Shown here: piece after piece, positions 1 to 64,000 of the stretch
Numbering within the stretch: the first letter of the stretch is position 1
How the letters are laid out: each line of letters starts with the position of its first letter
NCBI GenBank assembly: GCA_018262975.1
Contig: JADFDG010000017.1
Location: 1 to 64,000 of the forward strand
From: Gammaproteobacteria bacterium
GTDB taxonomy: Bacteria > Pseudomonadota > Gammaproteobacteria > Pseudomonadales > JADFDG01
Reading direction: 5' to 3'
Length of the DNA: 64,000 nt
Translations under genes and position numbers: made by a program
The notes under the pieces: model-generated
Databases searched by the model: none
The model's input: the letters and a program-made list of their open reading frames with translations, nothing else
Told to the model about the DNA's origin: nothing

Positions 1-3000
1 GCCTGCACGTCGCGGTAGCGGATGGCCTCGTGCTCGCGGCCCTCGGCCAGGTGCAGGTGCTTGCGGCCGGTCGCCTTCTCCATCGCCGCCCAGCTCTTCA
101 CCGCCACGTGGCCGTTGGTCTCCGGTGCCAGCGACAGGATCATCTCGCAGGCGTCGATGTCGGTCTCGATCTTCGGCCGGCCGGCGGCGACGCCCTCCTT
201 GTGGGTGCCGTTGAGCTTGCCGAGGAACTCCACTTCGTGGTCGGTGTTCCAGCTGATGCCCTTGCCGCCGTTGCCCAGCGTGTTGAGCAACGGGCCGATC
301 GAGGTGAACTTGGCGTAGGTGTTCGGGTAGTCACGCTTGACGACGATGATCGACGGCGCGGTCTTGCCCGGGATGAGCTCGCACTCGCCCTTGCGCCAGT
401 CCTTCACGCCCAGCGCCTGGCCCAGTTCGGCCGGCGTATCGTGCTGCAGCGGCAGCGTGACGATGTCCTCTTCCTCGCCCAGGTGGCCCGGGGCCAGCGC
501 AGAGAACTGCCGCGCGAAGCCCTTGTAGATCTCCCAGTCGGAGCGCGACTCCCAGGCCGAGTCCACCGCCCGCGACAGCGGGTGGATGAACGGGTGCATG
601 TCGGAGGTGTTGAGGTCGTTCTTCTCGTACCAGGTAGCCGCCGGCAGCACGATGTCCGAGTACAGGCAGGTGGTGGACATGCGGAAGTCGAGCGTTACCA
701 GCAGGTCCAGCTTGCCCTCCGGCGCCTTGTCGTGCCAGACGACTTCGCTGTTCTGCTTCGGACCGTCGGCGCCGAGGTCGTCACCGAGTACGGCGTTCTG
801 CGTGCCCAGCAGGTGCTTCAGGAAGTACTCGTGGCCCTTGCCGGAGGAACCGAGGATGTTCGAGCGCCACACGAACAGGTTGCGCGGGAAGTTCTTCGGG
901 TTGTCCGGGTCCTCGCAGGACATGCGCAGCGAACCGTCCTTGAGGCGGCTGACCACGTAGTCCTTCGGATCCAGGCCCTTGGCGCGCGCCTCGCGCGACA
1001 GCTTGAGCGGGTTCTCCTCGAGCTGCGGGGCGCTGGGCAGCCAGCCCATGCGCTCGGACTTGATGTTGCAGTCGATCATCGACAGCTTCGACCACTTGTC
1101 CTGGTTGCTGGCCAGCGGCGACAGGATCTCGTCGATGTGCAGCTTCTCGTAGCGCCACTGGTCGCTGTGCGCGTACCAGGCCGAGGTGGAGTTCATGTGG
1201 CGCGGCGGGCGGTGCCAGTCGAGGGCGAACGCCAGCGGGGTCCAGCCGGTCTGCGGACGCAGCTTTTCCTGGCCGACGTAGTGCGCCCAGCCGCCGCCGC
1301 TCTGGCCGATGCAACCGCACATCATCAGCATGTTGATGACGCCGCGGTAGTTCATGTCCATGTGGTACCAGTGGTTCATGGCCGCGCCGATGATGATCAT
1401 CGAGCGGCCATTGGTCGCCTCGGCGTTGTCGGCGAACTGGCGCGCCACGGAAATGACGTGCTCGCGCGGGGTACCGGTGATCTTCTCCTGCCAGGCCGGC
1501 GTGTACGGCATGTCGTCGTCGAAGGACTTCGCCACGTCGCCGCCCAGGCCCTGGTCAACGCCGTAGCCGGCGACCTGAAGGTCATAGACGGTGGCGACCA
1601 GCACTTCGCCTTCCTTTGTCTGCACTTTCTTCACCGGGATGTTGGCGTACATGACGCTTTCGTGGCCGGTGTGGGTCCAGTGCTCGTTCTCGAGGTTGCC
1701 GAAGTACGGGAAGCCGACCGACACCACGGCGTCATGCTGCTTGACCAGCGACAGTTCCGGGTCGATCTCGCTACCGTCCTTGTTGCGCTTGAGTTCGAGG
1801 TTCCACTTGCCCTGCTCGCCCCAGCGCGAGCCGATGGTGCCGGTGGGAACGATGATCTCGCCGCTCTTGCGGTCGATGAGCACCGATTTCCAGTCCGGGT
1901 TGTTGTCCTCGCCGAGGTTGTCGGCGAAGTCGCAGGCGCGCAGCGTGCGCTCCGGCACCCAGGTGTCGCCGTTCTTCGCCAGGCGCACCAGGAACGGCAT
2001 GTCGGTGTACTGGCGCAGGTACTTGTCGAAGTACGGCACCGTGCGGTCGACGTGGAATTCCTTGAGGATGACGTGGCCGAAGGCCATGGCCAGCGCGGCG
2101 TCGGTGCCCTGCTTGGGGTGCAACCAGATGTCGGCGAGCTTGGAAACCTCGGCGTAGTCCGGGGTGATGGCGACGGTCTTGGTGCCCTTGTAGCGCACCT
2201 CGGTGAAGAAGTGGGCGTCCGGCGTGCGCGTCTGCGGCACGTTGGAGCCCCAGGCCATGATGAAGCCCGAGTTGTACCAGTCGGCCGATTCCGGTACGTC
2301 GGTCTGCTCGCCCCAGATCTGCGGGCTGGACGGCGGCAGGTCGCAGTACCAGTCGTAGAAGCTCATGCACACGCCGCCGATCAGCGACAGGTAACGCGAG
2401 CCGGCGGCGTAGGAGACCATCGACATGGCCGGGATCGGCGAGAAGCCGAAGATGCGGTCAGGTCCGTACTGCTTCGCGGTGTAGACGTTGGCGGCGGCGA
2501 TCAGCTCGTTCACTTCCGACCAGCTGGAACGGACGAAGCCGCCCAGGCCGCGTGCCTTCTTGTACAGCTGCGCCTGCTCGGCGTTGCTGACGATGGACTC
2601 CCACGCCAGCACCGGGTCCTTGTGCTTCTTCTTCGCGTCGCGCCACAGCTTCATCAGCTTGCCGCGCATCAGCGGGTACTTGGTGCGCTGCGCGCTGTAC
2701 AGGTACCAGGAATAACTGGCGCCGCGCTGGCAGCCGCGCGGCTCGTGGTTTGGCAGGTCCGGGCGCGTGCGCGGATAGTCCGTCTGCTGCGTTTCCCAGG
2801 TGACCAGGCCGTTCTTCACGTAGATTTTCCAGCTGCACGAGCCGGTGCAGTTGGCGCCGTGGGTGGAGCGCACGATCTTGTCGTACGCCCAGCGGCCCCG
2901 GTAGGCCTTTTCCCACTGGCGGTTTTCTTCCGTGGTGATGCCATGCCCGCCGGCATAGATCTCCGGCTTGCGCCGGAAGAAGGTGAGTCGGTCAAAGAAG

Positions 3001-3008
3001 TGGCTCAT
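1..3008 (-). CDS. narG: Respiratory nitrate reductase alpha subunit NarG (C-terminal part outside window)
   Basis: Catalytic molybdenum (bis-MGD) subunit of membrane-bound nitrate reductase, reducing nitrate to nitrite on the cytoplasmic face with quinol electrons. The N-terminus reads MSHFFDRLTFFRRKPEIY. The FS0 cluster ligands are visible at His50, Cys54 and Cys58 (HGANCTGSCSWKIYVKNG), at the same numbers as in E. coli NarG. About 1002 codons lie in the window; the family is near 1250 residues, so the gene runs off the left edge and narHJI presumably follow. It has no Tat signal, as expected for NarG. It is the third gene of a narK1-narK2-narG operon, 88 bp after narK2, and that gap carries a strong hairpin and one copy of the short palindromic repeat. 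The start is supported by GAGGAGAACC just upstream. Confidence 0.97.
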   Translation of the reverse strand, partial: MSHFFDRLTFFRRKPEIYAGGHGITTEENRQWEKAYRGRWAYDKIVRSTHGANCTGSCSWKIYVKNGLVTWETQQTDYPRTRPDLPNHEPRGCQRGASYSWYLYSAQRTKYPLMRGKLMKLWRDAKKKHKDPVLAWESIVSNAEQAQLYKKARGLGGFVRSSWSEVNELIAAANVYTAKQYGPDRIFGFSPIPAMSMVSYAAGSRYLSLIGGVCMSFYDWYCDLPPSSPQIWGEQTDVPESADWYNSGFIMAWGSNVPQTRTPDAHFFTEVRYKGTKTVAITPDYAEVSKLADIWLHPKQGTDAALAMAFGHVILKEFHVDRTVPYFDKYLRQYTDMPFLVRLAKNGDTWVPERTLRACDFADNLGEDNNPDWKSVLIDRKSGEIIVPTGTIGSRWGEQGKWNLELKRNKDGSEIDPELSLVKQHDAVVSVGFPYFGNLENEHWTHTGHESVMYANIPVKKVQTKEGEVLVATVYDLQVAGYGVDQGLGGDVAKSFDDDMPYTPAWQEKITGTPREHVISVARQFADNAEATNGRSMIIIGAAMNHWYHMDMNYRGVINMLMMCGCIGQSGGGWAHYVGQEKLRPQTGWTPLAFALDWHRPPRHMNSTSAWYAHSDQWRYEKLHIDEILSPLASNQDKWSKLSMIDCNIKSERMGWLPSAPQLEENPLKLSREARAKGLDPKDYVVSRLKDGSLRMSCEDPDNPKNFPRNLFVWRSNILGSSGKGHEYFLKHLLGTQNAVLGDDLGADGPKQNSEVVWHDKAPEGKLDLLVTLDFRMSTTCLYSDIVLPAATWYEKNDLNTSDMHPFIHPLSRAVDSAWESRSDWEIYKGFARQFSALAPGHLGEEEDIVTLPLQHDTPAELGQALGVKDWRKGECELIPGKTAPSIIVVKRDYPNTYAKFTSIGPLLNTLGNGGKGISWNTDHEVEFLGKLNGTHKEGVAAGRPKIETDIDACEMILSLAPETNGHVAVKSWAAMEKATGRKHLHLAEGREHEAIRYRDVQ

Positions 3009-3038
3009 GTGGTTCTCCTCTTGCGTATCCGTTGTCCG

Positions 3039-3090
3039 GCCGGCCCGACACGGGGCCGGCGCGGGTCGGGCGCGTGGCGCCCTCGCTACA
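3039..3090. repeat. Hairpin plus palindromic repeat copy R1 between narK2 and narG
   Basis: Positions 3039-3046 and 3053-3060 form a perfect 8-bp GC stem (GCCGGCCC / GGGCCGGC) with a 6-nt loop. It is followed at 3063-3090 by a copy of the window's short repeat, whose inner palindrome here is GGGCGC-GT-GGCGCCC and which ends in CTCGCTACA. It lies in the narK2-narG intergenic gap of one transcript, so it could set different mRNA levels for transporter and reductase; that role is inference. Confidence 0.6.
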
Positions 3091-3096
3091 GGGGGT

Positions 3097-4479
3097 TCAG
3101 CAGGGCACTTCGGCACCCTTGCGGCTGTAGAACCACCAGGTGATCGCCAGGCAGCTCACGTAGAACACGATGAAACTGATCAACGCCGCCTCGGCCCCGA
3201 AGGCGCCGAACGACTTCGGAATGAAGAAGCCGCCGTAGGCGCCGATCGCACCGGAGAAGCCCAGCACGGCGGCCGACTCCTTCTGCGACAGCTTGATGGA
3301 CTCTTCCTCGGCCTGCTTGCCCTTGCCGGCGAACTTGCGGTCGTTCTGCGCGCGGAAGATCACCGGGATCATGCGGAAGGTGGAGCCGTTTCCGATGCCG
3401 GTGGTGACGAACAGCACCATGAACATGGCGAAGAAGCCATTGAAGTTGCCGCCCTGGCCATCCTGCGGCAGGAAGTACAGGACGCCCATCACTGCGGCGA
3501 TCATCACGATGAAGTTCCAGAAGGTGACCTGTGCGCCACCGATCTTGTCGGAGAGCCAGCCGCCCACCGGGCGGATCAGTGCGCCGACCAACGGACCGAG
3601 GAAGGCGTATTTCATCGGGTCGATGCCGGTGAACTGCGTCTTCATCAGCATGGCGAAGCCCGCCGAGTAACCGATGAAGGAACCGAAGGTGCCGATATAG
3701 AGCCAGCACATGATCCAGGTGTGCTTGTAGCCGAAGATCACCGACTGCTCCTTGAACGAGCTCTTTGCGGTGGCCAGGCTGTTCATGCCGAACCAGGCCG
3801 CCAGCAGGCTGACCACCAGGAACGGGATCCACACGAAGCCGGCGTTCTGCAGCCAGATTTTCTTCTCGACGCCGTCCTTGACGATGGTCTGCGGCTCGCC
3901 GCCGAGCGCACCGAAGATGCCCGCGGTGATGACGATCGGCACCAGGAACTGCATCACCGACACGCCGAGGTTACCGAGTCCGGCGTTGAGGCCGAGCGCG
4001 GTGCCCTGCTGGGCCTTCGGGTAGAAGAAGGAGATGTTGGCCATCGACGAACTGAAGTTTCCGCCGCCGAAGCCGCACAGCAGCGCGATCAGCACGAAGG
4101 TGCTGTACGGGGTGGTCGGGTCCTGCACGGCCACGCCCATCCACAGCGCCGGAATGATCAGCGAGGCGGTGGTGAGAGTGGTCCAGGCACGGCCACCGAC
4201 GATCGGCACCATGAACGAGTAGAAGATGCGCAGCGTGGCGCCGGCCAGCGGCGGCAGCGCGGTCAGCATGAACAGCTGGTCCTTGGTGAAGTTGAAACCG
4301 ATGTCGTTCAGTTTCACGGTGACCATCGACCAGACCATCCACACCGAGAATGCGAGGAGCAGGTTGGGGATGGAAATCCACAGGTTGCGGCTGGCGACGC
4401 GCTTGCCGGTCGTTTCCCAGAAGCGCGGGTCCTCCGGGCGCCAGTCGGTGATCACGTGGCCTTGCGGTTCCTTGCTCAT
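3097..4479 (-). CDS. narK2: Nitrate/nitrite transporter, NarK2 type
   Basis: A 460-residue major facilitator superfamily protein of the nitrate/nitrite porter family, in the inner membrane. It carries the nitrate-signature type stretch GFGGGNFSSSMANISFFYPK and, in the second half, GNGSTFRMIPVIF. About 12 hydrophobic segments are visible. The larger size (460 residues against 435 for its neighbour) and a long loop near residues 200-225 fit the type II (NarK2, nitrate/nitrite antiporter) class. The start at MSKEPQ is chosen because GAGGAG sits about 8 nt upstream; the frame stays open further but without a ribosome site. It lies between narK1 and narG on the same strand. Division of labour with NarK1 is known for Pseudomonas and Paracoccus and is inferred here. 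Confidence 0.93.
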   Translation of the reverse strand: MSKEPQGHVITDWRPEDPRFWETTGKRVASRNLWISIPNLLLAFSVWMVWSMVTVKLNDIGFNFTKDQLFMLTALPPLAGATLRIFYSFMVPIVGGRAWTTLTTASLIIPALWMGVAVQDPTTPYSTFVLIALLCGFGGGNFSSSMANISFFYPKAQQGTALGLNAGLGNLGVSVMQFLVPIVITAGIFGALGGEPQTIVKDGVEKKIWLQNAGFVWIPFLVVSLLAAWFGMNSLATAKSSFKEQSVIFGYKHTWIMCWLYIGTFGSFIGYSAGFAMLMKTQFTGIDPMKYAFLGPLVGALIRPVGGWLSDKIGGAQVTFWNFIVMIAAVMGVLYFLPQDGQGGNFNGFFAMFMVLFVTTGIGNGSTFRMIPVIFRAQNDRKFAGKGKQAEEESIKLSQKESAAVLGFSGAIGAYGGFFIPKSFGAFGAEAALISFIVFYVSCLAITWWFYSRKGAEVPC

Positions 4480-4499
4480 GGCAGGTACTCCTCGTTGAG

Positions 4500-4561
4500 G
4501 GGTCGCGGGCATGGCCCGCTCACTACGTTCGGTTGGTCGCGGGTATGGCCCGCTCGCTACT
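4500..4561. repeat. Tandem copies R2a/R2b of the palindromic repeat, overlapping the narK1 stop
   Basis: Two direct copies lie at 4500-4526 and 4534-4561, in the narK1-narK2 gap. Each holds the palindrome GCGGGC-AT-GGCCCGC (the second has one change, GGGTAT) and ends in CTCACTAC or CTCGCTAC. The CTA at 4557-4559 in the second copy is, on the minus strand, the TAG stop codon of narK1, so the repeat overlaps the end of the gene. Confidence 0.65.
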
Positions 4562-5864
4562 TCAGTTGCACGGGTTCGATGGCGGCGTGGGCGTTCTTCG
4601 CCAGTTCGGGGTGCCTTTCGAGTTCCATGCGGCGGATGGCCAGGTGCATCCACACCAGCGCGACCATCACCACGCCGAACAGCAACATGAAGCAGCTGGT
4701 CCACACGCCGATCAGGTCGTTGAGCGCGCCGAATCCGATGGGCAGTACGAAACCTCCGAGGCCACCGATCATCCCCACCACGCCGCCCACCGAGCCGACG
4801 TGCCCGGGGTAGTAGACCGGGATGTGCTTGTAGACCGCCGCCTTGCCCAGCGACATGAAGAAGCCGAGCACGAACACCAGGACGATGAATCCGGCGACGT
4901 TGATGCCGAAGCTGAACGTGATGTCTTCCTTGATGCCGTGCACGACGTAGTCGGTCTGCGGGTAGGACAGCAGGAAGCAGCACACCGCACTGACGATGAA
5001 GGTCCAGTACATCACCGTGCGTGCGCCCCATTTGTCACTCATCACCCCGCCCACCGCGCGGAAGATGGAGGCCGGCACCGAGTAGCATGCGGCGACCATG
5101 CCGGCGGTCTTGATGTCCATGCCGTAGACGCCGGTGAGGTAACGCGGCAGCCAGAGTGCCAACGCCACGAAGGCGCCGAAGACGAAGAAGTAGTAAAGGG
5201 CGAAGCGCCAGACCTGCAGGTACTTGAGCGGCTCGAGCTGCTTGAGGAACGGCTCGCGCTTGACCGTGCCGGCGGCCTGGTGCTTGGTTACCGGGTCGTC
5301 CTTGGCCAGCAGGAAGAACAGCACGCCCATCACGGCAATGGCCATCGCCCACACCTGCGCGACGGTCTGCCAGCCGTAGGCGACCATGACGAACGGCGCC
5401 ACGAACTTGGTCACCGCCGCGCCCACGTTGCCCATGCCGAAGATGCCCAGCGCCGTACCCTGCTTTTCCTTCGGGTACCAGCGCGAAACGTAGGCGATCC
5501 CTACCGCGAACGAGCCACCGGCCACGCCGACACCCAGCGCCGCCACCAGGAATTCGTTGTAGGTCTTCGCGCCGGTGAGCAGGAAGGTGGCCACCGACGC
5601 GGCCAGCATCACGATGGTCAGCACCAGGCGACCGCCGAACTGGTCGGTCCAGATGCCCAGCGCGAGGCGGATCAGCGAGCCGGTAAGGATGGGCGTGCCG
5701 ATCAGCAGGCCGAACTGGGTGTCGTTGAGCCCCAGTTCCTGCTTGATCTGCACCCCGATGATCGAAAAGATGGTCCACACCGCGAAGCACACGGTGAAGG
5801 CGACGGTGCTGAGCGTCAGCGCTCGCTTCTGCTGGCCACTGGTGATGCCGTCGAGGTGGTTCAT
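4557..5864 (-). CDS. narK1: Nitrate transporter, NarK1 type
   Basis: A 435-residue major facilitator superfamily nitrate transporter in the inner membrane, with about 12 hydrophobic segments. It has the first-half motif GVGVAGGSFAVGIAYVSRWY and the second-half motif GKAAVYKHIPVYYPGHVG-SVGG; both are the glycine-rich nitrate signatures of NarK/NasA proteins. The shorter length and the sequence PKEKQGTALGIFGMGN fit the type I (proton-coupled nitrate uptake) class. The start MNHLDG is preceded by AGGAGG. It is first gene of narK1-narK2-narG, divergent from narXL. A good FNR box lies 61-74 bp upstream of the start, placing a promoter with the box centred near -41.5 at about 5890, and a NarL-type site lies further out. 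Confidence 0.93.
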   Translation of the reverse strand: MNHLDGITSGQQKRALTLSTVAFTVCFAVWTIFSIIGVQIKQELGLNDTQFGLLIGTPILTGSLIRLALGIWTDQFGGRLVLTIVMLAASVATFLLTGAKTYNEFLVAALGVGVAGGSFAVGIAYVSRWYPKEKQGTALGIFGMGNVGAAVTKFVAPFVMVAYGWQTVAQVWAMAIAVMGVLFFLLAKDDPVTKHQAAGTVKREPFLKQLEPLKYLQVWRFALYYFFVFGAFVALALWLPRYLTGVYGMDIKTAGMVAACYSVPASIFRAVGGVMSDKWGARTVMYWTFIVSAVCCFLLSYPQTDYVVHGIKEDITFSFGINVAGFIVLVFVLGFFMSLGKAAVYKHIPVYYPGHVGSVGGVVGMIGGLGGFVLPIGFGALNDLIGVWTSCFMLLFGVVMVALVWMHLAIRRMELERHPELAKNAHAAIEPVQLK

Positions 5865-5924
5865 GTGTCCTCCTGCCTTGCCATGGTGGCGAGGCAAAAC
5901 TAGGACGACGGCGGCGGGCTACTG

Positions 5925-5938
5925 TTGACATGCATCAA
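5925..5938. promoter_or_regulatory. FNR/ANR-type box upstream of narK1
   Basis: TTGAC-ATGC-ATCAA, nine of ten consensus half-site bases. It lies between narK1 and narX. A class II (-41.5) position would put the narK1 transcription start near 5890, 26 bp before the ATG. This agrees with anaerobic control of nar operons in related bacteria. Confidence 0.8.
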
Positions 5939-5975
5939 GGGAATCCGGGGCATGAAATGGTTTGGCCCGCACGTT

Positions 5976-5991
5976 TACCCCGATGGAGGTA
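5976..5991. promoter_or_regulatory. Candidate 7-2-7 NarL/NarP operator
   Basis: TACCCCG-AT-GGAGGTA: two inverted heptamers, each matching TACYYMT at six of seven positions and spaced by 2 bp, the preferred NarL/NarP dimer arrangement. The centre is about 93 bp upstream of the proposed narK1 start of transcription and about 117 bp upstream of the narX start codon, so it could serve both promoters. Confidence 0.6.
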
Positions 5992-6100
5992 GTGTGTTTT
6001 TGCAGTGCTAAGCTGCTGATCAGAAAGGGCTATGCATACCCGTAGGCAGGGTCGGGTCATCCGGTGAATAATCCCTGCACTCTTAGGTGGTATCCCGCGC

Positions 6101-7882
6101 ATGACCGACCGTTTTTCCCGCTCGCTGGTCTTCCGCACCGGCCTGACCTTCGCCGCCATCGTGCTGCTGGCCCTCGTGAGCATCGTGGCCTCTGTGGTGG
6201 TGGCCGATCACATGGAGGGCGATGCCGCAGCGATCAACGTCGCCGGCAGCCTGCGCATGCAGGCGTTCCGCATCGGCCTGTTGATCGACCGTCCGGGCAC
6301 GGAAGTGGCCATGGCGGTCGCCGATTTCGAGGCGCGCCTGGCGTCGGCAGGCCTGGCGCAGACCGTGGACGCGGCCGGCGACGACCACCTCGTGCAGGCC
6401 TGGCAGCGCCTGCAGGCGCGCTGGCGCGAGGACATGAAGCCCTTGCTCAGCACCACGCCGGTCAAGCGCGACGAGTACCTCGCGCGCGTCAATGACTTCG
6501 TCATCGATGCCGACAACTTCGTGCGCCTGCTGCAGTACGCCAGCGAGGAAAAGATCCGTACCCTGCGCGTGGTGCAGGGGCTGACCATGTTCCTCACCCT
6601 GGCGCTGGTCTTCGCCGCCATGTACGGCCTGAACGCCGACGTGATCTCGCCGCTGTACGCGCTGGTCAATGCCGCCCGTGCCACCGGGCGCGGCGACTTC
6701 ACCATGCGCGTCGAACACGTCACCGACGACGAACTGGGCGTGCTTGGCCAGTCGTTCAACACCATGGCCGACGACCTGTCGCGCATCTACGGGGAACTCG
6801 AGGAACGTGTCCACGCCAAGACCGTGGAATTGCAGCGCAGCAATGATGCCCTCGACATGCTCTACCGCATGAGTCGCCTGCTGTCCGAGCCCGGCAACGT
6901 GCAGCCGCGCCTCCCGCACGTGCTGGGCATGCTGGCCGCCACGCTGCGGGCGCGCGTCGCCTTCACCATCGGCAGCGCCGGCGGCGACTTCCGAGTCATC
7001 ACGCCGGACGGGGAATTTCCTTCCGCCGCCTGCATGGAGGGCTTCCCGGATTGGTTGCCACGCAGCAGTGATCCCCTGAAACCGCATCGCCTGCAGGTAT
7101 TCCCGGTGGCCCTGCACCAGCAAGTATTCGGCCACCTGAGCGTGGAACCCGGCGACCGGCCGCTGGATGCCTGGGCCGAACAGGTGTTGCGCTCGGCCGC
7201 CGATACGATGGCCACCGCGCTGGGGCTGAGCGCCAGCGAGGAAGGCCACCGGCGCATCATGCTCATGGAAGAACGGGCGGTGATCGCCCGCGAGTTGCAC
7301 GACTCGCTGGCACAGTCGCTTTCCTACCTGAAAATCCAGGTGAGCCGGCTGGACGCCCTGCTCGCCCGCGGCGCCGACCAGGCCGACATCAAACGCATCA
7401 TCGACGACCTGCGCGAAGGACTGAACAGCGCCTACCGGCAGTTGCGCGAGTTGCTGACCACCTTCCGCCTGCGCATCGAGGGTGCCGGCCTCGACGCCGC
7501 GTTGATCGAAACTGCCAGGGAATTCGGCGCCCGCGGCCTGGACGTGCGGCTGGACTTCCGCCTGCAGCATTGCCCGCTGGCGGCCAACGAGGAGATCCAC
7601 GTGCTGCAGGTCGTGCGCGAAGCGCTGTCCAATACCGCCCGCCACGCCCATGCGGGCATCGTGCAGGTCAGCCTGCGCCAGGTGGCCAATGGCCACGTCC
7701 AGGTGACCGTGGCGGACGATGGTGTCGGCATGCCGCCGCGCCCGGACAAGCGCCAGCAGCACGGGCTGGTTATCATGCGCGAGCGCGCCGCCACGCTCGG
7801 CGGTAACATCGAATGGCATAGCGTCGAACCGCACGGCACCCGCGTCACGCTGGATTTCCGCCCCACCTACCTGAACAGCTGA
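6101..7882 (+). CDS. narX: Nitrate/nitrite sensor histidine kinase NarX
   Basis: A 593-residue inner-membrane kinase that senses nitrate in the periplasm and phosphorylates NarL. Order of parts: TM1 (about residues 12-36), a P-box-like nitrate-binding stretch (DAAAINVAGSLRMQAFRIGL, about residues 42-61), periplasmic four-helix domain, TM2 (about 165-190), HAMP with coiled coil, a GAF-like middle region, the HisKA_3 H-box (RAVIARELHDSLAQSLSYL, near residue 400) and an HATPase ending in ADDGVGMPP and a GLVIMRERA box. The length matches NarX/NarQ. It is divergent from narK1 and 10 bp upstream of narL. The ribosome site AGGTGG is rather far from the ATG. Confidence 0.95.
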   Translation: MTDRFSRSLVFRTGLTFAAIVLLALVSIVASVVVADHMEGDAAAINVAGSLRMQAFRIGLLIDRPGTEVAMAVADFEARLASAGLAQTVDAAGDDHLVQAWQRLQARWREDMKPLLSTTPVKRDEYLARVNDFVIDADNFVRLLQYASEEKIRTLRVVQGLTMFLTLALVFAAMYGLNADVISPLYALVNAARATGRGDFTMRVEHVTDDELGVLGQSFNTMADDLSRIYGELEERVHAKTVELQRSNDALDMLYRMSRLLSEPGNVQPRLPHVLGMLAATLRARVAFTIGSAGGDFRVITPDGEFPSAACMEGFPDWLPRSSDPLKPHRLQVFPVALHQQVFGHLSVEPGDRPLDAWAEQVLRSAADTMATALGLSASEEGHRRIMLMEERAVIARELHDSLAQSLSYLKIQVSRLDALLARGADQADIKRIIDDLREGLNSAYRQLRELLTTFRLRIEGAGLDAALIETAREFGARGLDVRLDFRLQHCPLAANEEIHVLQVVREALSNTARHAHAGIVQVSLRQVANGHVQVTVADDGVGMPPRPDKRQQHGLVIMRERAATLGGNIEWHSVEPHGTRVTLDFRPTYLNS

Positions 7883-7892
7883 GCGACACACC

Positions 7893-8537
7893 ATGACCGC
7901 GCAGACCCGCATCCTCATCGTCGATGATCACCCGCTGATGCGCAAAGGCCTCACCCAGCTGTTTGCCATGGAAGCTGACCTGCAGGTGGTGGCGGAAGCC
8001 GCATCCGGCGCCGAGGCGCTCACACAGGTAGCGGCACACCAGCCCGACCTCGTCATCCTCGACCTGAACATGACCGGCATGAGCGGCATCGACACCCTCA
8101 AGGCACTGCGCGATGCCGGCTGCCAGGCACGCATCGTGATGCACACCGTTTCCGACAACCAGGAGGACGTCACCCGCGCGCTGCGTGCCGGCGCCGACGG
8201 CTACCTGCTCAAGGACATGGAACCGGAATCGCTGATCGACGCGGTGCGCGAGATCCTCGACGGGCAGGTGGCGGTCAGCCCGCAGTTGTCGGCGGCCATG
8301 GCGCGCGCGCTGCGCGGCAACGAACCGCCGCCGGCGCAGTTGTCTGCGCTGACCGAGCGCGAGCAGCAGATCCTCCGGCTGATCGCCGAGGGTCACAGCA
8401 ACAAGGTGATCGGCCGCAAGCTGGACATCGCCGAGGCCACGGTGAAAGTGCACGTGAAGCACCTGCTCAAGAAGCTCAACATGCGTTCGCGCGTGGAAGC
8501 GGCCATCTGGGTCGTCCGCCAGAAAAAGTCCGACTGA
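7893..8537 (+). CDS. narL: Nitrate/nitrite response regulator NarL
   Basis: A 214-residue cytoplasmic regulator with an N-terminal receiver (acidic pocket ILIVDDHPL, phosphoacceptor Asp57 in LVILDLNM, Lys in YLLKDME) and a C-terminal LuxR-type helix-turn-helix (LTEREQQILRLIAEGHSNKVIG). Length and order match NarL/NarP. It is co-transcribed with narX, 10 bp apart. It should act at heptamer sites such as the one at 5976-5991. Confidence 0.95.
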   Translation: MTAQTRILIVDDHPLMRKGLTQLFAMEADLQVVAEAASGAEALTQVAAHQPDLVILDLNMTGMSGIDTLKALRDAGCQARIVMHTVSDNQEDVTRALRAGADGYLLKDMEPESLIDAVREILDGQVAVSPQLSAAMARALRGNEPPPAQLSALTEREQQILRLIAEGHSNKVIGRKLDIAEATVKVHVKHLLKKLNMRSRVEAAIWVVRQKKSD

Positions 8538-8617
8538 TCGCGTATTGCGGCCAGCATCGGCGCGCACCTACGCCTTTGGGGGTACTCCTTCGTATCCCCG
8601 TTCGCTTCCGGCCATCC

Positions 8618-8631
8618 TTGACCGGCATCAA
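8618..8631. promoter_or_regulatory. FNR/ANR-type box upstream of moaA
   Basis: TTGAC-CGGC-ATCAA, nine of ten half-site bases, in the 319-bp narL-moaA gap. A -41.5 position predicts a transcript starting near 8666 with a leader of about 190 nt, long enough to hold the structured element at 8732-8849. Confidence 0.75.
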
Positions 8632-8731
8632 GCTCCGCCCTGCGCGCGTGGCCAAGACTGCCCGTGTGGCGTCCTGGCAGCGCGCACCGTACCCCGCCGG
8701 TAACCGGCGCATTGTCTGGCACGCCACACCA

Positions 8732-8849
8732 ACTCCGAGTGCGACGCCCTGACTCCTGCGGGAAACGGGCGGCGCACCCGCGGCGCGCAATCCCGCGCGC
8801 TGCCCGGCACGGGTGGAAACGCCCCTGCCGCCCGTGCTTGGAAAGGAGT
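8732..8849 (+). ncRNA. Candidate molybdenum-cofactor (Moco) RNA element in the moaA leader
   Basis: The 319-bp gap between narL and moaA contains no gene. Its 3' part ends in CCCGTGCTTGGAAAGGAGTG, resembling the end of the E. coli moaA Moco RNA as I remember it (CCCGUAUCUGGAAAGGUGU) and in the same place relative to the start codon. GCACGGG (8807-8813) can pair with CCCGTGC (8831-8837), and GGGTG-GAAA-CGCCC (8811-8824) forms a GNRA-capped hairpin. ACTCC (8732-8736 or 8752-8756) can pair with GGAGT (8845-8849) and would mask the ribosome site. The 5' boundary and the full fold are not established. Confidence 0.5.
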
Positions 8850-8856
8850 GCACGCA

Positions 8857-9834
8857 ATGCTCACCGATGGCCACGGCCGACAATTTCCCTACCTGCGGTT
8901 GTCGCTGACCGATGTCTGCAACTTCCGCTGCAGTTACTGCCTGCCGGACGGATACCGCTGCGATCGCGGCGACAGTGAACTGACGCTGGCGGAAATCACC
9001 CGCCTGGCGCGTGCTTTCGCCACGCTTGGTACCCGCAAGATCCGCCTGACCGGCGGCGAACCGACGGTGCGGCGCGATTTCACCGACATCGCACGTGCGA
9101 TCTCTGCCAGCACTGGCATCCGTACACTGGCCCTGACCACCAACGGCTACCGGCTGGCGCAGAACGCCCATGCCTGGCGTGACGCCGGCATCGACGCCAT
9201 CAACATCAGCCTGGACAGCCTCGACGCGAAACGCTTCGCCCGCATTACCGGCCACGACCGCCACGCCGAGGTGCTGGCCAGCATCGACACCTGCCTGGAC
9301 GCCGGCTATCGCGCGGTGAAAGTCAACACGGTGCTGATGCGCGGCGTCAACGACGACGAGCTGGAGCGCTTCATCGACTTCAGCAAGGCGCGACCGGTAT
9401 CGCTGCGGTTCATCGAATTGATGGAGACCAGCGACCGGCGCGCCTTCTTCCGCGAGCACCATGTCGCCTCCACCACCATCCGCGAACGCCTGCTGGCACG
9501 CGGCTGGCTGCCGTGCGTACGCTTGCCGGACGCCGGGCCGGCCCAGGAATTCGCCCACCCGGATCACACCGGGCGCATCGGCCTGATTGCGCCGTACAGC
9601 AAGGATTTCTGCACGTCCTGCAACCGACTGCGCGTGTCCAGCCGCGGCGAATTGCACCTGTGCCTGTTCGGCGAGGGCGGCGGCCTGTCGTTGCGCGAAC
9701 TGCTCGCCGGTGACGACCAGCACGATGCCCTGGTGGCACGCATACGCGCGCTACTCACCGGCAAGCAGGCAGCGCATCAGTTGCATACCGGCGAGGTGGG
9801 TTCCACCCGCCACCTGGCGCAGATCGGGGGCTGA
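8857..9834 (+). CDS. moaA: GTP 3',8-cyclase MoaA
   Basis: A 325-residue radical SAM enzyme making the first molybdopterin intermediate from GTP. The N-terminal cluster motif is CNFRCSYC, followed by RLTGGEPTVR (SAM binding). The C-terminal second 4Fe-4S cluster is visible as CTSCNRLRVSSRGELHLCLF. The family's usual C-terminal GG is present (AQIGG). The ATG at 8857 is preferred over the in-frame GTG at 8848 because AAAGGAG ends 8 nt before it. It is first of the Moco genes, behind an FNR box and a candidate Moco riboswitch, with the next gene 5 bp away. Confidence 0.95.
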   Translation: MLTDGHGRQFPYLRLSLTDVCNFRCSYCLPDGYRCDRGDSELTLAEITRLARAFATLGTRKIRLTGGEPTVRRDFTDIARAISASTGIRTLALTTNGYRLAQNAHAWRDAGIDAINISLDSLDAKRFARITGHDRHAEVLASIDTCLDAGYRAVKVNTVLMRGVNDDELERFIDFSKARPVSLRFIELMETSDRRAFFREHHVASTTIRERLLARGWLPCVRLPDAGPAQEFAHPDHTGRIGLIAPYSKDFCTSCNRLRVSSRGELHLCLFGEGGGLSLRELLAGDDQHDALVARIRALLTGKQAAHQLHTGEVGSTRHLAQIGG

Positions 9835-9839
9835 GTCGC

Positions 9840-10874
9840 ATGGGCGAACAGCACCCGGAGCACGGCAAGCGCCACGAGTCCCGCGGCATCGCCGGCATGC
9901 TCGGCGAATGTCCGCCGGCCCTGCACGATCGCGGCCTGCCACTAGCCCAGGAACTGGTGGCCGGCGGGGAGTTGCGCCTGCCCAGCACACCGGCGACAGA
10001 ACTCGCCGCGCGCCTGCCGCTACTCACAGCCAACGCACGGTTGCGCGCGCTGGCTGCGGTGCGCGCGCACGCGCGCGAATCGATCACGCTGGGTGATGCG
10101 CACTGGCGCGAAATTCACTGCGAGGTCACGGCCGTTGATGACGCCGGCGAAGGCGGCGCACTGGTGCGCGTGCGGGTGGTGGTGTCCGGCATCGCCACGC
10201 GCAGCCTGGGCGGCGACGCGCTGGCCGGCACTGCCGCGGCCCTGACCGGTATCGCCCAGGAATTCCCGTGGTCGGTAATCGACGACCTGCGCATCCTCGC
10301 CATCGACATCGAGGGACGCGCGCGCGCGCTGCACTGCGAGGCGCTGCCGGATGACGTGGCGGCGCGCCTGCCCGCGCAGCGAGCTGCGCTGGCACGCACG
10401 CGCTGCGCAGTGATCACCCTGTCCGACCGGGCGGCCAACGGCGTCTACGAGGACAAGTCGGGGGCACTGCTGGCCCGCATCGTCAGCGACGCCGGTGGCT
10501 CGCTCGTTCACCAGCTGGTACTGCCGGACGACGGCGAGCGCCTGGCCATCGAGGTGGAAGTGCTGTCGCGCCGCGGTGACATCGACGTGCTGGTGTGCAC
10601 CGGCGGCACCGGCATCGGTCCGCGCGACATCACCCCCGAAACATTGCTACGCCTGGGCATACGGCCCATTCCCGGCATCGGCGAGTTACTGCGCGCGCAC
10701 AGCGCCAACGTGGTGCGTTCGGCCTGGTTGTCTCGCAGCGTCGCCGGCACGCTCGGCACCATGATCGTCATTGCACTGCCCGGCAGCCAGAAGGCCGTCG
10801 CCGAGTGCATGGAAGTGCTGCTGCCACTGCTGCCGCACACCTTGTCGATGCTGCACGGTGGAGCGCATGGGTGA
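9840..10874 (+). CDS. Fusion of a degenerate MoaC-like domain with MogA (molybdopterin adenylyltransferase)
   Basis: A 344-residue protein. Residues about 190-344 are a MogA/MoaB domain that adenylylates molybdopterin, with CAVITLSDRAANGVYEDKSG, TGGTGIGPRDITPE and LPGSQKAVAECME all present. Residues about 20-180 align in order with MoaC (cyclic pyranopterin monophosphate synthase), for example VRVRVVVSGIATRSLGGDALAGT against the MoaC core, but the catalytic Cys-His-Pro segment is replaced by LGDAHW and the KAVDRG segment by EFPWSVID. The N-terminal half is thus probably not an active MoaC, and a true moaC is not in the window. It starts 5 bp after moaA and overlaps moeA by 8 bp. Confidence 0.82.
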   Translation: MGEQHPEHGKRHESRGIAGMLGECPPALHDRGLPLAQELVAGGELRLPSTPATELAARLPLLTANARLRALAAVRAHARESITLGDAHWREIHCEVTAVDDAGEGGALVRVRVVVSGIATRSLGGDALAGTAAALTGIAQEFPWSVIDDLRILAIDIEGRARALHCEALPDDVAARLPAQRAALARTRCAVITLSDRAANGVYEDKSGALLARIVSDAGGSLVHQLVLPDDGERLAIEVEVLSRRGDIDVLVCTGGTGIGPRDITPETLLRLGIRPIPGIGELLRAHSANVVRSAWLSRSVAGTLGTMIVIALPGSQKAVAECMEVLLPLLPHTLSMLHGGAHG

Positions 10875-12126
10875 ATTGATCAGCCTGCGGGAAGCGCTGG
10901 CGATCATCACCGCGCAGCCGGAACGGCTGGCGGTCGAGAACGTGCTGCGCAGCGAGTCAGCCGGCCGCATTGCCGCGGCACCGGTGTTCAACCCGGTCGA
11001 TATCCCGCTGCATACCGCCGCCGGTTTCGACGGCTTCGCGGTGCGCGCCCGCGACATCGCCACGGCCAGCGCTGCGACGCCGGTGTTGCTGCCGGTTGCC
11101 GGCAGCACGCGTTGCGGCGACGCACCTGTCTGCGGCCTGCCGCACACCGCCTGGGAGGTGTTCGCCGGTTCGGCACTGCCCTCGCCGTTCGATGCGGTGA
11201 TACGCATGGATGCCGTCGAAGTGGTGGACCGCCATGACGACGGCCTGCCGGCATGGATACGCCTGACCCGTTCGCCGTTACGCGGCGACGACGTGCGTCT
11301 GCGCGGCGAGGACCTGCCGGCCGGCACCCTGCTGGCGGACGCCGGCACCGCGCTGCGACCGGCGCACCTGATGGCTTTCGCGACCGCCGGTATAGACCGC
11401 GTGCCGGTACGCGCGCAGCAACGGGTGGCCGTGTTGTCCACCGGGCGCGAACTGGTTGACGATGCCCGCGACGAACTGGCCCCCGGCCAGGTACGTAACT
11501 GCAACGCGCCGTGGCTGGTGGCGATGCTGCAGCGGCACGGCGCCTTGCCGCGTTACCTGCGCACGGTGCTGGACGACCGCGATGAGTTCCAGCGTTCGCT
11601 GGCATGGGCTTCCACGCACCGCTTCCCACTGGCCATTTCCTCCGGCGCGACCGCCGCGGGACGCGAGGATTTCGTCGGCGAGGCCCTGCTGGGCCTGGGC
11701 GCGCAGATCCTGTTCCGCGGCGTGGCGATCAAGCCCGGCTGGCCGGTGCTGTGCGCGCGACTGCCACATGGCGGCTTCTTCCTCGGCCTGCCCGGCAACC
11801 CGGCGTCCTGCGCCGCTTGTTTCCGCCTGTTCGCGCTGCCGCTGATGCGGGTGCTCAACGGCATGGCACCGGAGATTCCGCTGACGGCACGCCTCGCCAG
11901 CGACGTGGCTTGCGACCCCCAGCGCACGCAGTTGCTGAAAGCGCGCCTGGCCAGCGACCAGGGCGTGCTGCGCGCGCAGGTACTGCCGGGACAGGAAGCA
12001 CACCGTATTGCATCCTTGCTCGACGCCAACGCGTGGCTGGAGATTCCACCCGGTACCAGCCACCTGGCTGCCGGCAGTATCGTGCCGGCGCGGCTGATGG
12101 TGGATGATTGGGCCTGCCCGGTATGA
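10867..12126 (+). CDS. moeA: Molybdopterin molybdenumtransferase MoeA
   Basis: A 419-residue cytoplasmic enzyme inserting molybdate into adenylylated molybdopterin. Visible features: PLHTAAGFDGFAVRA near residue 40 (the family's A-x-DGYA-type motif), the RGEDL segment, VAVLSTGREL, the MoCF-binding fold, and LFRGVAIKPGWPV with the LPGNPASC loop. Length matches the family. The start overlaps the mogA-domain stop by 8 bp (translational coupling). It partners the MogA domain made by the gene before it. Confidence 0.95.
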   Translation: MGELISLREALAIITAQPERLAVENVLRSESAGRIAAAPVFNPVDIPLHTAAGFDGFAVRARDIATASAATPVLLPVAGSTRCGDAPVCGLPHTAWEVFAGSALPSPFDAVIRMDAVEVVDRHDDGLPAWIRLTRSPLRGDDVRLRGEDLPAGTLLADAGTALRPAHLMAFATAGIDRVPVRAQQRVAVLSTGRELVDDARDELAPGQVRNCNAPWLVAMLQRHGALPRYLRTVLDDRDEFQRSLAWASTHRFPLAISSGATAAGREDFVGEALLGLGAQILFRGVAIKPGWPVLCARLPHGGFFLGLPGNPASCAACFRLFALPLMRVLNGMAPEIPLTARLASDVACDPQRTQLLKARLASDQGVLRAQVLPGQEAHRIASLLDANAWLEIPPGTSHLAAGSIVPARLMVDDWACPV

Positions 12127-12148
12127 ACGCACGCGGAGTACGGCACGC

Positions 12149-12760
12149 ATGAGCGGTAACCTCGAGCAACTGATGCAGCGCACCACGGCCATCCTGCTGG
12201 CCGGCGGCGAGTCATCGCGCATGGGCACCAACAAGGCCTTGCTGCCGTTTCGTGGCCAACCGTTGTGGCGCCACCTGCGCGACGTCATCGCCAGCGCCGG
12301 CGTGCGCCAGGTGCTGGTGAGCGGCGCGCTGCCGGACCTGCGCGAAGGCGAGGAATGCACGCCCGACGTGGTACCCGGCCTCGGTCCGCTGGCCGGCATT
12401 GCCTCGGTCATCGGTGCGCAGGGTGACGCGCTGAGCAAGGACTTCTTGCTGGTGGTGCCGGTGGACCTGCCGCTGATGACGCCGGAAGCCCTGCGCTGGC
12501 TGTGCGTGCACGGCTTCCACGCCCCCGCCGCCCACTTCGCCGACCATGCGTTGCCGGCGCTGTTTCGCAACACGGTGGCGTTCCGGCAGACGCTCGGCAC
12601 CCTGTTGCGGGCGACCGCGGCCCGCGAGCGCTCGATCCAGGCCCTGCACGCGGCGCTGGGCGCCGAGGTGGTCGCGCTGCCGGACGGGCTGGCCACGGCA
12701 CTCACCAACACCAATACGCCGCACGAATGGGCCGCTGCCGGCGGCGCCGGTGCACAATAG
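12149..12760 (+). CDS. mobA: Molybdenum cofactor guanylyltransferase MobA
   Basis: A 203-residue nucleotidyltransferase joining GMP to molybdopterin to give the guanine dinucleotide cofactor needed by NarG and by the two DMSO-reductase-family enzymes in this window. The N-terminal nucleotide-binding motif is ILLAGGESSRMGTNKALL; the usual Asp of GxDK is Asn here, a conservative change. PVDLPLMTPEAL is the metal-binding Asp motif, and NTNTPHE is the usual C-terminal motif. The start at MSGNLEQ has GGAG about 10 nt upstream; an internal ATG at MQRTT is possible. Confidence 0.93.
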   Translation: MSGNLEQLMQRTTAILLAGGESSRMGTNKALLPFRGQPLWRHLRDVIASAGVRQVLVSGALPDLREGEECTPDVVPGLGPLAGIASVIGAQGDALSKDFLLVVPVDLPLMTPEALRWLCVHGFHAPAAHFADHALPALFRNTVAFRQTLGTLLRATAARERSIQALHAALGAEVVALPDGLATALTNTNTPHEWAAAGGAGAQ

Positions 12761-12792
12761 CGGCCTGCCAGCAGCATCCGACGGACCCCGCC

Positions 12793-13116
12793 ATGAACCT
12801 GCGCCTCGAGCACGATACCCTGCGTTTCCGCATCACCCTGCGCGAACTCGACCTGTTGCTGGCCAACGGCTCGCTGACCGCCGTCACGCCCCTGCCCGGC
12901 GGCAGCTTCCGCTACGCGGTCGAACTGGTCGATGGCGACCACTGGGAAATCACCGGTGACCCGCGCGGCCTGCTGCTGCGCCTGCCGCGCCTGGACCTGC
13001 TGGGCCACAAGGCTTCGCTGCCGAGCAAGCAGGGCATTTCGCGCACGCTGAACGCCAACGGCGGCATGCTCGACGTGCGCGTCGAAGTGGACGTGCGGCG
13101 CGCCCGAGAGGGCTGA
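12793..13116 (+). CDS. Small protein of unknown function, 107 residues
   Basis: Not recognised with certainty. The 107-residue product begins MNLRLEHDTLRFRITLRELD and is predicted mainly beta, with the segments FRYAVELVDGDHWEI and MLDVRVEVDVRRA; no signal peptide or membrane segment. It follows mobA by 32 bp and ends 31 bp before the FNR box of nrdD, so it is probably the last gene of the Moco operon. Codon use is like its neighbours. A role in anaerobic metabolism is suggested by position only. Confidence 0.7.
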   Translation: MNLRLEHDTLRFRITLRELDLLLANGSLTAVTPLPGGSFRYAVELVDGDHWEITGDPRGLLLRLPRLDLLGHKASLPSKQGISRTLNANGGMLDVRVEVDVRRAREG

Positions 13117-13147
13117 CGGCAACGACCGCCGGGTCACCGGCGGCGAT

Positions 13148-13161
13148 TTGACTATTATCAA
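13148..13161. promoter_or_regulatory. FNR/ANR-type box upstream of nrdD
   Basis: TTGAC-TATT-ATCAA, nine of ten half-site bases, centred 84 bp upstream of the nrdD ATG. A -41.5 position gives a transcript start near 13196. Anaerobic activation of class III ribonucleotide reductase by FNR-type regulators is established in enteric bacteria and Pseudomonas. Confidence 0.8.
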
Positions 13162-13199
13162 GTGGCGCAACGGCCGGTGGCCTTAGTTTTGCCCTGTCT

Positions 13200-13215
13200 C
13201 CACCAGATCTGGTGG
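13200..13215. promoter_or_regulatory. Perfect 16-bp palindrome in the nrdD leader
   Basis: CCACCAGATCTGGTGG, perfectly self-complementary, lies between the predicted transcript start (about 13196) and the nrdD ATG (13239). It could be a 5' mRNA hairpin or an operator for a dimeric regulator. It does not resemble the NrdR box. Confidence 0.45.
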
Positions 13216-13238
13216 CCAACAGGGACGAAAACCACAAC

Positions 13239-15311
13239 ATGTGCGCCACCACCTCAATTCCTGCGCCTCTGGCGCCTGCTGCCGCCAGCGTCGGCCGCGA
13301 CCCCGCTGCCCTGCCGGCGGCCATCATCAAGCGCGACGGCCGGGAAGCGCCGTTCGACGCCGCCCGCATAGAGAAGGCCATCGCTGCCGCCGGCAAGGCG
13401 ACCGGCGAGTTCAGCGATACGGAAGCCGCGAAGCTCACCCGCACCGTGCTCAATTTGCTCGGCTGGAAGCACGGCGCCGGCAGCATCCCGAAGATCGAGC
13501 AGATCCAGGACCTCGTCGAGCAGGTGCTGGTGAGCGCCGACCACTTCGCGACGGCGCGCGCCTACATCGTCTACCGCGAGCAGCGCGCGCGCCTGCGCAA
13601 GGACCGCAAGACGATCGTCGACGTGGAAGCGTCGATCAACGAGTACATCAACCGCGCCGACTGGCGCATCAAGGCCAACGCCAACCAGGGTTACTCGCTG
13701 GGCGGCCTGATCCTCAACACTTCCGGCAAGGTGGTGGCCAACTACTGGCTGTCGCACGTGTACCCGCCGGAAGTGGGCACCGCGCACCGCGAGGGCGACA
13801 TCCACGTGCACGACCTCGACATGCTGGCCGGCTACTGCGCCGGCTGGTCGCTGCGCCAGCTGCTGCATGAGGGCCTGAACGGCGTGCCCGGCAAGGTGGA
13901 GGCCAAGCCGCCAAAGCACTTCTCCAGTGCCGTCGGCCAGATCGTGAATTTCCTCGGCACGCTGCAGAACGAGTGGGCCGGCGCCCAGGCGTTCAGTTCC
14001 TTCGACACCTACATGGCGCCGTTCATCCGCAAGGACGGCAACAGCTACGAGGAAGTGAAACAGTGCATCCAGGAGTTGATCTACAACCTGAACGTCCCGT
14101 CGCGCTGGGGCACCCAGACGCCGTTCACCAACCTCACCTTCGACTGGATCTGCCCGGATGACCTGAAGGAGCAGGTGCCGGTGATCGGCGGCGTGGAGAT
14201 GCCGTTCACCTACGGCGACCTGCAGGCCGAGATGGACATGATCAACCGCGCCTACATCGAGGTGATGACCACCGGCGATGCCAAGGGCCGGGTGTTCACC
14301 TTCCCGATCCCGACCTACAACATCACGAAGGATTTCGACTGGTACTCGCCGAACGCGCTGGCGCTGCTGGAGATGACCGCGAAGTACGGCCTGCCCTACT
14401 TCCAGAACTTCGTGAACTCGGACCTGACGCCGAACATGGTCCGTTCAATGTGCTGCCGCCTGCAGCTCGACCTGCGCGAGTTGCTCAAGCGCGGCAATGG
14501 CCTGTTCGGCTCGGCCGAGCAGACTGGCTCGATCGGCGTGGTGACCATCAACTGCGCGCGCCTGGGCTACCTGTACGCGGGCAACGAGGCCGGCCTGTAC
14601 GCGCGCATCGACGAGCTGATGGAAATCGGCCGCAACAGCCTCGAGCTCAAGCGCAAGGTGATCCAGCAGCTGATGGACCAGGGCCTGTACCCCTACACCA
14701 GGCGCTACCTGGGCAAGCTGCGCAACCACTTCTCCACGCTGGGCGTGAACGGCATCAACGAGATGATCCGCAACTTCACACACGATGCGCACGACATCAC
14801 CACGCCGGAAGGCCACGCGATGGCGTCGCGGCTGCTGGACCATATCCGCGCGCGCATGGTGGAGTTCCAGGAACAGACCGGCCACCTGTACAACCTCGAG
14901 GCCACGCCGGCCGAGGGCACCACTTACCGCTTTGCCAAGGAAGACCAGAAGCGCTTCCCGGGCATTCTCCAGGCCGGCACGCAGGAAAAGCCGTACTACA
15001 CCAACAGCTCGCAGCTGCCGGTCGGCTACACGGATGATCCTTTCGAGGCATTGCGGATGCAGGACGACCTGCAGACAAAATACACCGGCGGCACCGTGCT
15101 GCACCTGTACATGAACGAACGCCTGTCGAGCGTCGACGCCTGCCGCAAGCTGATCACGCGGGCTCTGACCAACTTCCGGCTGCCGTACATCACGGTGACC
15201 CCGACGTTCTCGATCTGCCCGCACCACGGTTACCTGGCCGGGGAGCACGAGTTCTGTCCGAAGTGCGACGCCGAGGTGCTGGCGCGCAAACAGGCCTGCT
15301 GCACGGAGTGA
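13239..15311 (+). CDS. nrdD: Class III anaerobic ribonucleoside-triphosphate reductase large chain, lacking the glycyl-radical domain
   Basis: A 690-residue NrdD that reduces ribonucleotides to deoxyribonucleotides without oxygen. It has an N-terminal ATP-cone (IIKRDGREAPFDAARIEKAI, about residues 27-115), the catalytic barrel with EGDIHVHDLD, SSFDTYMAPF and PFTNLTFDWICPDD, and a C-terminal Zn-type motif CPHHGYLAGEHEFCPKC. It then stops at ACCTE, with no glycyl-radical motif; that module is encoded separately at 15471-15659. ATG 13239 is chosen over the in-frame GTG at 13212, which has no ribosome site; even for the ATG the nearest GGGAC is distant. It is first gene of the nrdD operon behind an FNR box. 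Confidence 0.93.
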   Translation: MCATTSIPAPLAPAAASVGRDPAALPAAIIKRDGREAPFDAARIEKAIAAAGKATGEFSDTEAAKLTRTVLNLLGWKHGAGSIPKIEQIQDLVEQVLVSADHFATARAYIVYREQRARLRKDRKTIVDVEASINEYINRADWRIKANANQGYSLGGLILNTSGKVVANYWLSHVYPPEVGTAHREGDIHVHDLDMLAGYCAGWSLRQLLHEGLNGVPGKVEAKPPKHFSSAVGQIVNFLGTLQNEWAGAQAFSSFDTYMAPFIRKDGNSYEEVKQCIQELIYNLNVPSRWGTQTPFTNLTFDWICPDDLKEQVPVIGGVEMPFTYGDLQAEMDMINRAYIEVMTTGDAKGRVFTFPIPTYNITKDFDWYSPNALALLEMTAKYGLPYFQNFVNSDLTPNMVRSMCCRLQLDLRELLKRGNGLFGSAEQTGSIGVVTINCARLGYLYAGNEAGLYARIDELMEIGRNSLELKRKVIQQLMDQGLYPYTRRYLGKLRNHFSTLGVNGINEMIRNFTHDAHDITTPEGHAMASRLLDHIRARMVEFQEQTGHLYNLEATPAEGTTYRFAKEDQKRFPGILQAGTQEKPYYTNSSQLPVGYTDDPFEALRMQDDLQTKYTGGTVLHLYMNERLSSVDACRKLITRALTNFRLPYITVTPTFSICPHHGYLAGEHEFCPKCDAEVLARKQACCTE

Positions 15312-15315
15312 CGAC

Positions 15316-15474
15316 ATGAGCGACCCGGAAAAGAATGCCAGCGTGCTGGCCAGCGTGGCGAAACTGTTTCGCCCGGACCCGAAGAATCCGCCGGCACCGC
15401 CGCCGTCCTGCTGCGGCGAATGTGGCGGTGGCGAGAAGAAGAAGCAGGACAACAACACGGAGAAGAAGCCATGA
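15316..15474 (+). CDS. Small Cys/Lys-rich protein inserted between NrdD chain and its radical domain
   Basis: A 52-residue open frame starting 4 bp after the nrdD stop, with GGAG seven bases before its ATG and an ATGA overlap with the next gene. The product has a short helical N-terminus (SVLASVAKLFRPDPKN), a Pro-rich linker, CCGECGGG, and a Lys-rich tail (EKKKQDNNTEKKP). The CCxxC cluster could bind metal or complete a zinc site. Codon third positions are about 80% G/C, as in neighbouring real genes, while the alternative frame uses rare CGA and GGA codons, so I take it as coding. I do not recognise a family. Confidence 0.65.
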   Translation: MSDPEKNASVLASVAKLFRPDPKNPPAPPPSCCGECGGGEKKKQDNNTEKKP

Positions 15475-15659
15475 CGATCATGAACGAGCACATGCAGAGC
15501 GTCACCCTGCGCGACGAGGAACGCACCCGCTGCGAGGTGTGGACCCGTGTGATGGGCTACCACCGCCCGGTCTCCGAGTTCAACGCCGGCAAGCAGTCCG
15601 AACACGCCGAGCGAGAGCATTTCCGCGAGGCACGCACGCATGAGTACGACTGCCCCTGA
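15471..15659 (+). CDS. Stand-alone glycyl-radical domain of class III ribonucleotide reductase
   Basis: A 62-residue protein that is almost entirely the C-terminal module missing from the large NrdD chain: CEVWTRVMGYHRPV followed by FNAGKQSEHAER. Gly29 in RVMGY is the predicted radical glycine, matching the glycine-radical pattern T-R-V-x-G-Y. It has its own ribosome site (GGAG nine bases upstream), overlaps the previous gene by ATGA, and overlaps nrdG by 20 bp. NrdG should activate it. Active enzyme would need the large chain and this peptide to assemble, as the 14-kDa radical domain YfiD/GrcA does with cleaved pyruvate formate-lyase. It is in frame with nrdD but separated from it by one TGA and 53 codons. 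Confidence 0.85.
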   Translation: MTIMNEHMQSVTLRDEERTRCEVWTRVMGYHRPVSEFNAGKQSEHAEREHFREARTHEYDCP

Positions 15660-16353
15660 AGGGGTCTTCACGCTACGCATCGGCGGCGTGACACCGATGT
15701 CGACCGTCGACTGGCCCGGCCAGTTGGCGGCGGTGGTGTTCCTGCAGGGTTGCCCCTGGCGCTGTGCCTACTGCCACAACCATGACCTGCAGTCTGCCTG
15801 CGACGAAGGACGCGTGTCCTGGCAACAGGTGGAGAGCCTGCTCAGCCTGCGCCGCGGCCTGCTCGACGGCGTGGTGTTCAGCGGTGGCGAGCCCACCGCG
15901 CAACGCGAACTCGCCACCGCCGTGGCCCGGGTGCGCGAACTCGGTTACGCCTGCGCACTGCACACGGCCGGCGTCTACCCGCGCCGGCTCGCCGAGGCGC
16001 TACCCGACCTGGACTGGGTCGCGCTGGACATCAAGGCCTTGCCCGGCGACTACGATGCACTGACCGGCGTGGCGGGATCCGCGCAGCGCGTCGACGAAGC
16101 CCTCTGCCTGCTGCTGGACAGCGGCAAGCCATTCGAATGCCGCACCACCGTGGACTGGGACATGCTCGCGCCGGCGGACCTGGTGCTGCTCGGCGAGCGC
16201 CTCGCCGCCCTTGGCGTGCGCGACTTCGCCGTGCAGATCGCCCGCCCGGCCGGCGCGCACTACCGCCCGCACCTGCGCGTCCGCGGGCACGGCCAGGACA
16301 ATGCCATCGCACGGCTGCGCGAACTGTTCCCGGGCTTCAGCCTGCGCAACTGA
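15640..16353 (+). CDS. nrdG: Anaerobic ribonucleotide reductase activase NrdG
   Basis: A 237-residue radical SAM protein that generates the glycyl radical on NrdD. The cluster motif is CPWRCAYCHN (CxxxCxxC), followed by GVVFSGGEPTAQRE. It is longer than E. coli NrdG (154 residues) and of the type first annotated as ribonucleoside-triphosphate reductase activating protein in many proteobacteria. The start MSTTAPEG has GAGG upstream and lies inside the end of the radical-domain gene, so the two are translationally coupled. Confidence 0.93.
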   Translation: MSTTAPEGVFTLRIGGVTPMSTVDWPGQLAAVVFLQGCPWRCAYCHNHDLQSACDEGRVSWQQVESLLSLRRGLLDGVVFSGGEPTAQRELATAVARVRELGYACALHTAGVYPRRLAEALPDLDWVALDIKALPGDYDALTGVAGSAQRVDEALCLLLDSGKPFECRTTVDWDMLAPADLVLLGERLAALGVRDFAVQIARPAGAHYRPHLRVRGHGQDNAIARLRELFPGFSLRN

Positions 16354-16362
16354 GGACCCGCC

Positions 16363-16788
16363 ATGACCCGGCGCATCCCCCTGCTACCCCTCGTCTACTC
16401 CTGCAGCGGCTGCTCGAACGTGGCGCAACTGGCCAATCGTGTCGCGGTGGCGATGGACCGCGAGGGAGTGGCGGAGATGTCCTGCATCGCCGGCGTGGGC
16501 GCCGGCATCGCACCGCTGGTGAAGGTGGCCCGCAGCGGCCGGCGCATCATCGCCATCGATGGTTGCCACCTGCACTGCGTCACCGCCAGTCTGGCCCGGG
16601 TGGGCGTGGCGGCGGACACGCACGTGGTGCTGTCGGAGCACGGGCTGCGCAAGCGTTACGGCAAGGACTGCGACGACGCCGACTATGCGCTCGCGCGCGC
16701 CGCGGTGGACATGGCGGCAGGGTTGCCAACGGCAGAGGAAACTAGCGGGTTTCCTGAATTTGATCGCGATCAAACGAACGCGCAATGA
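16363..16788 (+). CDS. DGC-domain putative zinc-binding protein
   Basis: A 141-residue cytoplasmic protein with conserved cysteines: YSCSGCSNVAQLANRV at the N-terminus, MSCIAGVG near residue 45, and IIAIDGCHLHC (the D-G-C signature) near residue 70. These match the DGC family, described only as putative zinc-binding. It is 9 bp after nrdG and likely co-transcribed with the nrdD genes. Its function is unknown; the position suggests a link to anaerobic metabolism. An FNR box for the next operon lies inside its last codons. Confidence 0.8.
   Translation: MTRRIPLLPLVYSCSGCSNVAQLANRVAVAMDREGVAEMSCIAGVGAGIAPLVKVARSGRRIIAIDGCHLHCVTASLARVGVAADTHVVLSEHGLRKRYGKDCDDADYALARAAVDMAAGLPTAEETSGFPEFDRDQTNAQ
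16760..16773. promoter_or_regulatory. FNR/ANR-type box upstream of the SCP2/UbiB-like operon
   Basis: TTGAT-CGCG-ATCAA, a perfect match in all ten half-site bases and the best FNR box in the window. It lies within the last codons of the DGC gene and is centred 115 bp before the SCP2 gene; a -41.5 position gives a transcript start near 16808. Confidence 0.8.
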
Positions 16789-16881
16789 AGGGCGCGCCAG
16801 CGCCCGCCACCCGCCATTACGCTTGGGATGAATCGCCCGCCGCCATGCCGGCCGCGCGCAGACAACCCGGGAGATCACACC

Positions 16882-17292
16882 ATGGCGCTGCAATTCCTCA
16901 GCAAGGAGTGGTTCGAGCAGGTGATGGCGCTGCGTGCGGAGGCGGAAGCCCTGCTCGGGGCGGAAGGAATCCCCGCGGACGTGCGCGAAGTCAGGCTCAA
17001 CATCACCGTGCCGCATGCCGCCGGTGAACACCACTTCGCGGTGAAGGACGGTGATGCACAGATCGGCCACATTGACGATGCACACACGCGCCTGACCGTG
17101 GATTACGACGTGGCGCGCCGGCTGATCATCGAGGGCGACCCGTCGGCAGGCGTGCAGGCTTTCATGGCCGGACAGATCCGCGTCGATGGCGACCTGTCGA
17201 AGCTGCTGGTGCTGCAGCAGCACATGACCGCGCCGCAGACTCCGGAGCAACGGGCGCTGCGCCAGAAGGTCGTCGACTTCACCTCGTTCTGA
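16882..17292 (+). CDS. SCP2 sterol-carrier-domain protein
   Basis: A 136-residue cytoplasmic protein that is essentially one SCP2 domain (hydrophobic lipid-binding fold): TRLTVDYDVARRLIIEGDPSAG, then AFMAGQIRVDGDLSKLL, the family's hallmark. It has no membrane segment. The start MALQFL follows GGGAG by 8 nt. It is first of an operon with an ABC1/UbiB-like kinase, a pairing like UbiJ (SCP2) with UbiB in ubiquinone synthesis. UbiT, the anaerobic SCP2 protein, is at 34769-35281, so this is a second SCP2 protein under likely FNR control. Confidence 0.85.
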   Translation: MALQFLSKEWFEQVMALRAEAEALLGAEGIPADVREVRLNITVPHAAGEHHFAVKDGDAQIGHIDDAHTRLTVDYDVARRLIIEGDPSAGVQAFMAGQIRVDGDLSKLLVLQQHMTAPQTPEQRALRQKVVDFTSF

Positions 17293-17301
17293 GCCGCCGC
17301 C

Positions 17302-18600
17302 ATGACCGCAGTCGCCGCACATCTCCGTGGTGGGGCCCGGGCCGCCGGACGGCTGGTGAATGGCCGGGACCGCTACCTGCGCGCCATGCGGGTGTCGGTC
17401 GAGGTGCGCCGCTCATACGCCGCGTTGCGTCACGCCACACGCCGCCTTCCCGACGACGAGGCGCGCACGGCTGCCCTGCAGGCACTGCACGCGAAGAACG
17501 CGCGCAGGGTCACTGCCCTGTGCCGACGCAACGGGGCTACCTGGATCAAGCTGGCCCAGGTGATGAGTTGCCGTCCGGACCTGCTGCCGCGCGCCTACAT
17601 CAACGAGTTGCGCACGCTGCAGAATGATGCGCGGCCGGTACCTTTCGACGCACTGGTACCGGTGCTGGAGGCGGAACTCGGCGCGCAGTGGCGCAGCCAC
17701 TTCCTGCACATCGACCCGGTGCCGGCGGCCACCGCCTCCATCGCCCAGGTGCATCGAGCGCGCACGGTACGCGGCGACGACGTGGCCATCAAGATCCAGT
17801 TACCCGACGTCGGGCGGCTGTTCCGCCAGGACTTCGTGTTCTTCACGCTGATCGCCCACGCCGTCGCGCCGTTTGCCCGCCAGCTGGACATCAAGCTGAT
17901 CGCCCGCCAATTGCTCGAAATGACCCGCGGTGAGCTGGATTTCACCCGCGAGGCCGCCAACCTCGAGCGCTTCGCCGCCCATCCGCACAGCGAGCGCATC
18001 TGTTTCCCCACCCTGTACCGTGAATATTCCACGCCGCGGGTGCTGGTGACCGGCTGGGTCGAAGGGAAGCGGCTGCGCGAATTCCTCGACGAGCACCACG
18101 ACCTGGCGCGCGACCTGCTCACCACCCTGCTCGACAGCTACATTCAGCAGATCACCCGCTTCGGCGTATACCACGCCGATCCCCACCCGGGAAATTTCAT
18201 AATCAACGATGCCGGGCAGATCACCATCCTCGACTTCGGTGCGCTCGGCAGCCTGTCGATGGCCGAGGCCATGAACTACGGGGCGCTGCTGCTGGCACTG
18301 TTCCGTCGCGACGGCCAGGACCTGCACGCGGCATTCACCCGCGCGGGCTTCAGCGGACTCGACGAGACAACGTTCCGCGACCTGTCGAAGATCTTCCTGG
18401 GCGTGAAAGGCGACGACTACACCGACGTGCTGGCGCAGGCCATGGACACCCTGCAACAGCACCGCATCACCATCCCGGAGTCGTTCGTGTCGCTGGCGCG
18501 CGTGCTGGTGACCATCGGCGGCTTCATGCAGACCTATCGCGTCAAGGTCAACCTCGACCAGGCCTTGCTCGCCCACGTCATGACGGGAGCCAGGCCATGA
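17302..18600 (+). CDS. ABC1/UbiB-family atypical kinase-like protein
   Basis: A 432-residue member of the ABC1/ADCK/UbiB family. Visible: the KxGQ-type motif region NGATWIKLAQVMSCRPDLLP (here KLAQ, with Ala in place of the usually invariant Gly), the Ala-rich loop PAATASIAQVHRA, catalytic HADPHPGNF and the DFG segment ILDFGALG. No clear C-terminal membrane segment, unlike UbiB. It starts 9 bp after the SCP2 gene and overlaps the next by ATGA. Family members act as ATPases or chaperones in coenzyme Q synthesis and other isoprenoid-lipid roles. An anaerobic UbiB-like role is inferred from the FNR box and the SCP2 partner; sequestration or kinase activity on another lipid is possible. Confidence 0.88.
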   Translation: MTAVAAHLRGGARAAGRLVNGRDRYLRAMRVSVEVRRSYAALRHATRRLPDDEARTAALQALHAKNARRVTALCRRNGATWIKLAQVMSCRPDLLPRAYINELRTLQNDARPVPFDALVPVLEAELGAQWRSHFLHIDPVPAATASIAQVHRARTVRGDDVAIKIQLPDVGRLFRQDFVFFTLIAHAVAPFARQLDIKLIARQLLEMTRGELDFTREAANLERFAAHPHSERICFPTLYREYSTPRVLVTGWVEGKRLREFLDEHHDLARDLLTTLLDSYIQQITRFGVYHADPHPGNFIINDAGQITILDFGALGSLSMAEAMNYGALLLALFRRDGQDLHAAFTRAGFSGLDETTFRDLSKIFLGVKGDDYTDVLAQAMDTLQQHRITIPESFVSLARVLVTIGGFMQTYRVKVNLDQALLAHVMTGARP

Positions 18601-19340
18601 CCATCGCCAGCGCATCCGGGCACTGGATCGGCATTCCCGCCAGCCCGCGACTGGGCAACGACGTGGACCGCCTGGTCGAGGCCATGGCCGACCGCGTGCC
18701 GCAACCGCAGGGCGCTCTGATGATCGACGTGCTCAAGCGCTTCCTCGACGAGGCCATCGACACGCTGGTCACTGGCCTGTGCGACGCCGTGCAGTTGCAG
18801 GGCGTGGGCCGCAAGACGGTGGACATCACCGTCGCCACGGTGCGCGGCACCTGCCACATGCTGGCCGGCCGGGTGCTGCACGGCATGCGCAACGACGAAC
18901 TACGCGACCTCGCCGGGCACATGGACGACCTGCGCCTGCGCCTGCCGGCGCGCGACGGGGTTGCCGGCGACTACACCGTGGTGCCGGTCAGCCCGGCGCT
19001 GCTGGCGGAGATCCGCCGCCTGCACGCCATCGTGCACGCGGAATCGCCGCGCCCGCACATGGCGGACATCCAGGCCATGCTCGAGCAGTTCATGGATGCG
19101 GTGGTCGAGCATTTCTACGTGCGCACCATGGCCACGCTGCGCCTGGGTCCCATCGCCCGCAAGGTGGTGAGCATGGGCTACAGGACCGTGCACTCCGGCG
19201 TGCACGGCCTGATCCAGCGCGTGGTGCCGCAACTGTCCGACGAGCAGGTACGCAACGCCTCGGATTTCATCCTCGACCTGATCATCGATGCGCACGGAAA
19301 CCGCGTGCGCCACACCACGCCGGAAACGGCGTCTGCCTGA
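18597..19340 (+). CDS. Uncharacterised helical protein, family member A
   Basis: A 247-residue protein with no recognised domain, mostly predicted helix, no signal peptide, and only moderately hydrophobic. By eye it is a paralogue of the protein at 35321-35995: KTVDITVATVRGTCHMLAG aligns with KIVDFAVDTGSKASSMLTA, and LGPIARKVVSMGYRTVHSG with IGFITRKALDVSIAGTRSA, in the same order and spacing. Both sit next to an SCP2-type and a Ubi-related gene. It overlaps the ABC1 gene by ATGA and is followed after 31 bp by the CrtI-like gene. Confidence 0.75.
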   Translation: MTIASASGHWIGIPASPRLGNDVDRLVEAMADRVPQPQGALMIDVLKRFLDEAIDTLVTGLCDAVQLQGVGRKTVDITVATVRGTCHMLAGRVLHGMRNDELRDLAGHMDDLRLRLPARDGVAGDYTVVPVSPALLAEIRRLHAIVHAESPRPHMADIQAMLEQFMDAVVEHFYVRTMATLRLGPIARKVVSMGYRTVHSGVHGLIQRVVPQLSDEQVRNASDFILDLIIDAHGNRVRHTTPETASA

Positions 19341-19371
19341 GTTTCCAGGCACCGACCCGGGAGCAGCCTCC

Positions 19372-20886
19372 GTGAACAAACATGCACTCGAAATACCGCA
19401 ATGGGACGTGGTGGTCATCGGCACCGGCATGGGCGGTTCCGCGGCCGGCGCCATCTGCGCGCTCAATGGCCTGAGGACACTGGTGCTGGAAAAGAACCCG
19501 CGACCCGGTGGCGCCTGCTCGTACTACGAGAAGGAAGGCTTCCAGATGGACTGCGGCACCCACCTGTTCATCCGTGGCAACAAGGGACCGTTCGGCAAGC
19601 TCACCCGCCGGCTGGGCATGGGCACGCCGCTGGAGTTCCGCCATACGAAGAACACCGTGCACCTGAAGGGCATGGGCATGGACGTGAAGGTGCCGCGCAG
19701 CCTCGGCGGGCAGCTGGCCATCCTGCCCAAGGCACTGGTGCAGTCCGGCATCTCGCCGATGCAGTACCCGGGCATCTACCGGCTCGTGCGCGACCTGATG
19801 AACAAGAAGCCGCACGAGATCGACGCGCTGAACCACATCACCGTCGAGGAGTACATGCTCAGCTTCACCGACAACGAGGAAATCCGCGCGATGTTCGGCC
19901 TGTTGCTCGGGCTGATGTTCATCCTGCCGCCGTGGGAGGCCTCCGCCGGCGAATCGATCTGGAACCTGCAGAAACTCATCAAGGAAGCCAACCTCGGCTA
20001 CCCGAAAGGTGGCGCCGTGGCCATCCCGAAGGCCTTCCTCAAGGGCGCGGAGATGCACGGCGCGCAGGTGCGCATGAAGGCCGGCGTCAAGCAGATCGAG
20101 GTGGAGAACGGCCAGGTGAAGGCCGTGGTACTGCGCGGCGGCGAGCGCATCACCACGCGCGCGGTGATCAGCACCACCAGCGTGTTCGACACGGTGCACA
20201 ACCTGGTGGGCCAGCAGCACTTCCCGGCACCCTACGTGGAACGCACCACGGCCATCAAGCCGTCGTGGACGGCGGTACAGGCCAAGATTGCCGTGCGCAA
20301 GCCGGTGATCGATGCCGGCTCACTGGTCGGCGGCACGCCGCTGAAGCTCGATTCGAAATTCTCCGACCAGTTCCTGCGTGACTCGATCGGTTCGCTGGAG
20401 CGCGGCGAGTTCAGCAACATGGTGCCGATCTACGCGCCGGTGCCGTCGAATTACGATCCCGCGCTGTGTCCGCCCGGTTGCCAGCTGATCACCGCGGTGG
20501 CAGTCGCGCCGACGCTGGACATCGAACTGAAGGACGGCGAGCAGCGCTGGATCGACGGCATGATGGACTCGATGTACCAACTGGTGCCGGAGCTGAAGGA
20601 GAACATCCTGTTCTACGACACCTGGTCGGTAAAGACGCTGGCTGCGTGGATCGGCAAGAGCAACGGCTCGGCGATCACCACCAGCCAGACGCCGGACCAG
20701 GTGGGCCTGAAGCGGCCGGCGCACAACACGCCGGTGAAGGGCCTGTACATTGCCGGCGACTGCGGCGGACACGCGCGTGGCGTGGGCACCGAGCTGGCCT
20801 GCCAGAGCGGCATGGACTGCGCCGACCAGGTGACCAGCGACATGCACAACTACGTGCTGGGCGACGCGATCCTGCGCGCCGGTTGA
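19372..20886 (+). CDS. CrtI-like FAD-dependent oxidoreductase
   Basis: A 504-residue flavoprotein of the phytoene desaturase/carotenoid isomerase family. It has the N-terminal dinucleotide motif VVVIGTGMGGSAAGA, the second motif ALNGLRTLVLEKNPRPGGACS, and the C-terminal FAD motif GLYIAGDCGGHARGVGTE. The proposed GTG start is preceded by GGGAG at 8 nt and falls after the stop of the previous gene; the reading frame is open further upstream but overlaps it. Fourth gene of the SCP2-ABC1-unknown operon. Substrates in the family are polyprenyl compounds; retinol saturase-like and terpene dehydrogenases also belong here, so the exact reaction is open. Confidence 0.85.
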   Translation: MNKHALEIPQWDVVVIGTGMGGSAAGAICALNGLRTLVLEKNPRPGGACSYYEKEGFQMDCGTHLFIRGNKGPFGKLTRRLGMGTPLEFRHTKNTVHLKGMGMDVKVPRSLGGQLAILPKALVQSGISPMQYPGIYRLVRDLMNKKPHEIDALNHITVEEYMLSFTDNEEIRAMFGLLLGLMFILPPWEASAGESIWNLQKLIKEANLGYPKGGAVAIPKAFLKGAEMHGAQVRMKAGVKQIEVENGQVKAVVLRGGERITTRAVISTTSVFDTVHNLVGQQHFPAPYVERTTAIKPSWTAVQAKIAVRKPVIDAGSLVGGTPLKLDSKFSDQFLRDSIGSLERGEFSNMVPIYAPVPSNYDPALCPPGCQLITAVAVAPTLDIELKDGEQRWIDGMMDSMYQLVPELKENILFYDTWSVKTLAAWIGKSNGSAITTSQTPDQVGLKRPAHNTPVKGLYIAGDCGGHARGVGTELACQSGMDCADQVTSDMHNYVLGDAILRAG

Positions 20887-20902
20887 CCAGGCCGGGGCAG
20901 TT

Positions 20903-20924
20903 GCCGGACCCCTGCGGGTCCGGC
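20903..20924. terminator. Bidirectional terminator-like hairpin between convergent genes
   Basis: A perfect 9-bp stem GCCGGACCC / GGGTCCGGC with loop CTGC, in the 47-bp gap between the convergent CrtI-like and CruF-like genes. No clear T tract on either side. Confidence 0.55.
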
Positions 20925-20933
20925 ACCGCGCCC

Positions 20934-21800
20934 TCAGGACTTGCCGGCCGCGATCCTGGCCATGAACACGCGCGTCCAGCCGAACAGCACCACCGGCCCC
21001 ATCACGAAGCAGCCCACGAAGGCGGCCTGGTAGAAGGCCGGGTTGACCGACGCCCAGTGCAGGTTCGCGTACACCGCGTTGCAGAACCAGGCGGTGTAGA
21101 GCGCCGTGGCAGTCAGCGTGGCCGACGCGGTGGGCAGCGTGGGCGACTTCTCGTCGGTGAACACGAACCGGTAAAGCACGCTGATCATGAACACCGCGCC
21201 GACCCAGCCGGTGAGGCCGAAGTTGCTGAAGGGAATGCCGCCGTGGATGTCCGGCACATAGCCGCCACCGTTGTCCCACTTCCAGAAGCCGTTGTTCACC
21301 GACACCGGGTCGGCCAGGAAGTCCCAGGCCGTGACCACCAGGCCGGTGGCCAGCGACGCCAGCAGGATGTGCACCAGGTGCTGGCCGCGCGACACGGCGC
21401 CCTTTCGTCCGATCAGTTCGTCGACGAGGATCATCGACGGATAGATGACGCCTTCCCAGGAGATAACCACCATGATCGGCACGTTGCCGATGCGCGGACC
21501 CAGCTCGTCGGTGTACTCGTAGTCACCGAACCACCAGCCGTAGTTGCAGCCGATGTACTCGACGAACCAGGCAATGACCGCGGCGACCGCGACGAAGCCG
21601 AGCGCCTTGCGGTAACCCTTGGTGGCGATGGCGTGCAGGATGCAGATGGACACGATCAGCAGCACGCCGAACACCGCACCGGGCGTGCCCAGGTCCGTGG
21701 TGCCGGCCACCGGAATCAGCGCCAGCGACAGTACCGCCATCGCGCAGACGACCAGTGAGGCCTTCATGCTTAAGGATTCGAGTTTGGGCATTTCGCTCAT
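20934..21800 (-). CDS. Carotenoid biosynthesis (CruF-like) membrane protein
   Basis: A 288-residue inner-membrane protein with about seven hydrophobic segments, resembling the carotenoid-biosynthesis family that includes CruF/carotenoid 1,2-hydratases of non-phototrophs: WFVEYIGCNYGWWFGDYEY, GNVPIMVVISWEGVIYPSM and AWDFLADPVSVNNGFWKWD, with conserved Glu and Asp in membrane segments. GAGGAAAC lies before the ATG. It follows the molybdoenzyme beta gene (21856-22872) by 55 bp on the same strand, so it is probably the last gene of that operon, and it faces the CrtI-like gene. The pairing of a desaturase-like and a hydratase-like protein suggests an isoprenoid substrate. Confidence 0.8.
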   Translation of the reverse strand: MSEMPKLESLSMKASLVVCAMAVLSLALIPVAGTTDLGTPGAVFGVLLIVSICILHAIATKGYRKALGFVAVAAVIAWFVEYIGCNYGWWFGDYEYTDELGPRIGNVPIMVVISWEGVIYPSMILVDELIGRKGAVSRGQHLVHILLASLATGLVVTAWDFLADPVSVNNGFWKWDNGGGYVPDIHGGIPFSNFGLTGWVGAVFMISVLYRFVFTDEKSPTLPTASATLTATALYTAWFCNAVYANLHWASVNPAFYQAAFVGCFVMGPVVLFGWTRVFMARIAAGKS

Positions 21801-21855
21801 GGTGTTTCCTCGCTTCGGTTGATTCCGTTGAACAGCAGAGCAGCGTTACGCTGCA

Positions 21856-22872
21856 TCAGACATGCTTGCCGAATTCCTCTTCCGCTGGCAGTTTCCACGC
21901 CTCGTTGAACGTGTAGCGGATCAGTTCGTCCATGATCTCGCTGGGCTCACCGCGCGCCTTCTTCGCCCGCTCGGCGTTGAGCGTCGCCATCACCTGCTCG
22001 ACCTCCTCGCCGAACAGCTCCTTGAGGTAGTCCATGGGGATGCGCTGCTGCCCATTGGGCGTGCCGTCGGCATTGAAGCCGGTGGCGGAGAACGGCGGTA
22101 CGTAGAAGACGTTCGGCTGGGTGCCCTTCTCCGCATACAGCGGCAAGGCAATGCCGAATTTCTTCACCAGGCGGTGGGTGGGCGACTCCGGATCCTCCAG
22201 CAGGCCGAAGTGGCGCGCGCGACCGGCACAACTGCCGACACAGGCCGGCGGCAGGCCCTTCTCCACGCGCGGGAAGCACATGATGCACTTCTGGGAAATG
22301 CCCAGCTGCGGGTTGAAGTAGAGCTTCTTGTACGGGCAGGCCTCGACGCAGAAGCGATAGCCACGGCAGTTCGGCTCATCGACCAGCACGATGCCGTCAT
22401 CACGCTTGGTGATGGCGTTGCGCGGGCAGGCCTTCTTGCAGGCCGGCTCCTCGCAGTGGTTGCACAGGCGCGGCAGGTAGAAGAAATAGGAATTGGGGAA
22501 CACCCCGCCGCCTTCGTCCTCTTCCCAGTTCGGACCCCAGTCCGGCGCGTTGCCCTTTTCCGCCGTCTTCGGTGCCAGCGGCTTCTGCGGGTCGTAGCGA
22601 CCGGGCTTCAGGCTCTCCAGGTCGAACTGCCAGCGGCCGCCGCTCTCCGCGAGCATGGGAATGCGCCCCTTCAGGCCTTGCTGCGCGTACACGCCGGCAG
22701 GCGGCGTCATGTCGTGGAAGTCGCGCGGCCAGCCGCGTCCGGGCTTGGTCTCCACGTGGTTGAACCAGGTGGCTTCCTGCCCTTCGTTGGAAGTCCATTG
22801 GCGCTTGCACGCCACCGTGCAGGTCTGGCAACCGATGCACTTGTTCAGGTCGATGACCATCGAGAAACCCAT
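21856..22872 (-). CDS. Type II DMSO-reductase-family beta subunit (four Fe-S clusters), set 1
   Basis: A 338-residue electron-transfer subunit related to NarH, EbdB, SerB and DdhB. Four Cys motifs are visible: CIGCQTCTVACKRQW, CNHCEEPACKKACPRNAI, CRGYRFCVEACPYKK and CIMCFPRVEKGLPPACVGSC. In the last groups Trp/Tyr changes as in the 3Fe-4S site of the family cannot be judged by eye. It has no signal peptide of its own, so it should be exported with the Tat-tagged alpha subunit. It is 11 bp downstream of alpha 1 with GAGGAG as ribosome site. It should pass electrons between the Mo site and the haem gamma subunit. Confidence 0.92.
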   Translation of the reverse strand: MGFSMVIDLNKCIGCQTCTVACKRQWTSNEGQEATWFNHVETKPGRGWPRDFHDMTPPAGVYAQQGLKGRIPMLAESGGRWQFDLESLKPGRYDPQKPLAPKTAEKGNAPDWGPNWEEDEGGGVFPNSYFFYLPRLCNHCEEPACKKACPRNAITKRDDGIVLVDEPNCRGYRFCVEACPYKKLYFNPQLGISQKCIMCFPRVEKGLPPACVGSCAGRARHFGLLEDPESPTHRLVKKFGIALPLYAEKGTQPNVFYVPPFSATGFNADGTPNGQQRIPMDYLKELFGEEVEQVMATLNAERAKKARGEPSEIMDELIRYTFNEAWKLPAEEEFGKHV

Positions 22873-22883
22873 GGCGATGCTCC

Positions 22884-25883
22884 TCAGGCAGTGATCTTGC
22901 GAAGCGACACGCGGGTATCGCGCGGCGCATGGCCCGGCTGCGCACCCGCCAGCCGGTAGTTGAGCTGGGCATAGTCACCGACCATGTGCAGCGGCTTGAT
23001 CGGCGAGCCGTACAGCGTCTTGTCGGAGACACCGTTGCGGAACTGCCAGGGCTGCCAGGCGTGGTACATCAGCACGGTGCCCGGGCGCATCGCCGCGGCG
23101 ACCTTGGCCTGGCACTGGCAGGAGCCGAACTCGTTGTACATCTCGATGGTTTCGCCGTTGGCGATGTCCAGCCGCCGTGCGTCCTCGACCGACACCCACA
23201 GCACGGGCTCGCCGCGCTGCAGGCGCAGCATGGTCGGGCTCTCGCGCCACTGCGAGTGGATGGACCAGCGCGTGTGGCCGCCGGACAGGTAGAACTGCTG
23301 CTGGTTGCCGGCCAGGGCCGGCGACGGCTTGTAGGTCGGGTGTGCCTCGTCGGACTCCACGTACCAGGGATGGTCGATATAGAACTGCATGCGACCGGTG
23401 GCCGTGGGGTAGCGCTTGTGGTCGCGGATGAACCAGATGTGCGGCGTGATGGTCTTGCCTTCCTCCATCTCGCTGCCCACGGCGTTGATCGCCGAGTACT
23501 TGCCGGTGGAACGGATCTTCACCGCGCCCTCGCGACGCAGCTGTGCCAGCGTGGTGTTGTCGCCGAAGGCCTCCTTCAGCGCCCGGCCCAGTCCATGCTC
23601 GCGCAGCATCGACATGAAATACGGGTTGGAGATGGCCGATACGGTGAGCAGGAAGTCGTACGCCTTTTCCTTGCCCTCGTCGGTGGGCGGGAACTTGTCG
23701 TTGTAGGACCACTGCTTGTAGAGCGTGGACAGGTCCTTGCGGCGGCCGAACAGGTCGGTGAACTCGGTCTTGCCCTTGGCGATCGCGCGCTCGGTGATCT
23801 TCTTCGCCAGTTCGCCCATCATGATGAACTCGCACTTGCTCTCGCCCTGCGGTTCGATGGCCTTGTCGTTGATGATCAGGTAGGGAATGTAGGTGGAGCA
23901 GTACTTGATGCCGAGCTTCTCGTACCACCCGGCCGACGGCAGCAGGATATCGGCGTGCAGGGAGGTGTAGTTGAGCTGCGGCGTGACACCGACCACGAGG
24001 TCGATCTTCGACCACAGGCCCTTCTCGATGGCATCGTGGCGCCACAGGCGGCGCAGCGGGTTGGATCCGGTGAAGATGAAAACGCTGGGGATCTCCGCAT
24101 GCGTCATGTGCGGGATGTTCTTGTAGCCCTCGGACTGGAGGGCCTCGTTCATGTACTCGGCGAGGCGACGCGGGTAGGTGCGGTCCTCGACCTGGGCCAT
24201 GGTCTGCTGCCAGTCCGGCTCCAGCATGTAGTAGAACGGTATGGCCGGCACCGCGGCGATGCGCATCGCCTGCGACATGTTCTCCAGGAATACCGGGTCC
24301 TCGGTGGAAACGTTCATCATCGCGCGCAGCAGCGTCTCGTTGGTGTCGAGTCCGGTCGCCTCGAGCACCGAAATGAAGCGCTGCACACCCTTGAATTCCT
24401 CGCCGACCGTTTCGGCCTGGCCGTAGGACACCACCGGCCAGCCTTCCGGCGTGTACCAACCGGCGACGCGGTAGCCGCCACCGGGCTTGCCGTGCGAACC
24501 GGCCAGCGCGCACATGAGGATCTTCAGGCGTTGTTCCAGGTCGCAGTGATAGCCCTTGCCTGCACCCCAGCTCGCGTAGATCATCGGCGACTTCGCGTTT
24601 GCAAAGTCACGCGCGAACTTGCGGATGGTCTCCGGGTTGACCTTCGTCTCGCCGGCCACCATTTCCGGCGCCCACTTCTGCACGCGCTCGACCAGCACGT
24701 TCCAGTTGGTGCGCACATTGATCTTCCTGCCGTCGGCGAGCGTGACCTCGTAGCGGCCGTCGAGCGCGACATCCACGTCGTCCGGCAGCTTGGTAACCTC
24801 GGCATCGTGGTCCCAGCAGCCGGGCATCTCGAAGGGCGCGTTGGCCTTGCGGTCCCAGGCGTAGTAACGGAACTTTCCCTTCGCCGATGGATGGATGTCC
24901 TGCACCTTCAGGAAGTGACCGTTGTCCTCACGGATCAGGAACGGCAGGTCGGTGTACTGGCGGACGTAGTCTTCCTTGTACAGCTTCTCGTTGATGATGA
25001 CGTGCACGGCGGCCATGGCCACCGCGGCGTCGGTGCGCGGCTCGACCGGGATCCACAGGTCCGCCTTGCTGGCGGTGGCCGAGAAGTCCGGCGACAGGCA
25101 CACCAGTTGCGCGCCGTTGTAGCGCGCCTCGGTCATGAAGTGCGCGTCGGGGATGCGCGAGTACACCGGGTTGCCCATCCACACCACGATGTAGTCGGAG
25201 TGGAACCAGTCGTCGCTGGAGCCCTCGATGTTCTGCATGCCGAGCGTCTGGATGGCGCCCATCATCTCGTCGCCGACCAGCCCCCAGGAGTCGAGCTCCG
25301 TGGTGGACAGCAGCGTGAACAGCCGCGACTCCCACATCTGGTCCGGGCCGAAATCCAGGTTGGTGGTGCCGTGGTCATAGACGATTTTCTGCGGCTTGTT
25401 CTCCGCCAGCGTGTCGACAATGCGGTCGGCGATGGTGGTGTAGGCCTCGTCCCAGCTGATGCGCTCCCAGCGGCCGGAACCGCGCGGCCCGACGCGCTTC
25501 ATCGGATGCAGTACGCGCAACGGTGAATAGGTCTGCTCGGAGTAGCAGGCGCCCTTCTGGCAGCCGCGCGGGTTGAAGTCGGGTACGCCTTCTTCCTGCG
25601 ACTCATAGACGCGGTTCTGCTCCTCGCGCCAGATGATGCCGTCGCGCACGTAGATATCCCAGCTGCATGCCGACATGCAGTTGGAACGCCCGTGGCTGGC
25701 CTTGACGATGCGGTCCCAGCGCCACTGGCGCCGGTAGATTTCCTCCACCGACAGGAACTGCGGTGGCTCGGGCATGTCCGCGGCCAGGGCGGCATTCGCA
25801 CGCAGGAAGCCGTTGGGTGCCAGGGCCGCGGCGACGAAGCCGGCCGAGGACGCCTTGAGGAAATCACGCCGGTTGAGGGTCAT
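22884..25883 (-). CDS. Type II DMSO-reductase-family molybdenum alpha subunit, set 1
   Basis: A 999-residue periplasmic molybdoenzyme with a Tat signal (NRRDFLKASSAGFVAAALA). The FS0 cluster motif is H-x4-C-x3-C (HGRSNCMSACSWDIYVRDG, His64). The likely Mo-ligating Asp is in GLVGDEMMGAIQTLG, which aligns with Asp222 of NarG. Length and motifs place it with ethylbenzene dehydrogenase, steroid C25 dehydrogenase, dimethylsulfide dehydrogenase and selenate/chlorate reductases rather than NarG. The start MTLNRRDF is chosen for GGAGG 8 nt upstream. It is 58 bp downstream of gamma 2 and followed by beta 1. The substrate is not deducible by eye. Confidence 0.92.
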   Translation of the reverse strand: MTLNRRDFLKASSAGFVAAALAPNGFLRANAALAADMPEPPQFLSVEEIYRRQWRWDRIVKASHGRSNCMSACSWDIYVRDGIIWREEQNRVYESQEEGVPDFNPRGCQKGACYSEQTYSPLRVLHPMKRVGPRGSGRWERISWDEAYTTIADRIVDTLAENKPQKIVYDHGTTNLDFGPDQMWESRLFTLLSTTELDSWGLVGDEMMGAIQTLGMQNIEGSSDDWFHSDYIVVWMGNPVYSRIPDAHFMTEARYNGAQLVCLSPDFSATASKADLWIPVEPRTDAAVAMAAVHVIINEKLYKEDYVRQYTDLPFLIREDNGHFLKVQDIHPSAKGKFRYYAWDRKANAPFEMPGCWDHDAEVTKLPDDVDVALDGRYEVTLADGRKINVRTNWNVLVERVQKWAPEMVAGETKVNPETIRKFARDFANAKSPMIYASWGAGKGYHCDLEQRLKILMCALAGSHGKPGGGYRVAGWYTPEGWPVVSYGQAETVGEEFKGVQRFISVLEATGLDTNETLLRAMMNVSTEDPVFLENMSQAMRIAAVPAIPFYYMLEPDWQQTMAQVEDRTYPRRLAEYMNEALQSEGYKNIPHMTHAEIPSVFIFTGSNPLRRLWRHDAIEKGLWSKIDLVVGVTPQLNYTSLHADILLPSAGWYEKLGIKYCSTYIPYLIINDKAIEPQGESKCEFIMMGELAKKITERAIAKGKTEFTDLFGRRKDLSTLYKQWSYNDKFPPTDEGKEKAYDFLLTVSAISNPYFMSMLREHGLGRALKEAFGDNTTLAQLRREGAVKIRSTGKYSAINAVGSEMEEGKTITPHIWFIRDHKRYPTATGRMQFYIDHPWYVESDEAHPTYKPSPALAGNQQQFYLSGGHTRWSIHSQWRESPTMLRLQRGEPVLWVSVEDARRLDIANGETIEMYNEFGSCQCQAKVAAAMRPGTVLMYHAWQPWQFRNGVSDKTLYGSPIKPLHMVGDYAQLNYRLAGAQPGHAPRDTRVSLRKITA

Positions 25884-25941
25884 CGTGTCTGCCTCCGGCA
25901 GCGCCCGCACGGCGCCGCCCGTTGTGTTGTTGTGTGGGGTG

Positions 25942-26484
25942 TCAGAGGTTGATCCAGCCGGGTGTCACCGACTTCAGGCCGGCGCGCTCGGACTGCGCGC
26001 CCTGCCAGACGGCAAAGCCCAGCTGTCGCGTCACGGTGAGCGCGGCAAACGCCGGCAAGGTGAAGGTGAGTTGCCACGTGCCGTTGGCGTAACGGGCCGC
26101 GGTGGTCCAGCCTGCCGGCGCCTCGGCGCGCTGCACGCTGCCGAGGCCCTGCGCAGACACCCGCCAGGGCTGCGCCCGATCGGCACGCCACAGCACGCCT
26201 TCCAGCGGCATGTCCGGCGTGCCCATGGAGATCCACGGCGCGTCCTTCACGGTGGGGGCGAACAGCGCCGCGCCGTCGATGAACTGGCGCGGGTTGTCGG
26301 TGGCATCGATCACCGCCTGCGGGGCACGCCAGCGCAGCGCCACGGTCCAGCCCGCGGTGCTCTCCTGCACCTCGAGGTCGGCGCGCGAGGTGCCCGGCTG
26401 CGAGCGATCCGCGTAGGCGGTGGCGATGTACCCACCGGGTTGCATGGCGGTGGGCGGCGCGATCAGGGTGACGGTCGTCTTCAT
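25942..26484 (-). CDS. Haem b gamma subunit of type II DMSO-reductase-family enzyme, set 2
   Basis: A 180-residue protein of the ethylbenzene-dehydrogenase-related haem-binding family: beta-rich, with segments GWTVALRWRAPQAV and WISMGTPDMPLEGVLW (candidate Met haem ligand) and the C-terminal SERAGLKSVTPGWINL that is nearly repeated in the other gamma at 31241. No signal peptide, as expected for export with the alpha subunit. Its ATG lies 1 bp after the beta 2 stop; the ribosome site GGGAGG is inside beta 2. Confidence 0.85.
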   Translation of the reverse strand: MKTTVTLIAPPTAMQPGGYIATAYADRSQPGTSRADLEVQESTAGWTVALRWRAPQAVIDATDNPRQFIDGAALFAPTVKDAPWISMGTPDMPLEGVLWRADRAQPWRVSAQGLGSVQRAEAPAGWTTAARYANGTWQLTFTLPAFAALTVTRQLGFAVWQGAQSERAGLKSVTPGWINL

Positions 26485-26485
26485 G

Positions 26486-27493
26486 TCAGATCACCTCCCG
26501 GGTGCGCGCGTCGTCGAGGGCAAAGTTCTTCGACCAGTCGTAGGCAATCAGCAAGTCCATCACCGCACTGCCTTCGCCACGCGTCGTCTTCTCGCGCTCG
26601 GCGGCCAGGCGCGCCATGGCGTCATGCACGGCCGGGCCGAACAACGATTCGAGGTAGGCCGGCGGGATGCGCGGCTTGCCGGTGGGGCGACCCTCGTCGT
26701 CGATGCCTTCCGGCGACAGCGGCGGCACGTAGTACACGTTCGGACCGGTACCGAACTCCGGGTGCAGCGGGATGGCGACCTTGTATTCGTTCACCAGCTT
26801 GTGGATGGGACCGGCAGGGTCGTCGAGGAAGCCGACGAAGCGCAGGCGACCCGGGCACTGGCGTGCGCAGGCCGGCGCCACGCCCTCTTCGATGCGCGGC
26901 AGGCAGAAGATGCACTTGGTCGACACCTGGCGCTTGGGATCGAAATAGACTTTCTTGTACGGGCAGGCCTCGACGCAGAAACGGTAGCCGTGGCACTGGT
27001 CCTGGTTGACCAGCACGATGCCGTTGTCACTGCGCTTCTCGATGGCACCGCGCGGGCAGGCATCGAGGCAAGCCGGATGCGTGCAGTGGTTGCACAGGCG
27101 CGGCAGGTAGAAGTAGTGGTTCTCCTGCGGGTAGGCGCCGGCGCCGTGGTCCTCGTCCCAGTTCGGGCCCCACTGCGTACCGCTCTCGGGCTTCAGCCAT
27201 TCGCGCGGACCATTGGACTTGAAGAAGGTCTTGTCGTGGTTGAATTTCCACGCCCTGCCGTAGTCCGCATCGAGCGACGGAATTTCGCCGCGCTTGACGG
27301 AGCCGTCGGCGTTGCGGCCGCCTGTTTCCTGCCATAGCCGCGGAAAGCCCTTGCCGGGTGCCGTCTCCACGTTGTTCCAGTAGGCGTAGTCGGTGCCCTG
27401 GTCCTGGTTCCACAACTTCTTGCAGGCCACGGTGCAGGTCTGGCAGCCGAGGCACTTGTTGAGATCCAGCACCATCGCCAGTTGCCGGTTCAT
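26486..27493 (-). CDS. Type II DMSO-reductase-family beta subunit (four Fe-S clusters), set 2
   Basis: A 335-residue paralogue of the beta subunit at 21856-22872 with the same four Cys groups: CLGCQTCTVACKKLW, CNHCTHPACLDACPRGAI, CHGYRFCVEACPYKK and CIFCLPRIEEGVAPACARQC. It starts within the alpha 2 stop (ATGA overlap), so the two are translationally coupled. It carries electrons between the alpha 2 Mo site and the gamma 2 haem. Confidence 0.92.
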   Translation of the reverse strand: MNRQLAMVLDLNKCLGCQTCTVACKKLWNQDQGTDYAYWNNVETAPGKGFPRLWQETGGRNADGSVKRGEIPSLDADYGRAWKFNHDKTFFKSNGPREWLKPESGTQWGPNWDEDHGAGAYPQENHYFYLPRLCNHCTHPACLDACPRGAIEKRSDNGIVLVNQDQCHGYRFCVEACPYKKVYFDPKRQVSTKCIFCLPRIEEGVAPACARQCPGRLRFVGFLDDPAGPIHKLVNEYKVAIPLHPEFGTGPNVYYVPPLSPEGIDDEGRPTGKPRIPPAYLESLFGPAVHDAMARLAAEREKTTRGEGSAVMDLLIAYDWSKNFALDDARTREVI

Positions 27494-30441
27494 GCAACAC
27501 CTCCCGCGGTAGCCGCGGCCTGCTGGTCAGCGATGCGACGAATACCCACGCGCGTGTCCTGCACGGCGGATCCGGGTTCCCAGATGGCGAAGCGCCACTG
27601 CACGTGCCCTTCACCGCCGGCGAAGTGCATGGGCTTCATCAGGCCCGGTGTGATCCACTTGTAGGACTTGTGGTCCTTGAACTGGTAAGGCTCCCAGGCA
27701 TGGAAGTAATAGGCGACGCCCGGCCGCACCATGGTCGACTCCTTGACCCGCATCTGGAACGCGCCGTGGTCGTTGTGGAACTCGGCGTAGTCGCCGTCGC
27801 GGATATCCAGTCGGGTGATGTCCGACGGGTTCAGGTACATCACCGGCTCGCCGCGCTGCAGGCGCAGCATCATCGGCGTGTCGCGCCAGATGCTGTGCAC
27901 GCTCCAGCGCGCATGGCAGGACACCATCTGGAACGGGTAGTCGCCGCCCGCCTTCGGGCTGGTCTTGTACGTCGGCAGCGACTCGCCGCCGCCGACGAAC
28001 CACGGGTGGTCGATATAGAACTGCTGGCGCCCGGTGAGTGTCGGCCAGCGCCACTTGTCCTTGATGAAGTGCTGCAGCGCCTGCAACACCCCCTCGCCCT
28101 TCCATTCGGCGTTGTACAGCTGGTTCTGGTAAGCGATTGCGCCGGTCTCCGCGTACTTGGTGATGCCCGATTCCTTCAGTTCGCGCACCGAGGCACCGCC
28201 GGCGGCCGGCGAAAGGTCCAGGATGTTCTGCATGACCTTCTCGACATCGCCGGCGCCGAACTCGCGGCCGAACGAATAGCGCTCGGCAATCTGCTTGAGG
28301 TCGATCTCGCGCTTGCCGCAGCCATCGAACGGCGCCAGGTTCTTCTCGCGGGCGATCTGCTGGATGCGCTCGGCGAGCAGGAAGTAGATCTCCCACTCGT
28401 TCTTCGCCTCGCCCACCGGGCGAATGGCGGCGTCGCAGTAGTGCAGGTAAGGGACGTAGGCGACCGGGTACTTGATGCCCGGCTTCTCGTAGTAGCCGGC
28501 CGCCGGCAGTACGAAATCGGCATTCATGCCGGTGAAGGTCAGCTTGGGATTCACGTCGACCGCCAAGTCGAGGTTGGTCCACAGGTTGGCCATGAACTCG
28601 CCGGTCATGTTGGTGCGTCGCAACACGTTGTTGCCGCCGGTGAACCACGCCTTTACCTGCTTGCGAGGGTAGAGCGGCATCCAGCCCCTGGCCTGTGCCT
28701 CATTGACGTACGCTTCGGTGGGCTGCGGATACAAGTTGTCCTGGTAGGCAGCCAGCTTGTCCTTGATACCCTGATAGTTGTAGTTGATGGAGGCGCTGTT
28801 GGTGGCACAGGCCTCCTTGTCCATCAGGAGTTGCGTCTGCTCGCGCGTCACCTCCATCAGCGTCTTGCGCTTCGCCACCAGGTCGGTGGCGATGGCCCAC
28901 ATCTCGCCGGGTGAGAACGCGTGCGTCAGCAGCCCCAACAGGCCGCCGACACCGGGCTTGTCGGCTTCAGAGGCGAGGTCGAAGCCGTCGATGGAAAACC
29001 AGCCGGTGGAGTGGTAGCCGGCGCCACGCCTGCCGATGGCGCCCTTGAGCGTCAGACAGAGGATCTTGGCGCGATTCATCAGGTCCGAGTGGAAATAGCG
29101 GTTGCTGCCCCAGCTCGACAGGATCATCGGGCGCTCGGCGTTGGCGAAGCCCTCGGCCAGCCTGGTGATCATGGCCGAGTGCAGGCCGGTGATCTTCGCC
29201 GTGGCCTCCACGCTGTAAAGCGCCAGTTGCTCGCGTAACAGCGTGCCGACGGTGACCACCTGCACCGTCTTTCCATCAGCCAGTTGCACGTCCCAACCGC
29301 CTTCGAGCGCCGGGTCCAGTTCGCCCAGATGGAGCATCGGCTGATCAGTGAGGCCTTCGCTGCCCGGCGCCGGCACGCGTGCGTTGGTCTTGCGGTCGTG
29401 CACGAACATCACCGTCTCGCGCCCGCCGGCGACCATGTCGTCTTCGCGCAGGAAGCGCCCGGTGTCCAGCCGTACCAGCACCGGCAGGTCGCTCTGCTCC
29501 TGCAGGTATTTCTCGTCGTGCTTGCCGGACTCCCAGATGTGGCGGGCAATGCACAGCGCCAGCGCGGCATCGGTGCCCTGCGCCACCGGGATCCACAGGT
29601 CGGCATGCGTCGCGGTGGCGCTGTAGATCGGGTCGATCACCGCCAGCTTCGCGCCGTTGTATTTCGCCTCGTAAAGGAAGTGCGCATCAGGGATCTGCGT
29701 CACCGACGGGTTCATCATCCACACCACGAGGTAGTCCGACAGGAACCACTCGTCACTGGAGCCACCGACGTGGGGGAAGCCGAAGGTCAGCGTCGCACCG
29801 AGGTTGAGGTCGCCGATCTCCGCCCAGTCGTCGGGAATCACGCCGCCGAACTTGTTGAAGAAGCGGATGCGCCCGGCGGTGGTGGGGCCGTTGTCGAAGT
29901 GCGGACCGAGATCCTGCACCACCGAGTCGGTGCCGTACTTTTCAGCGATATCCACCATCTTGTGCGCGATCTCGTCGATCGCCTGGTCCCAGCTCACCCG
30001 CTCCCACTGGCCGCTGCCGCGCTCGCCGACGCGCTTGAGCGGCACGGTGAGGCGGCTGGGCCCGTACATGACCTCGGTGTAGCACGCACCCTTGTTGCAG
30101 CCGCGCGGGTTGAAGTCCGGTACCACGCCCGGCTCGCTGGATTCGTATTGCGCGGTCTGTTCCTCGCGCACCACCACGCCCTTCTTGACGTAGATATCCC
30201 ATTCGCAGGCGCTGCGGCAGTTCAACCAGCCGTGCGAGCCCTTGGCAACGTGGTCCCAGGTCCAGCGTTGCCGGTAGAGATCCTGCCAGTTGTCCAGCGG
30301 CGCAACCGTGCGCGGCGGGCGGCCATCACCAAGGCCCGTGCTGGCGGCTCGGCGCATGTGCCACAACGGCAGTCCGGCCGCGGCGGCGGCCACCGCGCCC
30401 ACGGCGGAAATCTTCAGGAAGGATCGACGATCGGACTTCAT
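27490..30441 (-). CDS. Type II DMSO-reductase-family molybdenum alpha subunit, set 2
   Basis: A 983-residue Tat-exported molybdoenzyme (DRRSFLKISAVGAVAAAAAG). The FS0 motif is HGWLNCRSACEWDIYVKKG, and the likely Mo ligand is Asp in AEIGDLNLGATLTFG. It is clearly homologous to alpha 1 but well diverged, so the two sets probably act on different substrates or conditions. The start MKSDRRSF is preferred over a GTG two codons earlier, with GAGG upstream. It overlaps the delta gene before it and beta 2 after it by ATGA. Confidence 0.92.
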   Translation of the reverse strand: MKSDRRSFLKISAVGAVAAAAAGLPLWHMRRAASTGLGDGRPPRTVAPLDNWQDLYRQRWTWDHVAKGSHGWLNCRSACEWDIYVKKGVVVREEQTAQYESSEPGVVPDFNPRGCNKGACYTEVMYGPSRLTVPLKRVGERGSGQWERVSWDQAIDEIAHKMVDIAEKYGTDSVVQDLGPHFDNGPTTAGRIRFFNKFGGVIPDDWAEIGDLNLGATLTFGFPHVGGSSDEWFLSDYLVVWMMNPSVTQIPDAHFLYEAKYNGAKLAVIDPIYSATATHADLWIPVAQGTDAALALCIARHIWESGKHDEKYLQEQSDLPVLVRLDTGRFLREDDMVAGGRETVMFVHDRKTNARVPAPGSEGLTDQPMLHLGELDPALEGGWDVQLADGKTVQVVTVGTLLREQLALYSVEATAKITGLHSAMITRLAEGFANAERPMILSSWGSNRYFHSDLMNRAKILCLTLKGAIGRRGAGYHSTGWFSIDGFDLASEADKPGVGGLLGLLTHAFSPGEMWAIATDLVAKRKTLMEVTREQTQLLMDKEACATNSASINYNYQGIKDKLAAYQDNLYPQPTEAYVNEAQARGWMPLYPRKQVKAWFTGGNNVLRRTNMTGEFMANLWTNLDLAVDVNPKLTFTGMNADFVLPAAGYYEKPGIKYPVAYVPYLHYCDAAIRPVGEAKNEWEIYFLLAERIQQIAREKNLAPFDGCGKREIDLKQIAERYSFGREFGAGDVEKVMQNILDLSPAAGGASVRELKESGITKYAETGAIAYQNQLYNAEWKGEGVLQALQHFIKDKWRWPTLTGRQQFYIDHPWFVGGGESLPTYKTSPKAGGDYPFQMVSCHARWSVHSIWRDTPMMLRLQRGEPVMYLNPSDITRLDIRDGDYAEFHNDHGAFQMRVKESTMVRPGVAYYFHAWEPYQFKDHKSYKWITPGLMKPMHFAGGEGHVQWRFAIWEPGSAVQDTRVGIRRIADQQAAATAGGVA

Positions 30442-31022
30442 GCGCACCTCACTGCGTCGCCAGGTTGCCGGTCGGGTGCGAGCGGGATGACGCGTTCACC
30501 ACCGACATCGGCCAGGAAGCGGTCCATGGCCTCGAACAGGTTGCGATAGACGCCGCCGGTGTCGTGGCGCGCCAGCGCACGTACGCACTGGGCGGAGAAA
30601 CTGCCCGGGTGCAGGCGTGCAAACGCGCGTAGCGCCTCGATGACGTCTGCGCGCGCCGGATACATCATCGCCACCCGCGCGAGATATGCCAGGAAAGCCA
30701 GTTCGACGCACAGGTGGTCCGGCGCGCGGTTCGCTTCCTGCACCACGCCATAGGTGCGGTAGAAGTTCACCACCCGGCGCAAGCGCGCCATGGGATCCTG
30801 GTGGTAGTGGCTTTCCAGCAAAGGCACCGGCGGCTCGGGGTTGCCGATATCGAACAAGCCGCAGTAGACGACGCGCTCGCGCGCCGCCGCGACGCCATCG
30901 GCATCGGTCAACCAGCGCGCCAAGGCCGCCGGCGCCGGCATGGGCGTGTCGGCGGGATAATCGAGCACGTGGACGAACCACTCCGCCACGCTCGCCACGT
31001 CTTCGGGAAGGACTGCCTGCAT
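30438..31022 (-). CDS. Delta subunit / TorD-NarJ-like molybdoenzyme assembly chaperone
   Basis: A 194-residue cytoplasmic helical protein matching the delta chaperone of type II DMSO-reductase-family enzymes: PVPLLESHYHQDPMARLRRVVNFYRTYG and a helical C-terminal half. It inserts the Mo cofactor and holds the alpha subunit for Tat export. The start MQAVLPED is chosen because GAGG precedes it; an upstream ATG (31034) has none. It is first gene of the operon, overlapping alpha 2 by ATGA. It is the only delta in the window and presumably serves both alpha subunits. Confidence 0.82.
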   Translation of the reverse strand: MQAVLPEDVASVAEWFVHVLDYPADTPMPAPAALARWLTDADGVAAARERVVYCGLFDIGNPEPPVPLLESHYHQDPMARLRRVVNFYRTYGVVQEANRAPDHLCVELAFLAYLARVAMMYPARADVIEALRAFARLHPGSFSAQCVRALARHDTGGVYRNLFEAMDRFLADVGGERVIPLAPDRQPGDAVRCA

Positions 31023-31095
31023 GGGCGACCTCATGACCGGGAAATACACGGTGTATACCGCCCGGCCAGAATCCCTGCCCGCCACCTCCCGCGAC

Positions 31096-31109
31096 TTGAT
31101 AATCGTCAA
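31096..31109. promoter_or_regulatory. FNR/ANR-type box between delta and gamma 1 genes
   Basis: TTGAT-AATC-GTCAA, nine of ten half-site bases, between two divergent molybdoenzyme genes. Its centre is 80 bp from the delta ATG and 138 bp from the gamma 1 ATG. At -41.5 it would start the delta-alpha-beta-gamma transcript near 31061. Confidence 0.75.
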
Positions 31110-31240
31110 ATCGATGCAGGCTCGCGTCGCCAGAATCAGTAACGCCTGTTGATTTTGCAGCGCAGTAAACGTAAGCGGCGCTTTCCGTTTACGCCGCCAT
31201 CCACCCGGGTCCGCACGGACCTTGCAACGAGGATTCACGC

Positions 31241-31846
31241 ATGACGACCCTCGCGAGTTTCAAGAGTGTGTTCGAACCGGCCAGCGTGGAGGATCCCGCC
31301 TGGCAACGCGCACGCCGCGTTTCACTGCAAACCGTGGCCACGCCGGCCGGCATGCAGACGTCGGAATACCTGCAGAAAGCCTATCGCGACGGCGAGTGGG
31401 GCAAGCCGCGTGACATCGGCATCCGCACCTGGCAGACGCGCCACAACCTCACCGTGATGCTGGACTGGAAGGCGCCATCGCCGCAGGCGCGCTTCGCCGG
31501 GCCAGACACGTTCCTGGACCGCTGCGCAATTCTCTTCCCCAGCGACGCAAACACGCCGTTTGCCACCATGGGCATGCCAGACAGCCCGGCGCTGATCTGG
31601 AGTTGGCGCGCCGACGGCCGCGTCGAGGTGCTGCAGGCAAGAGGACCGGGCACCATCACCGCACTGACGCAGGCGGGCCTCCGCGCGCACGCTGCGTGGC
31701 TGGACGGCAGCTGGCGGGTTGCGATTTCCGGCCCGCAACCAACCGGACCGCGCCGCTTCACCGTGGCGACCTGGGACGGCAGCGCCAGCGAGCGCGCGGG
31801 CCTCAAGGCGTTTGCCGCGCAGTGGCTGGAACTTGATCCGCTGTGA
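31241..31846 (+). CDS. Haem b gamma subunit of type II DMSO-reductase-family enzyme, probably set 1
   Basis: A 201-residue paralogue of the gamma at 25942-26484: LTVMLDWKAPSPQARF, FATMGMPDSPALIWSWRAD and SERAGLKAFAAQWLELDPL align with the other gamma in order. It is divergent from the delta-alpha-beta operon and has AGGA 8 nt before its ATG. Since set 2 has its own gamma, this one probably completes set 1 (alpha at 22884, beta at 21856), but either pairing is possible. Confidence 0.82.
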   Translation: MTTLASFKSVFEPASVEDPAWQRARRVSLQTVATPAGMQTSEYLQKAYRDGEWGKPRDIGIRTWQTRHNLTVMLDWKAPSPQARFAGPDTFLDRCAILFPSDANTPFATMGMPDSPALIWSWRADGRVEVLQARGPGTITALTQAGLRAHAAWLDGSWRVAISGPQPTGPRRFTVATWDGSASERAGLKAFAAQWLELDPL

Positions 31847-31896
31847 GCACCAGCGGGAGGCGATCTCGTGCCGCCTTCTCCGCCGGCAAGGCGCAC

Positions 31897-31910
31897 TTGA
31901 CCAAGATCAA
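31897..31910. promoter_or_regulatory. FNR/ANR-type box upstream of yhcC-ubiU-ubiV
   Basis: TTGAC-CAAG-ATCAA, nine of ten half-site bases, centred about 70 bp before the yhcC ATG; a -41.5 position puts the transcript start near 31945. FNR-type control of ubiUV has been reported in E. coli. Confidence 0.78.
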
Positions 31911-31972
31911 GCCAGCCTTGCCGTCCGGGCGCATCCTTGCCGCGCCGTATCCGCACAGGGATAGCTTCCGGC

Positions 31973-32890
31973 ATGAACCTCGACCAGGTAGTGCTCACCT
32001 TCGGCCGCGCCATGCGCGAGCGCCACGGCGTACGCGTGCACAAGATCTGCATCGATGCGGGCTTCACCTGCCCGAACCGCGACGGCTCCAAGGGCATCGG
32101 CGGCTGCACGTTCTGCAACAACCGCTCCTTCTCGCCGGCCAGTCGCAGGCTATCCGTGCAGGAGCAGGTCACCCGCGGCCAGGCCGCCATCCGCCACGCG
32201 CGCCCGCAGGACCGCTACCTTGCCTACTTCCAGGCCTACACCAACACCTACGACGACGTACGCACACTCGAGCAGCTCTACCGCGGCGCGCTGGAGTGCG
32301 ACGGCGTGATCGGCCTGTCGATCGGCACCCGCCCCGACTGCGTGCCGGAACCGGTGCTGAACCTGCTCGCACGGCTGCGTGACGACGGCCACGAGGTGTG
32401 GCTGGAACTCGGCCTGCAATCGGCGTTCGATGCCACGCTCGATCGCGTGAACCGCTGCCATGGATTCGCCGACTACGCCGACGCCGTCCGGCGGGCACAG
32501 CGCCGCGGGCTGCAGACGTGCACGCACCTGATCCTCGGCTTGCCCGGCGAGGAGGAATTCCACTGGCAAGCCAGCCTGGAGCTGGTGCTGGCACACGGCA
32601 CCGACGGCCTGAAGATCCACCCGCTGCACGTGGTGCGCAACACCCTGCTGGCGCACGACCTGCGCGCCGGCCGTTACCGGCCGGTCAGCCGCGAGCGCTA
32701 CGTGGAGGCAACCGCGCAACTGGTGCATGCCTGCCCGGACAACATGGTGTTCCACCGCCTGACCGGTACCGCGCGCGGCGACATGTTGCTGGGCCCCGAC
32801 TGGTGCGCGGAAAAGTGGTCGGTGATCAATGACATTGCCGCGCGCGTCGCCAGCCTGAGGGCGGGCGCCATCCAGGAGTCCGCCGCATGA
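31973..32890 (+). CDS. YhcC-type radical SAM protein
   Basis: A 305-residue radical SAM protein of the YhcC/TIGR01212 family. The cluster motif has the family's long first spacing: CPNRDGSKGIGGCTFCNN. Further family segments are YFQAYTNTYDDV, GLSIGTRPDCVP and LELGLQSAFDATLDRVNR. The function of the family is unsettled. It overlaps ubiU by ATGA and heads its operon behind an FNR box, which ties it to anaerobic quinone synthesis. The ribosome site is weak. Confidence 0.9.
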   Translation: MNLDQVVLTFGRAMRERHGVRVHKICIDAGFTCPNRDGSKGIGGCTFCNNRSFSPASRRLSVQEQVTRGQAAIRHARPQDRYLAYFQAYTNTYDDVRTLEQLYRGALECDGVIGLSIGTRPDCVPEPVLNLLARLRDDGHEVWLELGLQSAFDATLDRVNRCHGFADYADAVRRAQRRGLQTCTHLILGLPGEEEFHWQASLELVLAHGTDGLKIHPLHVVRNTLLAHDLRAGRYRPVSRERYVEATAQLVHACPDNMVFHRLTGTARGDMLLGPDWCAEKWSVINDIAARVASLRAGAIQESAA

Positions 32891-33894
32891 GCAACAAGCC
32901 CGAACTGGTCTGCCCCGCCGGCAACCTGCCGTCGCTGAAAGCTGCCGTGGAAGCCGGTGCCGATGCCGTCTACCTCGGCCTGGCCGACGACACCAACGCG
33001 CGGCATTTCCCCGGCCTGAACTTCAACGCCCGCAACCTCGCCGACGCCGTGGCATTCGCGCATGCGCGCGGCGTGCGGGTGTTCCTCGCGGTCAACACCT
33101 ACCCGCAGCAGGCGGCCATGCCACGCTGGCAGGCCGCCGTCGACACCGGTGCCCGTGCCGGCGTCGACGCGCTCATTGCCGGCGATCCCGGCGTGCTCGG
33201 TTACGCGCGGCGCGCGCACCCGCAACTGCCGCGCCACCTGTCCGTGCAGGCGTCGGCCACCAACATCGAGGCGCTGCGCTTCCACGTCGAGGCCTGCGGC
33301 GTGCGGCGTGCGGTGCTGCCGCGCGTGCTGTCGATGGCGCAGGTCGAGGCAGTGGCCGCCAAGGCCCCCTGCGAAATCGAGGTATTCGGCTTCGGCTCGC
33401 TGTGCATCATGGCCGAAGGACGCTGCTACCTGAGCTCCTACCTGACCGGCGAAAGCCCCAACACCTGCGGCGCCTGCTCGCCGGCCAGCGCGGTCACCTG
33501 GACGCAGACCGCCGATGCACTGGAATCGCGCCTCGCCGGCTTGCTGATCGACCGCTACGGCTCCGGCGAGAAGGCCGGCTATCCCACGCTGTGCAAGGGC
33601 CGCTTCCGCGTCGAGGACCGCCTGTACCACGCGCTGGAGGAACCGGTGAGCCTCAACACGCTGGCGCTGCTGCCGCAGTTGATCGCCGCCGGCGTGCGCG
33701 CCATCAAGATCGAGGGACGCCAGCGTGCGCCCGCCTACGTCGCCGAAGTGGCGCGCACCTGGCGCGCCGCCATCGACAGCGCTGCGCGTGACCCGGTCGG
33801 CTACTGCGTGCTGCCGGCCTGGGACGCTGCCCTCGCATCGCTGTCGGAAGGCGCGCAGACCACCCTCGGCGCCTACCATCGCGCCTGGCAATGA
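32887..33894 (+). CDS. ubiU: UbiU, O2-independent ubiquinone hydroxylation protein (U32 family)
   Basis: A 335-residue Fe-S protein of the peptidase U32 family that, with UbiV, carries out anaerobic ring hydroxylation in ubiquinone synthesis. The N-terminus LVCPAGNLPSLKAAVEAGADAVYLG is typical. The four cluster cysteines are visible in SLCIMAEGRCYLSSYLTGES, TCGACSPA and TLCKGRF. IKIEGRQRAPAYVAEV is the U32 signature end. Length matches UbiU/YhbU. It is followed by ubiV after 8 bp. Confidence 0.95.
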   Translation: MSNKPELVCPAGNLPSLKAAVEAGADAVYLGLADDTNARHFPGLNFNARNLADAVAFAHARGVRVFLAVNTYPQQAAMPRWQAAVDTGARAGVDALIAGDPGVLGYARRAHPQLPRHLSVQASATNIEALRFHVEACGVRRAVLPRVLSMAQVEAVAAKAPCEIEVFGFGSLCIMAEGRCYLSSYLTGESPNTCGACSPASAVTWTQTADALESRLAGLLIDRYGSGEKAGYPTLCKGRFRVEDRLYHALEEPVSLNTLALLPQLIAAGVRAIKIEGRQRAPAYVAEVARTWRAAIDSAARDPVGYCVLPAWDAALASLSEGAQTTLGAYHRAWQ

Positions 33895-33902
33895 GGTCCG
33901 CC

Positions 33903-34805
33903 ATGAACACCGATCGCCTGCAGGTCGCAATCGGCCCCGTGCTCTACTACTGGAATCGCGAACAGTTGCTGGGCTTCTACGCGCGCGCCGCCGAAAGCGA
34001 CGCCGACATCCTCTACGTGGGTGAAACCGTGTGTTCCAAGCGCCGCGCGCTGCGCACCGACGACTGGCTGGCGCTGGCGGGCGACCTCGCCGCCGGCACC
34101 GGCAAGCAGGTGGTGCTGTCGTCACTGGCGTTGATCGAGGCGGAGAGCGAGCTCGGCCAGTTGCGCCGGCAGGTCCGCGCACTGGCGTCACACCCCGGCG
34201 TGCTGCTCGAGGCCAACGACCTCGGCGCCGTGCAACTGGCCGGCGAGGCCGGCGTGCCCTTCGTGGCCGGCCACACGCTCAACGTCTACAACGTCGAGAC
34301 ACTGGCGGTGCTGGCCGCGCGCGGAGCGATACGCTGGGTGCCACCAGTGGAACTGTCGCGCGACGCCATCACCGACGTGGTGGACGCCGCGCGCGCACGC
34401 TGCCTGGCCATGTCCACCGAACTGTTGGCCTGGGGGCGGCTACCGCTGGCGCATTCGGCGCGCTGCTTCACCGCCCGCGCGTACGACCTGCCCAAGGACC
34501 AGTGCGGCTTCCGCTGCGGCGATACCGTGGACGGGCTGATGCTTGCCACCCGCGACGGCATGCCGCTATTCCGCATCAACGGTATCCAGACGCAATCGGA
34601 ACGCCACTGCAACCTGTTCGGCGAAGCCGCCGACATCCGTCGTCGCGGCATCGCCGCGCTGCGCATCAGCCCGTCAACGCCTGACGACTGGCCGACCATC
34701 GACCGGCTTATCGCCCAGGCACGCACGCCGGCGCCACTGGCGGTCACCGACGCCGACCTGTGCAACGGTTACTGGTTCGGCAAGGCGGGCATGGCGCCGG
34801 CCTGA
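33903..34805 (+). CDS. ubiV: UbiV, O2-independent ubiquinone hydroxylation protein (U32 family)
   Basis: A 300-residue U32-family Fe-S partner of UbiU. The start is MNTDRLQVAIGPVLYYWNRE; an in-frame ATG four codons upstream has no ribosome site. Candidate cluster cysteines are ETVCSKRRAL and SARCFTARAYDLPKDQCGFRC, matching the CXn-C-x12-C-x3-C pattern of YhbV. The last 37 bp overlap the convergent end of ubiT. Confidence 0.95.
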   Translation: MNTDRLQVAIGPVLYYWNREQLLGFYARAAESDADILYVGETVCSKRRALRTDDWLALAGDLAAGTGKQVVLSSLALIEAESELGQLRRQVRALASHPGVLLEANDLGAVQLAGEAGVPFVAGHTLNVYNVETLAVLAARGAIRWVPPVELSRDAITDVVDAARARCLAMSTELLAWGRLPLAHSARCFTARAYDLPKDQCGFRCGDTVDGLMLATRDGMPLFRINGIQTQSERHCNLFGEAADIRRRGIAALRISPSTPDDWPTIDRLIAQARTPAPLAVTDADLCNGYWFGKAGMAPA

Positions 34806-35281
34806 GTCGCCAGCGCCGGCCGGTTGAGCGCGCTACGCGCGCGCCACAACAGGCGCGCGATTTCCGCCGGCGCACCGGCGAGTTCGTTGCCGAAGATGAG
34901 GTTCTTCACGGCGAGGCCCAGCGCGGTATCACCCTCGATCACCAGCCGGCGCTGGAAGAACAGCATGTCGGGATCAGCCTGCTGGTTGGCCAGCAGCACG
35001 AAATCATCGATCGACGCTGCGATGCGCACGTCCCACGCCACCGGACCGGCCACCACGATCAGGCCGCGGCTGCCCAGCGTGACGTTCCAGCCGGGACCCG
35101 CGCGACCGTCATCGCCAACCAGCTCGATGCGCAACCAGCGCCCGCGCAGGGGCGCGAAGGCGCCGTCGCGCAGGGCATCGGGGTAGGCCTCGCGCAGCAA
35201 CCGCTCCAGCAACAATCGCTGCGGATCGAACGGCGCATGACGCAACAACGCCAGGATGAAGCCTTCAGCCGGAACCCGCAT
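34769..35281 (-). CDS. ubiT: UbiT, SCP2-domain accessory factor for anaerobic ubiquinone synthesis
   Basis: A 170-residue SCP2-type protein: RIAASIDDFVLLANQQADPDMLFFQRRLVIEGDTALGLAVKNLIFG is the domain core (read in short segments), typical of YhbT/UbiT. It would hold quinone intermediates for UbiU-UbiV. The start MRVPAEGF is preceded by GGGAGG. It is convergent with ubiV with a 37-bp overlap of coding ends, and lies upstream of an AraC-direction gene pair: its own upstream neighbour on the same strand is the unknown gene at 35321. Confidence 0.9.
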   Translation of the reverse strand: MRVPAEGFILALLRHAPFDPQRLLLERLLREAYPDALRDGAFAPLRGRWLRIELVGDDGRAGPGWNVTLGSRGLIVVAGPVAWDVRIAASIDDFVLLANQQADPDMLFFQRRLVIEGDTALGLAVKNLIFGNELAGAPAEIARLLWRARSALNRPALATQAGAMPALPNQ

Positions 35282-35320
35282 GTCACCTCCCGATGTCACG
35301 CGCCCGGCCGTGGCCGGACG

Positions 35321-35995
35321 TCACTTGTGCTTGAGCGTCTGCGCGTAGTGGCTCATGAAGTCCTTGAGCTGCTGGTCGCTGAAGTCCTTCACCACTTTCT
35401 GCATCACCGCATGGCAGGCCGAACGGGTGCCGGCAATCGACACGTCCAGCGCCTTGCGGGTGATGAAGCCGATCTCGATGTGGCGCGTCTGGTCGAGGAA
35501 GAACTTCTGCAGCACGTCGTCGACCATGCGGTTCAGCACCTGCAGCATCAGGTCCAGTTCCTGGCGGCCGCGGCCGGCGGCGCAGGCATCGATGACTTTC
35601 TGGTAGTTCTGCGCGAAGAAGGCATCCGCCGGGTAGTACAGTTGCGGCACGTCACCGTTGTCGGCGCCGGCCGCCCAGTACATCTTGTCCAGGTCACGCG
35701 ACACGGCGGCGAATTGCGCAGTGCTGACCTTCTTCCAGATCTGCGCGGTCAGCATGGAAGACGCCTTGCTGCCGGTATCCACCGCGAAATCGACGATCTT
35801 GCGCTGTGTCGGGCTGACCTGGGCAATTTCCACCGGCTCCAGCATGAACAGGCCGATCAGCCGGTCGGTCAGGCAGCCCATGTAGTGGATGTACGCCTCG
35901 GCAGGCTTGCTGTTGTGGCTGAGCGCGCGGCGAAAGGCCTCGATGGCCTCGTCGAGGGCGGGGTTGGCGGCGATGGCAATGACAGGCGTGGACAT
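35321..35995 (-). CDS. Uncharacterised helical protein, family member B
   Basis: A 224-residue helical protein with no recognised domain. It is a paralogue of the protein at 18597-19340 by ordered similarity: KIVDFAVDTGSKASSMLTA and FITRKALDVSIAGTRSACHA align with matching stretches there. It is separated from ubiT by 39 bp with a GC hairpin (CCGGCC-GT-GGCCGG, 35304-35317) and is on the same strand, so it probably precedes ubiT in a transcript. No signal peptide or membrane segment. The location suggests a part in quinone or lipid handling; that is inference. Confidence 0.75.
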   Translation of the reverse strand: MSTPVIAIAANPALDEAIEAFRRALSHNSKPAEAYIHYMGCLTDRLIGLFMLEPVEIAQVSPTQRKIVDFAVDTGSKASSMLTAQIWKKVSTAQFAAVSRDLDKMYWAAGADNGDVPQLYYPADAFFAQNYQKVIDACAAGRGRQELDLMLQVLNRMVDDVLQKFFLDQTRHIEIGFITRKALDVSIAGTRSACHAVMQKVVKDFSDQQLKDFMSHYAQTLKHK

Positions 35996-36066
35996 GGCGG
36001 TTCCCGGGACGGTACGAGGGTGCCGATACTATCAACTCGACCTCCCCATCCTGCCAATCCCCCCGT

Positions 36067-37113
36067 TCAGCGCCCCCGCGTCCGGAACGCCCCCGGCGTG
36101 AAGCCGGTCCAGCGCTTGAAGGCATGGATGAACGCCGACGCCTCGCTGTAGCCCAGGCGGTCGGCGATGCGCTCCACCGGCTCGCGCGACGACACCAGCA
36201 GTTCACGGGCGCGCGCCTCGCGGTAGTGGTCCAGCACTTCCTGGAAGCCGGTGCCCTCGGCCATCAACCGCCGGCGCAGCGTGCGCTCGCTGATCGCCAG
36301 GGCACGCGCCACCTCCTCGCCACCCGGCACACGGGCGCTGGCGGCGAGCACCTGCCAGACGCGCACCAGCGTCGAGGACGGCGACTGCCGGCGGCGCCAA
36401 GACTCAAAGCGGCATTGCTGTTCGAAGGTGCGACGCTGCAGCGCGTTGGCCAGCGGCAGCGGCGTGGCGAGCAACTCGCGGCGAATGCGTACCTCGTCAT
36501 GCGCCGCGGCCACTTCGCCGGCCACGCCAAGGATGCGCTGGCAGGCCTGCTGCCAGCGAGGGTCGGCGCGGCGGGTGGCGACGGCGAGGCCGTCGGCCTG
36601 CGCCACCCCCACGCTGTCGCGCACGATGGTCACCGCACAGGCCATGTCGCGGTCGAGGAAGTAGTTGCGCAGGTCGCCCAGTGGCACGCGGTCGGCAAAG
36701 CGGATGCGCACCCAGTCATCGCCGTCGGATACCAGCGTCACATTGAATTGCGTGAAGCTCAGGTCGATGTAGCGCAGGAACAGCGCCAGGGCCTCGCCGG
36801 CGGTTTCGCAACTGGCCACCGCGGTACCCAGCACGCCGAACGTGCCCAGGCGGTAGCAACTGCCTGCCACCAGGCCCACCTGCGGATCGGCACTGGCCGC
36901 CAGCAGGTTGTGCACGAAGGCATATTCCTGCCACGCATTGATGGTGCGTTCCGGGTAGGCCAGGTCATCAGGCTGCAGGCCGGTGCCGGCCAGTAATTCC
37001 TCCACCGGCACCTGGCCGCGCGCAGCCTGGCGATAGACGCGTGCCAACCCACCCAGCGGGTAGGTCATCACGTCTTCCGGGCTGGTAATACTTTGCTGTA
37101 CGGCCAGGGCCAT
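36067..37113 (-). CDS. AraC-family transcriptional regulator
   Basis: A 348-residue regulator with an N-terminal ligand-binding domain of the arabinose-binding-like type (about residues 20-200) and a C-terminal AraC helix-turn-helix: ALAISERTLRRRLMAEGTGF, EPVERIADRLGYSEASAFIHAFKRWTGFTPG. GGAGGAAAAC precedes its ATG. It is divergent from the fused acyl-CoA dehydrogenase gene and probably regulates it; regulators of this type control fatty- and steroid-type catabolic genes. Confidence 0.9.
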   Translation of the reverse strand: MALAVQQSITSPEDVMTYPLGGLARVYRQAARGQVPVEELLAGTGLQPDDLAYPERTINAWQEYAFVHNLLAASADPQVGLVAGSCYRLGTFGVLGTAVASCETAGEALALFLRYIDLSFTQFNVTLVSDGDDWVRIRFADRVPLGDLRNYFLDRDMACAVTIVRDSVGVAQADGLAVATRRADPRWQQACQRILGVAGEVAAAHDEVRIRRELLATPLPLANALQRRTFEQQCRFESWRRRQSPSSTLVRVWQVLAASARVPGGEEVARALAISERTLRRRLMAEGTGFQEVLDHYREARARELLVSSREPVERIADRLGYSEASAFIHAFKRWTGFTPGAFRTRGR

Positions 37114-37201
37114 GTTTTCCTCCGCGTCAACCCGCTGGTACGCAGCACACCCCGTGCCCGCCAGCCACGCGCCTACTGTGGCGGAACGGGCCAGCCATCT
37201 T

Positions 37202-37215
37202 TTGACTTTGGTCAG
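37202..37215. promoter_or_regulatory. Weak FNR-like box between araC-type and acyl-CoA dehydrogenase genes
   Basis: TTGAC-TTTG-GTCAG: the right half ends in G instead of A, so this is a weaker match than the other boxes. Centred 131 bp before the fused acyl-CoA dehydrogenase ATG, within the 226-bp divergent gap. Confidence 0.35.
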
Positions 37216-37339
37216 AACGGTGGCACGCCGACCGTCCGGCCATGATGGCCGGAATGAGCAACCCGCGTGCCGCTTCGCGCATGCCCCTGGCAGGGCGACG
37301 GGTCTATGGTCGGGTCATGTCCCGACGAGGATGACCGCC

Positions 37340-39817
37340 ATGCCACTGGACGCCGCGTTCGCTGCCGACGAAGCACTGCTGGCCGGTGTGGCCGCCTTCG
37401 CGCGGCAGTCCGTGGCACGCAACTGGCCGGCACTGCCGGTACGACCTCAAGCCGACGACTTCGCGCGATTGACCTCGGCCGCCGAAGACGCCGGCCTGCT
37501 CGATGCGGAATGCGGCCTGTGGCATGAACTGGCCAGCGGCGATGCGCCGGCATTCACGCTGCAGGCACTGGCTATGCTCGCGGAAGTGGTCCCGGCTGCA
37601 GCCTGGCATCTGCATGCACTCACGCTGGGGCGTGCCGCCGCCCGGTTGGCGGGACTGTCCGACACACCGCCAGCGGCGTTCTGCCTCGACGGCAGCCACG
37701 GCATCGGCCGCAGTGCGCTGGGCCGCTGGCTGGCCGGCCGCCCCGCTGCCGCCAACGATCACGCGCTGCTCGCTGACAACTGGGGCGATCGGCCGCGTGA
37801 TGCGCTGCTGGCGCCCGGCGTCACCCGGATCCTCGCACCCTGCTGGCGCGACGATGGATCCCATATCACGCTGTTCACCATCGACGACGCACACGTATCT
37901 CCCGACGACCAGCCGATGGGCATGGATGGTTGCCGCGCGCTGCGCGTACGACCAGCGCATGATGCGATCAGCGCACCCGTCACCCGCGCGATGCTGGCCG
38001 CGCTCGTTACCGCGCAGCAACAGGCGCAGGTGGCGATCGCACTCGGCACTGCCACGCCGGCCGTGCGCCTGGCCCGCGACTACGCCGCCATCCGCCAACA
38101 GGGCGCCCGCCTGATCGTCATGCACGACAGCGTTGCGCAATTGCTGGCGGAGGCCGACAGCGCACTGTCCACCGTGCAGTCGCTGCTGCTGCAGGCCGGC
38201 ACCTCACGCCACGATGTACGCGCCGCACTGGTGCTGCGCCGCGAGGCCATGCCGCTTCTGTGCCGCGCGGCGAACAACGCGATGCAGGTACACGGTGGCA
38301 TCGGCTACATGCGCGACACCGGTGTCGAGGATCGCCTGCGCGCGGTCAACACGATGCGCGTGCTGGGCGGCAGCCCGGCGGAGTTGACGCTGGTGATCTC
38401 CGGCATGAACTTCGCGCAGGCGGCGCTGCCCGAGGTGATCGACGCGTACGCGCCGCACCTGCCCGGCCACCTCGCTGCCGGCCACCCGCTGTCGCCGTGG
38501 ACGGCGCTGCGCCGCGTGCCGCTGTTGCGCGCCGTGTCCGCCTACTCACCGCGCGATCCCTGGGAGGTCGACACCGATCGCCTGCCGGCACCGCTGGCGG
38601 CGCTGCGCCGTCGCGTACGCGACTTTGCCGCACAGGAAATTGCCCCGCTCGCCGCATACGTCGACACTGAACAGGCTGGCACGCACGCCAGCACGCCGGC
38701 CTTGCGCGCCGTGCTCACCCGCGCGGCCCGCGCCGGCCTGCTCACCGACCTGCTGCCGGCACCGCTGGGGAGCGCGCCGTGGCGCCAGTACACCCACTCG
38801 CTGGCCTGGCAACAGGCAATCCGCGTCGAGGAACTGGCGCGCGCCGACGGCGGCCTGATGCTGCTGGTTTCGGCGCACAACCTCGGTCTGTGCCCGCTGT
38901 TGCTCAGCGGCGACCTTCGCATCCTGCGCGAGGTGGTGTTGCCGGCCTTCCGCAGCACCGCTGCCGGCGATCCGCAGGTGTTCGCCTTCGCCATCACCGA
39001 ACCGGCGGCCGGCTCGGATGCCGAGGACGGCCACGGTGCGTTGGCGCAGAATGCCGGCGTCACCGCACGGCGCACCAACGGTGGCTGGCGGCTCAACGGG
39101 CGCAAGGTGTTCATCAGCGGCGGCGACATCGCCCGCCACGTGGCCGTATTCGCCGCACTGGAAGGCGAAGGTTACGCCAGCTGGACCTGCTTCCTGGTGG
39201 ACAGCCGCAGTGCCGGCTACCGCGTGGCACGCACCGAACACAAGATGGGCATGCGCGCCTCCGGCGCCGCCGAACTCGAGTTCGACGACTGCTTCGTGCC
39301 CGACACGCGCGTGGTCGGCGGATTGCGCAACGGCTGGGCACTGGCGCGCGCCACCCTGAACCTGTCGCGCCTGCCGGTAGCTGCCATGGCGGTGGGCTTC
39401 GCGCAACAGGCAGTGGACATCGCGACCGCCTTTGCCTGTGAAACGCAACTGGCCGGCCGGCCGCTGCTGCACTTGCAGCAGGTGCAGTCCACACTCGCCG
39501 ACCTGCAGGCGGAAGCAAGCGCCATCCGCGCACTGGTGTGGCACCACGCGCGCAACTGGAAGCCACGCCAGGACGGTGCCGCGCTGTGCAAGTTCCACGC
39601 GACCGACCGCGCGCAGGTGGTGATCGAAACGGCCATGGACCTGCTCGGCAGCGCTGCCATTCGCCACGACCAGCGCATCGAGCGTACCTTCCGCGACAAC
39701 CGCCTGACGCGCATTTTCGAGGGCACCAACCAGATCAACCGCCTGGCAGTGATCGAGGACCAGCAGGCTTCCCTGCTGGCGCGCATCGCCGCCACACACC
39801 CGGGAAGCACGCAATGA
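37340..39817 (+). CDS. Fused double acyl-CoA dehydrogenase
   Basis: An 825-residue protein made of two acyl-CoA-dehydrogenase-like halves. The N-terminal half (about residues 1-380) ends in NNAMQVHGGIGYMRDTGVEDRL and has lost the catalytic Glu region. The C-terminal half (about 410-825) is complete, with FAFAITEPAAGSDAED, RRTNGGWRLNGRKVFISGGD and the catalytic Glu in RIFEGTNQINR. Fused pairs of this kind are known in steroid side-chain degradation (FadE34-like). The ATG 37340 is chosen because GAGG lies 9 nt upstream. It is divergent from the AraC regulator and overlaps the next gene by ATGA. Acyl substrate unknown. Confidence 0.88.
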   Translation: MPLDAAFAADEALLAGVAAFARQSVARNWPALPVRPQADDFARLTSAAEDAGLLDAECGLWHELASGDAPAFTLQALAMLAEVVPAAAWHLHALTLGRAAARLAGLSDTPPAAFCLDGSHGIGRSALGRWLAGRPAAANDHALLADNWGDRPRDALLAPGVTRILAPCWRDDGSHITLFTIDDAHVSPDDQPMGMDGCRALRVRPAHDAISAPVTRAMLAALVTAQQQAQVAIALGTATPAVRLARDYAAIRQQGARLIVMHDSVAQLLAEADSALSTVQSLLLQAGTSRHDVRAALVLRREAMPLLCRAANNAMQVHGGIGYMRDTGVEDRLRAVNTMRVLGGSPAELTLVISGMNFAQAALPEVIDAYAPHLPGHLAAGHPLSPWTALRRVPLLRAVSAYSPRDPWEVDTDRLPAPLAALRRRVRDFAAQEIAPLAAYVDTEQAGTHASTPALRAVLTRAARAGLLTDLLPAPLGSAPWRQYTHSLAWQQAIRVEELARADGGLMLLVSAHNLGLCPLLLSGDLRILREVVLPAFRSTAAGDPQVFAFAITEPAAGSDAEDGHGALAQNAGVTARRTNGGWRLNGRKVFISGGDIARHVAVFAALEGEGYASWTCFLVDSRSAGYRVARTEHKMGMRASGAAELEFDDCFVPDTRVVGGLRNGWALARATLNLSRLPVAAMAVGFAQQAVDIATAFACETQLAGRPLLHLQQVQSTLADLQAEASAIRALVWHHARNWKPRQDGAALCKFHATDRAQVVIETAMDLLGSAAIRHDQRIERTFRDNRLTRIFEGTNQINRLAVIEDQQASLLARIAATHPGSTQ

Positions 39818-40629
39818 ACACCATGATGAAATCCTTACGCGCCACCCGTGACGACCCGTTCTTCCAGGTGCCGCGCACGCGCGTGGACACCGCAGAAGGC
39901 CCGGTGGAACTGCCGATCCTCTACTACGACACCTCGGCGCTCTACGCCTTCTTCCTGCCGGCGCGCGACCGCGTGGAGGCGCTGCTCTCCGGCACCTCGC
40001 TGGTGCCGGCGCTCACCGTCGGCAACCGCGCGCTTGCCGCGCTGGCCTGCTTCGAGTACCGCGACACCTCGGTGGGCGTGTACAACGAAGTCGGCCTGGC
40101 CGTTGCCGTGTGCCGGCAGGGCGAACAACAGCGGCTGCACGGCTGGCCGGACTTGCTGCGCACGCTGCGCCAGCCGGAGGAGCGCCACGTCGCCTTCCAC
40201 ATCCTCGACCTGCCGGTGACCACCGCCGCGGCCAACGCCGCCGGCCGCGAGATCTGGGGCTACCCGAAGTTCGTCACCGACATCCCGTTCCGGCTGTCCG
40301 GGCGCGACTTCAGTTGCGCGGTGATGAGCCCGGGCACACGCATCCCGGTGATGGAGCTGGCCGGGCGGCTCGGCCCGTCGGTGCCGGTGGCACCGCTCAG
40401 CCTGACCTTGCTGTCGTACCGCGACCACGAACTGCTGCGCGCCAACGTGAATGCGCGTGGCGCCACCCGCCTGGCACTGCCCGGCTCGCTACGACTGTCG
40501 GTGGGCGATGCGCGCCACCCGATGGCCCGCCATCTGCTGGCACTGGGACTCGATGCCACCGCCCCGGTGGCGACGATGTGGACCCACGCATTCCAGTCGC
40601 GGCTGAACGCCGGTGCCGTGGTGGAGTGA
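39814..40629 (+). CDS. Acetoacetate decarboxylase-family protein
   Basis: A 271-residue cytoplasmic protein of the acetoacetate decarboxylase family: VGVYNEVGLAVAV, then REIWGYPKFVTDIPF with the presumed Schiff-base Lys. The second, neighbouring Lys that lowers its pKa in the Clostridium enzyme (PKK) is Phe here, so ordinary acetoacetate decarboxylation is doubtful. It is translationally coupled to the fused acyl-CoA dehydrogenase, so it probably acts on an intermediate of the same pathway. Confidence 0.82.
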   Translation: MNTMMKSLRATRDDPFFQVPRTRVDTAEGPVELPILYYDTSALYAFFLPARDRVEALLSGTSLVPALTVGNRALAALACFEYRDTSVGVYNEVGLAVAVCRQGEQQRLHGWPDLLRTLRQPEERHVAFHILDLPVTTAAANAAGREIWGYPKFVTDIPFRLSGRDFSCAVMSPGTRIPVMELAGRLGPSVPVAPLSLTLLSYRDHELLRANVNARGATRLALPGSLRLSVGDARHPMARHLLALGLDATAPVATMWTHAFQSRLNAGAVVE

Positions 40630-40744
40630 TCAGGGCAACGCCTGCCTCACCAGCCGCACCGTCACCGGCGAGGCTGGCCTGCGCCGCCCGCAGACGCAGT
40701 TCGGCCCGGTACAGGTCACGCTCGGCCTGGGCGCGCAATGCCCT

Positions 40745-40772
40745 GGCGTGTCGCCAGCTCTGGCGACACGCC
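40745..40772. repeat. Perfect 28-bp inverted repeat after the decarboxylase-family gene
   Basis: Arms GGCGTGTCGCCAG (40745-40757) and CTGGCGACACGCC (40760-40772) with a 2-bp centre, 115 bp after the decarboxylase-family stop. It could be a rho-independent-like hairpin or an operator; no T tract follows. The 289-bp gap around it holds no convincing gene, though it also carries the palindrome GCATGATCATGC at 40844-40855 and a -10-like TATAGT at 40833-40838. Confidence 0.5.
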
Positions 40773-40876
40773 GTCCGCCGCACCGGCCTGCCCGGCCAGC
40801 AACCCCATGAAAGTCATGTGAAAAAAGCGTTGTATAGTCATGCGCATGATCATGCGGTGCACAACACGCCGAGCGC

Positions 40877-40890
40877 TTGAGTCAGGTCAA
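40877..40890. promoter_or_regulatory. Weak FNR-like site before the solute-binding gene
   Basis: TTGAG-TCAG-GTCAA, one half-site imperfect. It is centred only 35 bp before the solute-binding protein ATG, too close for normal class II activation, so it may be chance or repressive. Confidence 0.25.
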
Positions 40891-40918
40891 GGCCCGCGTG
40901 CCAGGGAGGATGACCGAG

Positions 40919-41722
40919 ATGCAGTTCACCGGCCTGCTTGCCGCACTGCTGTGGCTGGTTTGCAGCAACAGCCTGGCAGGGGGTCCCGAGGCGCCGTTGC
41001 CGCCGGCCAGAACCGTGGTACTCGCCGCGGATCGCTGGTGCCCGGTCACCTGCGACAGTGGCAGCAACATGCCGGGCTATGCCGTGGAACTTGCCCGCGA
41101 GGCCCTGGCGCTGTCCGGCCGCCTGCTCGAATACCGCGTGATGCCGTGGGAACGCGCGGTCGATGCCGCCCGTGCCGGGCGCATTGACGGCGTGATCGGT
41201 ACGGTCACCGCGGCGACCCCGGACTTCGTCTATCCGCAACAAGCCATCGGCAGCAACACGAACGTGTTCTTCGTGCGCGCCGACGATACGTGGCGTTACC
41301 GTGGCCTGCGCTCGCTGGAAGGCGTGGTGGTAGGCATCGCCAACGAATACAGTTTCAGCCCCGGTTTCGACCATTACGCTGCCCGTCATCGCGCCGACCC
41401 GGCACGCCTGCACGTGCTTTACTCGACGGACCCCGTCCAGCAGGGCCTCACGTTGCTGCGCGCTGGTCGCATCGACGCCTTCCTCGACGACCGCACGGTG
41501 GTCAACTGGGCCCTGCGCCATGACCAGGGTGCACCGGCGCTTCGCGAATCCGGCGAGCTCAACAAGATACCCCTGTACATTGCCTTCTCGCCGGCGCGTG
41601 GCGATGCACCCGCCACGGCGGCGGCACTCGACCAGGGTCTGGAGGCATTGCGCGCCAGCGGTCGCCTCGCGGAAATCCTGTCCCGCTACGGGGTGCGCGA
41701 CTGGATCGGCACGGCGCCCTGA
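40919..41722 (+). CDS. Periplasmic solute-binding protein (SBP3-like)
   Basis: A 267-residue protein with a signal peptide (MQFTGLLAALLWLVCSNSLA) and the bacterial type 3 periplasmic solute-binding fold: GYAVELAREALALSGRLLEY, DGVIGTVTAATPDFVYPQQ, LEGVVVGIANEY and AGRIDAFLDDRTVVNWAL. No permease or ATPase genes are next to it, so it may be an orphan binding protein or a sensor-like one. The start is set by GGAGG at 9 nt; an ATG 9 nt upstream lies on the ribosome site. Confidence 0.8.
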   Translation: MQFTGLLAALLWLVCSNSLAGGPEAPLPPARTVVLAADRWCPVTCDSGSNMPGYAVELAREALALSGRLLEYRVMPWERAVDAARAGRIDGVIGTVTAATPDFVYPQQAIGSNTNVFFVRADDTWRYRGLRSLEGVVVGIANEYSFSPGFDHYAARHRADPARLHVLYSTDPVQQGLTLLRAGRIDAFLDDRTVVNWALRHDQGAPALRESGELNKIPLYIAFSPARGDAPATAAALDQGLEALRASGRLAEILSRYGVRDWIGTAP

Positions 41723-41821
41723 GCCGGCCGATGAACGCGCGCTGCGCACCTCCCGGGTGACCTTGCCGACTGTCGGTTGCACCGGCGTAAGATAGGCAAT
41801 CCAAGGCCGGAACCACACCCC

Positions 41822-43315
41822 ATGGGACACGATCCCGATTCGCTCAAGAACGCGCTCCTCAAACCCGCCCTGCTGATCGTGCTCGCGCTGCCGCTGCTGG
41901 CCGCCGGGCTGTTCCTGCGCCACCATGCCGGGAGCATTGTCGGGCCGCTGGCGATTGCCGTGGACGAGGCCGGCACCCGCGTCGCGGTCGCACGCAGCGG
42001 CAAGGTCTACCACCTCGACGCGGACGGCGCCTCGCGCAGTGTCGACGAGGACCTGCTCGATCCGGAGGCGCGCCACGCGGGCCTGGCCTTCGTCGGCAAC
42101 GAACTGTTCGCCAGCCCGGATCCCGACGGCGACCTGCTGCGCTGCACGGACACCGCCTGCAGCCTCTTCAGCGACGACGAGTACGCGCCGCGCGGCGCGG
42201 TCCACGTGTTTGCAGAAGCCAATCGCCTGTGGTTCAGCGAAACCGATACCGAGCGCGTGCAACGCTACTTCCCGGACGGCCGCCGCATCGACATGCCGGT
42301 CAGCGACCTGACCCGGCCGGGCTCCCTGTGGCTGGAAGGCGACCAGTTGTACGTCGCCAATGCCGGCAGCAACGAGATCCGCCGCTACCGCATGCACAAG
42401 CGCGGCATCGACGAGCCGGAGGCGTTCGCCACCTTTTCGGACGGCGACGAGCACGCGCCGGTCAACCAGCCCTGCTGCTTCGTGCGAGACGGCGACGGGT
42501 TCATCGCGGCATTCAACGATGCCGCGGGGCGCCAGGGCACCCTGGTACGTATCGACGCCTCGGGCGCGGTCGAACCGCTCGCGGTCGCCGGGCTGGAAAA
42601 CCCGGTCGCACTGGCGCGCCTGGGCGATGCCGTGCTGGTGGTGGACGAGGAACGCATGCAAGTACTGAAGGTGACCGCCGACGGCACCGCCTCCGTGTTC
42701 GGCGACGAGGCGTTCCGCACCGTGCTGGGCGATGGCGCGTCGCTGCGCGCATCGCTGCGCATGGCCGGTCCGGCGCTGGCCGTGCTCGCCGCCCTGCTCG
42801 CCGCCCTTGGCGGCAGTTGGCTGCTGCAACGCGTGGGGCAACGACGCCCCGACCCGGCGCTGGTACTGCATGCCGATACCGAGGGCATCCGCTGGCTGCC
42901 GCGCGAATCCGACCGTGCCGGCGTGCACCTGCCTTGGGCCCTGGTCGTCTCCACGCCGCTGGCGTTGTTGCCGGCGCTGGCCGCCGGCTGGCTGGGCCAG
43001 GCGGGCATCGCCGCGCTGTGGGCACTGCTGGTGCTGGGCATTGCTGCAGCCCGCCCGCTCATCGTCGCATCCCGCGCGCGCCTGCCCAACGACCTGCGCG
43101 TCGGTACCCGCAACCGCCACCTGGTGGTGGCAGACACCGACAAGGGCCTGCGTGAATTTCCGCTGCCACAGGTGCAATGGGACGAGACGGAGTTGCGCCC
43201 GGAGCCGGACCTGTCGATCCCGCTGGTGCGCAACGGCCAGGCGCTTTTCCACGCCCCCACGCTTGCCGCCGCGTTGCTCCCGCAACTGGCACCTGCGCAG
43301 CGCATCAAACGCTGA
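41822..43315 (+). CDS. Membrane protein with beta-propeller-like (NHL/SMP-type) periplasmic domain
   Basis: A 497-residue protein. It has an N-terminal membrane helix (about residues 10-32), then a region of about 270 residues with repeated strand patterns of propeller type (IAVDEAGTRVAVARSGKVYH, LTRPGSLWLEGDQLYVANAG, LENPVALARLGDAVLVVDEE), then about three more hydrophobic segments (residues about 310-335 and 375-415) and a soluble tail. No enzyme signature seen. Its role and partners are unknown; it stands between the solute-binding gene and the phosphotransferase operon, 39 bp before the latter. Confidence 0.7.
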   Translation: MGHDPDSLKNALLKPALLIVLALPLLAAGLFLRHHAGSIVGPLAIAVDEAGTRVAVARSGKVYHLDADGASRSVDEDLLDPEARHAGLAFVGNELFASPDPDGDLLRCTDTACSLFSDDEYAPRGAVHVFAEANRLWFSETDTERVQRYFPDGRRIDMPVSDLTRPGSLWLEGDQLYVANAGSNEIRRYRMHKRGIDEPEAFATFSDGDEHAPVNQPCCFVRDGDGFIAAFNDAAGRQGTLVRIDASGAVEPLAVAGLENPVALARLGDAVLVVDEERMQVLKVTADGTASVFGDEAFRTVLGDGASLRASLRMAGPALAVLAALLAALGGSWLLQRVGQRRPDPALVLHADTEGIRWLPRESDRAGVHLPWALVVSTPLALLPALAAGWLGQAGIAALWALLVLGIAAARPLIVASRARLPNDLRVGTRNRHLVVADTDKGLREFPLPQVQWDETELRPEPDLSIPLVRNGQALFHAPTLAAALLPQLAPAQRIKR

Positions 43316-43354
43316 CACCAACGCGCCGCCCGTACCCGCAAACAGGACACGCCC

Positions 43355-44437
43355 ATGACCGAGGCCAACGCCGCCGACCTCACCGACCAGTCCCGCGATC
43401 CGCGCGAGGGCGAACAGCTTGATGCCGCCGCCGTCGGCGCCTGGCTGAAAGCCCGCGTGCCGGGGCTGTCCGGCGACTGCCTGATCCGCCAGTTTCCCGG
43501 GGGCAGCTCCAACCTAACCTACCACGTACAGGTCGGCGACCGTGACATGGTGCTGCGTCGTCCGCCCTTCGGCCGCATCGCGAAATCGGCGCACGACATG
43601 GTGCGCGAGGCGCGCATCCTCACCCGCCTGAAGCCGGCGTTCCGCTACGTGCCGGAAGTGCTGGCCGTGTGCGAGGACGAGTCGGTGATGGGCGTGAACT
43701 TCTACGTGATGGAGCGCATCAAGGGCATCATCCCGCGCAAGGACTTTCCCAAGGCAATGCAAGTCACGCCGGACCTGGCGCGCCAACTGTGCGAATCGCT
43801 GCTCGACGTGCTGATCGAACTGCACTCCATCGACTACGAAAAGGCCGGACTGGCCGACCTCGGCAAGCCGGCCGGCTACGTGAAGCGCCAGGTGGAAGGC
43901 TGGAGCAAGCGCTACACCGACGCGATGACCCCGGATGCACCCGACTGCACCGACATCATCCAGTGGCTGCACGACAAGCAGCCGGCTGAAGTGAAGCACT
44001 GCATCATCCACAACGACTACCGCTTCGACAACGTGGTACTGGACCCGTTCGAACCGCGCCGCATCATCGGCGTGCTGGACTGGGAAATGTCGACGCTGGG
44101 CGACCCGCTGATGGAGCTCGGCACCGTGCTGTGCGCGTGGACGGAAGCCGGAGACGCGCCGGTGGCGCAGATGTCGCGCCAGCAACCCACCACCGTGCCG
44201 GGCATGATGACGCGCGCGGAAGTGATGGACTACTACTGCCGGCGCATGAACCTGTCGGTGGACAAGTACGATTTCTACCGCGTGTACGGCCTGTTCCGCA
44301 TGGCCGGCATCATCCAGCAGATCTACTACCGCTTCCACCATGGCCAGACGAAGGATCCGCGCTTCGGCATGATGATCCACTACGTGACATTCCTTGCAGA
44401 CGCCTGCCGCGACCAGATCCGCGTTTCGAACCTGTAA
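43355..44437 (+). CDS. Aminoglycoside-phosphotransferase-like (ACAD10-type) phosphotransferase
   Basis: A 360-residue kinase-like protein of the APH family found next to acyl-CoA dehydrogenases: LIRQFPGGSSNLTYHVQVGDRDMVLRRPPFG (nucleotide-binding region, read in pieces), HCIIHNDYRFDNVVLDP (catalytic Asp in HNDYRFDN) and IIGVLDWEMSTLGDPLMELG (metal-binding DWE). Members phosphorylate hydroxylated acyl or hydroxy-acid substrates before elimination; the exact substrate here is unknown. It heads an operon with an SDR and two acyl-CoA dehydrogenases. Confidence 0.88.
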   Translation: MTEANAADLTDQSRDPREGEQLDAAAVGAWLKARVPGLSGDCLIRQFPGGSSNLTYHVQVGDRDMVLRRPPFGRIAKSAHDMVREARILTRLKPAFRYVPEVLAVCEDESVMGVNFYVMERIKGIIPRKDFPKAMQVTPDLARQLCESLLDVLIELHSIDYEKAGLADLGKPAGYVKRQVEGWSKRYTDAMTPDAPDCTDIIQWLHDKQPAEVKHCIIHNDYRFDNVVLDPFEPRRIIGVLDWEMSTLGDPLMELGTVLCAWTEAGDAPVAQMSRQQPTTVPGMMTRAEVMDYYCRRMNLSVDKYDFYRVYGLFRMAGIIQQIYYRFHHGQTKDPRFGMMIHYVTFLADACRDQIRVSNL

Positions 44438-44449
44438 CGAGGCAACGCC

Positions 44450-45217
44450 ATGAAGCAGAACCCGTTCGACCTCAAGGGCCGCATCGCCCTCGTCACCGGC
44501 GCCAGCCGCGGCATCGGCGAGGCCATCGCCCGCCTGCTCGCGGCCAACGGTGCGCACGTCATCGTCTCCTCGCGCAAGTTCGCGGACTGCGAGCGCGTGG
44601 TCGAAGGCATCCGCGATGCCGGCGGCTCCGCCGAGGCCATGGCCTGCCACATCGGCGAGATGGAGCAGATCCGCGAGGTGTTCGCGAAGATCCGCGCCAC
44701 CCACGACAAGCTTCACATTCTCGTCAACAACGCCGCCACCAATCCCTACTTCGGCCACGTCCTGGACACCGACCCCGGCGCCTTCCAGAAGACCGTCGAC
44801 GTGAACATCCGCGGCTACTTCTTCATGAGCGTCGAGGGTGCGAAGCTGATGCGCGACGGCGGTGGCGGCAGCATCGTCAACGTGGCCAGCGTCAACGGCG
44901 TGATCCCGGGCCCCATGCAGGGTATCTACTCGATCACCAAGGCCGCGGTGATATCCATGACCGAGGCCTTCGCGCGCGAATGCGCCGGCATGAACATCCG
45001 CGTCAACGCGCTGCTGCCGGGCATGACCGACACGAAATTCGCCGCCGCGCTGGTCAGGAACGACGCCATCCGCACCACTGCCCTGCAGCACGTGCCGATG
45101 AACCGCGTGGCGCAGCCGGAGGAAATGGCCGGCGCGGTGCTGTACCTGGTGAGTGACGCCGCCAGCTATACCACCGGCACCAGCCTGAACGTCGACGGCG
45201 GCTACCTCATCTCCTGA
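44450..45217 (+). CDS. Short-chain dehydrogenase/reductase
   Basis: A 255-residue NAD(P)-dependent oxidoreductase with TGASRGIGEA (cofactor binding), NNAATNP, catalytic Ser in VASVNG, YSITKAA (YxxxK) and a C-terminal TGTSLNVDGGY. It follows the phosphotransferase by 12 bp and is likely a hydroxyacyl-type dehydrogenase of the same pathway. Confidence 0.9.
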   Translation: MKQNPFDLKGRIALVTGASRGIGEAIARLLAANGAHVIVSSRKFADCERVVEGIRDAGGSAEAMACHIGEMEQIREVFAKIRATHDKLHILVNNAATNPYFGHVLDTDPGAFQKTVDVNIRGYFFMSVEGAKLMRDGGGGSIVNVASVNGVIPGPMQGIYSITKAAVISMTEAFARECAGMNIRVNALLPGMTDTKFAAALVRNDAIRTTALQHVPMNRVAQPEEMAGAVLYLVSDAASYTTGTSLNVDGGYLIS

Positions 45218-45392
45218 GCGTTCCCCGGCGCACCAGTCCGTCCTGCCGGCCGTAGCCGGGCCGCCCGTACTGCTCTGCCGGGCCGGCCCGATTGACCCGG
45301 AATCCGTCAGTCGCTGCCCGGATTGCCAATCCCCCGCCCGGCCCGCCCGGCCTAACCTGCCCGCATCATCACCCACGCCGCGGAGACACCCC

Positions 45393-46697
45393 ATGGCACG
45401 CGACGCCCAGGGCTACGCCCTGCACCTGCTCAACCGCTTCGCCGGTTCCGACTGGGCCGACAAGCTCGGCCTGCGCAAGCCGATGGAGAAATCCGCCTAC
45501 ACGCTGACGAAGACCGGCTTCCGCCTGGCCGCCACCGCCGCGCGCAAGTTCAGCGGCCCCAAGATCGACAAGCCGGCTCGCCTCGCCCTGCCCGGCCACA
45601 CCACCGACCTCTTCGACCTGAACATCACCGAAGAGCAGCAGATGATCCGCGACAGCGTGCGCGCCTTTGCGCAGGACGCGCTGCGCCCCGCCGCGCACGA
45701 TGCCGACGAGCAACTGCGCCTGGACGACGCGCTGGTGGCACAGGCCAATGAACTGGGGCTGGTGAGCTTCTGCGTGCCGGAGGCGCTGGGCGGTGCCGCC
45801 ACCGAGCGCTCGCCGGTCACCAACCTGCTCATCGCCGAGGACCTCGGCAACGGCGACATGGGCCTCGCACTCGGCATCCTCGCGCCGTTGTCGGTGGCCA
45901 ATGCCCTCACCCACTGGGGCTCGGCCACGCAGCAATCGGATTACCTGCCGGCGTTCTGCGCGGACAAGCCGCCGGTGGCCACCATCGCCGTCAACGAGCC
46001 GGTGCCGCTGTTCAACCCGCACGTACTCGCCACCACCGCCACGCAGCGCGGCAGCGACTGGGTGCTCAACGGCGTGAAGGCCGGCGTGCCGCTGGCCAAC
46101 CGCGCCGAGCTGCTGCTGGTGGCCGCGCAAACTTCGCAGGGTCCGGCGGTGTTCATCGTCGAGAACGGTGCGCAGGGCCTGTCGTTCGCCGATGGCCGCG
46201 GCATGGGCCTGCGCGCCGCCGGCCTGTGCGACGTCCAGTTCGACAACGTGGTGGTGCCCGCCCACGCGAAGCTCGGTACCGACGAATTCGATTACGGCAC
46301 CTTCATCGACTTCGGCCACCTGGGCTGGGCCGCGCTGGCAGCCGGCACCGCGCAGTCGGTGCTCGACTACGTGATCCCCTACGTGAACGAACGCGAAGCC
46401 TTCGGCGAACCGATCTCGCACCGCCAGGCGGTGGCGTTCATGGTGGCCAACATCGGCATCGAACTCGAGGGCATGCGCCTGGTGGCGGCGCGCGCCGCCA
46501 GCCGCGCCGAGCAGGGCCTGGCCTTCCGTCGCGAGGCGTTCCTCGCGCGCACCGTCGCCGCGCGGCGCGGCATGGAGATCGGCACCAACGGCGTGCAACT
46601 GCTCGGTGGCCACGGCTTCACCAAGGAACACCCGGTGGAGCGCTGGTACCGCGACCTGCGCGCGGTGGGCATCCAGTACAACGGCCTGCACCTCTGA
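45393..46697 (+). CDS. Acyl-CoA dehydrogenase-like subunit lacking the catalytic Glu
   Basis: A 434-residue acyl-CoA dehydrogenase-fold protein (QQMIRDSVRAFAQDAL, VATIAVNEPVP, LLGGHGFTKEHPVERWYRDL). The C-terminal place of the catalytic Glu reads AVGIQYNGLHL, with no EGT, so it is probably non-catalytic alone. It stands in tandem with the catalytic dehydrogenase at 46781 and, as in heteromeric steroid-type acyl-CoA dehydrogenases, the two may form one enzyme. The start has GGAG 7 nt upstream. The preceding 175 bp hold no gene. Confidence 0.88.
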   Translation: MARDAQGYALHLLNRFAGSDWADKLGLRKPMEKSAYTLTKTGFRLAATAARKFSGPKIDKPARLALPGHTTDLFDLNITEEQQMIRDSVRAFAQDALRPAAHDADEQLRLDDALVAQANELGLVSFCVPEALGGAATERSPVTNLLIAEDLGNGDMGLALGILAPLSVANALTHWGSATQQSDYLPAFCADKPPVATIAVNEPVPLFNPHVLATTATQRGSDWVLNGVKAGVPLANRAELLLVAAQTSQGPAVFIVENGAQGLSFADGRGMGLRAAGLCDVQFDNVVVPAHAKLGTDEFDYGTFIDFGHLGWAALAAGTAQSVLDYVIPYVNEREAFGEPISHRQAVAFMVANIGIELEGMRLVAARAASRAEQGLAFRREAFLARTVAARRGMEIGTNGVQLLGGHGFTKEHPVERWYRDLRAVGIQYNGLHL

Positions 46698-46700
46698 GCC

Positions 46701-46760
46701 TGTAGAGAGGGGGCCATGCCCCCGACCCGACAACATCGGGCGCATGGCGCCCTCGCTACA
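46701..46760. repeat. Inverted pair (R3a/R3b) of the palindromic repeat between acyl-CoA dehydrogenase genes
   Basis: Two copies face each other at 46701-46728 (reverse orientation, palindrome GGGGGC-AT-GGCCCCC when read in the copy's own direction) and 46735-46760 (GGGCGC-AT-GGCGCCC). Each copy ends in CTCTCTACA or CTCGCTACA. Together they can form a long hairpin in the 83-bp gap between the two acyl-CoA dehydrogenase genes. Confidence 0.65.
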
Positions 46761-46780
46761 TGAATCCGGGAGAAACGACG

Positions 46781-47989
46781 ATGAACCTCGAAACCCCGAA
46801 AAAATTCCGCGCTCTCGTCAACCAGGCGCACCAGGTGGCACACAACGTTTTCCGTCCGATCTCGCGCAAGTACGACCGCGCCGAACATGCCTATCCGAAG
46901 GAGCTCGACATGCTCGCCTCGGTGCTGGACGGCTTCAACGACGGCAACCCGGAAGGCGGCGCCGGCGCTTCGGCCGCCAGCAAGTCCGGCGCCCGGAAGG
47001 ACGACGGCGGCGTGAAGAACGGCGCCAACATGTCCACCCTGCTCGGCACCATCGAACTGTGCTACGGCGATACCGGCCTGCTGCTGTCCATGCCGCGCCA
47101 GGGCCTCGGCAACGCGGCGATCGCCGCCGTCGCCTCGCCCGAGCAGAAGGAACGCCTCAAGGGCAAGTGGGCGTCGATGGCGATCACCGAGCCGGGCACC
47201 GGTTCCGATTCCGCCAACATCCGCACCACCGCCCGCAAGGACGGCGACTACTACGTGCTCAATGGCGAGAAGATCTACGTCACCAGCGGCGAGCGTTCCG
47301 ACTGCGTGGTGGTGTGGGCCACGCTCGACCGCAACATCGGCCGCGCGGCGATCAAGTCGTTCGTGGTGGAGAAAGGCACGCCGGGCATGGAAGTCGTGCG
47401 CCTGGAGCACAAGCTCGGCATCAAGGCGTCAGACACGGCAGCCATCCTGTTTACCGACTGCCGCGTGCACAAGTCGAACTTGCTCGGCTCGGAGGAAATC
47501 AACGTCGAGAAGGGCTTCGCCGGCGTGATGGAAACCTTCGACAACACCCGCCCGCTGGTGGCCGGCATGGCGCTGGGCGTGGCTAAGGCCGCACTGGAGC
47601 GCACGCGCGAGTTGCTCAGCAGCAGCACGCCGCTGGACTACGCCACGCCGGTCACGGCGGGCAGCGCGGCTGCCGCCGAGCTCTACCAGATGGAGGCCGA
47701 CTGGGAAGCCGCCTACCTGCTGACCCTCAAGGCGGCCTGGATGGCGGACAACAAGCAGCCCAATTCGAAGGAAGCTTCCATGGCCAAGGCCAAGGCCGGG
47801 CGCATCAGCAACGACATCACCCTCAAGTGCGTCGAACTGTGTGCCGCGTTGGGCTACGGTGAGCAGGAGTTGCTGGAGAAATGGTCGCGCGACTCGAAGA
47901 TCCTCGACATCTTCGAGGGCACCCAGCAGATCCAGCAGCTGATCGTCGCCCGCCGCCTGCTCGGCAAGTCCAGCGCCGAATTGAAGTAG
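46781..47989 (+). CDS. Acyl-CoA dehydrogenase (catalytic)
   Basis: A 402-residue flavoprotein that introduces a double bond next to the CoA thioester. It has the FAD/substrate motif WASMAITEPGTGSDSANIRT, YYVLNGEKIYVTSG and the catalytic Glu in DIFEGTQQIQQ. The start MNLETPKK has GGGAG upstream; an ATG seven codons earlier lies next to the repeat. It pairs with the Glu-less dehydrogenase before it. The stop codon TAG at 47987-47989 falls in the edge of repeat copy R4. Confidence 0.92.
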   Translation: MNLETPKKFRALVNQAHQVAHNVFRPISRKYDRAEHAYPKELDMLASVLDGFNDGNPEGGAGASAASKSGARKDDGGVKNGANMSTLLGTIELCYGDTGLLLSMPRQGLGNAAIAAVASPEQKERLKGKWASMAITEPGTGSDSANIRTTARKDGDYYVLNGEKIYVTSGERSDCVVVWATLDRNIGRAAIKSFVVEKGTPGMEVVRLEHKLGIKASDTAAILFTDCRVHKSNLLGSEEINVEKGFAGVMETFDNTRPLVAGMALGVAKAALERTRELLSSSTPLDYATPVTAGSAAAAELYQMEADWEAAYLLTLKAAWMADNKQPNSKEASMAKAKAGRISNDITLKCVELCAALGYGEQELLEKWSRDSKILDIFEGTQQIQQLIVARRLLGKSSAELK

Positions 47990-48024
47990 AGAGGGCGGGT
48001 CGGGGGCATGGCCCCCTCGCTGCA
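47988..48024. repeat. Palindromic repeat copy R4 overlapping a stop codon
   Basis: AGAGAGGGC (47988-47996), then GGGTCG-GGGGCATGGCCCCC-TCGCTGCA (48024). Inner palindrome GGGGGC-AT-GGCCCCC. It begins in the TAG stop of the acyl-CoA dehydrogenase and ends 9 bp before the Fur-type palindrome of the iron operon, so it may also terminate the preceding transcript. Confidence 0.6.
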
Positions 48025-48032
48025 GAGTGGAT

Positions 48033-48057
48033 GCGAATACTATTGATAGTGATTCGC
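48033..48057. promoter_or_regulatory. Fur-box-like operator of the TonB operon
   Basis: A 25-bp palindromic region: outer arms GCGAAT (48033) and ATTCGC (48052-48057), inner ACTAT-TG-ATAGT (48039-48050), followed by a further ATTCGC within GATTCGCATTCGC. This is the Fur-type pattern, right before an energy-transduction and siderophore-receptor operon. Iron-dependent repression is inferred. Confidence 0.7.
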
Positions 48058-48118
48058 ATTCGCGTTAAAGTGCCGTCCAACGACGCCGGATCCCCCGGCC
48101 CATCGACGGATGGCACCC

Positions 48119-48775
48119 ATGCAGGCCCTTGTCTCGTTCCTCAACCTCGGCGGACCGGTCGTCTGGATCCTCGCCGTCTTCTCGCTGGCCGCCCTCACCA
48201 TCGTGCTGGCCAAGGGCTGGCAAGTCTGGCAGTTGCGCGCCGTGCCCCTGGCGGGCGCCGACGACGCCATCGACCGTTACAGCCACGGTGAACACGCCCG
48301 GGCCCTCCTGCTGGTCCAGGGCCAGCGCAACCCCCGTGCCCGCCTGGTGGCGCAGTCGCTGGTCCTGCTGGACGACGGCCACCTGACGCTGGCCGAAGCC
48401 CGCGACGAAGCCTTTCGCCTCGCCCGCGCGGCACTGGCTGACCTCGGCGCCTGGATCCGCCCGCTGGACGTCATCGCGGTGCTCTCCCCCCTGCTGGGGC
48501 TTTTCGGCACCGTGCTCGGCATGATCGAGGCCTTCCAGGCCATGGAAGGCGCCGGCGCGCAGGTGAATCCGGCGGTGCTGTCCGGCGGCATCTGGGTCGC
48601 CCTGCTCACCACCGCCGTCGGTCTGGCCGTGGCCATCCCGGTCTCCATCGCCCACAGTTGGTTCGAGCGTCGCCTGGAAGTGCAGGCCGCCGCCATGCAG
48701 GACGACATCGAACGCCTCTTCACGCTGGCCGCCACCCGCCGCGAACAGCCTGCCCAAGTCCGCAAAAGCGCATGA
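48119..48775 (+). CDS. exbB: ExbB-type proton channel subunit
   Basis: A 218-residue inner-membrane protein of the MotA/TolQ/ExbB family with three membrane segments: VVWILAVFSLAALTIVLA, LDVIAVLSPLLGLFGTVLGM (the conserved Pro/Gly channel segment) and ISGGIW...LLTTAVGLAVAIP. It forms the proton-driven motor with ExbD and TonB. ATG 48119 and the in-frame ATG 48110 are both possible; neither has a strong ribosome site. It is first gene after the Fur box and overlaps the next by ATGA. Confidence 0.88.
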   Translation: MQALVSFLNLGGPVVWILAVFSLAALTIVLAKGWQVWQLRAVPLAGADDAIDRYSHGEHARALLLVQGQRNPRARLVAQSLVLLDDGHLTLAEARDEAFRLARAALADLGAWIRPLDVIAVLSPLLGLFGTVLGMIEAFQAMEGAGAQVNPAVLSGGIWVALLTTAVGLAVAIPVSIAHSWFERRLEVQAAAMQDDIERLFTLAATRREQPAQVRKSA

Positions 48776-49173
48776 ACGCCACCCTGTTGCGCACGCCGCG
48801 GCGGCGCAGCGGCATCAGCCTGACCGCGCTCATCGACTGCGTGTTCATCCTGCTGCTGTTCTTCATGCTGTCCAGCTCGTTCAGCCAGTGGCGCGCGGTG
48901 AACCTGCAGGCGCCGGTGGCTGGCGCGGTGCAGCCCGCGGATGAACCGCAGGTCCTGCTGCTGGGCGCCGACGCCTCGCTGCAACTGCGCGACGGTGCAT
49001 TCCGCGCCAGTGACTACCGCGCCCTGGCAGGCCTGGCCGGCCTCGACGCGCAGCGCGCCGTGGTGCTCGTACCGGCGCCAGACGCCAGCCTGCAGGACAT
49101 CGTCGGCGCGCTGGAAAAGCTGAAGTCCCTGGGCCTGGCGAAACTCGTGCTCGGCAACGTGCAGGCCCCTTGA
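48772..49173 (+). CDS. exbD: ExbD-type TonB motor subunit, first copy
   Basis: A 133-residue protein with one N-terminal membrane helix carrying the conserved Asp (SLTALIDCVFILLLFFML) and a periplasmic domain. ATGA overlap with exbB. Two ExbD-like proteins follow one ExbB, so a heteromeric ExbD unit is likely. Confidence 0.85.
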   Translation: MNATLLRTPRRRSGISLTALIDCVFILLLFFMLSSSFSQWRAVNLQAPVAGAVQPADEPQVLLLGADASLQLRDGAFRASDYRALAGLAGLDAQRAVVLVPAPDASLQDIVGALEKLKSLGLAKLVLGNVQAP

Positions 49174-49184
49174 GACGAACAGCC

Positions 49185-49637
49185 ATGTCGAGCCCTGACC
49201 TGCTGGCACATCGCCGTCGTCGCGCCAGTGACGACAACCTGATTCCGCTCATCAACGTGGTGTTCCTGCTGCTCATTTTCTTCATGGTCGCCGGCCAGTT
49301 CGGCCAGCCATTGCCCGACCACATCGCGGCGCCCGCCTCCACCAGCGACCAGCGTCTGGAAATGGCGCCGGTGTCGCTGCGCTTGGACCGCGACCTGCGG
49401 CTCACACTCAACGACCGGCCGGTAACGGTGGACAGCCTCGCCGCCGGCCTGCAGGAACTTGCGACGGACCCCGCCGCACTGCGCGTGGTCCTCAAGGCCG
49501 ACCGTGCCATCCGCGCCGCCGATCTCGATGCCGTACTGCAGGTATTGCGCGCGCAGGGCATTGCACGCGTGACCTTGCAAGGCGAAGCCGCGCAGGGCGA
49601 AGCCGCCGCAACAGGCAACCACCGGAGCGCGGGATGA
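49185..49637 (+). CDS. exbD: ExbD-type TonB motor subunit, second copy
   Basis: A 150-residue ExbD: NLIPLINVVFLLLIFFMVAG is the membrane helix, here with Asn-rich polar residue positions (LINVVF, with no Asp in the place where the first copy has LIDCVF), and a longer periplasmic part. So the second copy lacks the usual protonatable Asp in the helix while the first has it. ATGA overlap with tonB. Confidence 0.82.
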   Translation: MSSPDLLAHRRRRASDDNLIPLINVVFLLLIFFMVAGQFGQPLPDHIAAPASTSDQRLEMAPVSLRLDRDLRLTLNDRPVTVDSLAAGLQELATDPAALRVVLKADRAIRAADLDAVLQVLRAQGIARVTLQGEAAQGEAAATGNHRSAG

Positions 49638-50383
49638 ACACGCGCGCGTGGATCGGAGCTTTCATGGTTGCGCTGGGGCTGCACGTCGGCCTGGCGATCG
49701 CCCTGCTGGCCGTCGATGCACGCGCGACCGTGCCGGCGAGCCTGCACGACGACGGCGGCATCGACATCGGCCTGGGCAGTGTCGAAATCGCCGCGGCACA
49801 GACCCCGTCCACCGAGGCCACACCCGCCGCGGAACCGCCGCCACCCGCCAGCCCTCGCGCTGCCGCACCCGCACCGGTCACGCCAGTGATCAACGCCGTC
49901 GCCACCGCCGAGCCGCCGGCACCCGACGCCGTGGTGGTTGCCAGTGCGCCAGAACCGGCGTCACCAACATCCGCCCCGGCGGCAACCACGGTAACCGCCA
50001 CGGCCAGCACGACGACAGTGGCATCCGCCGGCCATACCGGCGGCGACACCGGCGCAACAACCGGCGTGGCTGGCGCCGCGCAGCGCGGCGGCGAGGCCAG
50101 CTACTTCGGCAAGCTCAAGGCGTGGCTGAACCAGCACAAGAAGTACCCGGTCGCCGCGAAGAAGGAAAAGCAGCAGGGCACGGTAACCGTCACGTTCACC
50201 ATCGACCGCAACGGCCGCCTGCTCGCTTCGCGAGTCGAGAAATCATCCGGAAACACCGTACTCGACAACGCCGCACTGGAACTGCTGCGCAAGGCCAGCC
50301 CCCTGCCGCGCATGCCGGAAACCATGCCCCAGGCGCAGCTCGTCGTGACGCTGCCCGTTGAATATTCCCTCATCACCCGCTGA
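49634..50383 (+). CDS. tonB: TonB energy-transducer
   Basis: A 249-residue periplasm-spanning protein: N-terminal membrane anchor (IGAFMVALGLHVGLAIALLA), a long Pro/Ala-rich periplasmic linker (residues about 60-150), and a C-terminal TonB domain (LNQHKKYPVAAKKEKQQGTV, VEKSSGNTVLDNAALELLRKA). It links ExbBD to outer-membrane receptors and is coupled to exbD by ATGA. Confidence 0.92.
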   Translation: MNTRAWIGAFMVALGLHVGLAIALLAVDARATVPASLHDDGGIDIGLGSVEIAAAQTPSTEATPAAEPPPPASPRAAAPAPVTPVINAVATAEPPAPDAVVVASAPEPASPTSAPAATTVTATASTTTVASAGHTGGDTGATTGVAGAAQRGGEASYFGKLKAWLNQHKKYPVAAKKEKQQGTVTVTFTIDRNGRLLASRVEKSSGNTVLDNAALELLRKASPLPRMPETMPQAQLVVTLPVEYSLITR

Positions 50384-50401
50384 CCCACGATGGAGAGCAC
50401 C

Positions 50402-52867
50402 ATGACATCCCGCAAGCGCGCCACCCTCAACCCCACCAGCCTGCGCAGTGGCGCGGCGTATCGCCAGAGCCAGCTGGCCCGCAGCATCGCCTTCGGCGTG
50501 TCCGCCGCCGTGCTGTCGCCGCTGTCGCTGGCCGAGGATGCCGCCGCGACGAGCGCAACGACCGTGGTGGAAAGCGCGCCGGTTGCCGCGGATATCCAGG
50601 TGCAGGCCACGGCCACCGAGGCCGCGGCAACCCCGGCGAGCAGCAGCGCCGCCGTGCAGATCGACACGCTCGAGGTAAAGGAACGCACCATCGATACCAA
50701 CCCGTACGCCGAAGCCGGCGCACCGTACAAGGCGCGCATCTCCGGCGACGAGCGTCACGTGCGCCCGCTGGCCGAAACGCCGCAAACCATCACCGTGCTC
50801 ACCCAGGAAGCCATCCAGGATTCCGGCCGCACCGACCTCAAGGACGTGCTGGCCGCGCAGCCGGGCATCACCCTCGGCACCGGCGAGAACGGCAACGCCT
50901 TCGGCGACCGCTACATCATCCGTGGCTACGAGGCCCGCAGCGACGTGTTCGTCGACAGCCTGCGTGACCCCGGCATGACCATCCGCGAAAGCTTCGCCAC
51001 CGAGCAGGTTGAAATCTCCAAGGGCGCCAGTTCCACCTTCGCCGGCCGCGGCACAGTCGGCGGCGGCGTCAACGGCGTCACCAAGCAGGCCAGCACCGAG
51101 TACGACTTCACCAAGGCGCAGATCGGCATGGGTACCGACGAATACCGTCGCGTGACCCTGGACGCCAACAGCCAGGTGAATGACACCGCGGCGCTGCGCC
51201 TGAACCTGCTGCAGGCCTACGAGGAAGTGCCCGACCGCGAGCCCGCCGACCGCGAGCGCAACGGCCTGGCACTGGCCGGCATCGTCACGCCAACCGACAA
51301 ATTGCAGCTGCTGGCGGACGTGTATCACCTCGAGGCCAATGACAAGCCTGACCTCGGCACCTACATCCCCGCCAACGGCGGCAAACCGGTCAAGGACATC
51401 CCGGTCTACCTGCAAAGCCAGGACTTCCTCGAGTCGGAAGTCAACGTCGCCACCGTGCGCCTGAAGTACGAGATCAGCGATGACCTGCGCATCAGCAACG
51501 CGCTGCGCTACGGCACCGCTGACAACGGCTATGTAGCCACCGGCGCGCGCGGCACCACGCGCGGCACCAATGACCCGTTTACCGGCGTCGCCACCATCAC
51601 CCTGAGCAGCCACAACGGCTGGCAGGCGGTGGAGAACCTGGCCAACCAGTTCAACGTCTTCTTCGACACCGATCTGGCCGGCAAGCGCCACCAGTTCATC
51701 TTCGGCGCCGAGTACACCGACGTGAACGTCGTCAACGGCGTCTATACCGGGCTGAACAACACGGCCAACTACAACTGCATCACCGGCACCTCCGCAACCG
51801 CCAACAATGCCTACTGCATCATCGATGAAAACGGCGATCTGATCGCCAACATCGACGCACTGATGGGCCGCAGCCCCGACAAGGGCCTGTGGGACTCCGA
51901 CTACGAGATCGAGACCGTCTCGCTGTCGGTCATGGACACCATCGAGCTGAGCGAAAAGTGGGACATCTTCGCCGGTCTCCGTGCAGACAGCTTCGACTAC
52001 CGCAATGTCACGCAGAACACCGGGACGCTGGTAAAGACCGAATACGCCTACGATGACGTCCTGTTCAACTACCACTTCGGCCTGGTCCGCGAGATCACCC
52101 GCGAGGGCAATGTGTACCTGACGTACAGCACTGCCTCCGAGATCAACGGCGGCGAGTCCGACCTCGGCGCCAACTGCGGCTACGGCGGTGTCTGCGTGAT
52201 CGGCGGCGATCCGGAAACCATCAAGGACAGCAAGCCGGAGTCCACCGAGAACATCGAACTGGGCACCAAGTGGAACCTGTTCGACGAGAAGCTGCTGGCC
52301 ACCGCCGCGATCTTCCGCACCACCAAGGACGATGTGATGGAAGGCGGGAACGGCTATGCCGTCACCGGCACGCTCAATACCGGCAAGAACCGTGTCGAGG
52401 GCATCGAGATTGGCCTGTCCGGCAACATCACCGAGCGCCTGAGTACGCAGTTCGGCGCAGCCTTCATGGAAGCCGAAGTCCTCGAGTCGGCAGCCACCGA
52501 CCCGGGCGTCATCGGCCGCACGCTCAGCAACTTCGCCGACAACAGCGTGTACCTGCAGCTGCGTTACGCGGCCACCGACCGCTTCGCGATCGGCGGCGTG
52601 GCGAACTACGTCAGCGAGCGCTACGCCGGCCAGCCGGACAGTGCCGCCGCATGGAACAGCACCACCGGCGACTACTCGTACGAAGTGCCGGCCTACACCA
52701 CCGTCGACCTGTTCGCCGAGTACGAGCTGAGCGATAAGTTCGACGTGCGCCTGAACGTGAACAACGTCACCGACAAGGATTACTATCTCGCCACCTACCG
52801 CAGCGGCGCGTTCACCTACATCGGCGACGGCCGCAACGCCAACCTGACGCTGTCCTGGGAGTTCTGA
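50402..52867 (+). CDS. TonB-dependent siderophore receptor (Fiu/CirA-like)
   Basis: An 821-residue outer-membrane receptor. The extended N-terminus ([24 protein letters not shown]) is a signal peptide; the plug domain includes [20 protein letters not shown] and [20 protein letters not shown]; the 22-strand barrel ends in the outer-membrane consensus ...ANLTLSWEF with terminal Phe. The start [10 protein letters not shown] is set by GGAG 6 nt upstream; an ATG four codons earlier is also open. Similarity to catecholate receptors and the PiuC-type gene after it suggest a ferric catecholate siderophore; the actual ligand is not known. Confidence 0.92.
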
Positions 52868-52869
52868 CG

Positions 52870-53556
52870 ATGCTGACCCTCATCCCGAACGTGCTGGACA
52901 AGGACACGGTGCGCCAGTTCCGCGCGCGGCTGGACGCCGCCGACTGGACCGACGGCCGTGACACCGCCGGCACGCTCGGGGCGAAGGTCAAGCAGAACCG
53001 GCAACTGCCGGCACGCTCGGAAACCGGCATGGCGCTGGGCAACCACATCCTCGGGATGCTCGGCCGCCATCCGCTGTTCATGTCCGCGGCCCTGCCGCAC
53101 CGCATCTACCCGCCGCTGTTCAACCGCTACAGCGGCGGCGAGCATTACGGCCTGCACGTGGACGGCTCGATCATGCCGATCCCCGGCAGCCACGAGTTTC
53201 TCCGCAGCGACCTGTCCGCCACCCTGTTCCTGTGCGAACCGGATGAATACGACGGCGGCGAACTCACCATCGAGACACCGTTCGGCGCCCAGCAGGTGAA
53301 GCTGCCGGCCGGCGACATGGTGCTCTATCCGTCCAGCAGCCTGCACGAGGTCACGCCGGTCACGCGCGGCACGCGCACCTGTTCATTCTTCTGGATCCAG
53401 AGCATGGTGCAGTCCGAAGAGCAGCGCACGCTGCTGTTCGACCTGGACCAGTCGGTGCAGGCACTCACCGCGAGCGCCAGCGCGGAGCAGAAGCCCACGG
53501 TGCTGCAACTGGCCGGCGTGTATCACAACCTGCTACGGCAGTGGGCGAGCGTCTGA
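52870..53556 (+). CDS. piuC: PiuC-type Fe(II)/2-oxoglutarate-dependent hydroxylase
   Basis: A 228-residue PKHD-type dioxygenase that sits beside TonB-dependent iron receptors in many proteobacteria. Visible Fe ligands HYGLHVDG (H-x-D) and the distal His in [14 protein letters not shown], with the 2-oxoglutarate Arg near the end. It starts 2 bp after the receptor stop and ends 1 bp before the convergent crotonase end. Confidence 0.92.
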
Positions 53557-53557
53557 G

Positions 53558-54406
53558 CTATTTGAAAGTATTGAGCGGATTGGCGCGATCCAGCCGCTCG
53601 ACGGTGCGGTCGGTGAATTTCGCCGGACGTTTCTGCATGCCGGCCATCACTGCTTCCACCTGGTTGGGACCCATGATGATCTTCGCCTGAAGCTTCTCCT
53701 CGAGTTCCAGGCCACGTGCGTCATCGCCATGCCAGGTGCCTTCGAACACCAGCTTGTCGAGCACGATCGCCTCGGGATTCTTGGTGGCGATCTCGCGCGC
53801 CAGCGCCAGCGCCGCCTCGCGGGGGTTTTCATCCAGCCGCGTGACCAGGCCAATCTTCTCGGCTTCGGCGCCCTCGACAATACGGCCGGTGAAGGCCAGT
53901 TCCTTGGCGATGTCGATGCGCACCAGGTCGCGCAGCGTCTGCGTACCGCTCATGTCGGGGATCAGGCCCCACTTGATTTCCATCAGCGACATCTTCACGT
54001 CCGGGTGCGCTATGCGGATGTCAGCGCCGAGCGCGATCTGGAAACCACCACCGAACACCGGCCCGTGCAGCGCGGCAATCACCGGCACCGGCACGTCTTT
54101 CCACAGGTAGCCGGGCTTCTGGTAGAAGTTCGGCCAGAAGCCGCCGCGGCCCGGCCCGAACGGACCGGTGCCGTTGTTGCCGAAGGCGTTGGGGTCGGTG
54201 AAATTGGACAGGTCGAGGCCGGCGCAGAACGCACGGCCTTCGCCGGACAGCACCACCGCGCGGACGGAACGGTCACGCATGACCTCTTCGGCTGCAGCAC
54301 TGATGGCCTCGAACATCGGGATGTTCAGGGCATTCATCTTGTCCGGGCGGTTGAGGCGGACGTCGGCGACGTGGTCAGTAACGGTGATGGTGACGAGTTC
54401 GGTCAT
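53558..54406 (-). CDS. Enoyl-CoA hydratase/isomerase (crotonase family)
   Basis: A 282-residue crotonase-fold enzyme: VRLNRPDKMNALNIPMFEAI, VVLSGEGRAFCAGLDLSNF (oxyanion hole), ALHGPVFGGGFQIALGADIRIA, and SLMEIKWGLIPDMSGTQTL with an Asp-rich active-site region. The start is set by GGAGG upstream. It could hydrate or isomerise an acyl-CoA; the substrate is unknown. It is transcribed away from the glycan genes and toward piuC. Confidence 0.88.
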   Translation of the reverse strand: MTELVTITVTDHVADVRLNRPDKMNALNIPMFEAISAAAEEVMRDRSVRAVVLSGEGRAFCAGLDLSNFTDPNAFGNNGTGPFGPGRGGFWPNFYQKPGYLWKDVPVPVIAALHGPVFGGGFQIALGADIRIAHPDVKMSLMEIKWGLIPDMSGTQTLRDLVRIDIAKELAFTGRIVEGAEAEKIGLVTRLDENPREAALALAREIATKNPEAIVLDKLVFEGTWHGDDARGLELEEKLQAKIIMGPNQVEAVMAGMQKRPAKFTDRTVERLDRANPLNTFK

Positions 54407-54437
54407 GGATACCTCCGGGCGGGTTGCAGTGCCCAAG

Positions 54438-55538
54438 TTAACCAGAAACGGCGCGGGTGGTCCCGGCAGAAATGCCGGCAGCCAGGATGGACTCGAGGCA
54501 CGCCACCGATGCGTCCCAGGTAAAGCGGCGGATGTGTTCGATGCCCGCTGCCGCCAGGCGCAGCCGCAGGCCGTCATCCTCCAGCAGCCGCAATACGGCC
54601 GCCGCCATGGCGTCCACGTCGCGCGGTGGACACAACAGCGCATTCACGCCGTGCCTGGCAAATTCCCGGTGGCCACCCGAATCGGTCGCCACCAGCGCGG
54701 CGCCGCATGCCATGGCCTCGGACGCGGTCAGGCCCCAGCCTTCCCCGTGGCTCGGCGCAACGAACATCGCACAGCGATTGTAAAGTGCGCGCAATTCCGC
54801 TTGCGACGGATCGCGGTGGTAATCGACCCAGGATGGCAGGCCGGCAGGCGGCGCCGGGACGCCGAACATCTGCACGCGCAACCCGGGATACCGACGGTGA
54901 ACCTCGGCCAGCGCCGCCAGCGCATCACGGCTGCCCTTGAGCGGCAACGGGTGCCATAGCAGGCCGACGACATTCCTGGCACGTGCCTCGACCGGCGACT
55001 CGCAACGGAACTGCGCACCGTCGATCGCGTTCGGCACGTACAGCGAGTCGACACCTGCCTCGGCAAGCGTTTGCTGTATCCAGCGGGACACCGCGACGCG
55101 CGTCATCGGGGCGCGCCAGGTATCCTCGACGCGCAACGACTGGCCCGCCCAAGTCTCGATACCCTGCACCAGGTAGTACTTCCTCCCGCTCCGCGCATGC
55201 AGTGCCAGCACGCGCTCGGCCGTGATCCAACTGCTGGCAACGACTACATCGGCCGACGGCATCGTGCGATTGGCAATGTCAGGCACGAGCCGGAGATCGA
55301 CGCGGGGATCTATCGCGACCCAGCGATCCGGCCGCCAGCGGCCGCTCGCCCGCCGGACCAGGTAACGAGTCCAGCGCCGGTACGCGCGATCCGCTTCCTT
55401 CTCCGGCGGCAGGTAAGCGGCGTGCAAAACGGTTACCGCGTGGCCGCGCGCCGCGAGGCGATTGGCATATTCATAGACAATCCGGAACCCGCCGGACGGG
55501 CGCATCGCCGGTGCCGGCAGCACGAAGGTGATCCTCAT
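54438..55538 (-). CDS. GT4-type glycosyltransferase
   Basis: A 366-residue GT-B glycosyltransferase: N-terminal MRITFVLPAPAMRPSGGFRIVYEYANRLAARGHAVTVL (read in pieces), and C-terminal donor-binding APSHGEGWGLTASEAMACGA (E-x7-E). ATGA overlap with the GT25-type gene upstream. It belongs to a surface-glycan cluster. Confidence 0.85.
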   Translation of the reverse strand: MRITFVLPAPAMRPSGGFRIVYEYANRLAARGHAVTVLHAAYLPPEKEADRAYRRWTRYLVRRASGRWRPDRWVAIDPRVDLRLVPDIANRTMPSADVVVASSWITAERVLALHARSGRKYYLVQGIETWAGQSLRVEDTWRAPMTRVAVSRWIQQTLAEAGVDSLYVPNAIDGAQFRCESPVEARARNVVGLLWHPLPLKGSRDALAALAEVHRRYPGLRVQMFGVPAPPAGLPSWVDYHRDPSQAELRALYNRCAMFVAPSHGEGWGLTASEAMACGAALVATDSGGHREFARHGVNALLCPPRDVDAMAAAVLRLLEDDGLRLRLAAAGIEHIRRFTWDASVACLESILAAGISAGTTRAVSG

Positions 55539-56365
55539 CGCGTACCCTGCTCCGCGGAAACCCCGCATTCCCCCGCCATCGTCGACAGCCGTGCTGCGCG
55601 CCGACCGGCAAGCCAGCAGGCCAGTCGCCCGCGCAGGCGCTCCAGCCGCCGCCGCCAACGCAGCCAGGCCGGGTCGCGTGGCGTCACCGCACAGCGTTCC
55701 GATTCCAGCGAGGACGGCAACTCGTCATCGTGGAGGAACAGCGGGTAGTACGGAACGAAACTGGTTTCCAGCAAGTATTCCCAGTTGTCCGCCACGAAGG
55801 GCGCCGCGATCGCGCGCCGCAGCAGCCGACCTGCACGCGCCTGATCGACCAGGTAGGCGCAGCTGCGGGTGTACCAGTAGCGCGGCCCCGTCATGCGAAA
55901 AGCAAAGCCGCGCCGGTAACCAAAGATCTTTCCGGCATTGTACGCAGGAAAGCCACCAAGGAATGCAAAACCGCCCGGCTCATCCAGCGCGGCGCCAAGC
56001 ATGCTCACCAGGTCCACGCCAGCGAGCGACACGTCGTCTTCCACCACGACCAGCTGCCGGTAACCCGCGAGGTCGCCGTCCACGAAGCGCGCCAGCACCA
56101 GCAGGTGGCTGAGCAGACAGCCGATCTCCGCTGGCCCCAGCTGGCGCACGGCCTGGGGCGACTGCCTGATCGCCGCACGCAACAACGCGGACACGTCGCC
56201 CGCCAGCCTGCGTCCGTCCACGGCATCCTGGAAGAAGAAATCCGCGCCAAGCGCCGCCAGGTCATCGCCGTGCGTCCGGGCAAATTGCGTCATGCGCGCA
56301 CGTCGCGTGGTCGCTCCGGGCAAGGAGATGCAGACAATCGCGACCCGCGATTGCTCGCCACTCAT
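55535..56365 (-). CDS. GT25-type glycosyltransferase (LPS-biosynthesis type)
   Basis: A 276-residue glycosyltransferase of family 25: VAIVCISLPGATTRRARM at the N-terminus, QLGPAEIGCLLSHLLVLARF and YRQLVVVEDDVSLAG (the DxD-type EDD). ATGA overlaps on both ends couple it to the neighbours. Sugar specificity unknown. Confidence 0.82.
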   Translation of the reverse strand: MSGEQSRVAIVCISLPGATTRRARMTQFARTHGDDLAALGADFFFQDAVDGRRLAGDVSALLRAAIRQSPQAVRQLGPAEIGCLLSHLLVLARFVDGDLAGYRQLVVVEDDVSLAGVDLVSMLGAALDEPGGFAFLGGFPAYNAGKIFGYRRGFAFRMTGPRYWYTRSCAYLVDQARAGRLLRRAIAAPFVADNWEYLLETSFVPYYPLFLHDDELPSSLESERCAVTPRDPAWLRWRRRLERLRGRLACWLAGRRAARLSTMAGECGVSAEQGTR

Positions 56366-57261
56366 GGCGTACCCACTTGCACCAGGCCGCGGAGCCAATG
56401 CCAGGCGCTGCGAAGTGGCCGGCCCAAGCGGTAGCGACGCACCCGGGCGTCGAACTTGCGACGCTGCCCCTCGCCACGCGCCAGTGTCTCACCGAAGAGT
56501 TCCTGCATGCGCGCCGGCGAAATCCGGTGGTGGTCACGGATGCGCGCCAGCACCGCCTCCGGCGCCGGGTCCCGCCCTTCGTCCACCGCGCGCCGGATAG
56601 CGCCGCCCGGCCCCTGCCGACTGATCAGCTTCTTTTTCACCAATGGCAGGCCGGCATCGACGAGCTCGTCGGTGAAGAAGTACGAAGGATCGTCGAGCGG
56701 ATGGCGCGGGCGCATGGAGAACTGTGCGCCAAAGCGGAACCCGGCGGCGAGCAGGCTGCGCGACAGGCCCAGCTCGAAAGTGCCGACGATCTGGTCGTAG
56801 GCCATGCCTTCAACCGGACGCGCCAGGATGAAGTCACGCGCATGCGCTACCGCCTTGTGCCGGAATACCAGAAGGAACGACTGCAGGTGACGCGTATAGG
56901 CCTGCGACTCAAGCATGCCGCCCACGTCCAGACCCGAGGCGTCAACCCAGGCGAAGAATTCATCGAGTGGCGCGTACAGGATGCAGGAATCATTAGCCAG
57001 CACCAGCCGCTCGCAGTCGCAGGTATCGATCTGCCGCAGCGCTTTCTGCCACATGCCGAAATCGAAGCCCTCGTTGCGCACGGACAGCAGTTCGACCGCA
57101 TGCGCGTTGAGCCAAGCCAGCGATTCGTCGTCGAGCGTCTTGTCGTCGTTGGTCAGCAGCACGACGCGGTCACAGTGATTACGCAGCTCGGTGAGCCAGT
57201 AGCGCACGTAGGGAGGGAGCGCCGGCGTGGTGAAGTAACTGCTGAACAGGCACACGCGCAT
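56362..57261 (-). CDS. RgpF-like rhamnan-synthesis-type protein
   Basis: A 299-residue protein resembling the RgpF family (rhamnan synthesis F): MRVCLFSSYFTTPALPPYVRYWLTELR and NEGFDFGMWQKAL, CERLVLANDSCILYAPLDEFF. Family members act in surface polysaccharide assembly. It is coupled to the GT25 gene by ATGA and follows the methyltransferase fragment gene by 6 bp. Function not confirmed. Confidence 0.78.
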   Translation of the reverse strand: MRVCLFSSYFTTPALPPYVRYWLTELRNHCDRVVLLTNDDKTLDDESLAWLNAHAVELLSVRNEGFDFGMWQKALRQIDTCDCERLVLANDSCILYAPLDEFFAWVDASGLDVGGMLESQAYTRHLQSFLLVFRHKAVAHARDFILARPVEGMAYDQIVGTFELGLSRSLLAAGFRFGAQFSMRPRHPLDDPSYFFTDELVDAGLPLVKKKLISRQGPGGAIRRAVDEGRDPAPEAVLARIRDHHRISPARMQELFGETLARGEGQRRKFDARVRRYRLGRPLRSAWHWLRGLVQVGTP

Positions 57262-57267
57262 GGTCGG

Positions 57268-57777
57268 TCAGGCCTGGCGGTGGGTGGCGAATACGCTGGC
57301 GGCGAGCAACTGCACGCCGGAATGGTCCAGCACCTCCACTACCCGTTGCATGTCGAACACGTGATGGTGGAAGCAGCGGTTCTCGTGGTTGTTACGCGAG
57401 CGCTCACGGAACTGCTCCGGCGTACCGGCCTCCGGGTCGCGCGCGAGATCATGCAGCGCGATGATCTCCTCGAAGTGCGTCATGTCGTCCTCGCCCATGT
57501 TCGCGACCTCGTCCGCCAGCAGATGGGCAAGCGACGTCACCGGACGCCGGTGGTCGAAGGTCCCTTCCCGGTGCGGCAGCAGCACGAGCAACTCGTTGTC
57601 GCGCAGGCTGCGCAGCAACTCACGCAGGGCCTTGAGCGAATTCGCGCTGTGTTCCAGCACGTGCGAGGACAGCACGAAGTCGTAGCGGCCGGACGCGACC
57701 GGCGACAGGTCCGATGCCTCGGCAACGTACTGGCGGCCGCGCGGCCGGCGACGGAAGAGGCGGGCCATCCAGCTCAC
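57268..57777 (-). pseudogene. Truncated SAM-dependent methyltransferase-like gene
   Basis: A 169-residue frame that looks like the C-terminal two thirds of a class I methyltransferase: YDFVLSSHVLEHSANSLKALRELL and VLLPHREGTFDHRRPVTSLAHLL. The glycine-rich SAM-binding motif I expected upstream is missing: the frame starts at MSWMARLFRRRPRGRQYVAEASDL directly before the post-motif region. It still has an ATGA junction with the gene upstream and no internal stops, so it may be a decayed or repurposed protein. Confidence 0.6.
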
Positions 57778-58739
57778 TGCAGGCCCCGTTGCGCGTGCGC
57801 CAGGAAAGCCTGCACCTGCGCGCCGAACTGCTCCGGCTCGGCCAGGATGAAATCGCGGTAGGCCGCGAAGCGCGCGACCTGCGCCGGGTAGTCCGCCAGG
57901 CAGCGTCGGATGCAGGCGACGATGCGCTCGACGCTGGCGTCCTCGCGGGGAAACTTGAAGTCAGCCGGGATGGGCAGGTCCTGTTCGAACGCGGCCGCAC
58001 CGTCCAGCCCGGTGACCACACAGCAGCCACAGATCGCCGACTCGCGCGGCATGCGGTCCTTGCCCGGGTGATGTCCGAAATCAATGTATACCTTCGAGGA
58101 CTGCATCAGTTCCGCGATCTGCTGCGGCGTCATGTTCTCGATCGGCACGAAGTTCACGTCGGGAGCCGCGGCCATCAGCTTTTTCGTGAAGTCCAAGCCC
58201 TTCTTCGGGTTGTACAGCACGCGGTCCTCGCGCGCCCGGTTGGCCGCCACCGCGGTCGCGAGGAACGCGGGATTCAGGTAATCGGACACATATTCCACGC
58301 CCGTCACGCCGTGGCGCGCCAGGAAGTCGATGGCATAGTACGATTGGGCCATGTGGCCAAAGCCGACCTCACCCACCTTGTACACGCGGTCGAGGCCCAG
58401 GAATCGGCGGATCCTCGCCTTGCGCTTGGTGACCTGCGTGGCCGCGTGGAAGTTGTCCACGCTCAACCACCAGATCCAGCGCTGCATGCGCTGGTTGGTG
58501 TACAACTCGCCGGTCATCGTCTCCGGCACCACCAGCACATCGGCGGCGCCGGCGGCGGCGATCGAGCGGGTGAACGGTACGCCGTACTCGCGGTAGCGCG
58601 GCACCACCGGGTCCGCCGGCTCGCGGCCAGGGTAGTACATGGCGGCTTCACCACCGAGTTCGCGGATCTTGGCAGCGAACTGGTGCAGCAATTCCGGGCC
58701 GCCGGTGGCGAGTGCGGGCGGACAGGCGATGTAGATCAT
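57774..58739 (-). CDS. Putative glycosyltransferase of the glycan cluster
   Basis: A 321-residue protein with a GT-B-like pattern: MIYIACPPALATGGPELLHQFAAKIRELGG at the N-terminus and SSKVYIDFGHHPGKDRMPRESAICGCCVVTG in the C-terminal half (glycosyltransferase-like donor side). No family can be named with certainty. The start has GGAG upstream. It is between glf and the methyltransferase fragment. Confidence 0.7.
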   Translation of the reverse strand: MIYIACPPALATGGPELLHQFAAKIRELGGEAAMYYPGREPADPVVPRYREYGVPFTRSIAAAGAADVLVVPETMTGELYTNQRMQRWIWWLSVDNFHAATQVTKRKARIRRFLGLDRVYKVGEVGFGHMAQSYYAIDFLARHGVTGVEYVSDYLNPAFLATAVAANRAREDRVLYNPKKGLDFTKKLMAAAPDVNFVPIENMTPQQIAELMQSSKVYIDFGHHPGKDRMPRESAICGCCVVTGLDGAAAFEQDLPIPADFKFPREDASVERIVACIRRCLADYPAQVARFAAYRDFILAEPEQFGAQVQAFLAHAQRGLQ

Positions 58740-58755
58740 GCGGGCACTCCGTGCC

Positions 58756-59853
58756 TTATGGTTTCGCGGCGAGGATGTCATCGACGGCGGCAAGGGCGGC
58801 GCCGACGACCTGGTCCATGTTGTAGTAGCGGTATTGCGCCAATCGGCCAACGAACGTCGTGTTCGCCTCCTGCTTCGCCAGCGCCTCGTATTGCTTGAAC
58901 AGCGCCTCGTTGGCCGGGCGCGGGACCGGGTAATACGGGTCGCCCTCGGCCTGCGGGTACTCGCGCACCAGCGACGTGCCGCTGTGCTGCTGACCGGTGA
59001 GATGGCGGAACTCGGTGATCCGCGTGTAGTCGTGGTCGTTCGGGTAGTTCACGGTGCCCACCGGCTGGTACTGCGCGGTGTCCGGCAGGTGCTGGTGCTC
59101 GAAGCGCAGGCTGCGGTACGGCAACTTCCCGAAGCGGTAACCGAAGTAGGCATCGATCGGGCCGGTGTAGATCACGTGCCCGAAGGATTCGGTGGCCTTC
59201 ACGTCCTCGAAGTCCACACCGAGGCGCACCTCGATGCCCGGGTGCGCCAGCATGCGCTCGAACATCTTCGTGTAGCCCTCGGCAGGCATGAACTGGAAGG
59301 TGTCGGTGAAATAACGGTCGTCGTCGTTGTTGCGCGTGGGGATGCGCGCGGCCACGCCCGCCGACAGTTCCGACAGGTCCAGGCCCCACTGCTTGCGCGT
59401 GTAGCCGCGGAAAAACTTGTCGCACAGGTCCGGCCCGACGCTGTTGAGCACCACGTCCTCGCTGGTCTTAAGCGGGTCGCGCGGGGTGCGCGTCTTCTCC
59501 AGCCACGCCGCCACGCCGTCCTCGTCGAGCGCGAGGCCGTACAGCGCGTTGATCGTGGTGCGATTGATCGGGATCGGGTACAGCTTGCCCTCGACCTGCG
59601 CCAGCACGCGGTGCTCGTAGAAACGCCAGTCGGTGAACCGGCTCAGGTAGGCAATGATGCGCTTGGCATTGGTGTGGAAGATGTGCGGGCCATACGGGTG
59701 GATGAGCACCCCGTGCTCGTCCACGCGGTCGTACGCATTGCCGCCGATGTGGGGACGGCGGTCCACCACCAGCACCCGCTTGCCGTGCGCCGCCAGGCGC
59801 TCGGCGCAGACGCTGCCGGCGAAGCCCGCGCCCACCACCAGAAAATCACGCAT
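58756..59853 (-). CDS. glf: UDP-galactopyranose mutase
   Basis: A 365-residue flavoenzyme interconverting UDP-galactopyranose and UDP-galactofuranose. It has FAD motif FLVVGAGFAGSVCAERLA, RPHIGGNAYD, GPHIFHT, TRKQWGLDLSELSAGVAARI and NYPNDHDYTRITEFRH. Length matches the family. It implies galactofuranose in the surface glycan and is divergent from galE. Confidence 0.96.
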   Translation of the reverse strand: MRDFLVVGAGFAGSVCAERLAAHGKRVLVVDRRPHIGGNAYDRVDEHGVLIHPYGPHIFHTNAKRIIAYLSRFTDWRFYEHRVLAQVEGKLYPIPINRTTINALYGLALDEDGVAAWLEKTRTPRDPLKTSEDVVLNSVGPDLCDKFFRGYTRKQWGLDLSELSAGVAARIPTRNNDDDRYFTDTFQFMPAEGYTKMFERMLAHPGIEVRLGVDFEDVKATESFGHVIYTGPIDAYFGYRFGKLPYRSLRFEHQHLPDTAQYQPVGTVNYPNDHDYTRITEFRHLTGQQHSGTSLVREYPQAEGDPYYPVPRPANEALFKQYEALAKQEANTTFVGRLAQYRYYNMDQVVGAALAAVDDILAAKP

Positions 59854-60006
59854 CGTCTGGATTCACCCCGAAAACGCCCGGCCGGCGATGGCCGGCGGTG
59901 ACCGTCGCGATTGTGCATCAGGGGTCCATCGCCCACAATCGCCCGCATTTCCCGTCCATTGGCCAACGACTGCCCGGCACGACCACCGGGCGACCAGGGA
60001 GTCCGG

Positions 60007-60975
60007 ATGAACATCCTCGTCCTCGGCGGTGCCGGCTACATCGGCAGCCACATGGTCCGCTACCTGCGCGAGCGTGGCGACCGGGTGACCGTGTTCGACA
60101 ACCTCGCCACCGGCCACCGCTTCCTGGCCGGCGATGCGCGCCTCGTGGTCGGGGACATCCTCGACCCGGGCGCCGTCGAGGCCGTGCTGCGGCAAGAAGG
60201 CCCGTTCGACGCCCTCATCCACTTCTGCGCACGCTCGCTGGTCGGCGAATCGGTCACCGATCCCGCGCTGTACTACCGCAACAACGTCACCGGCACGCTC
60301 AACGTTCTGGAAGCGATGCGCGCCACCGGCCACCGGCGCCTCGTGTTCTCGTCCACGGCCGCCGTGTACGGCGTGCCGCAGGTGCCGGTGATCGACGAGT
60401 CGCAACCGGCCGCGCCGATCAACCCCTACGGGCGCAGCAAGCGCATGATCGAGCAGGTGCTCGCCGACTACGCCACCGCCTACGACATCGCTTCCGTGGC
60501 GCTGCGCTATTTCAACGCCGCCGGCGCGCATCCCTCGGGCGAGATCGGCGAACTGCACGAGCCGGAGACGCACCTCATCCCCAACGTGCTGCGCGCCGCG
60601 CTCGGGCTGGCGCCGCTGAAGGTGTTCGGCAACGACTACCCGACGCCGGACGGCAGCTGCATCCGCGATTACGTGCACGTGGAGGACCTGGCGCAGGCGC
60701 ACCACCTGGCCATCGACTACCTCGGCACGCACCCGGGCGCGCACGTGTTCAATCTCGGCAACGGCAACGGCTTCAGCGTGTTCGAGATCATTGCCGCCGC
60801 CCGCCGCGTCACCGGCAAGGAGATCCCTTACGATCTGGCGCCGCGCCGCGCCGGCGACCCACCGCAACTGGTGGCGGACGCCAGCCGCGCCCGGCGCGAG
60901 CTCGGCTGGCAGCCGCGATGGACGGACGTGGAGCGCATCATCGACTCCGCCTGGCAGTTCATGCGCCGGCGCTGA
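60007..60975 (+). CDS. galE: UDP-glucose 4-epimerase
   Basis: A 322-residue SDR-type epimerase: MNILVLGGAGYIGSHMVRYL, catalytic FSSTAAVYG and YGRSKRMIEQ (YxxxK), ALRYFNAAGAH. It supplies UDP-galactose for the UDP-galactopyranose mutase next door. GGGAG precedes the ATG by 6 nt. It runs opposite to the glycan genes. Confidence 0.93.
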   Translation: MNILVLGGAGYIGSHMVRYLRERGDRVTVFDNLATGHRFLAGDARLVVGDILDPGAVEAVLRQEGPFDALIHFCARSLVGESVTDPALYYRNNVTGTLNVLEAMRATGHRRLVFSSTAAVYGVPQVPVIDESQPAAPINPYGRSKRMIEQVLADYATAYDIASVALRYFNAAGAHPSGEIGELHEPETHLIPNVLRAALGLAPLKVFGNDYPTPDGSCIRDYVHVEDLAQAHHLAIDYLGTHPGAHVFNLGNGNGFSVFEIIAAARRVTGKEIPYDLAPRRAGDPPQLVADASRARRELGWQPRWTDVERIIDSAWQFMRRR

Positions 60976-60984
60976 CGCGCCGGC
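60965..60984. terminator. Hairpin spanning the galE stop
   Basis: Perfect 8-bp stem GCCGGCGC / GCGCCGGC with loop TGAC, which contains the galE stop codon; it lies in the short gap to the convergent fadH end. No T tract. Confidence 0.4.
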
Positions 60985-60995
60985 ACCCCGCCTCG

Positions 60996-63161
<2,166 letters not shown>

Positions 63162-64000
63162 TCAGGCCTTGGGGATCACCACCGGGAACACCAGGTCCGG
63201 CTTGTCCAGCAGCGCGAAGAAGCGCACCAGGTCCAGCGTGCTGCCGCTCACCTTGAGCTCCGGCGAGGTGAGCACGTCACTGATACCCACCTGGCGGGTC
63301 ACCACGCGCACCAGCATCGGCCGGCTGATCGCCAGCGTGACCGAGGCCTCCGGCGACGGCTTGCCCTTGCGGTAGTGCAGCACCGAGTTCTCCACGGTCA
63401 CCACGTACTGTTCGCCGGGTTCGCGGAAGTCGAAGTTCACCACGAGGCGCACGCCGTCGGCCTCCGGTCCGTTCAGCGCCACCTGGAACATCTGCAGGAA
63501 CTGCTCCGGCGCCGTCTGTTCGAGCAGTTCGGTGGCACTGGCCAGGTTCACGCCCTGCGCCGGCTCGCCGTGGCGCAATTCATACGCGCCGGTCAGGTAG
63601 GCGTTGCGCCAGGCGCTCGATTCCGCGCGGTATCCGAGCTGGTCGAAGGCCTGCGCGAGCAAGGCGCGGGCGTCGGCGTTGCCCGGCTCGGCCGCCACCA
63701 GGTGCGCGAGCACTTCCGCCACCCAGCGGTAGTCGCCTTCGTCATAGGACGCCTGCGCCTGCGCGAGCACGCGGCCGGCGCCGCCCATGTACTGCACGTA
63801 GCGCTTTGCGCTCTCCGCGCGCGGCAGCGGGTCGAGGCTCGCCGGGTTGGCGTCGTACCAGCCGAAATACATCTGGTAGACGGCCTTGGCGTCGTGCTTC
63901 ACGGTGCCGTAGTAGTCGCGGTTCCACCAGTGCTTCATCAGCGAGTCCGGCAGGCGGATCTGCTCTGCGATCTCGCGCGGACCGTAGCCCTGGTTGGCCA
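63162..64000 (-). CDS. SdsA/BDS1-type alkyl sulfatase, C-terminal part
   Basis: The end of a secondary/primary alkyl sulfatase (metallo-beta-lactamase fold, Zn-dependent), N-terminal part outside the window. Visible are NQGYGPREIAEQIRLPDSL, HWWNRDYYGTVKHDAKAVYQ (read in short pieces) and YFGWYDANPASL, then the C-terminal SCP2-like dimerisation/substrate domain. These match the C-terminal half of SdsA1. The Zn-binding HxHxDH motif is not in the window. Confidence 0.88.
   Translation of the reverse strand, partial: ANQGYGPREIAEQIRLPDSLMKHWWNRDYYGTVKHDAKAVYQMYFGWYDANPASLDPLPRAESAKRYVQYMGGAGRVLAQAQASYDEGDYRWVAEVLAHLVAAEPGNADARALLAQAFDQLGYRAESSAWRNAYLTGAYELRHGEPAQGVNLASATELLEQTAPEQFLQMFQVALNGPEADGVRLVVNFDFREPGEQYVVTVENSVLHYRKGKPSPEASVTLAISRPMLVRVVTRQVGISDVLTSPELKVSGSTLDLVRFFALLDKPDLVFPVVIPKA

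Follow-up and report, generated by a model that had tools for sequence, protein, structure and literature searches.

Two convergent operons with FNR boxes in a gammaproteobacterial nitrate-respiration island and their possible role in oxygen-independent lipid oxidation

What lipid chemistry, if any, is served by an SCP2-like carrier, an ABC1 kinase and a CrtI-like flavoprotein that are encoded together behind an FNR box and opposite a CruF-like gene? To our knowledge, kinases of the ABC1/UbiB family are widespread and their small-molecule substrates largely unknown. An ABC1 gene under anaerobic control, in one operon with a lipid carrier and adjoining likely water-using C-H hydroxylases, would point to a concrete substrate class. 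We analysed the whole 64,000-nucleotide stretch of DNA that carries these genes (the window), together with the rest of the genome and its relatives.

The SCP2/ABC1 operon and its FNR box

Successive genes between 16882 and 20886 are separated by 9, -4 and 31 bp, and the SCP2-like, ABC1, helical-protein and CrtI-like genes were therefore taken as one operon (Table 1). The exact FNR box TTGATCGCGATCAA lies upstream of this operon at 16760-16773, a predicted site that matches the TTGATNNNNATCAA pattern used to define the FNR regulon. A preliminary description had reported an FNR box heading an SCP2/ABC1/flavoprotein operon that faces a CruF-like gene, and this arrangement was confirmed by the exact box, the ORFs and the profile scores. 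It correctly placed the box ahead of the operon but overlooked that the box overlaps the last codons of the DGC ORF, itself separated from nrdG by 9 bp; the SCP2 start lies about 115 bp downstream. No sigma-70-like promoter was scored at the box.

Table 1. Features of the two operons and their immediate surroundings.
Feature	Position	Strand	Evidence and remarks
DGC-domain protein, putative zinc-binding	16363..16788	+	Pfam PF08859, 114 bits; upstream of operon
FNR box, perfect, TTGATCGCGATCAA	16760..16773	.	inside 3' end of DGC ORF
SCP2-like lipid-carrier protein	16882..17292	+	PF02036, 19.2 bits, slightly below Pfam cut-off
ABC1/AarF atypical kinase	17302..18600	+	PF03109, 203 bits; not UbiB
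Uncharacterised helical protein, two similar halves	18597..19340	+	no family match
CrtI-like FAD oxidoreductase	19372..20886	+	77% identical to strain HdN1 protein
CruF-like (Caroten_synth) membrane protein	20934..21800	-	PF04240, 110 bits; last gene of Mo-enzyme operon
betaA, type II DMSO-reductase iron-sulfur subunit	21856..22872	-	TIGR03478, 426 bits
alphaA, Mo subunit, twin-arginine signal	22884..25910	-	groups with EBDH-type enzymes
gamma, heme b subunit	25942..26484	-	TIGR03477, 79 bits
betaB, iron-sulfur subunit	26486..27493	-	TIGR03478, 495 bits, over cut-off
alphaB, Mo subunit	27490..30447	-	sister of HdN1 protein (61%)
Assembly chaperone (delta) of Mo enzymes	30438..31022	-	PF02613, 54 bits; first operon gene
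FNR-like box, 1 mismatch	31096..31109	.	74 bp upstream of chaperone start at 31022
Second gamma-like (EB_dh) subunit	31241..31846	+	outside minus-strand operon

Exact TTGATNNNNATCAA sites number four in the 3.3 Mb genome, against about 0.2 expected from base composition, and the reversed pattern, used as a control, gave none. Within the window, 18 sites with at most two mismatches were found, compared with 5.5 +/- 2.3 in shuffled sequence, and sites with one mismatch precede nrdD, the molybdenum operon and the UbiU/UbiV region. The same island also carries nar, nrdDG, moa/moe, UbiU, UbiV and UbiT genes. The anaerobic control suggested earlier is thereby supported.

All 13 aligned homologues of the first operon protein matched SCP2; the protein shares 39-48% with other SCP2 proteins, and its match to UbiT extends over only 13 residues. 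The ABC1 protein has intact catalytic motifs, with KxAQ in place of KxGQ. Both are diverged second copies: typical SCP2 and ABC1 genes are found on another contig (C11), and the ABC1 copy there groups in a tree with ABC1 proteins from another family of the same order. The pair had been said to mirror UbiJ-UbiB, and here too an SCP2-type protein adjoins an ABC1 kinase. However, the proteins belong to subfamilies separate from UbiJ-UbiB and from UbiT, UbiU and UbiV. The ABC1 protein reached neither UbiB equivalog cut-off, scoring 228 and 146 bits where 487.55 and 667 are required, and BLAST gave no alignment between the SCP2-like protein and the UbiJ-like protein of the genome. The latter is encoded away from the window in a ubiE / ubiJ-like / ubiB-like locus on contig C25, so that the genome has a ubiJ-ubiB-like pair, and UbiUVT in the window, in addition to the pair studied here. 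Judged by these comparisons the SCP2/ABC1 pair does not stand in for UbiJ-UbiB and the parallel was abandoned, while the accompanying statement that this is not the known ubi set held.

The third protein has paralogues encoded on contigs C6 and C26 and at 35321-35995. Its predicted structure (pLDDT 89) gave no significant Foldseek match, and structural alignments found only generic helical-bundle or BAR-like folds (Z <=6). The profile of the family matched cytochrome c weakly and over short stretches only, and these matches were for that reason taken as chance; Pfam DUF1421 and IL28A were also rejected, their matches being isolated or below cut-off.

These genes might instead encode anaerobic isozymes, with the SCP2-ABC1 pair replacing or assisting the general copies without O2, for instance in moving membrane lipids or ubiquinone, and with an endogenous lipid being modified by the CrtI-like protein. 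The presence of typical copies on C11 beside a diverged pair with an FNR box upstream is consistent with this, as is the paralogue of the helical protein that adjoins UbiT. On the other side, both aerobic and anaerobic ubiquinone synthesis appear to be provided for by the C25 locus and UbiUVT, and the sampled relatives have no such operon; we consider the isozyme explanation unlikely.

The convergent molybdenum-enzyme operon

The CruF-like neighbour is indeed convergent and resembles the hydratase family, as first described, but that description left out the operon that it ends. The gene order is chaperone-alphaB-betaB-gamma-alphaA-betaA-CruF, encoding two molybdenum enzymes, and the genes overlap or stand at most 55 bp apart. 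As in the EBDH/S25DH branch of such enzymes, beta, gamma and chaperone genes accompany alpha. The gamma subunit of the operon resembles the one that accompanies alphaB in relatives, and the second, gamma-like protein is possibly the partner of alphaA-betaA.

In a maximum-likelihood tree that omitted S25DH, alphaA and alphaB joined EBDH (support 92/93), apart from ClrA, PcrA and NarG. The Mo-coordinating Asp (D223 of EBDH) is kept in both, within VGD/IGD. Differences from EbdABCD are nevertheless clear: the score for the EbdA equivalog, 516 bits, is far below the cut-off of 2000, and the equivalents of EBDH His192 and Lys450, two known catalytic residues, are each kept in just one alpha subunit, with neither alpha keeping both. 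Among the enzymes compared, the two are nearest to the ethylbenzene-dehydrogenase branch, and hydroxylation is their predicted activity.

Could they be respiratory reductases of chlorate, selenate or a similar acceptor, unrelated to hydroxylation? AlphaB does give a slightly better score with perchlorate reductase (491 bits) than with EBDH (461 bits), but the tree sets both alphas with EBDH and the adjoining genes are from families acting on isoprenoids, which makes respiratory reductases very unlikely. Plasmid records yielded chlorate reductases and archaeal relatives, with no close kin of alphaA, the CrtI-like or the CruF-like protein among them. Six relatives showed no consistent partner genes for the Mo enzymes.

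Carotenoid genes and linkage in relatives

Membership of the CruF-like protein in the Pfam Caroten_synth family is a likeness to carotenoid hydratases, but the protein scored 79, 59 and 54 bits against cut-offs of 154.7, 400 and 300 for the three CruF equivalogs, below each of them. The CrtI-like protein likewise fell short of the crtI_fam subfamily cut-off (107 vs 238 bits); in one deltaproteobacterial MAG, its homologue is followed by an ORF read as a candidate aldehyde:ferredoxin oxidoreductase. No phytoene/squalene synthase (SQS_PSY, PF00494) was found in the 99.95% complete genome, in a search that detected the family in 7 of the 14 genomes used as controls. Carotenoid synthesis is therefore predicted to be unlikely, in agreement with the earlier statement that this is not a carotenoid cluster. 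An unusual O2-free carotenoid or hopanoid route would account for the CrtI-like and CruF-like families being present, yet with the synthase not found and both scores below the carotenoid-specific cut-offs such biosynthesis is most improbable.

The preliminary description had named linkage in relatives as a test of its own proposal, and the result, though provisional, went against it. Wherever neighbourhoods were read among about 290 genomes of the order, none from the same family, the genes were unlinked; in lower-GC relatives they were read by tblastn and plain ORFs. The SCP2, ABC1, CrtI-like, CruF-like and Mo genes stood together in none of the other genomes examined. The main rival to a functional module is mere clustering, in which separate FNR-regulated genes have gathered in a nitrate-respiration island and the two operons serve different purposes. 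The unlinked homologues in relatives favour this, as do the unrelated anaerobic genes of the island. Inside each operon, however, genes overlap or sit a few bases apart, and the families represented point alike to lipophilic substrates, either isoprenoids or hydrocarbons; we judge mere clustering somewhat unlikely.

A possible module and its known counterparts

Our tentative proposal is that both convergent operons belong to one module under FNR control, which would oxidise a lipophilic isoprenoid or hydrocarbon without O2 while the cell respires nitrate. Starting from the observed gene content, operon structure, FNR boxes and family assignments, we infer the class of substrate, the order of steps and the joint working of the operons. 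Support comes from the FNR boxes upstream of both operons within the nar/nrdDG/moa/UbiUVT neighbourhood, from the close packing of the Mo operon with the CruF-like gene at its end, from the grouping of both alphas with EBDH, from the ORF after the CrtI-like homologue of the deltaproteobacterial MAG, and from the two pathways and the HdN1 kin described below. Besides the missing linkage elsewhere, it counts against the module that the operons, being convergent, are not co-transcribed, that neither alpha keeps both EBDH residues, and that no KstD was found. An undescribed anaerobic isoprenoid pathway had first been suggested; the two EBDH-type Mo enzymes shift the likeliest reading from isoprenoid biosynthesis to isoprenoid or hydrocarbon oxidation.

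In such a module the SCP2-like protein would carry the lipid, and the ABC1 kinase would spend ATP either on extracting it from the membrane or on phosphorylating an alcohol intermediate. Both exported Mo enzymes would use water to hydroxylate C-H bonds, the CruF-like protein may hydrate an isoprenoid double bond or dehydrate to one, and the CrtI-like flavoprotein may desaturate or oxidise allylic positions. If it works as proposed, the module would extend the range of bacterial routes known for attacking oily hydrocarbons in the absence of oxygen.

The module would work like two known pathways, here likened by description rather than by sequence. In excerpts of the published accounts, the sterol side-chain route of Sterolibacterium denitrificans runs S25DH / 25-HSK / 25-PSL / S26DH, with 25-HSK described as a phosphotransferase-family protein (PMC6016249, PMC7411048, PMC8449060). 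There, an isoprenoid side chain is oxidised by two Mo hydroxylases that act before and after a kinase step, and the dominant proteins found co-enriched with this kinase include 'phytoene dehydrogenases' (PMC7411048, PMC8449060). Similarities to this system include denitrification, Mo enzymes of the type II DMSO-reductase kind whose alpha, beta and gamma subunits come with a chaperone, a further alpha paralogue encoded alone at another locus (here on contig C24), a kinase-family gene using ATP and a phytoene-dehydrogenase-like protein. The kinase differs in being ABC1, a 25-HSK primer pattern gave no match in the one genome that it reached, and the CruF-like and SCP2 genes go without mention in those excerpts. 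Nor was a clear KstD, to be expected in steroid breakdown, found here: a genome search with one KstD/AcmB model (NF005882) gave at best 25.7 bits, at a nucleotide-binding motif, against a cut-off of 788 that no control genome exceeded either. KstD-type steroid degradation is tentatively judged unlikely, and steroids as the specific pathway were lowered accordingly on this single model. No paper connecting ABC1 and SCP2 with the breakdown of steroids or hydrocarbons turned up in a literature search.

A bolder, improbable version has ABC1 and the CruF-like protein replacing 25-HSK and 25-phosphosteroid lyase. A Mo-made tertiary alcohol would become an alkene for the second Mo hydroxylase, either through the CruF-like (de)hydratase or once ABC1 has phosphorylated it, and the ABC1 kinase would gain a catabolic small-molecule substrate.

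The second counterpart is CtmA/CtmB of Castellaniella defragrans, which oxidise a methyl group of limonene without O2. They make up two subunits and are accompanied by genes for ferredoxin and a reductase, whereas here there is one protein with none adjoining; the likeness is that of a phytoene-dehydrogenase-like FAD protein proposed for O2-independent isoprenoid oxidation (PMC4109377). Finally, the closest kin of both the CrtI-like protein and alphaB are in strain HdN1, a nitrate-dependent alkane degrader, and if the module works as proposed these proteins would bear on how HdN1 works, a question left open in its description (PMC3151549).

Gene content and FNR boxes

The four genes of the SCP2 operon are separated by 9, -4 and 31 bp in order, and the CruF-like gene faces them. 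All five exist at the coordinates in the preliminary description, as does its perfect FNR box TTGATCGCGATCAA, which sits within the final codons of the DGC ORF. The 3.3 Mb genome contains four exact boxes against about 0.2 expected (reversed control, 0); two of the other three lie around 1755 in locus L112 (contig C24) and around 9734 in L114 (contig C27). Relaxed boxes occur in the window more often than chance predicts, 18 against 5.5 in shuffled sequence.

Features of the window
Feature	Position	Strand	Remark
FNR-like box, 1 mismatch	5925		between putative narK transporter genes and sensor-kinase gene
FNR-like box, 1 mismatch	8618		upstream of moaA
FNR-like box, 1 mismatch	13148		upstream of nrdD
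nrdD, nrdG, DGC-domain gene		+	precede SCP2-like gene
Exact FNR box	16760-16773
SCP2-like	16882-17292	+
ABC1 kinase	17302-18600	+
Uncharacterised protein	18597-19340	+
CrtI-like flavoprotein	19372-20886	+
CruF-like	20934-21800	-
FNR-like box, 1 mismatch	31096		upstream of Mo operon
Second gamma-like (EB_dh) subunit	31241-31846		solitary, divergent from Mo operon
FNR-like box, 1 mismatch	31897		upstream of UbiU/UbiV region
UbiU, UbiV, UbiT	32887-35212		complete set for O2-independent ubiquinone synthesis
UbiT	34769-35212	-
Paralogue of uncharacterised protein	35321-35995	-	directly upstream of UbiT gene
Acyl-CoA dehydrogenase region	37112-47989

The whole window forms an anaerobic island, encoding NarG, two transporters that we take to be NarK, a sensor kinase and regulator taken as NarX/NarL, molybdenum-cofactor genes, nrdD/nrdG and then UbiU, UbiV and UbiT, all three exceeding equivalog cut-offs. 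The acyl-CoA dehydrogenase region holds two such genes, a 901-aa ORF (an acyl-CoA dehydrogenase part with a long additional N-terminal part), an acetoacetate-decarboxylase-like protein, an APH-type phosphotransferase and an SDR; it resembles a cluster for degrading acyl-CoAs or hydroxyacids.

The CruF-like gene is the last of a seven-gene convergent operon, absent from the preliminary description, in the order chaperone, alphaB, betaB, gamma, alphaA, betaA, CruF-like. It encodes two enzymes of the type II DMSO-reductase family. A maximum-likelihood tree, whose rows for ethylbenzene dehydrogenase (EBDH) and PcrA were retyped from HMMER alignments (PcrA minus one stretch), places alphaA and alphaB with EBDH and uncharacterised kin (support 92/93), separate from chlorate, perchlorate and nitrate reductases, and gives alphaB a protein of strain HdN1 as its sister (96/95). 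Both alphas keep the Mo-ligand Asp; of two EBDH residues with functional roles, Lys450 is kept in alphaA only and His192 in alphaB only.

Distribution in other genomes

Among about 290 genomes of the order, in which every relative sampled is from outside the source organism's family, homologues were found of CruF-like (12 genomes, the nearest two standing alone), the ABC1 subfamily (26), SCP2 (51) and CrtI-like (two at a strict cut-off, counting the source genome). In the loci read, no SCP2, uncharacterised-protein or CrtI-like homologue lay within 1.5 kb of ABC1, and likewise no operon partner stood beside SCP2. The preliminary description held that scattered, unlinked genes in relatives would tell against its proposal, and in these sampled relatives the genes are indeed unlinked wherever their neighbourhoods were read. 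The combination was seen only here among the genomes sampled.

When 84,980 named species were scanned with two peptide patterns, the only close relatives of the CrtI-like protein to emerge were a stand-alone homologue in HdN1 (77%) and two copies in a single deltaproteobacterial MAG (61-64%). An ORF resembling aldehyde:ferredoxin oxidoreductase adjoins one MAG homologue (locus L060, 2519-4492).

The uncharacterised protein is one of a family that occurs in several copies, at 18-25% identity, within the order (relatives L006-L021). As we read the alignment, it has two similar halves; it is confidently predicted (pLDDT 89) to be mainly helical, and Foldseek returned no significant PDB match. Because its paralogue adjoins UbiT and some HdN1 copies lie near acyl-CoA dehydrogenase-type genes, a role in lipid metabolism is suggested. 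UbiT is another SCP2-domain protein, and the uncharacterised protein too has an SCP2-like protein in its operon.

Ubiquinone, carotenoid and steroid metabolism

The SCP2/ABC1 pair had been likened to UbiJ-UbiB, but the SCP2 operon is probably not ubiquinone-related. The kinase carries every ABC1 catalytic motif (KxAQ replacing KxGQ) and falls far under UbiB cut-offs, and contig C25 has a ubiE/ubiJ-like/ubiB-like locus. The UbiJ-like and UbiB-like proteins of C25 score below equivalog cut-offs (58/275 and 561/667 bits), so their naming leans on gene order. Seven strong ABC1 matches (contigs C13, C5, C25, C2, C11, C8 and C26) look like many for 3.3 Mb. In a tree the window kinase is nearest to copies of one other family (genomes G021 and G062), and the C11 paralogue clusters with a different family's copies (100/99). 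The SCP2-like protein is a diverged second copy; a typical SCP2 is on C11.

No phytoene or squalene synthase was found in the genome, which bears out the earlier view that this is not a standard carotenoid cluster and makes carotenoid synthesis, judged from gene content, very unlikely. Steroid breakdown is rendered less likely by the KstD search, in which a single model gave nothing stronger than a 25.7-bit match to the nucleotide-binding motif, control genomes also all falling under the cut-off. The earlier proposal stands in part: the FNR boxes and the anaerobic island favour anaerobic control, while the likeness to UbiJ-UbiB and linkage in the sampled relatives find no support.

Comparison with oxygen-independent systems

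Collectively, the neighbourhood is real and coherent, combining known families in a way that we did not find in the other genomes sampled, and is probably under FNR control. What we observed is which genes are present, how they are arranged in operons, where FNR boxes lie and to which families the proteins belong. The best-supported reading, a tentative one, likens the neighbourhood in function to two O2-independent systems already known; the substrate, the order of steps and the joint working of the parts are inferred. In this reading SCP2 would ferry the lipid, the ABC1 kinase would spend ATP, the CruF-like protein may hydrate or dehydrate an isoprenoid terminus and the CrtI-like protein may act at allylic positions; these proposed activities are open to biochemical testing.

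Castellaniella oxidises limonene via the phytoene-dehydrogenase-like CtmAB (PMC4109377). The Sterolibacterium side-chain cascade consists of a Mo hydroxylase, kinase, lyase and second Mo hydroxylase (PMC7411048, PMC8449060). An alpha-only paralogue 69% identical to alphaA, with no adjoining beta/gamma genes (L111, contig C24, 14535-17540), recalls Sterolibacterium, whose alpha genes outnumber its beta/gamma genes.
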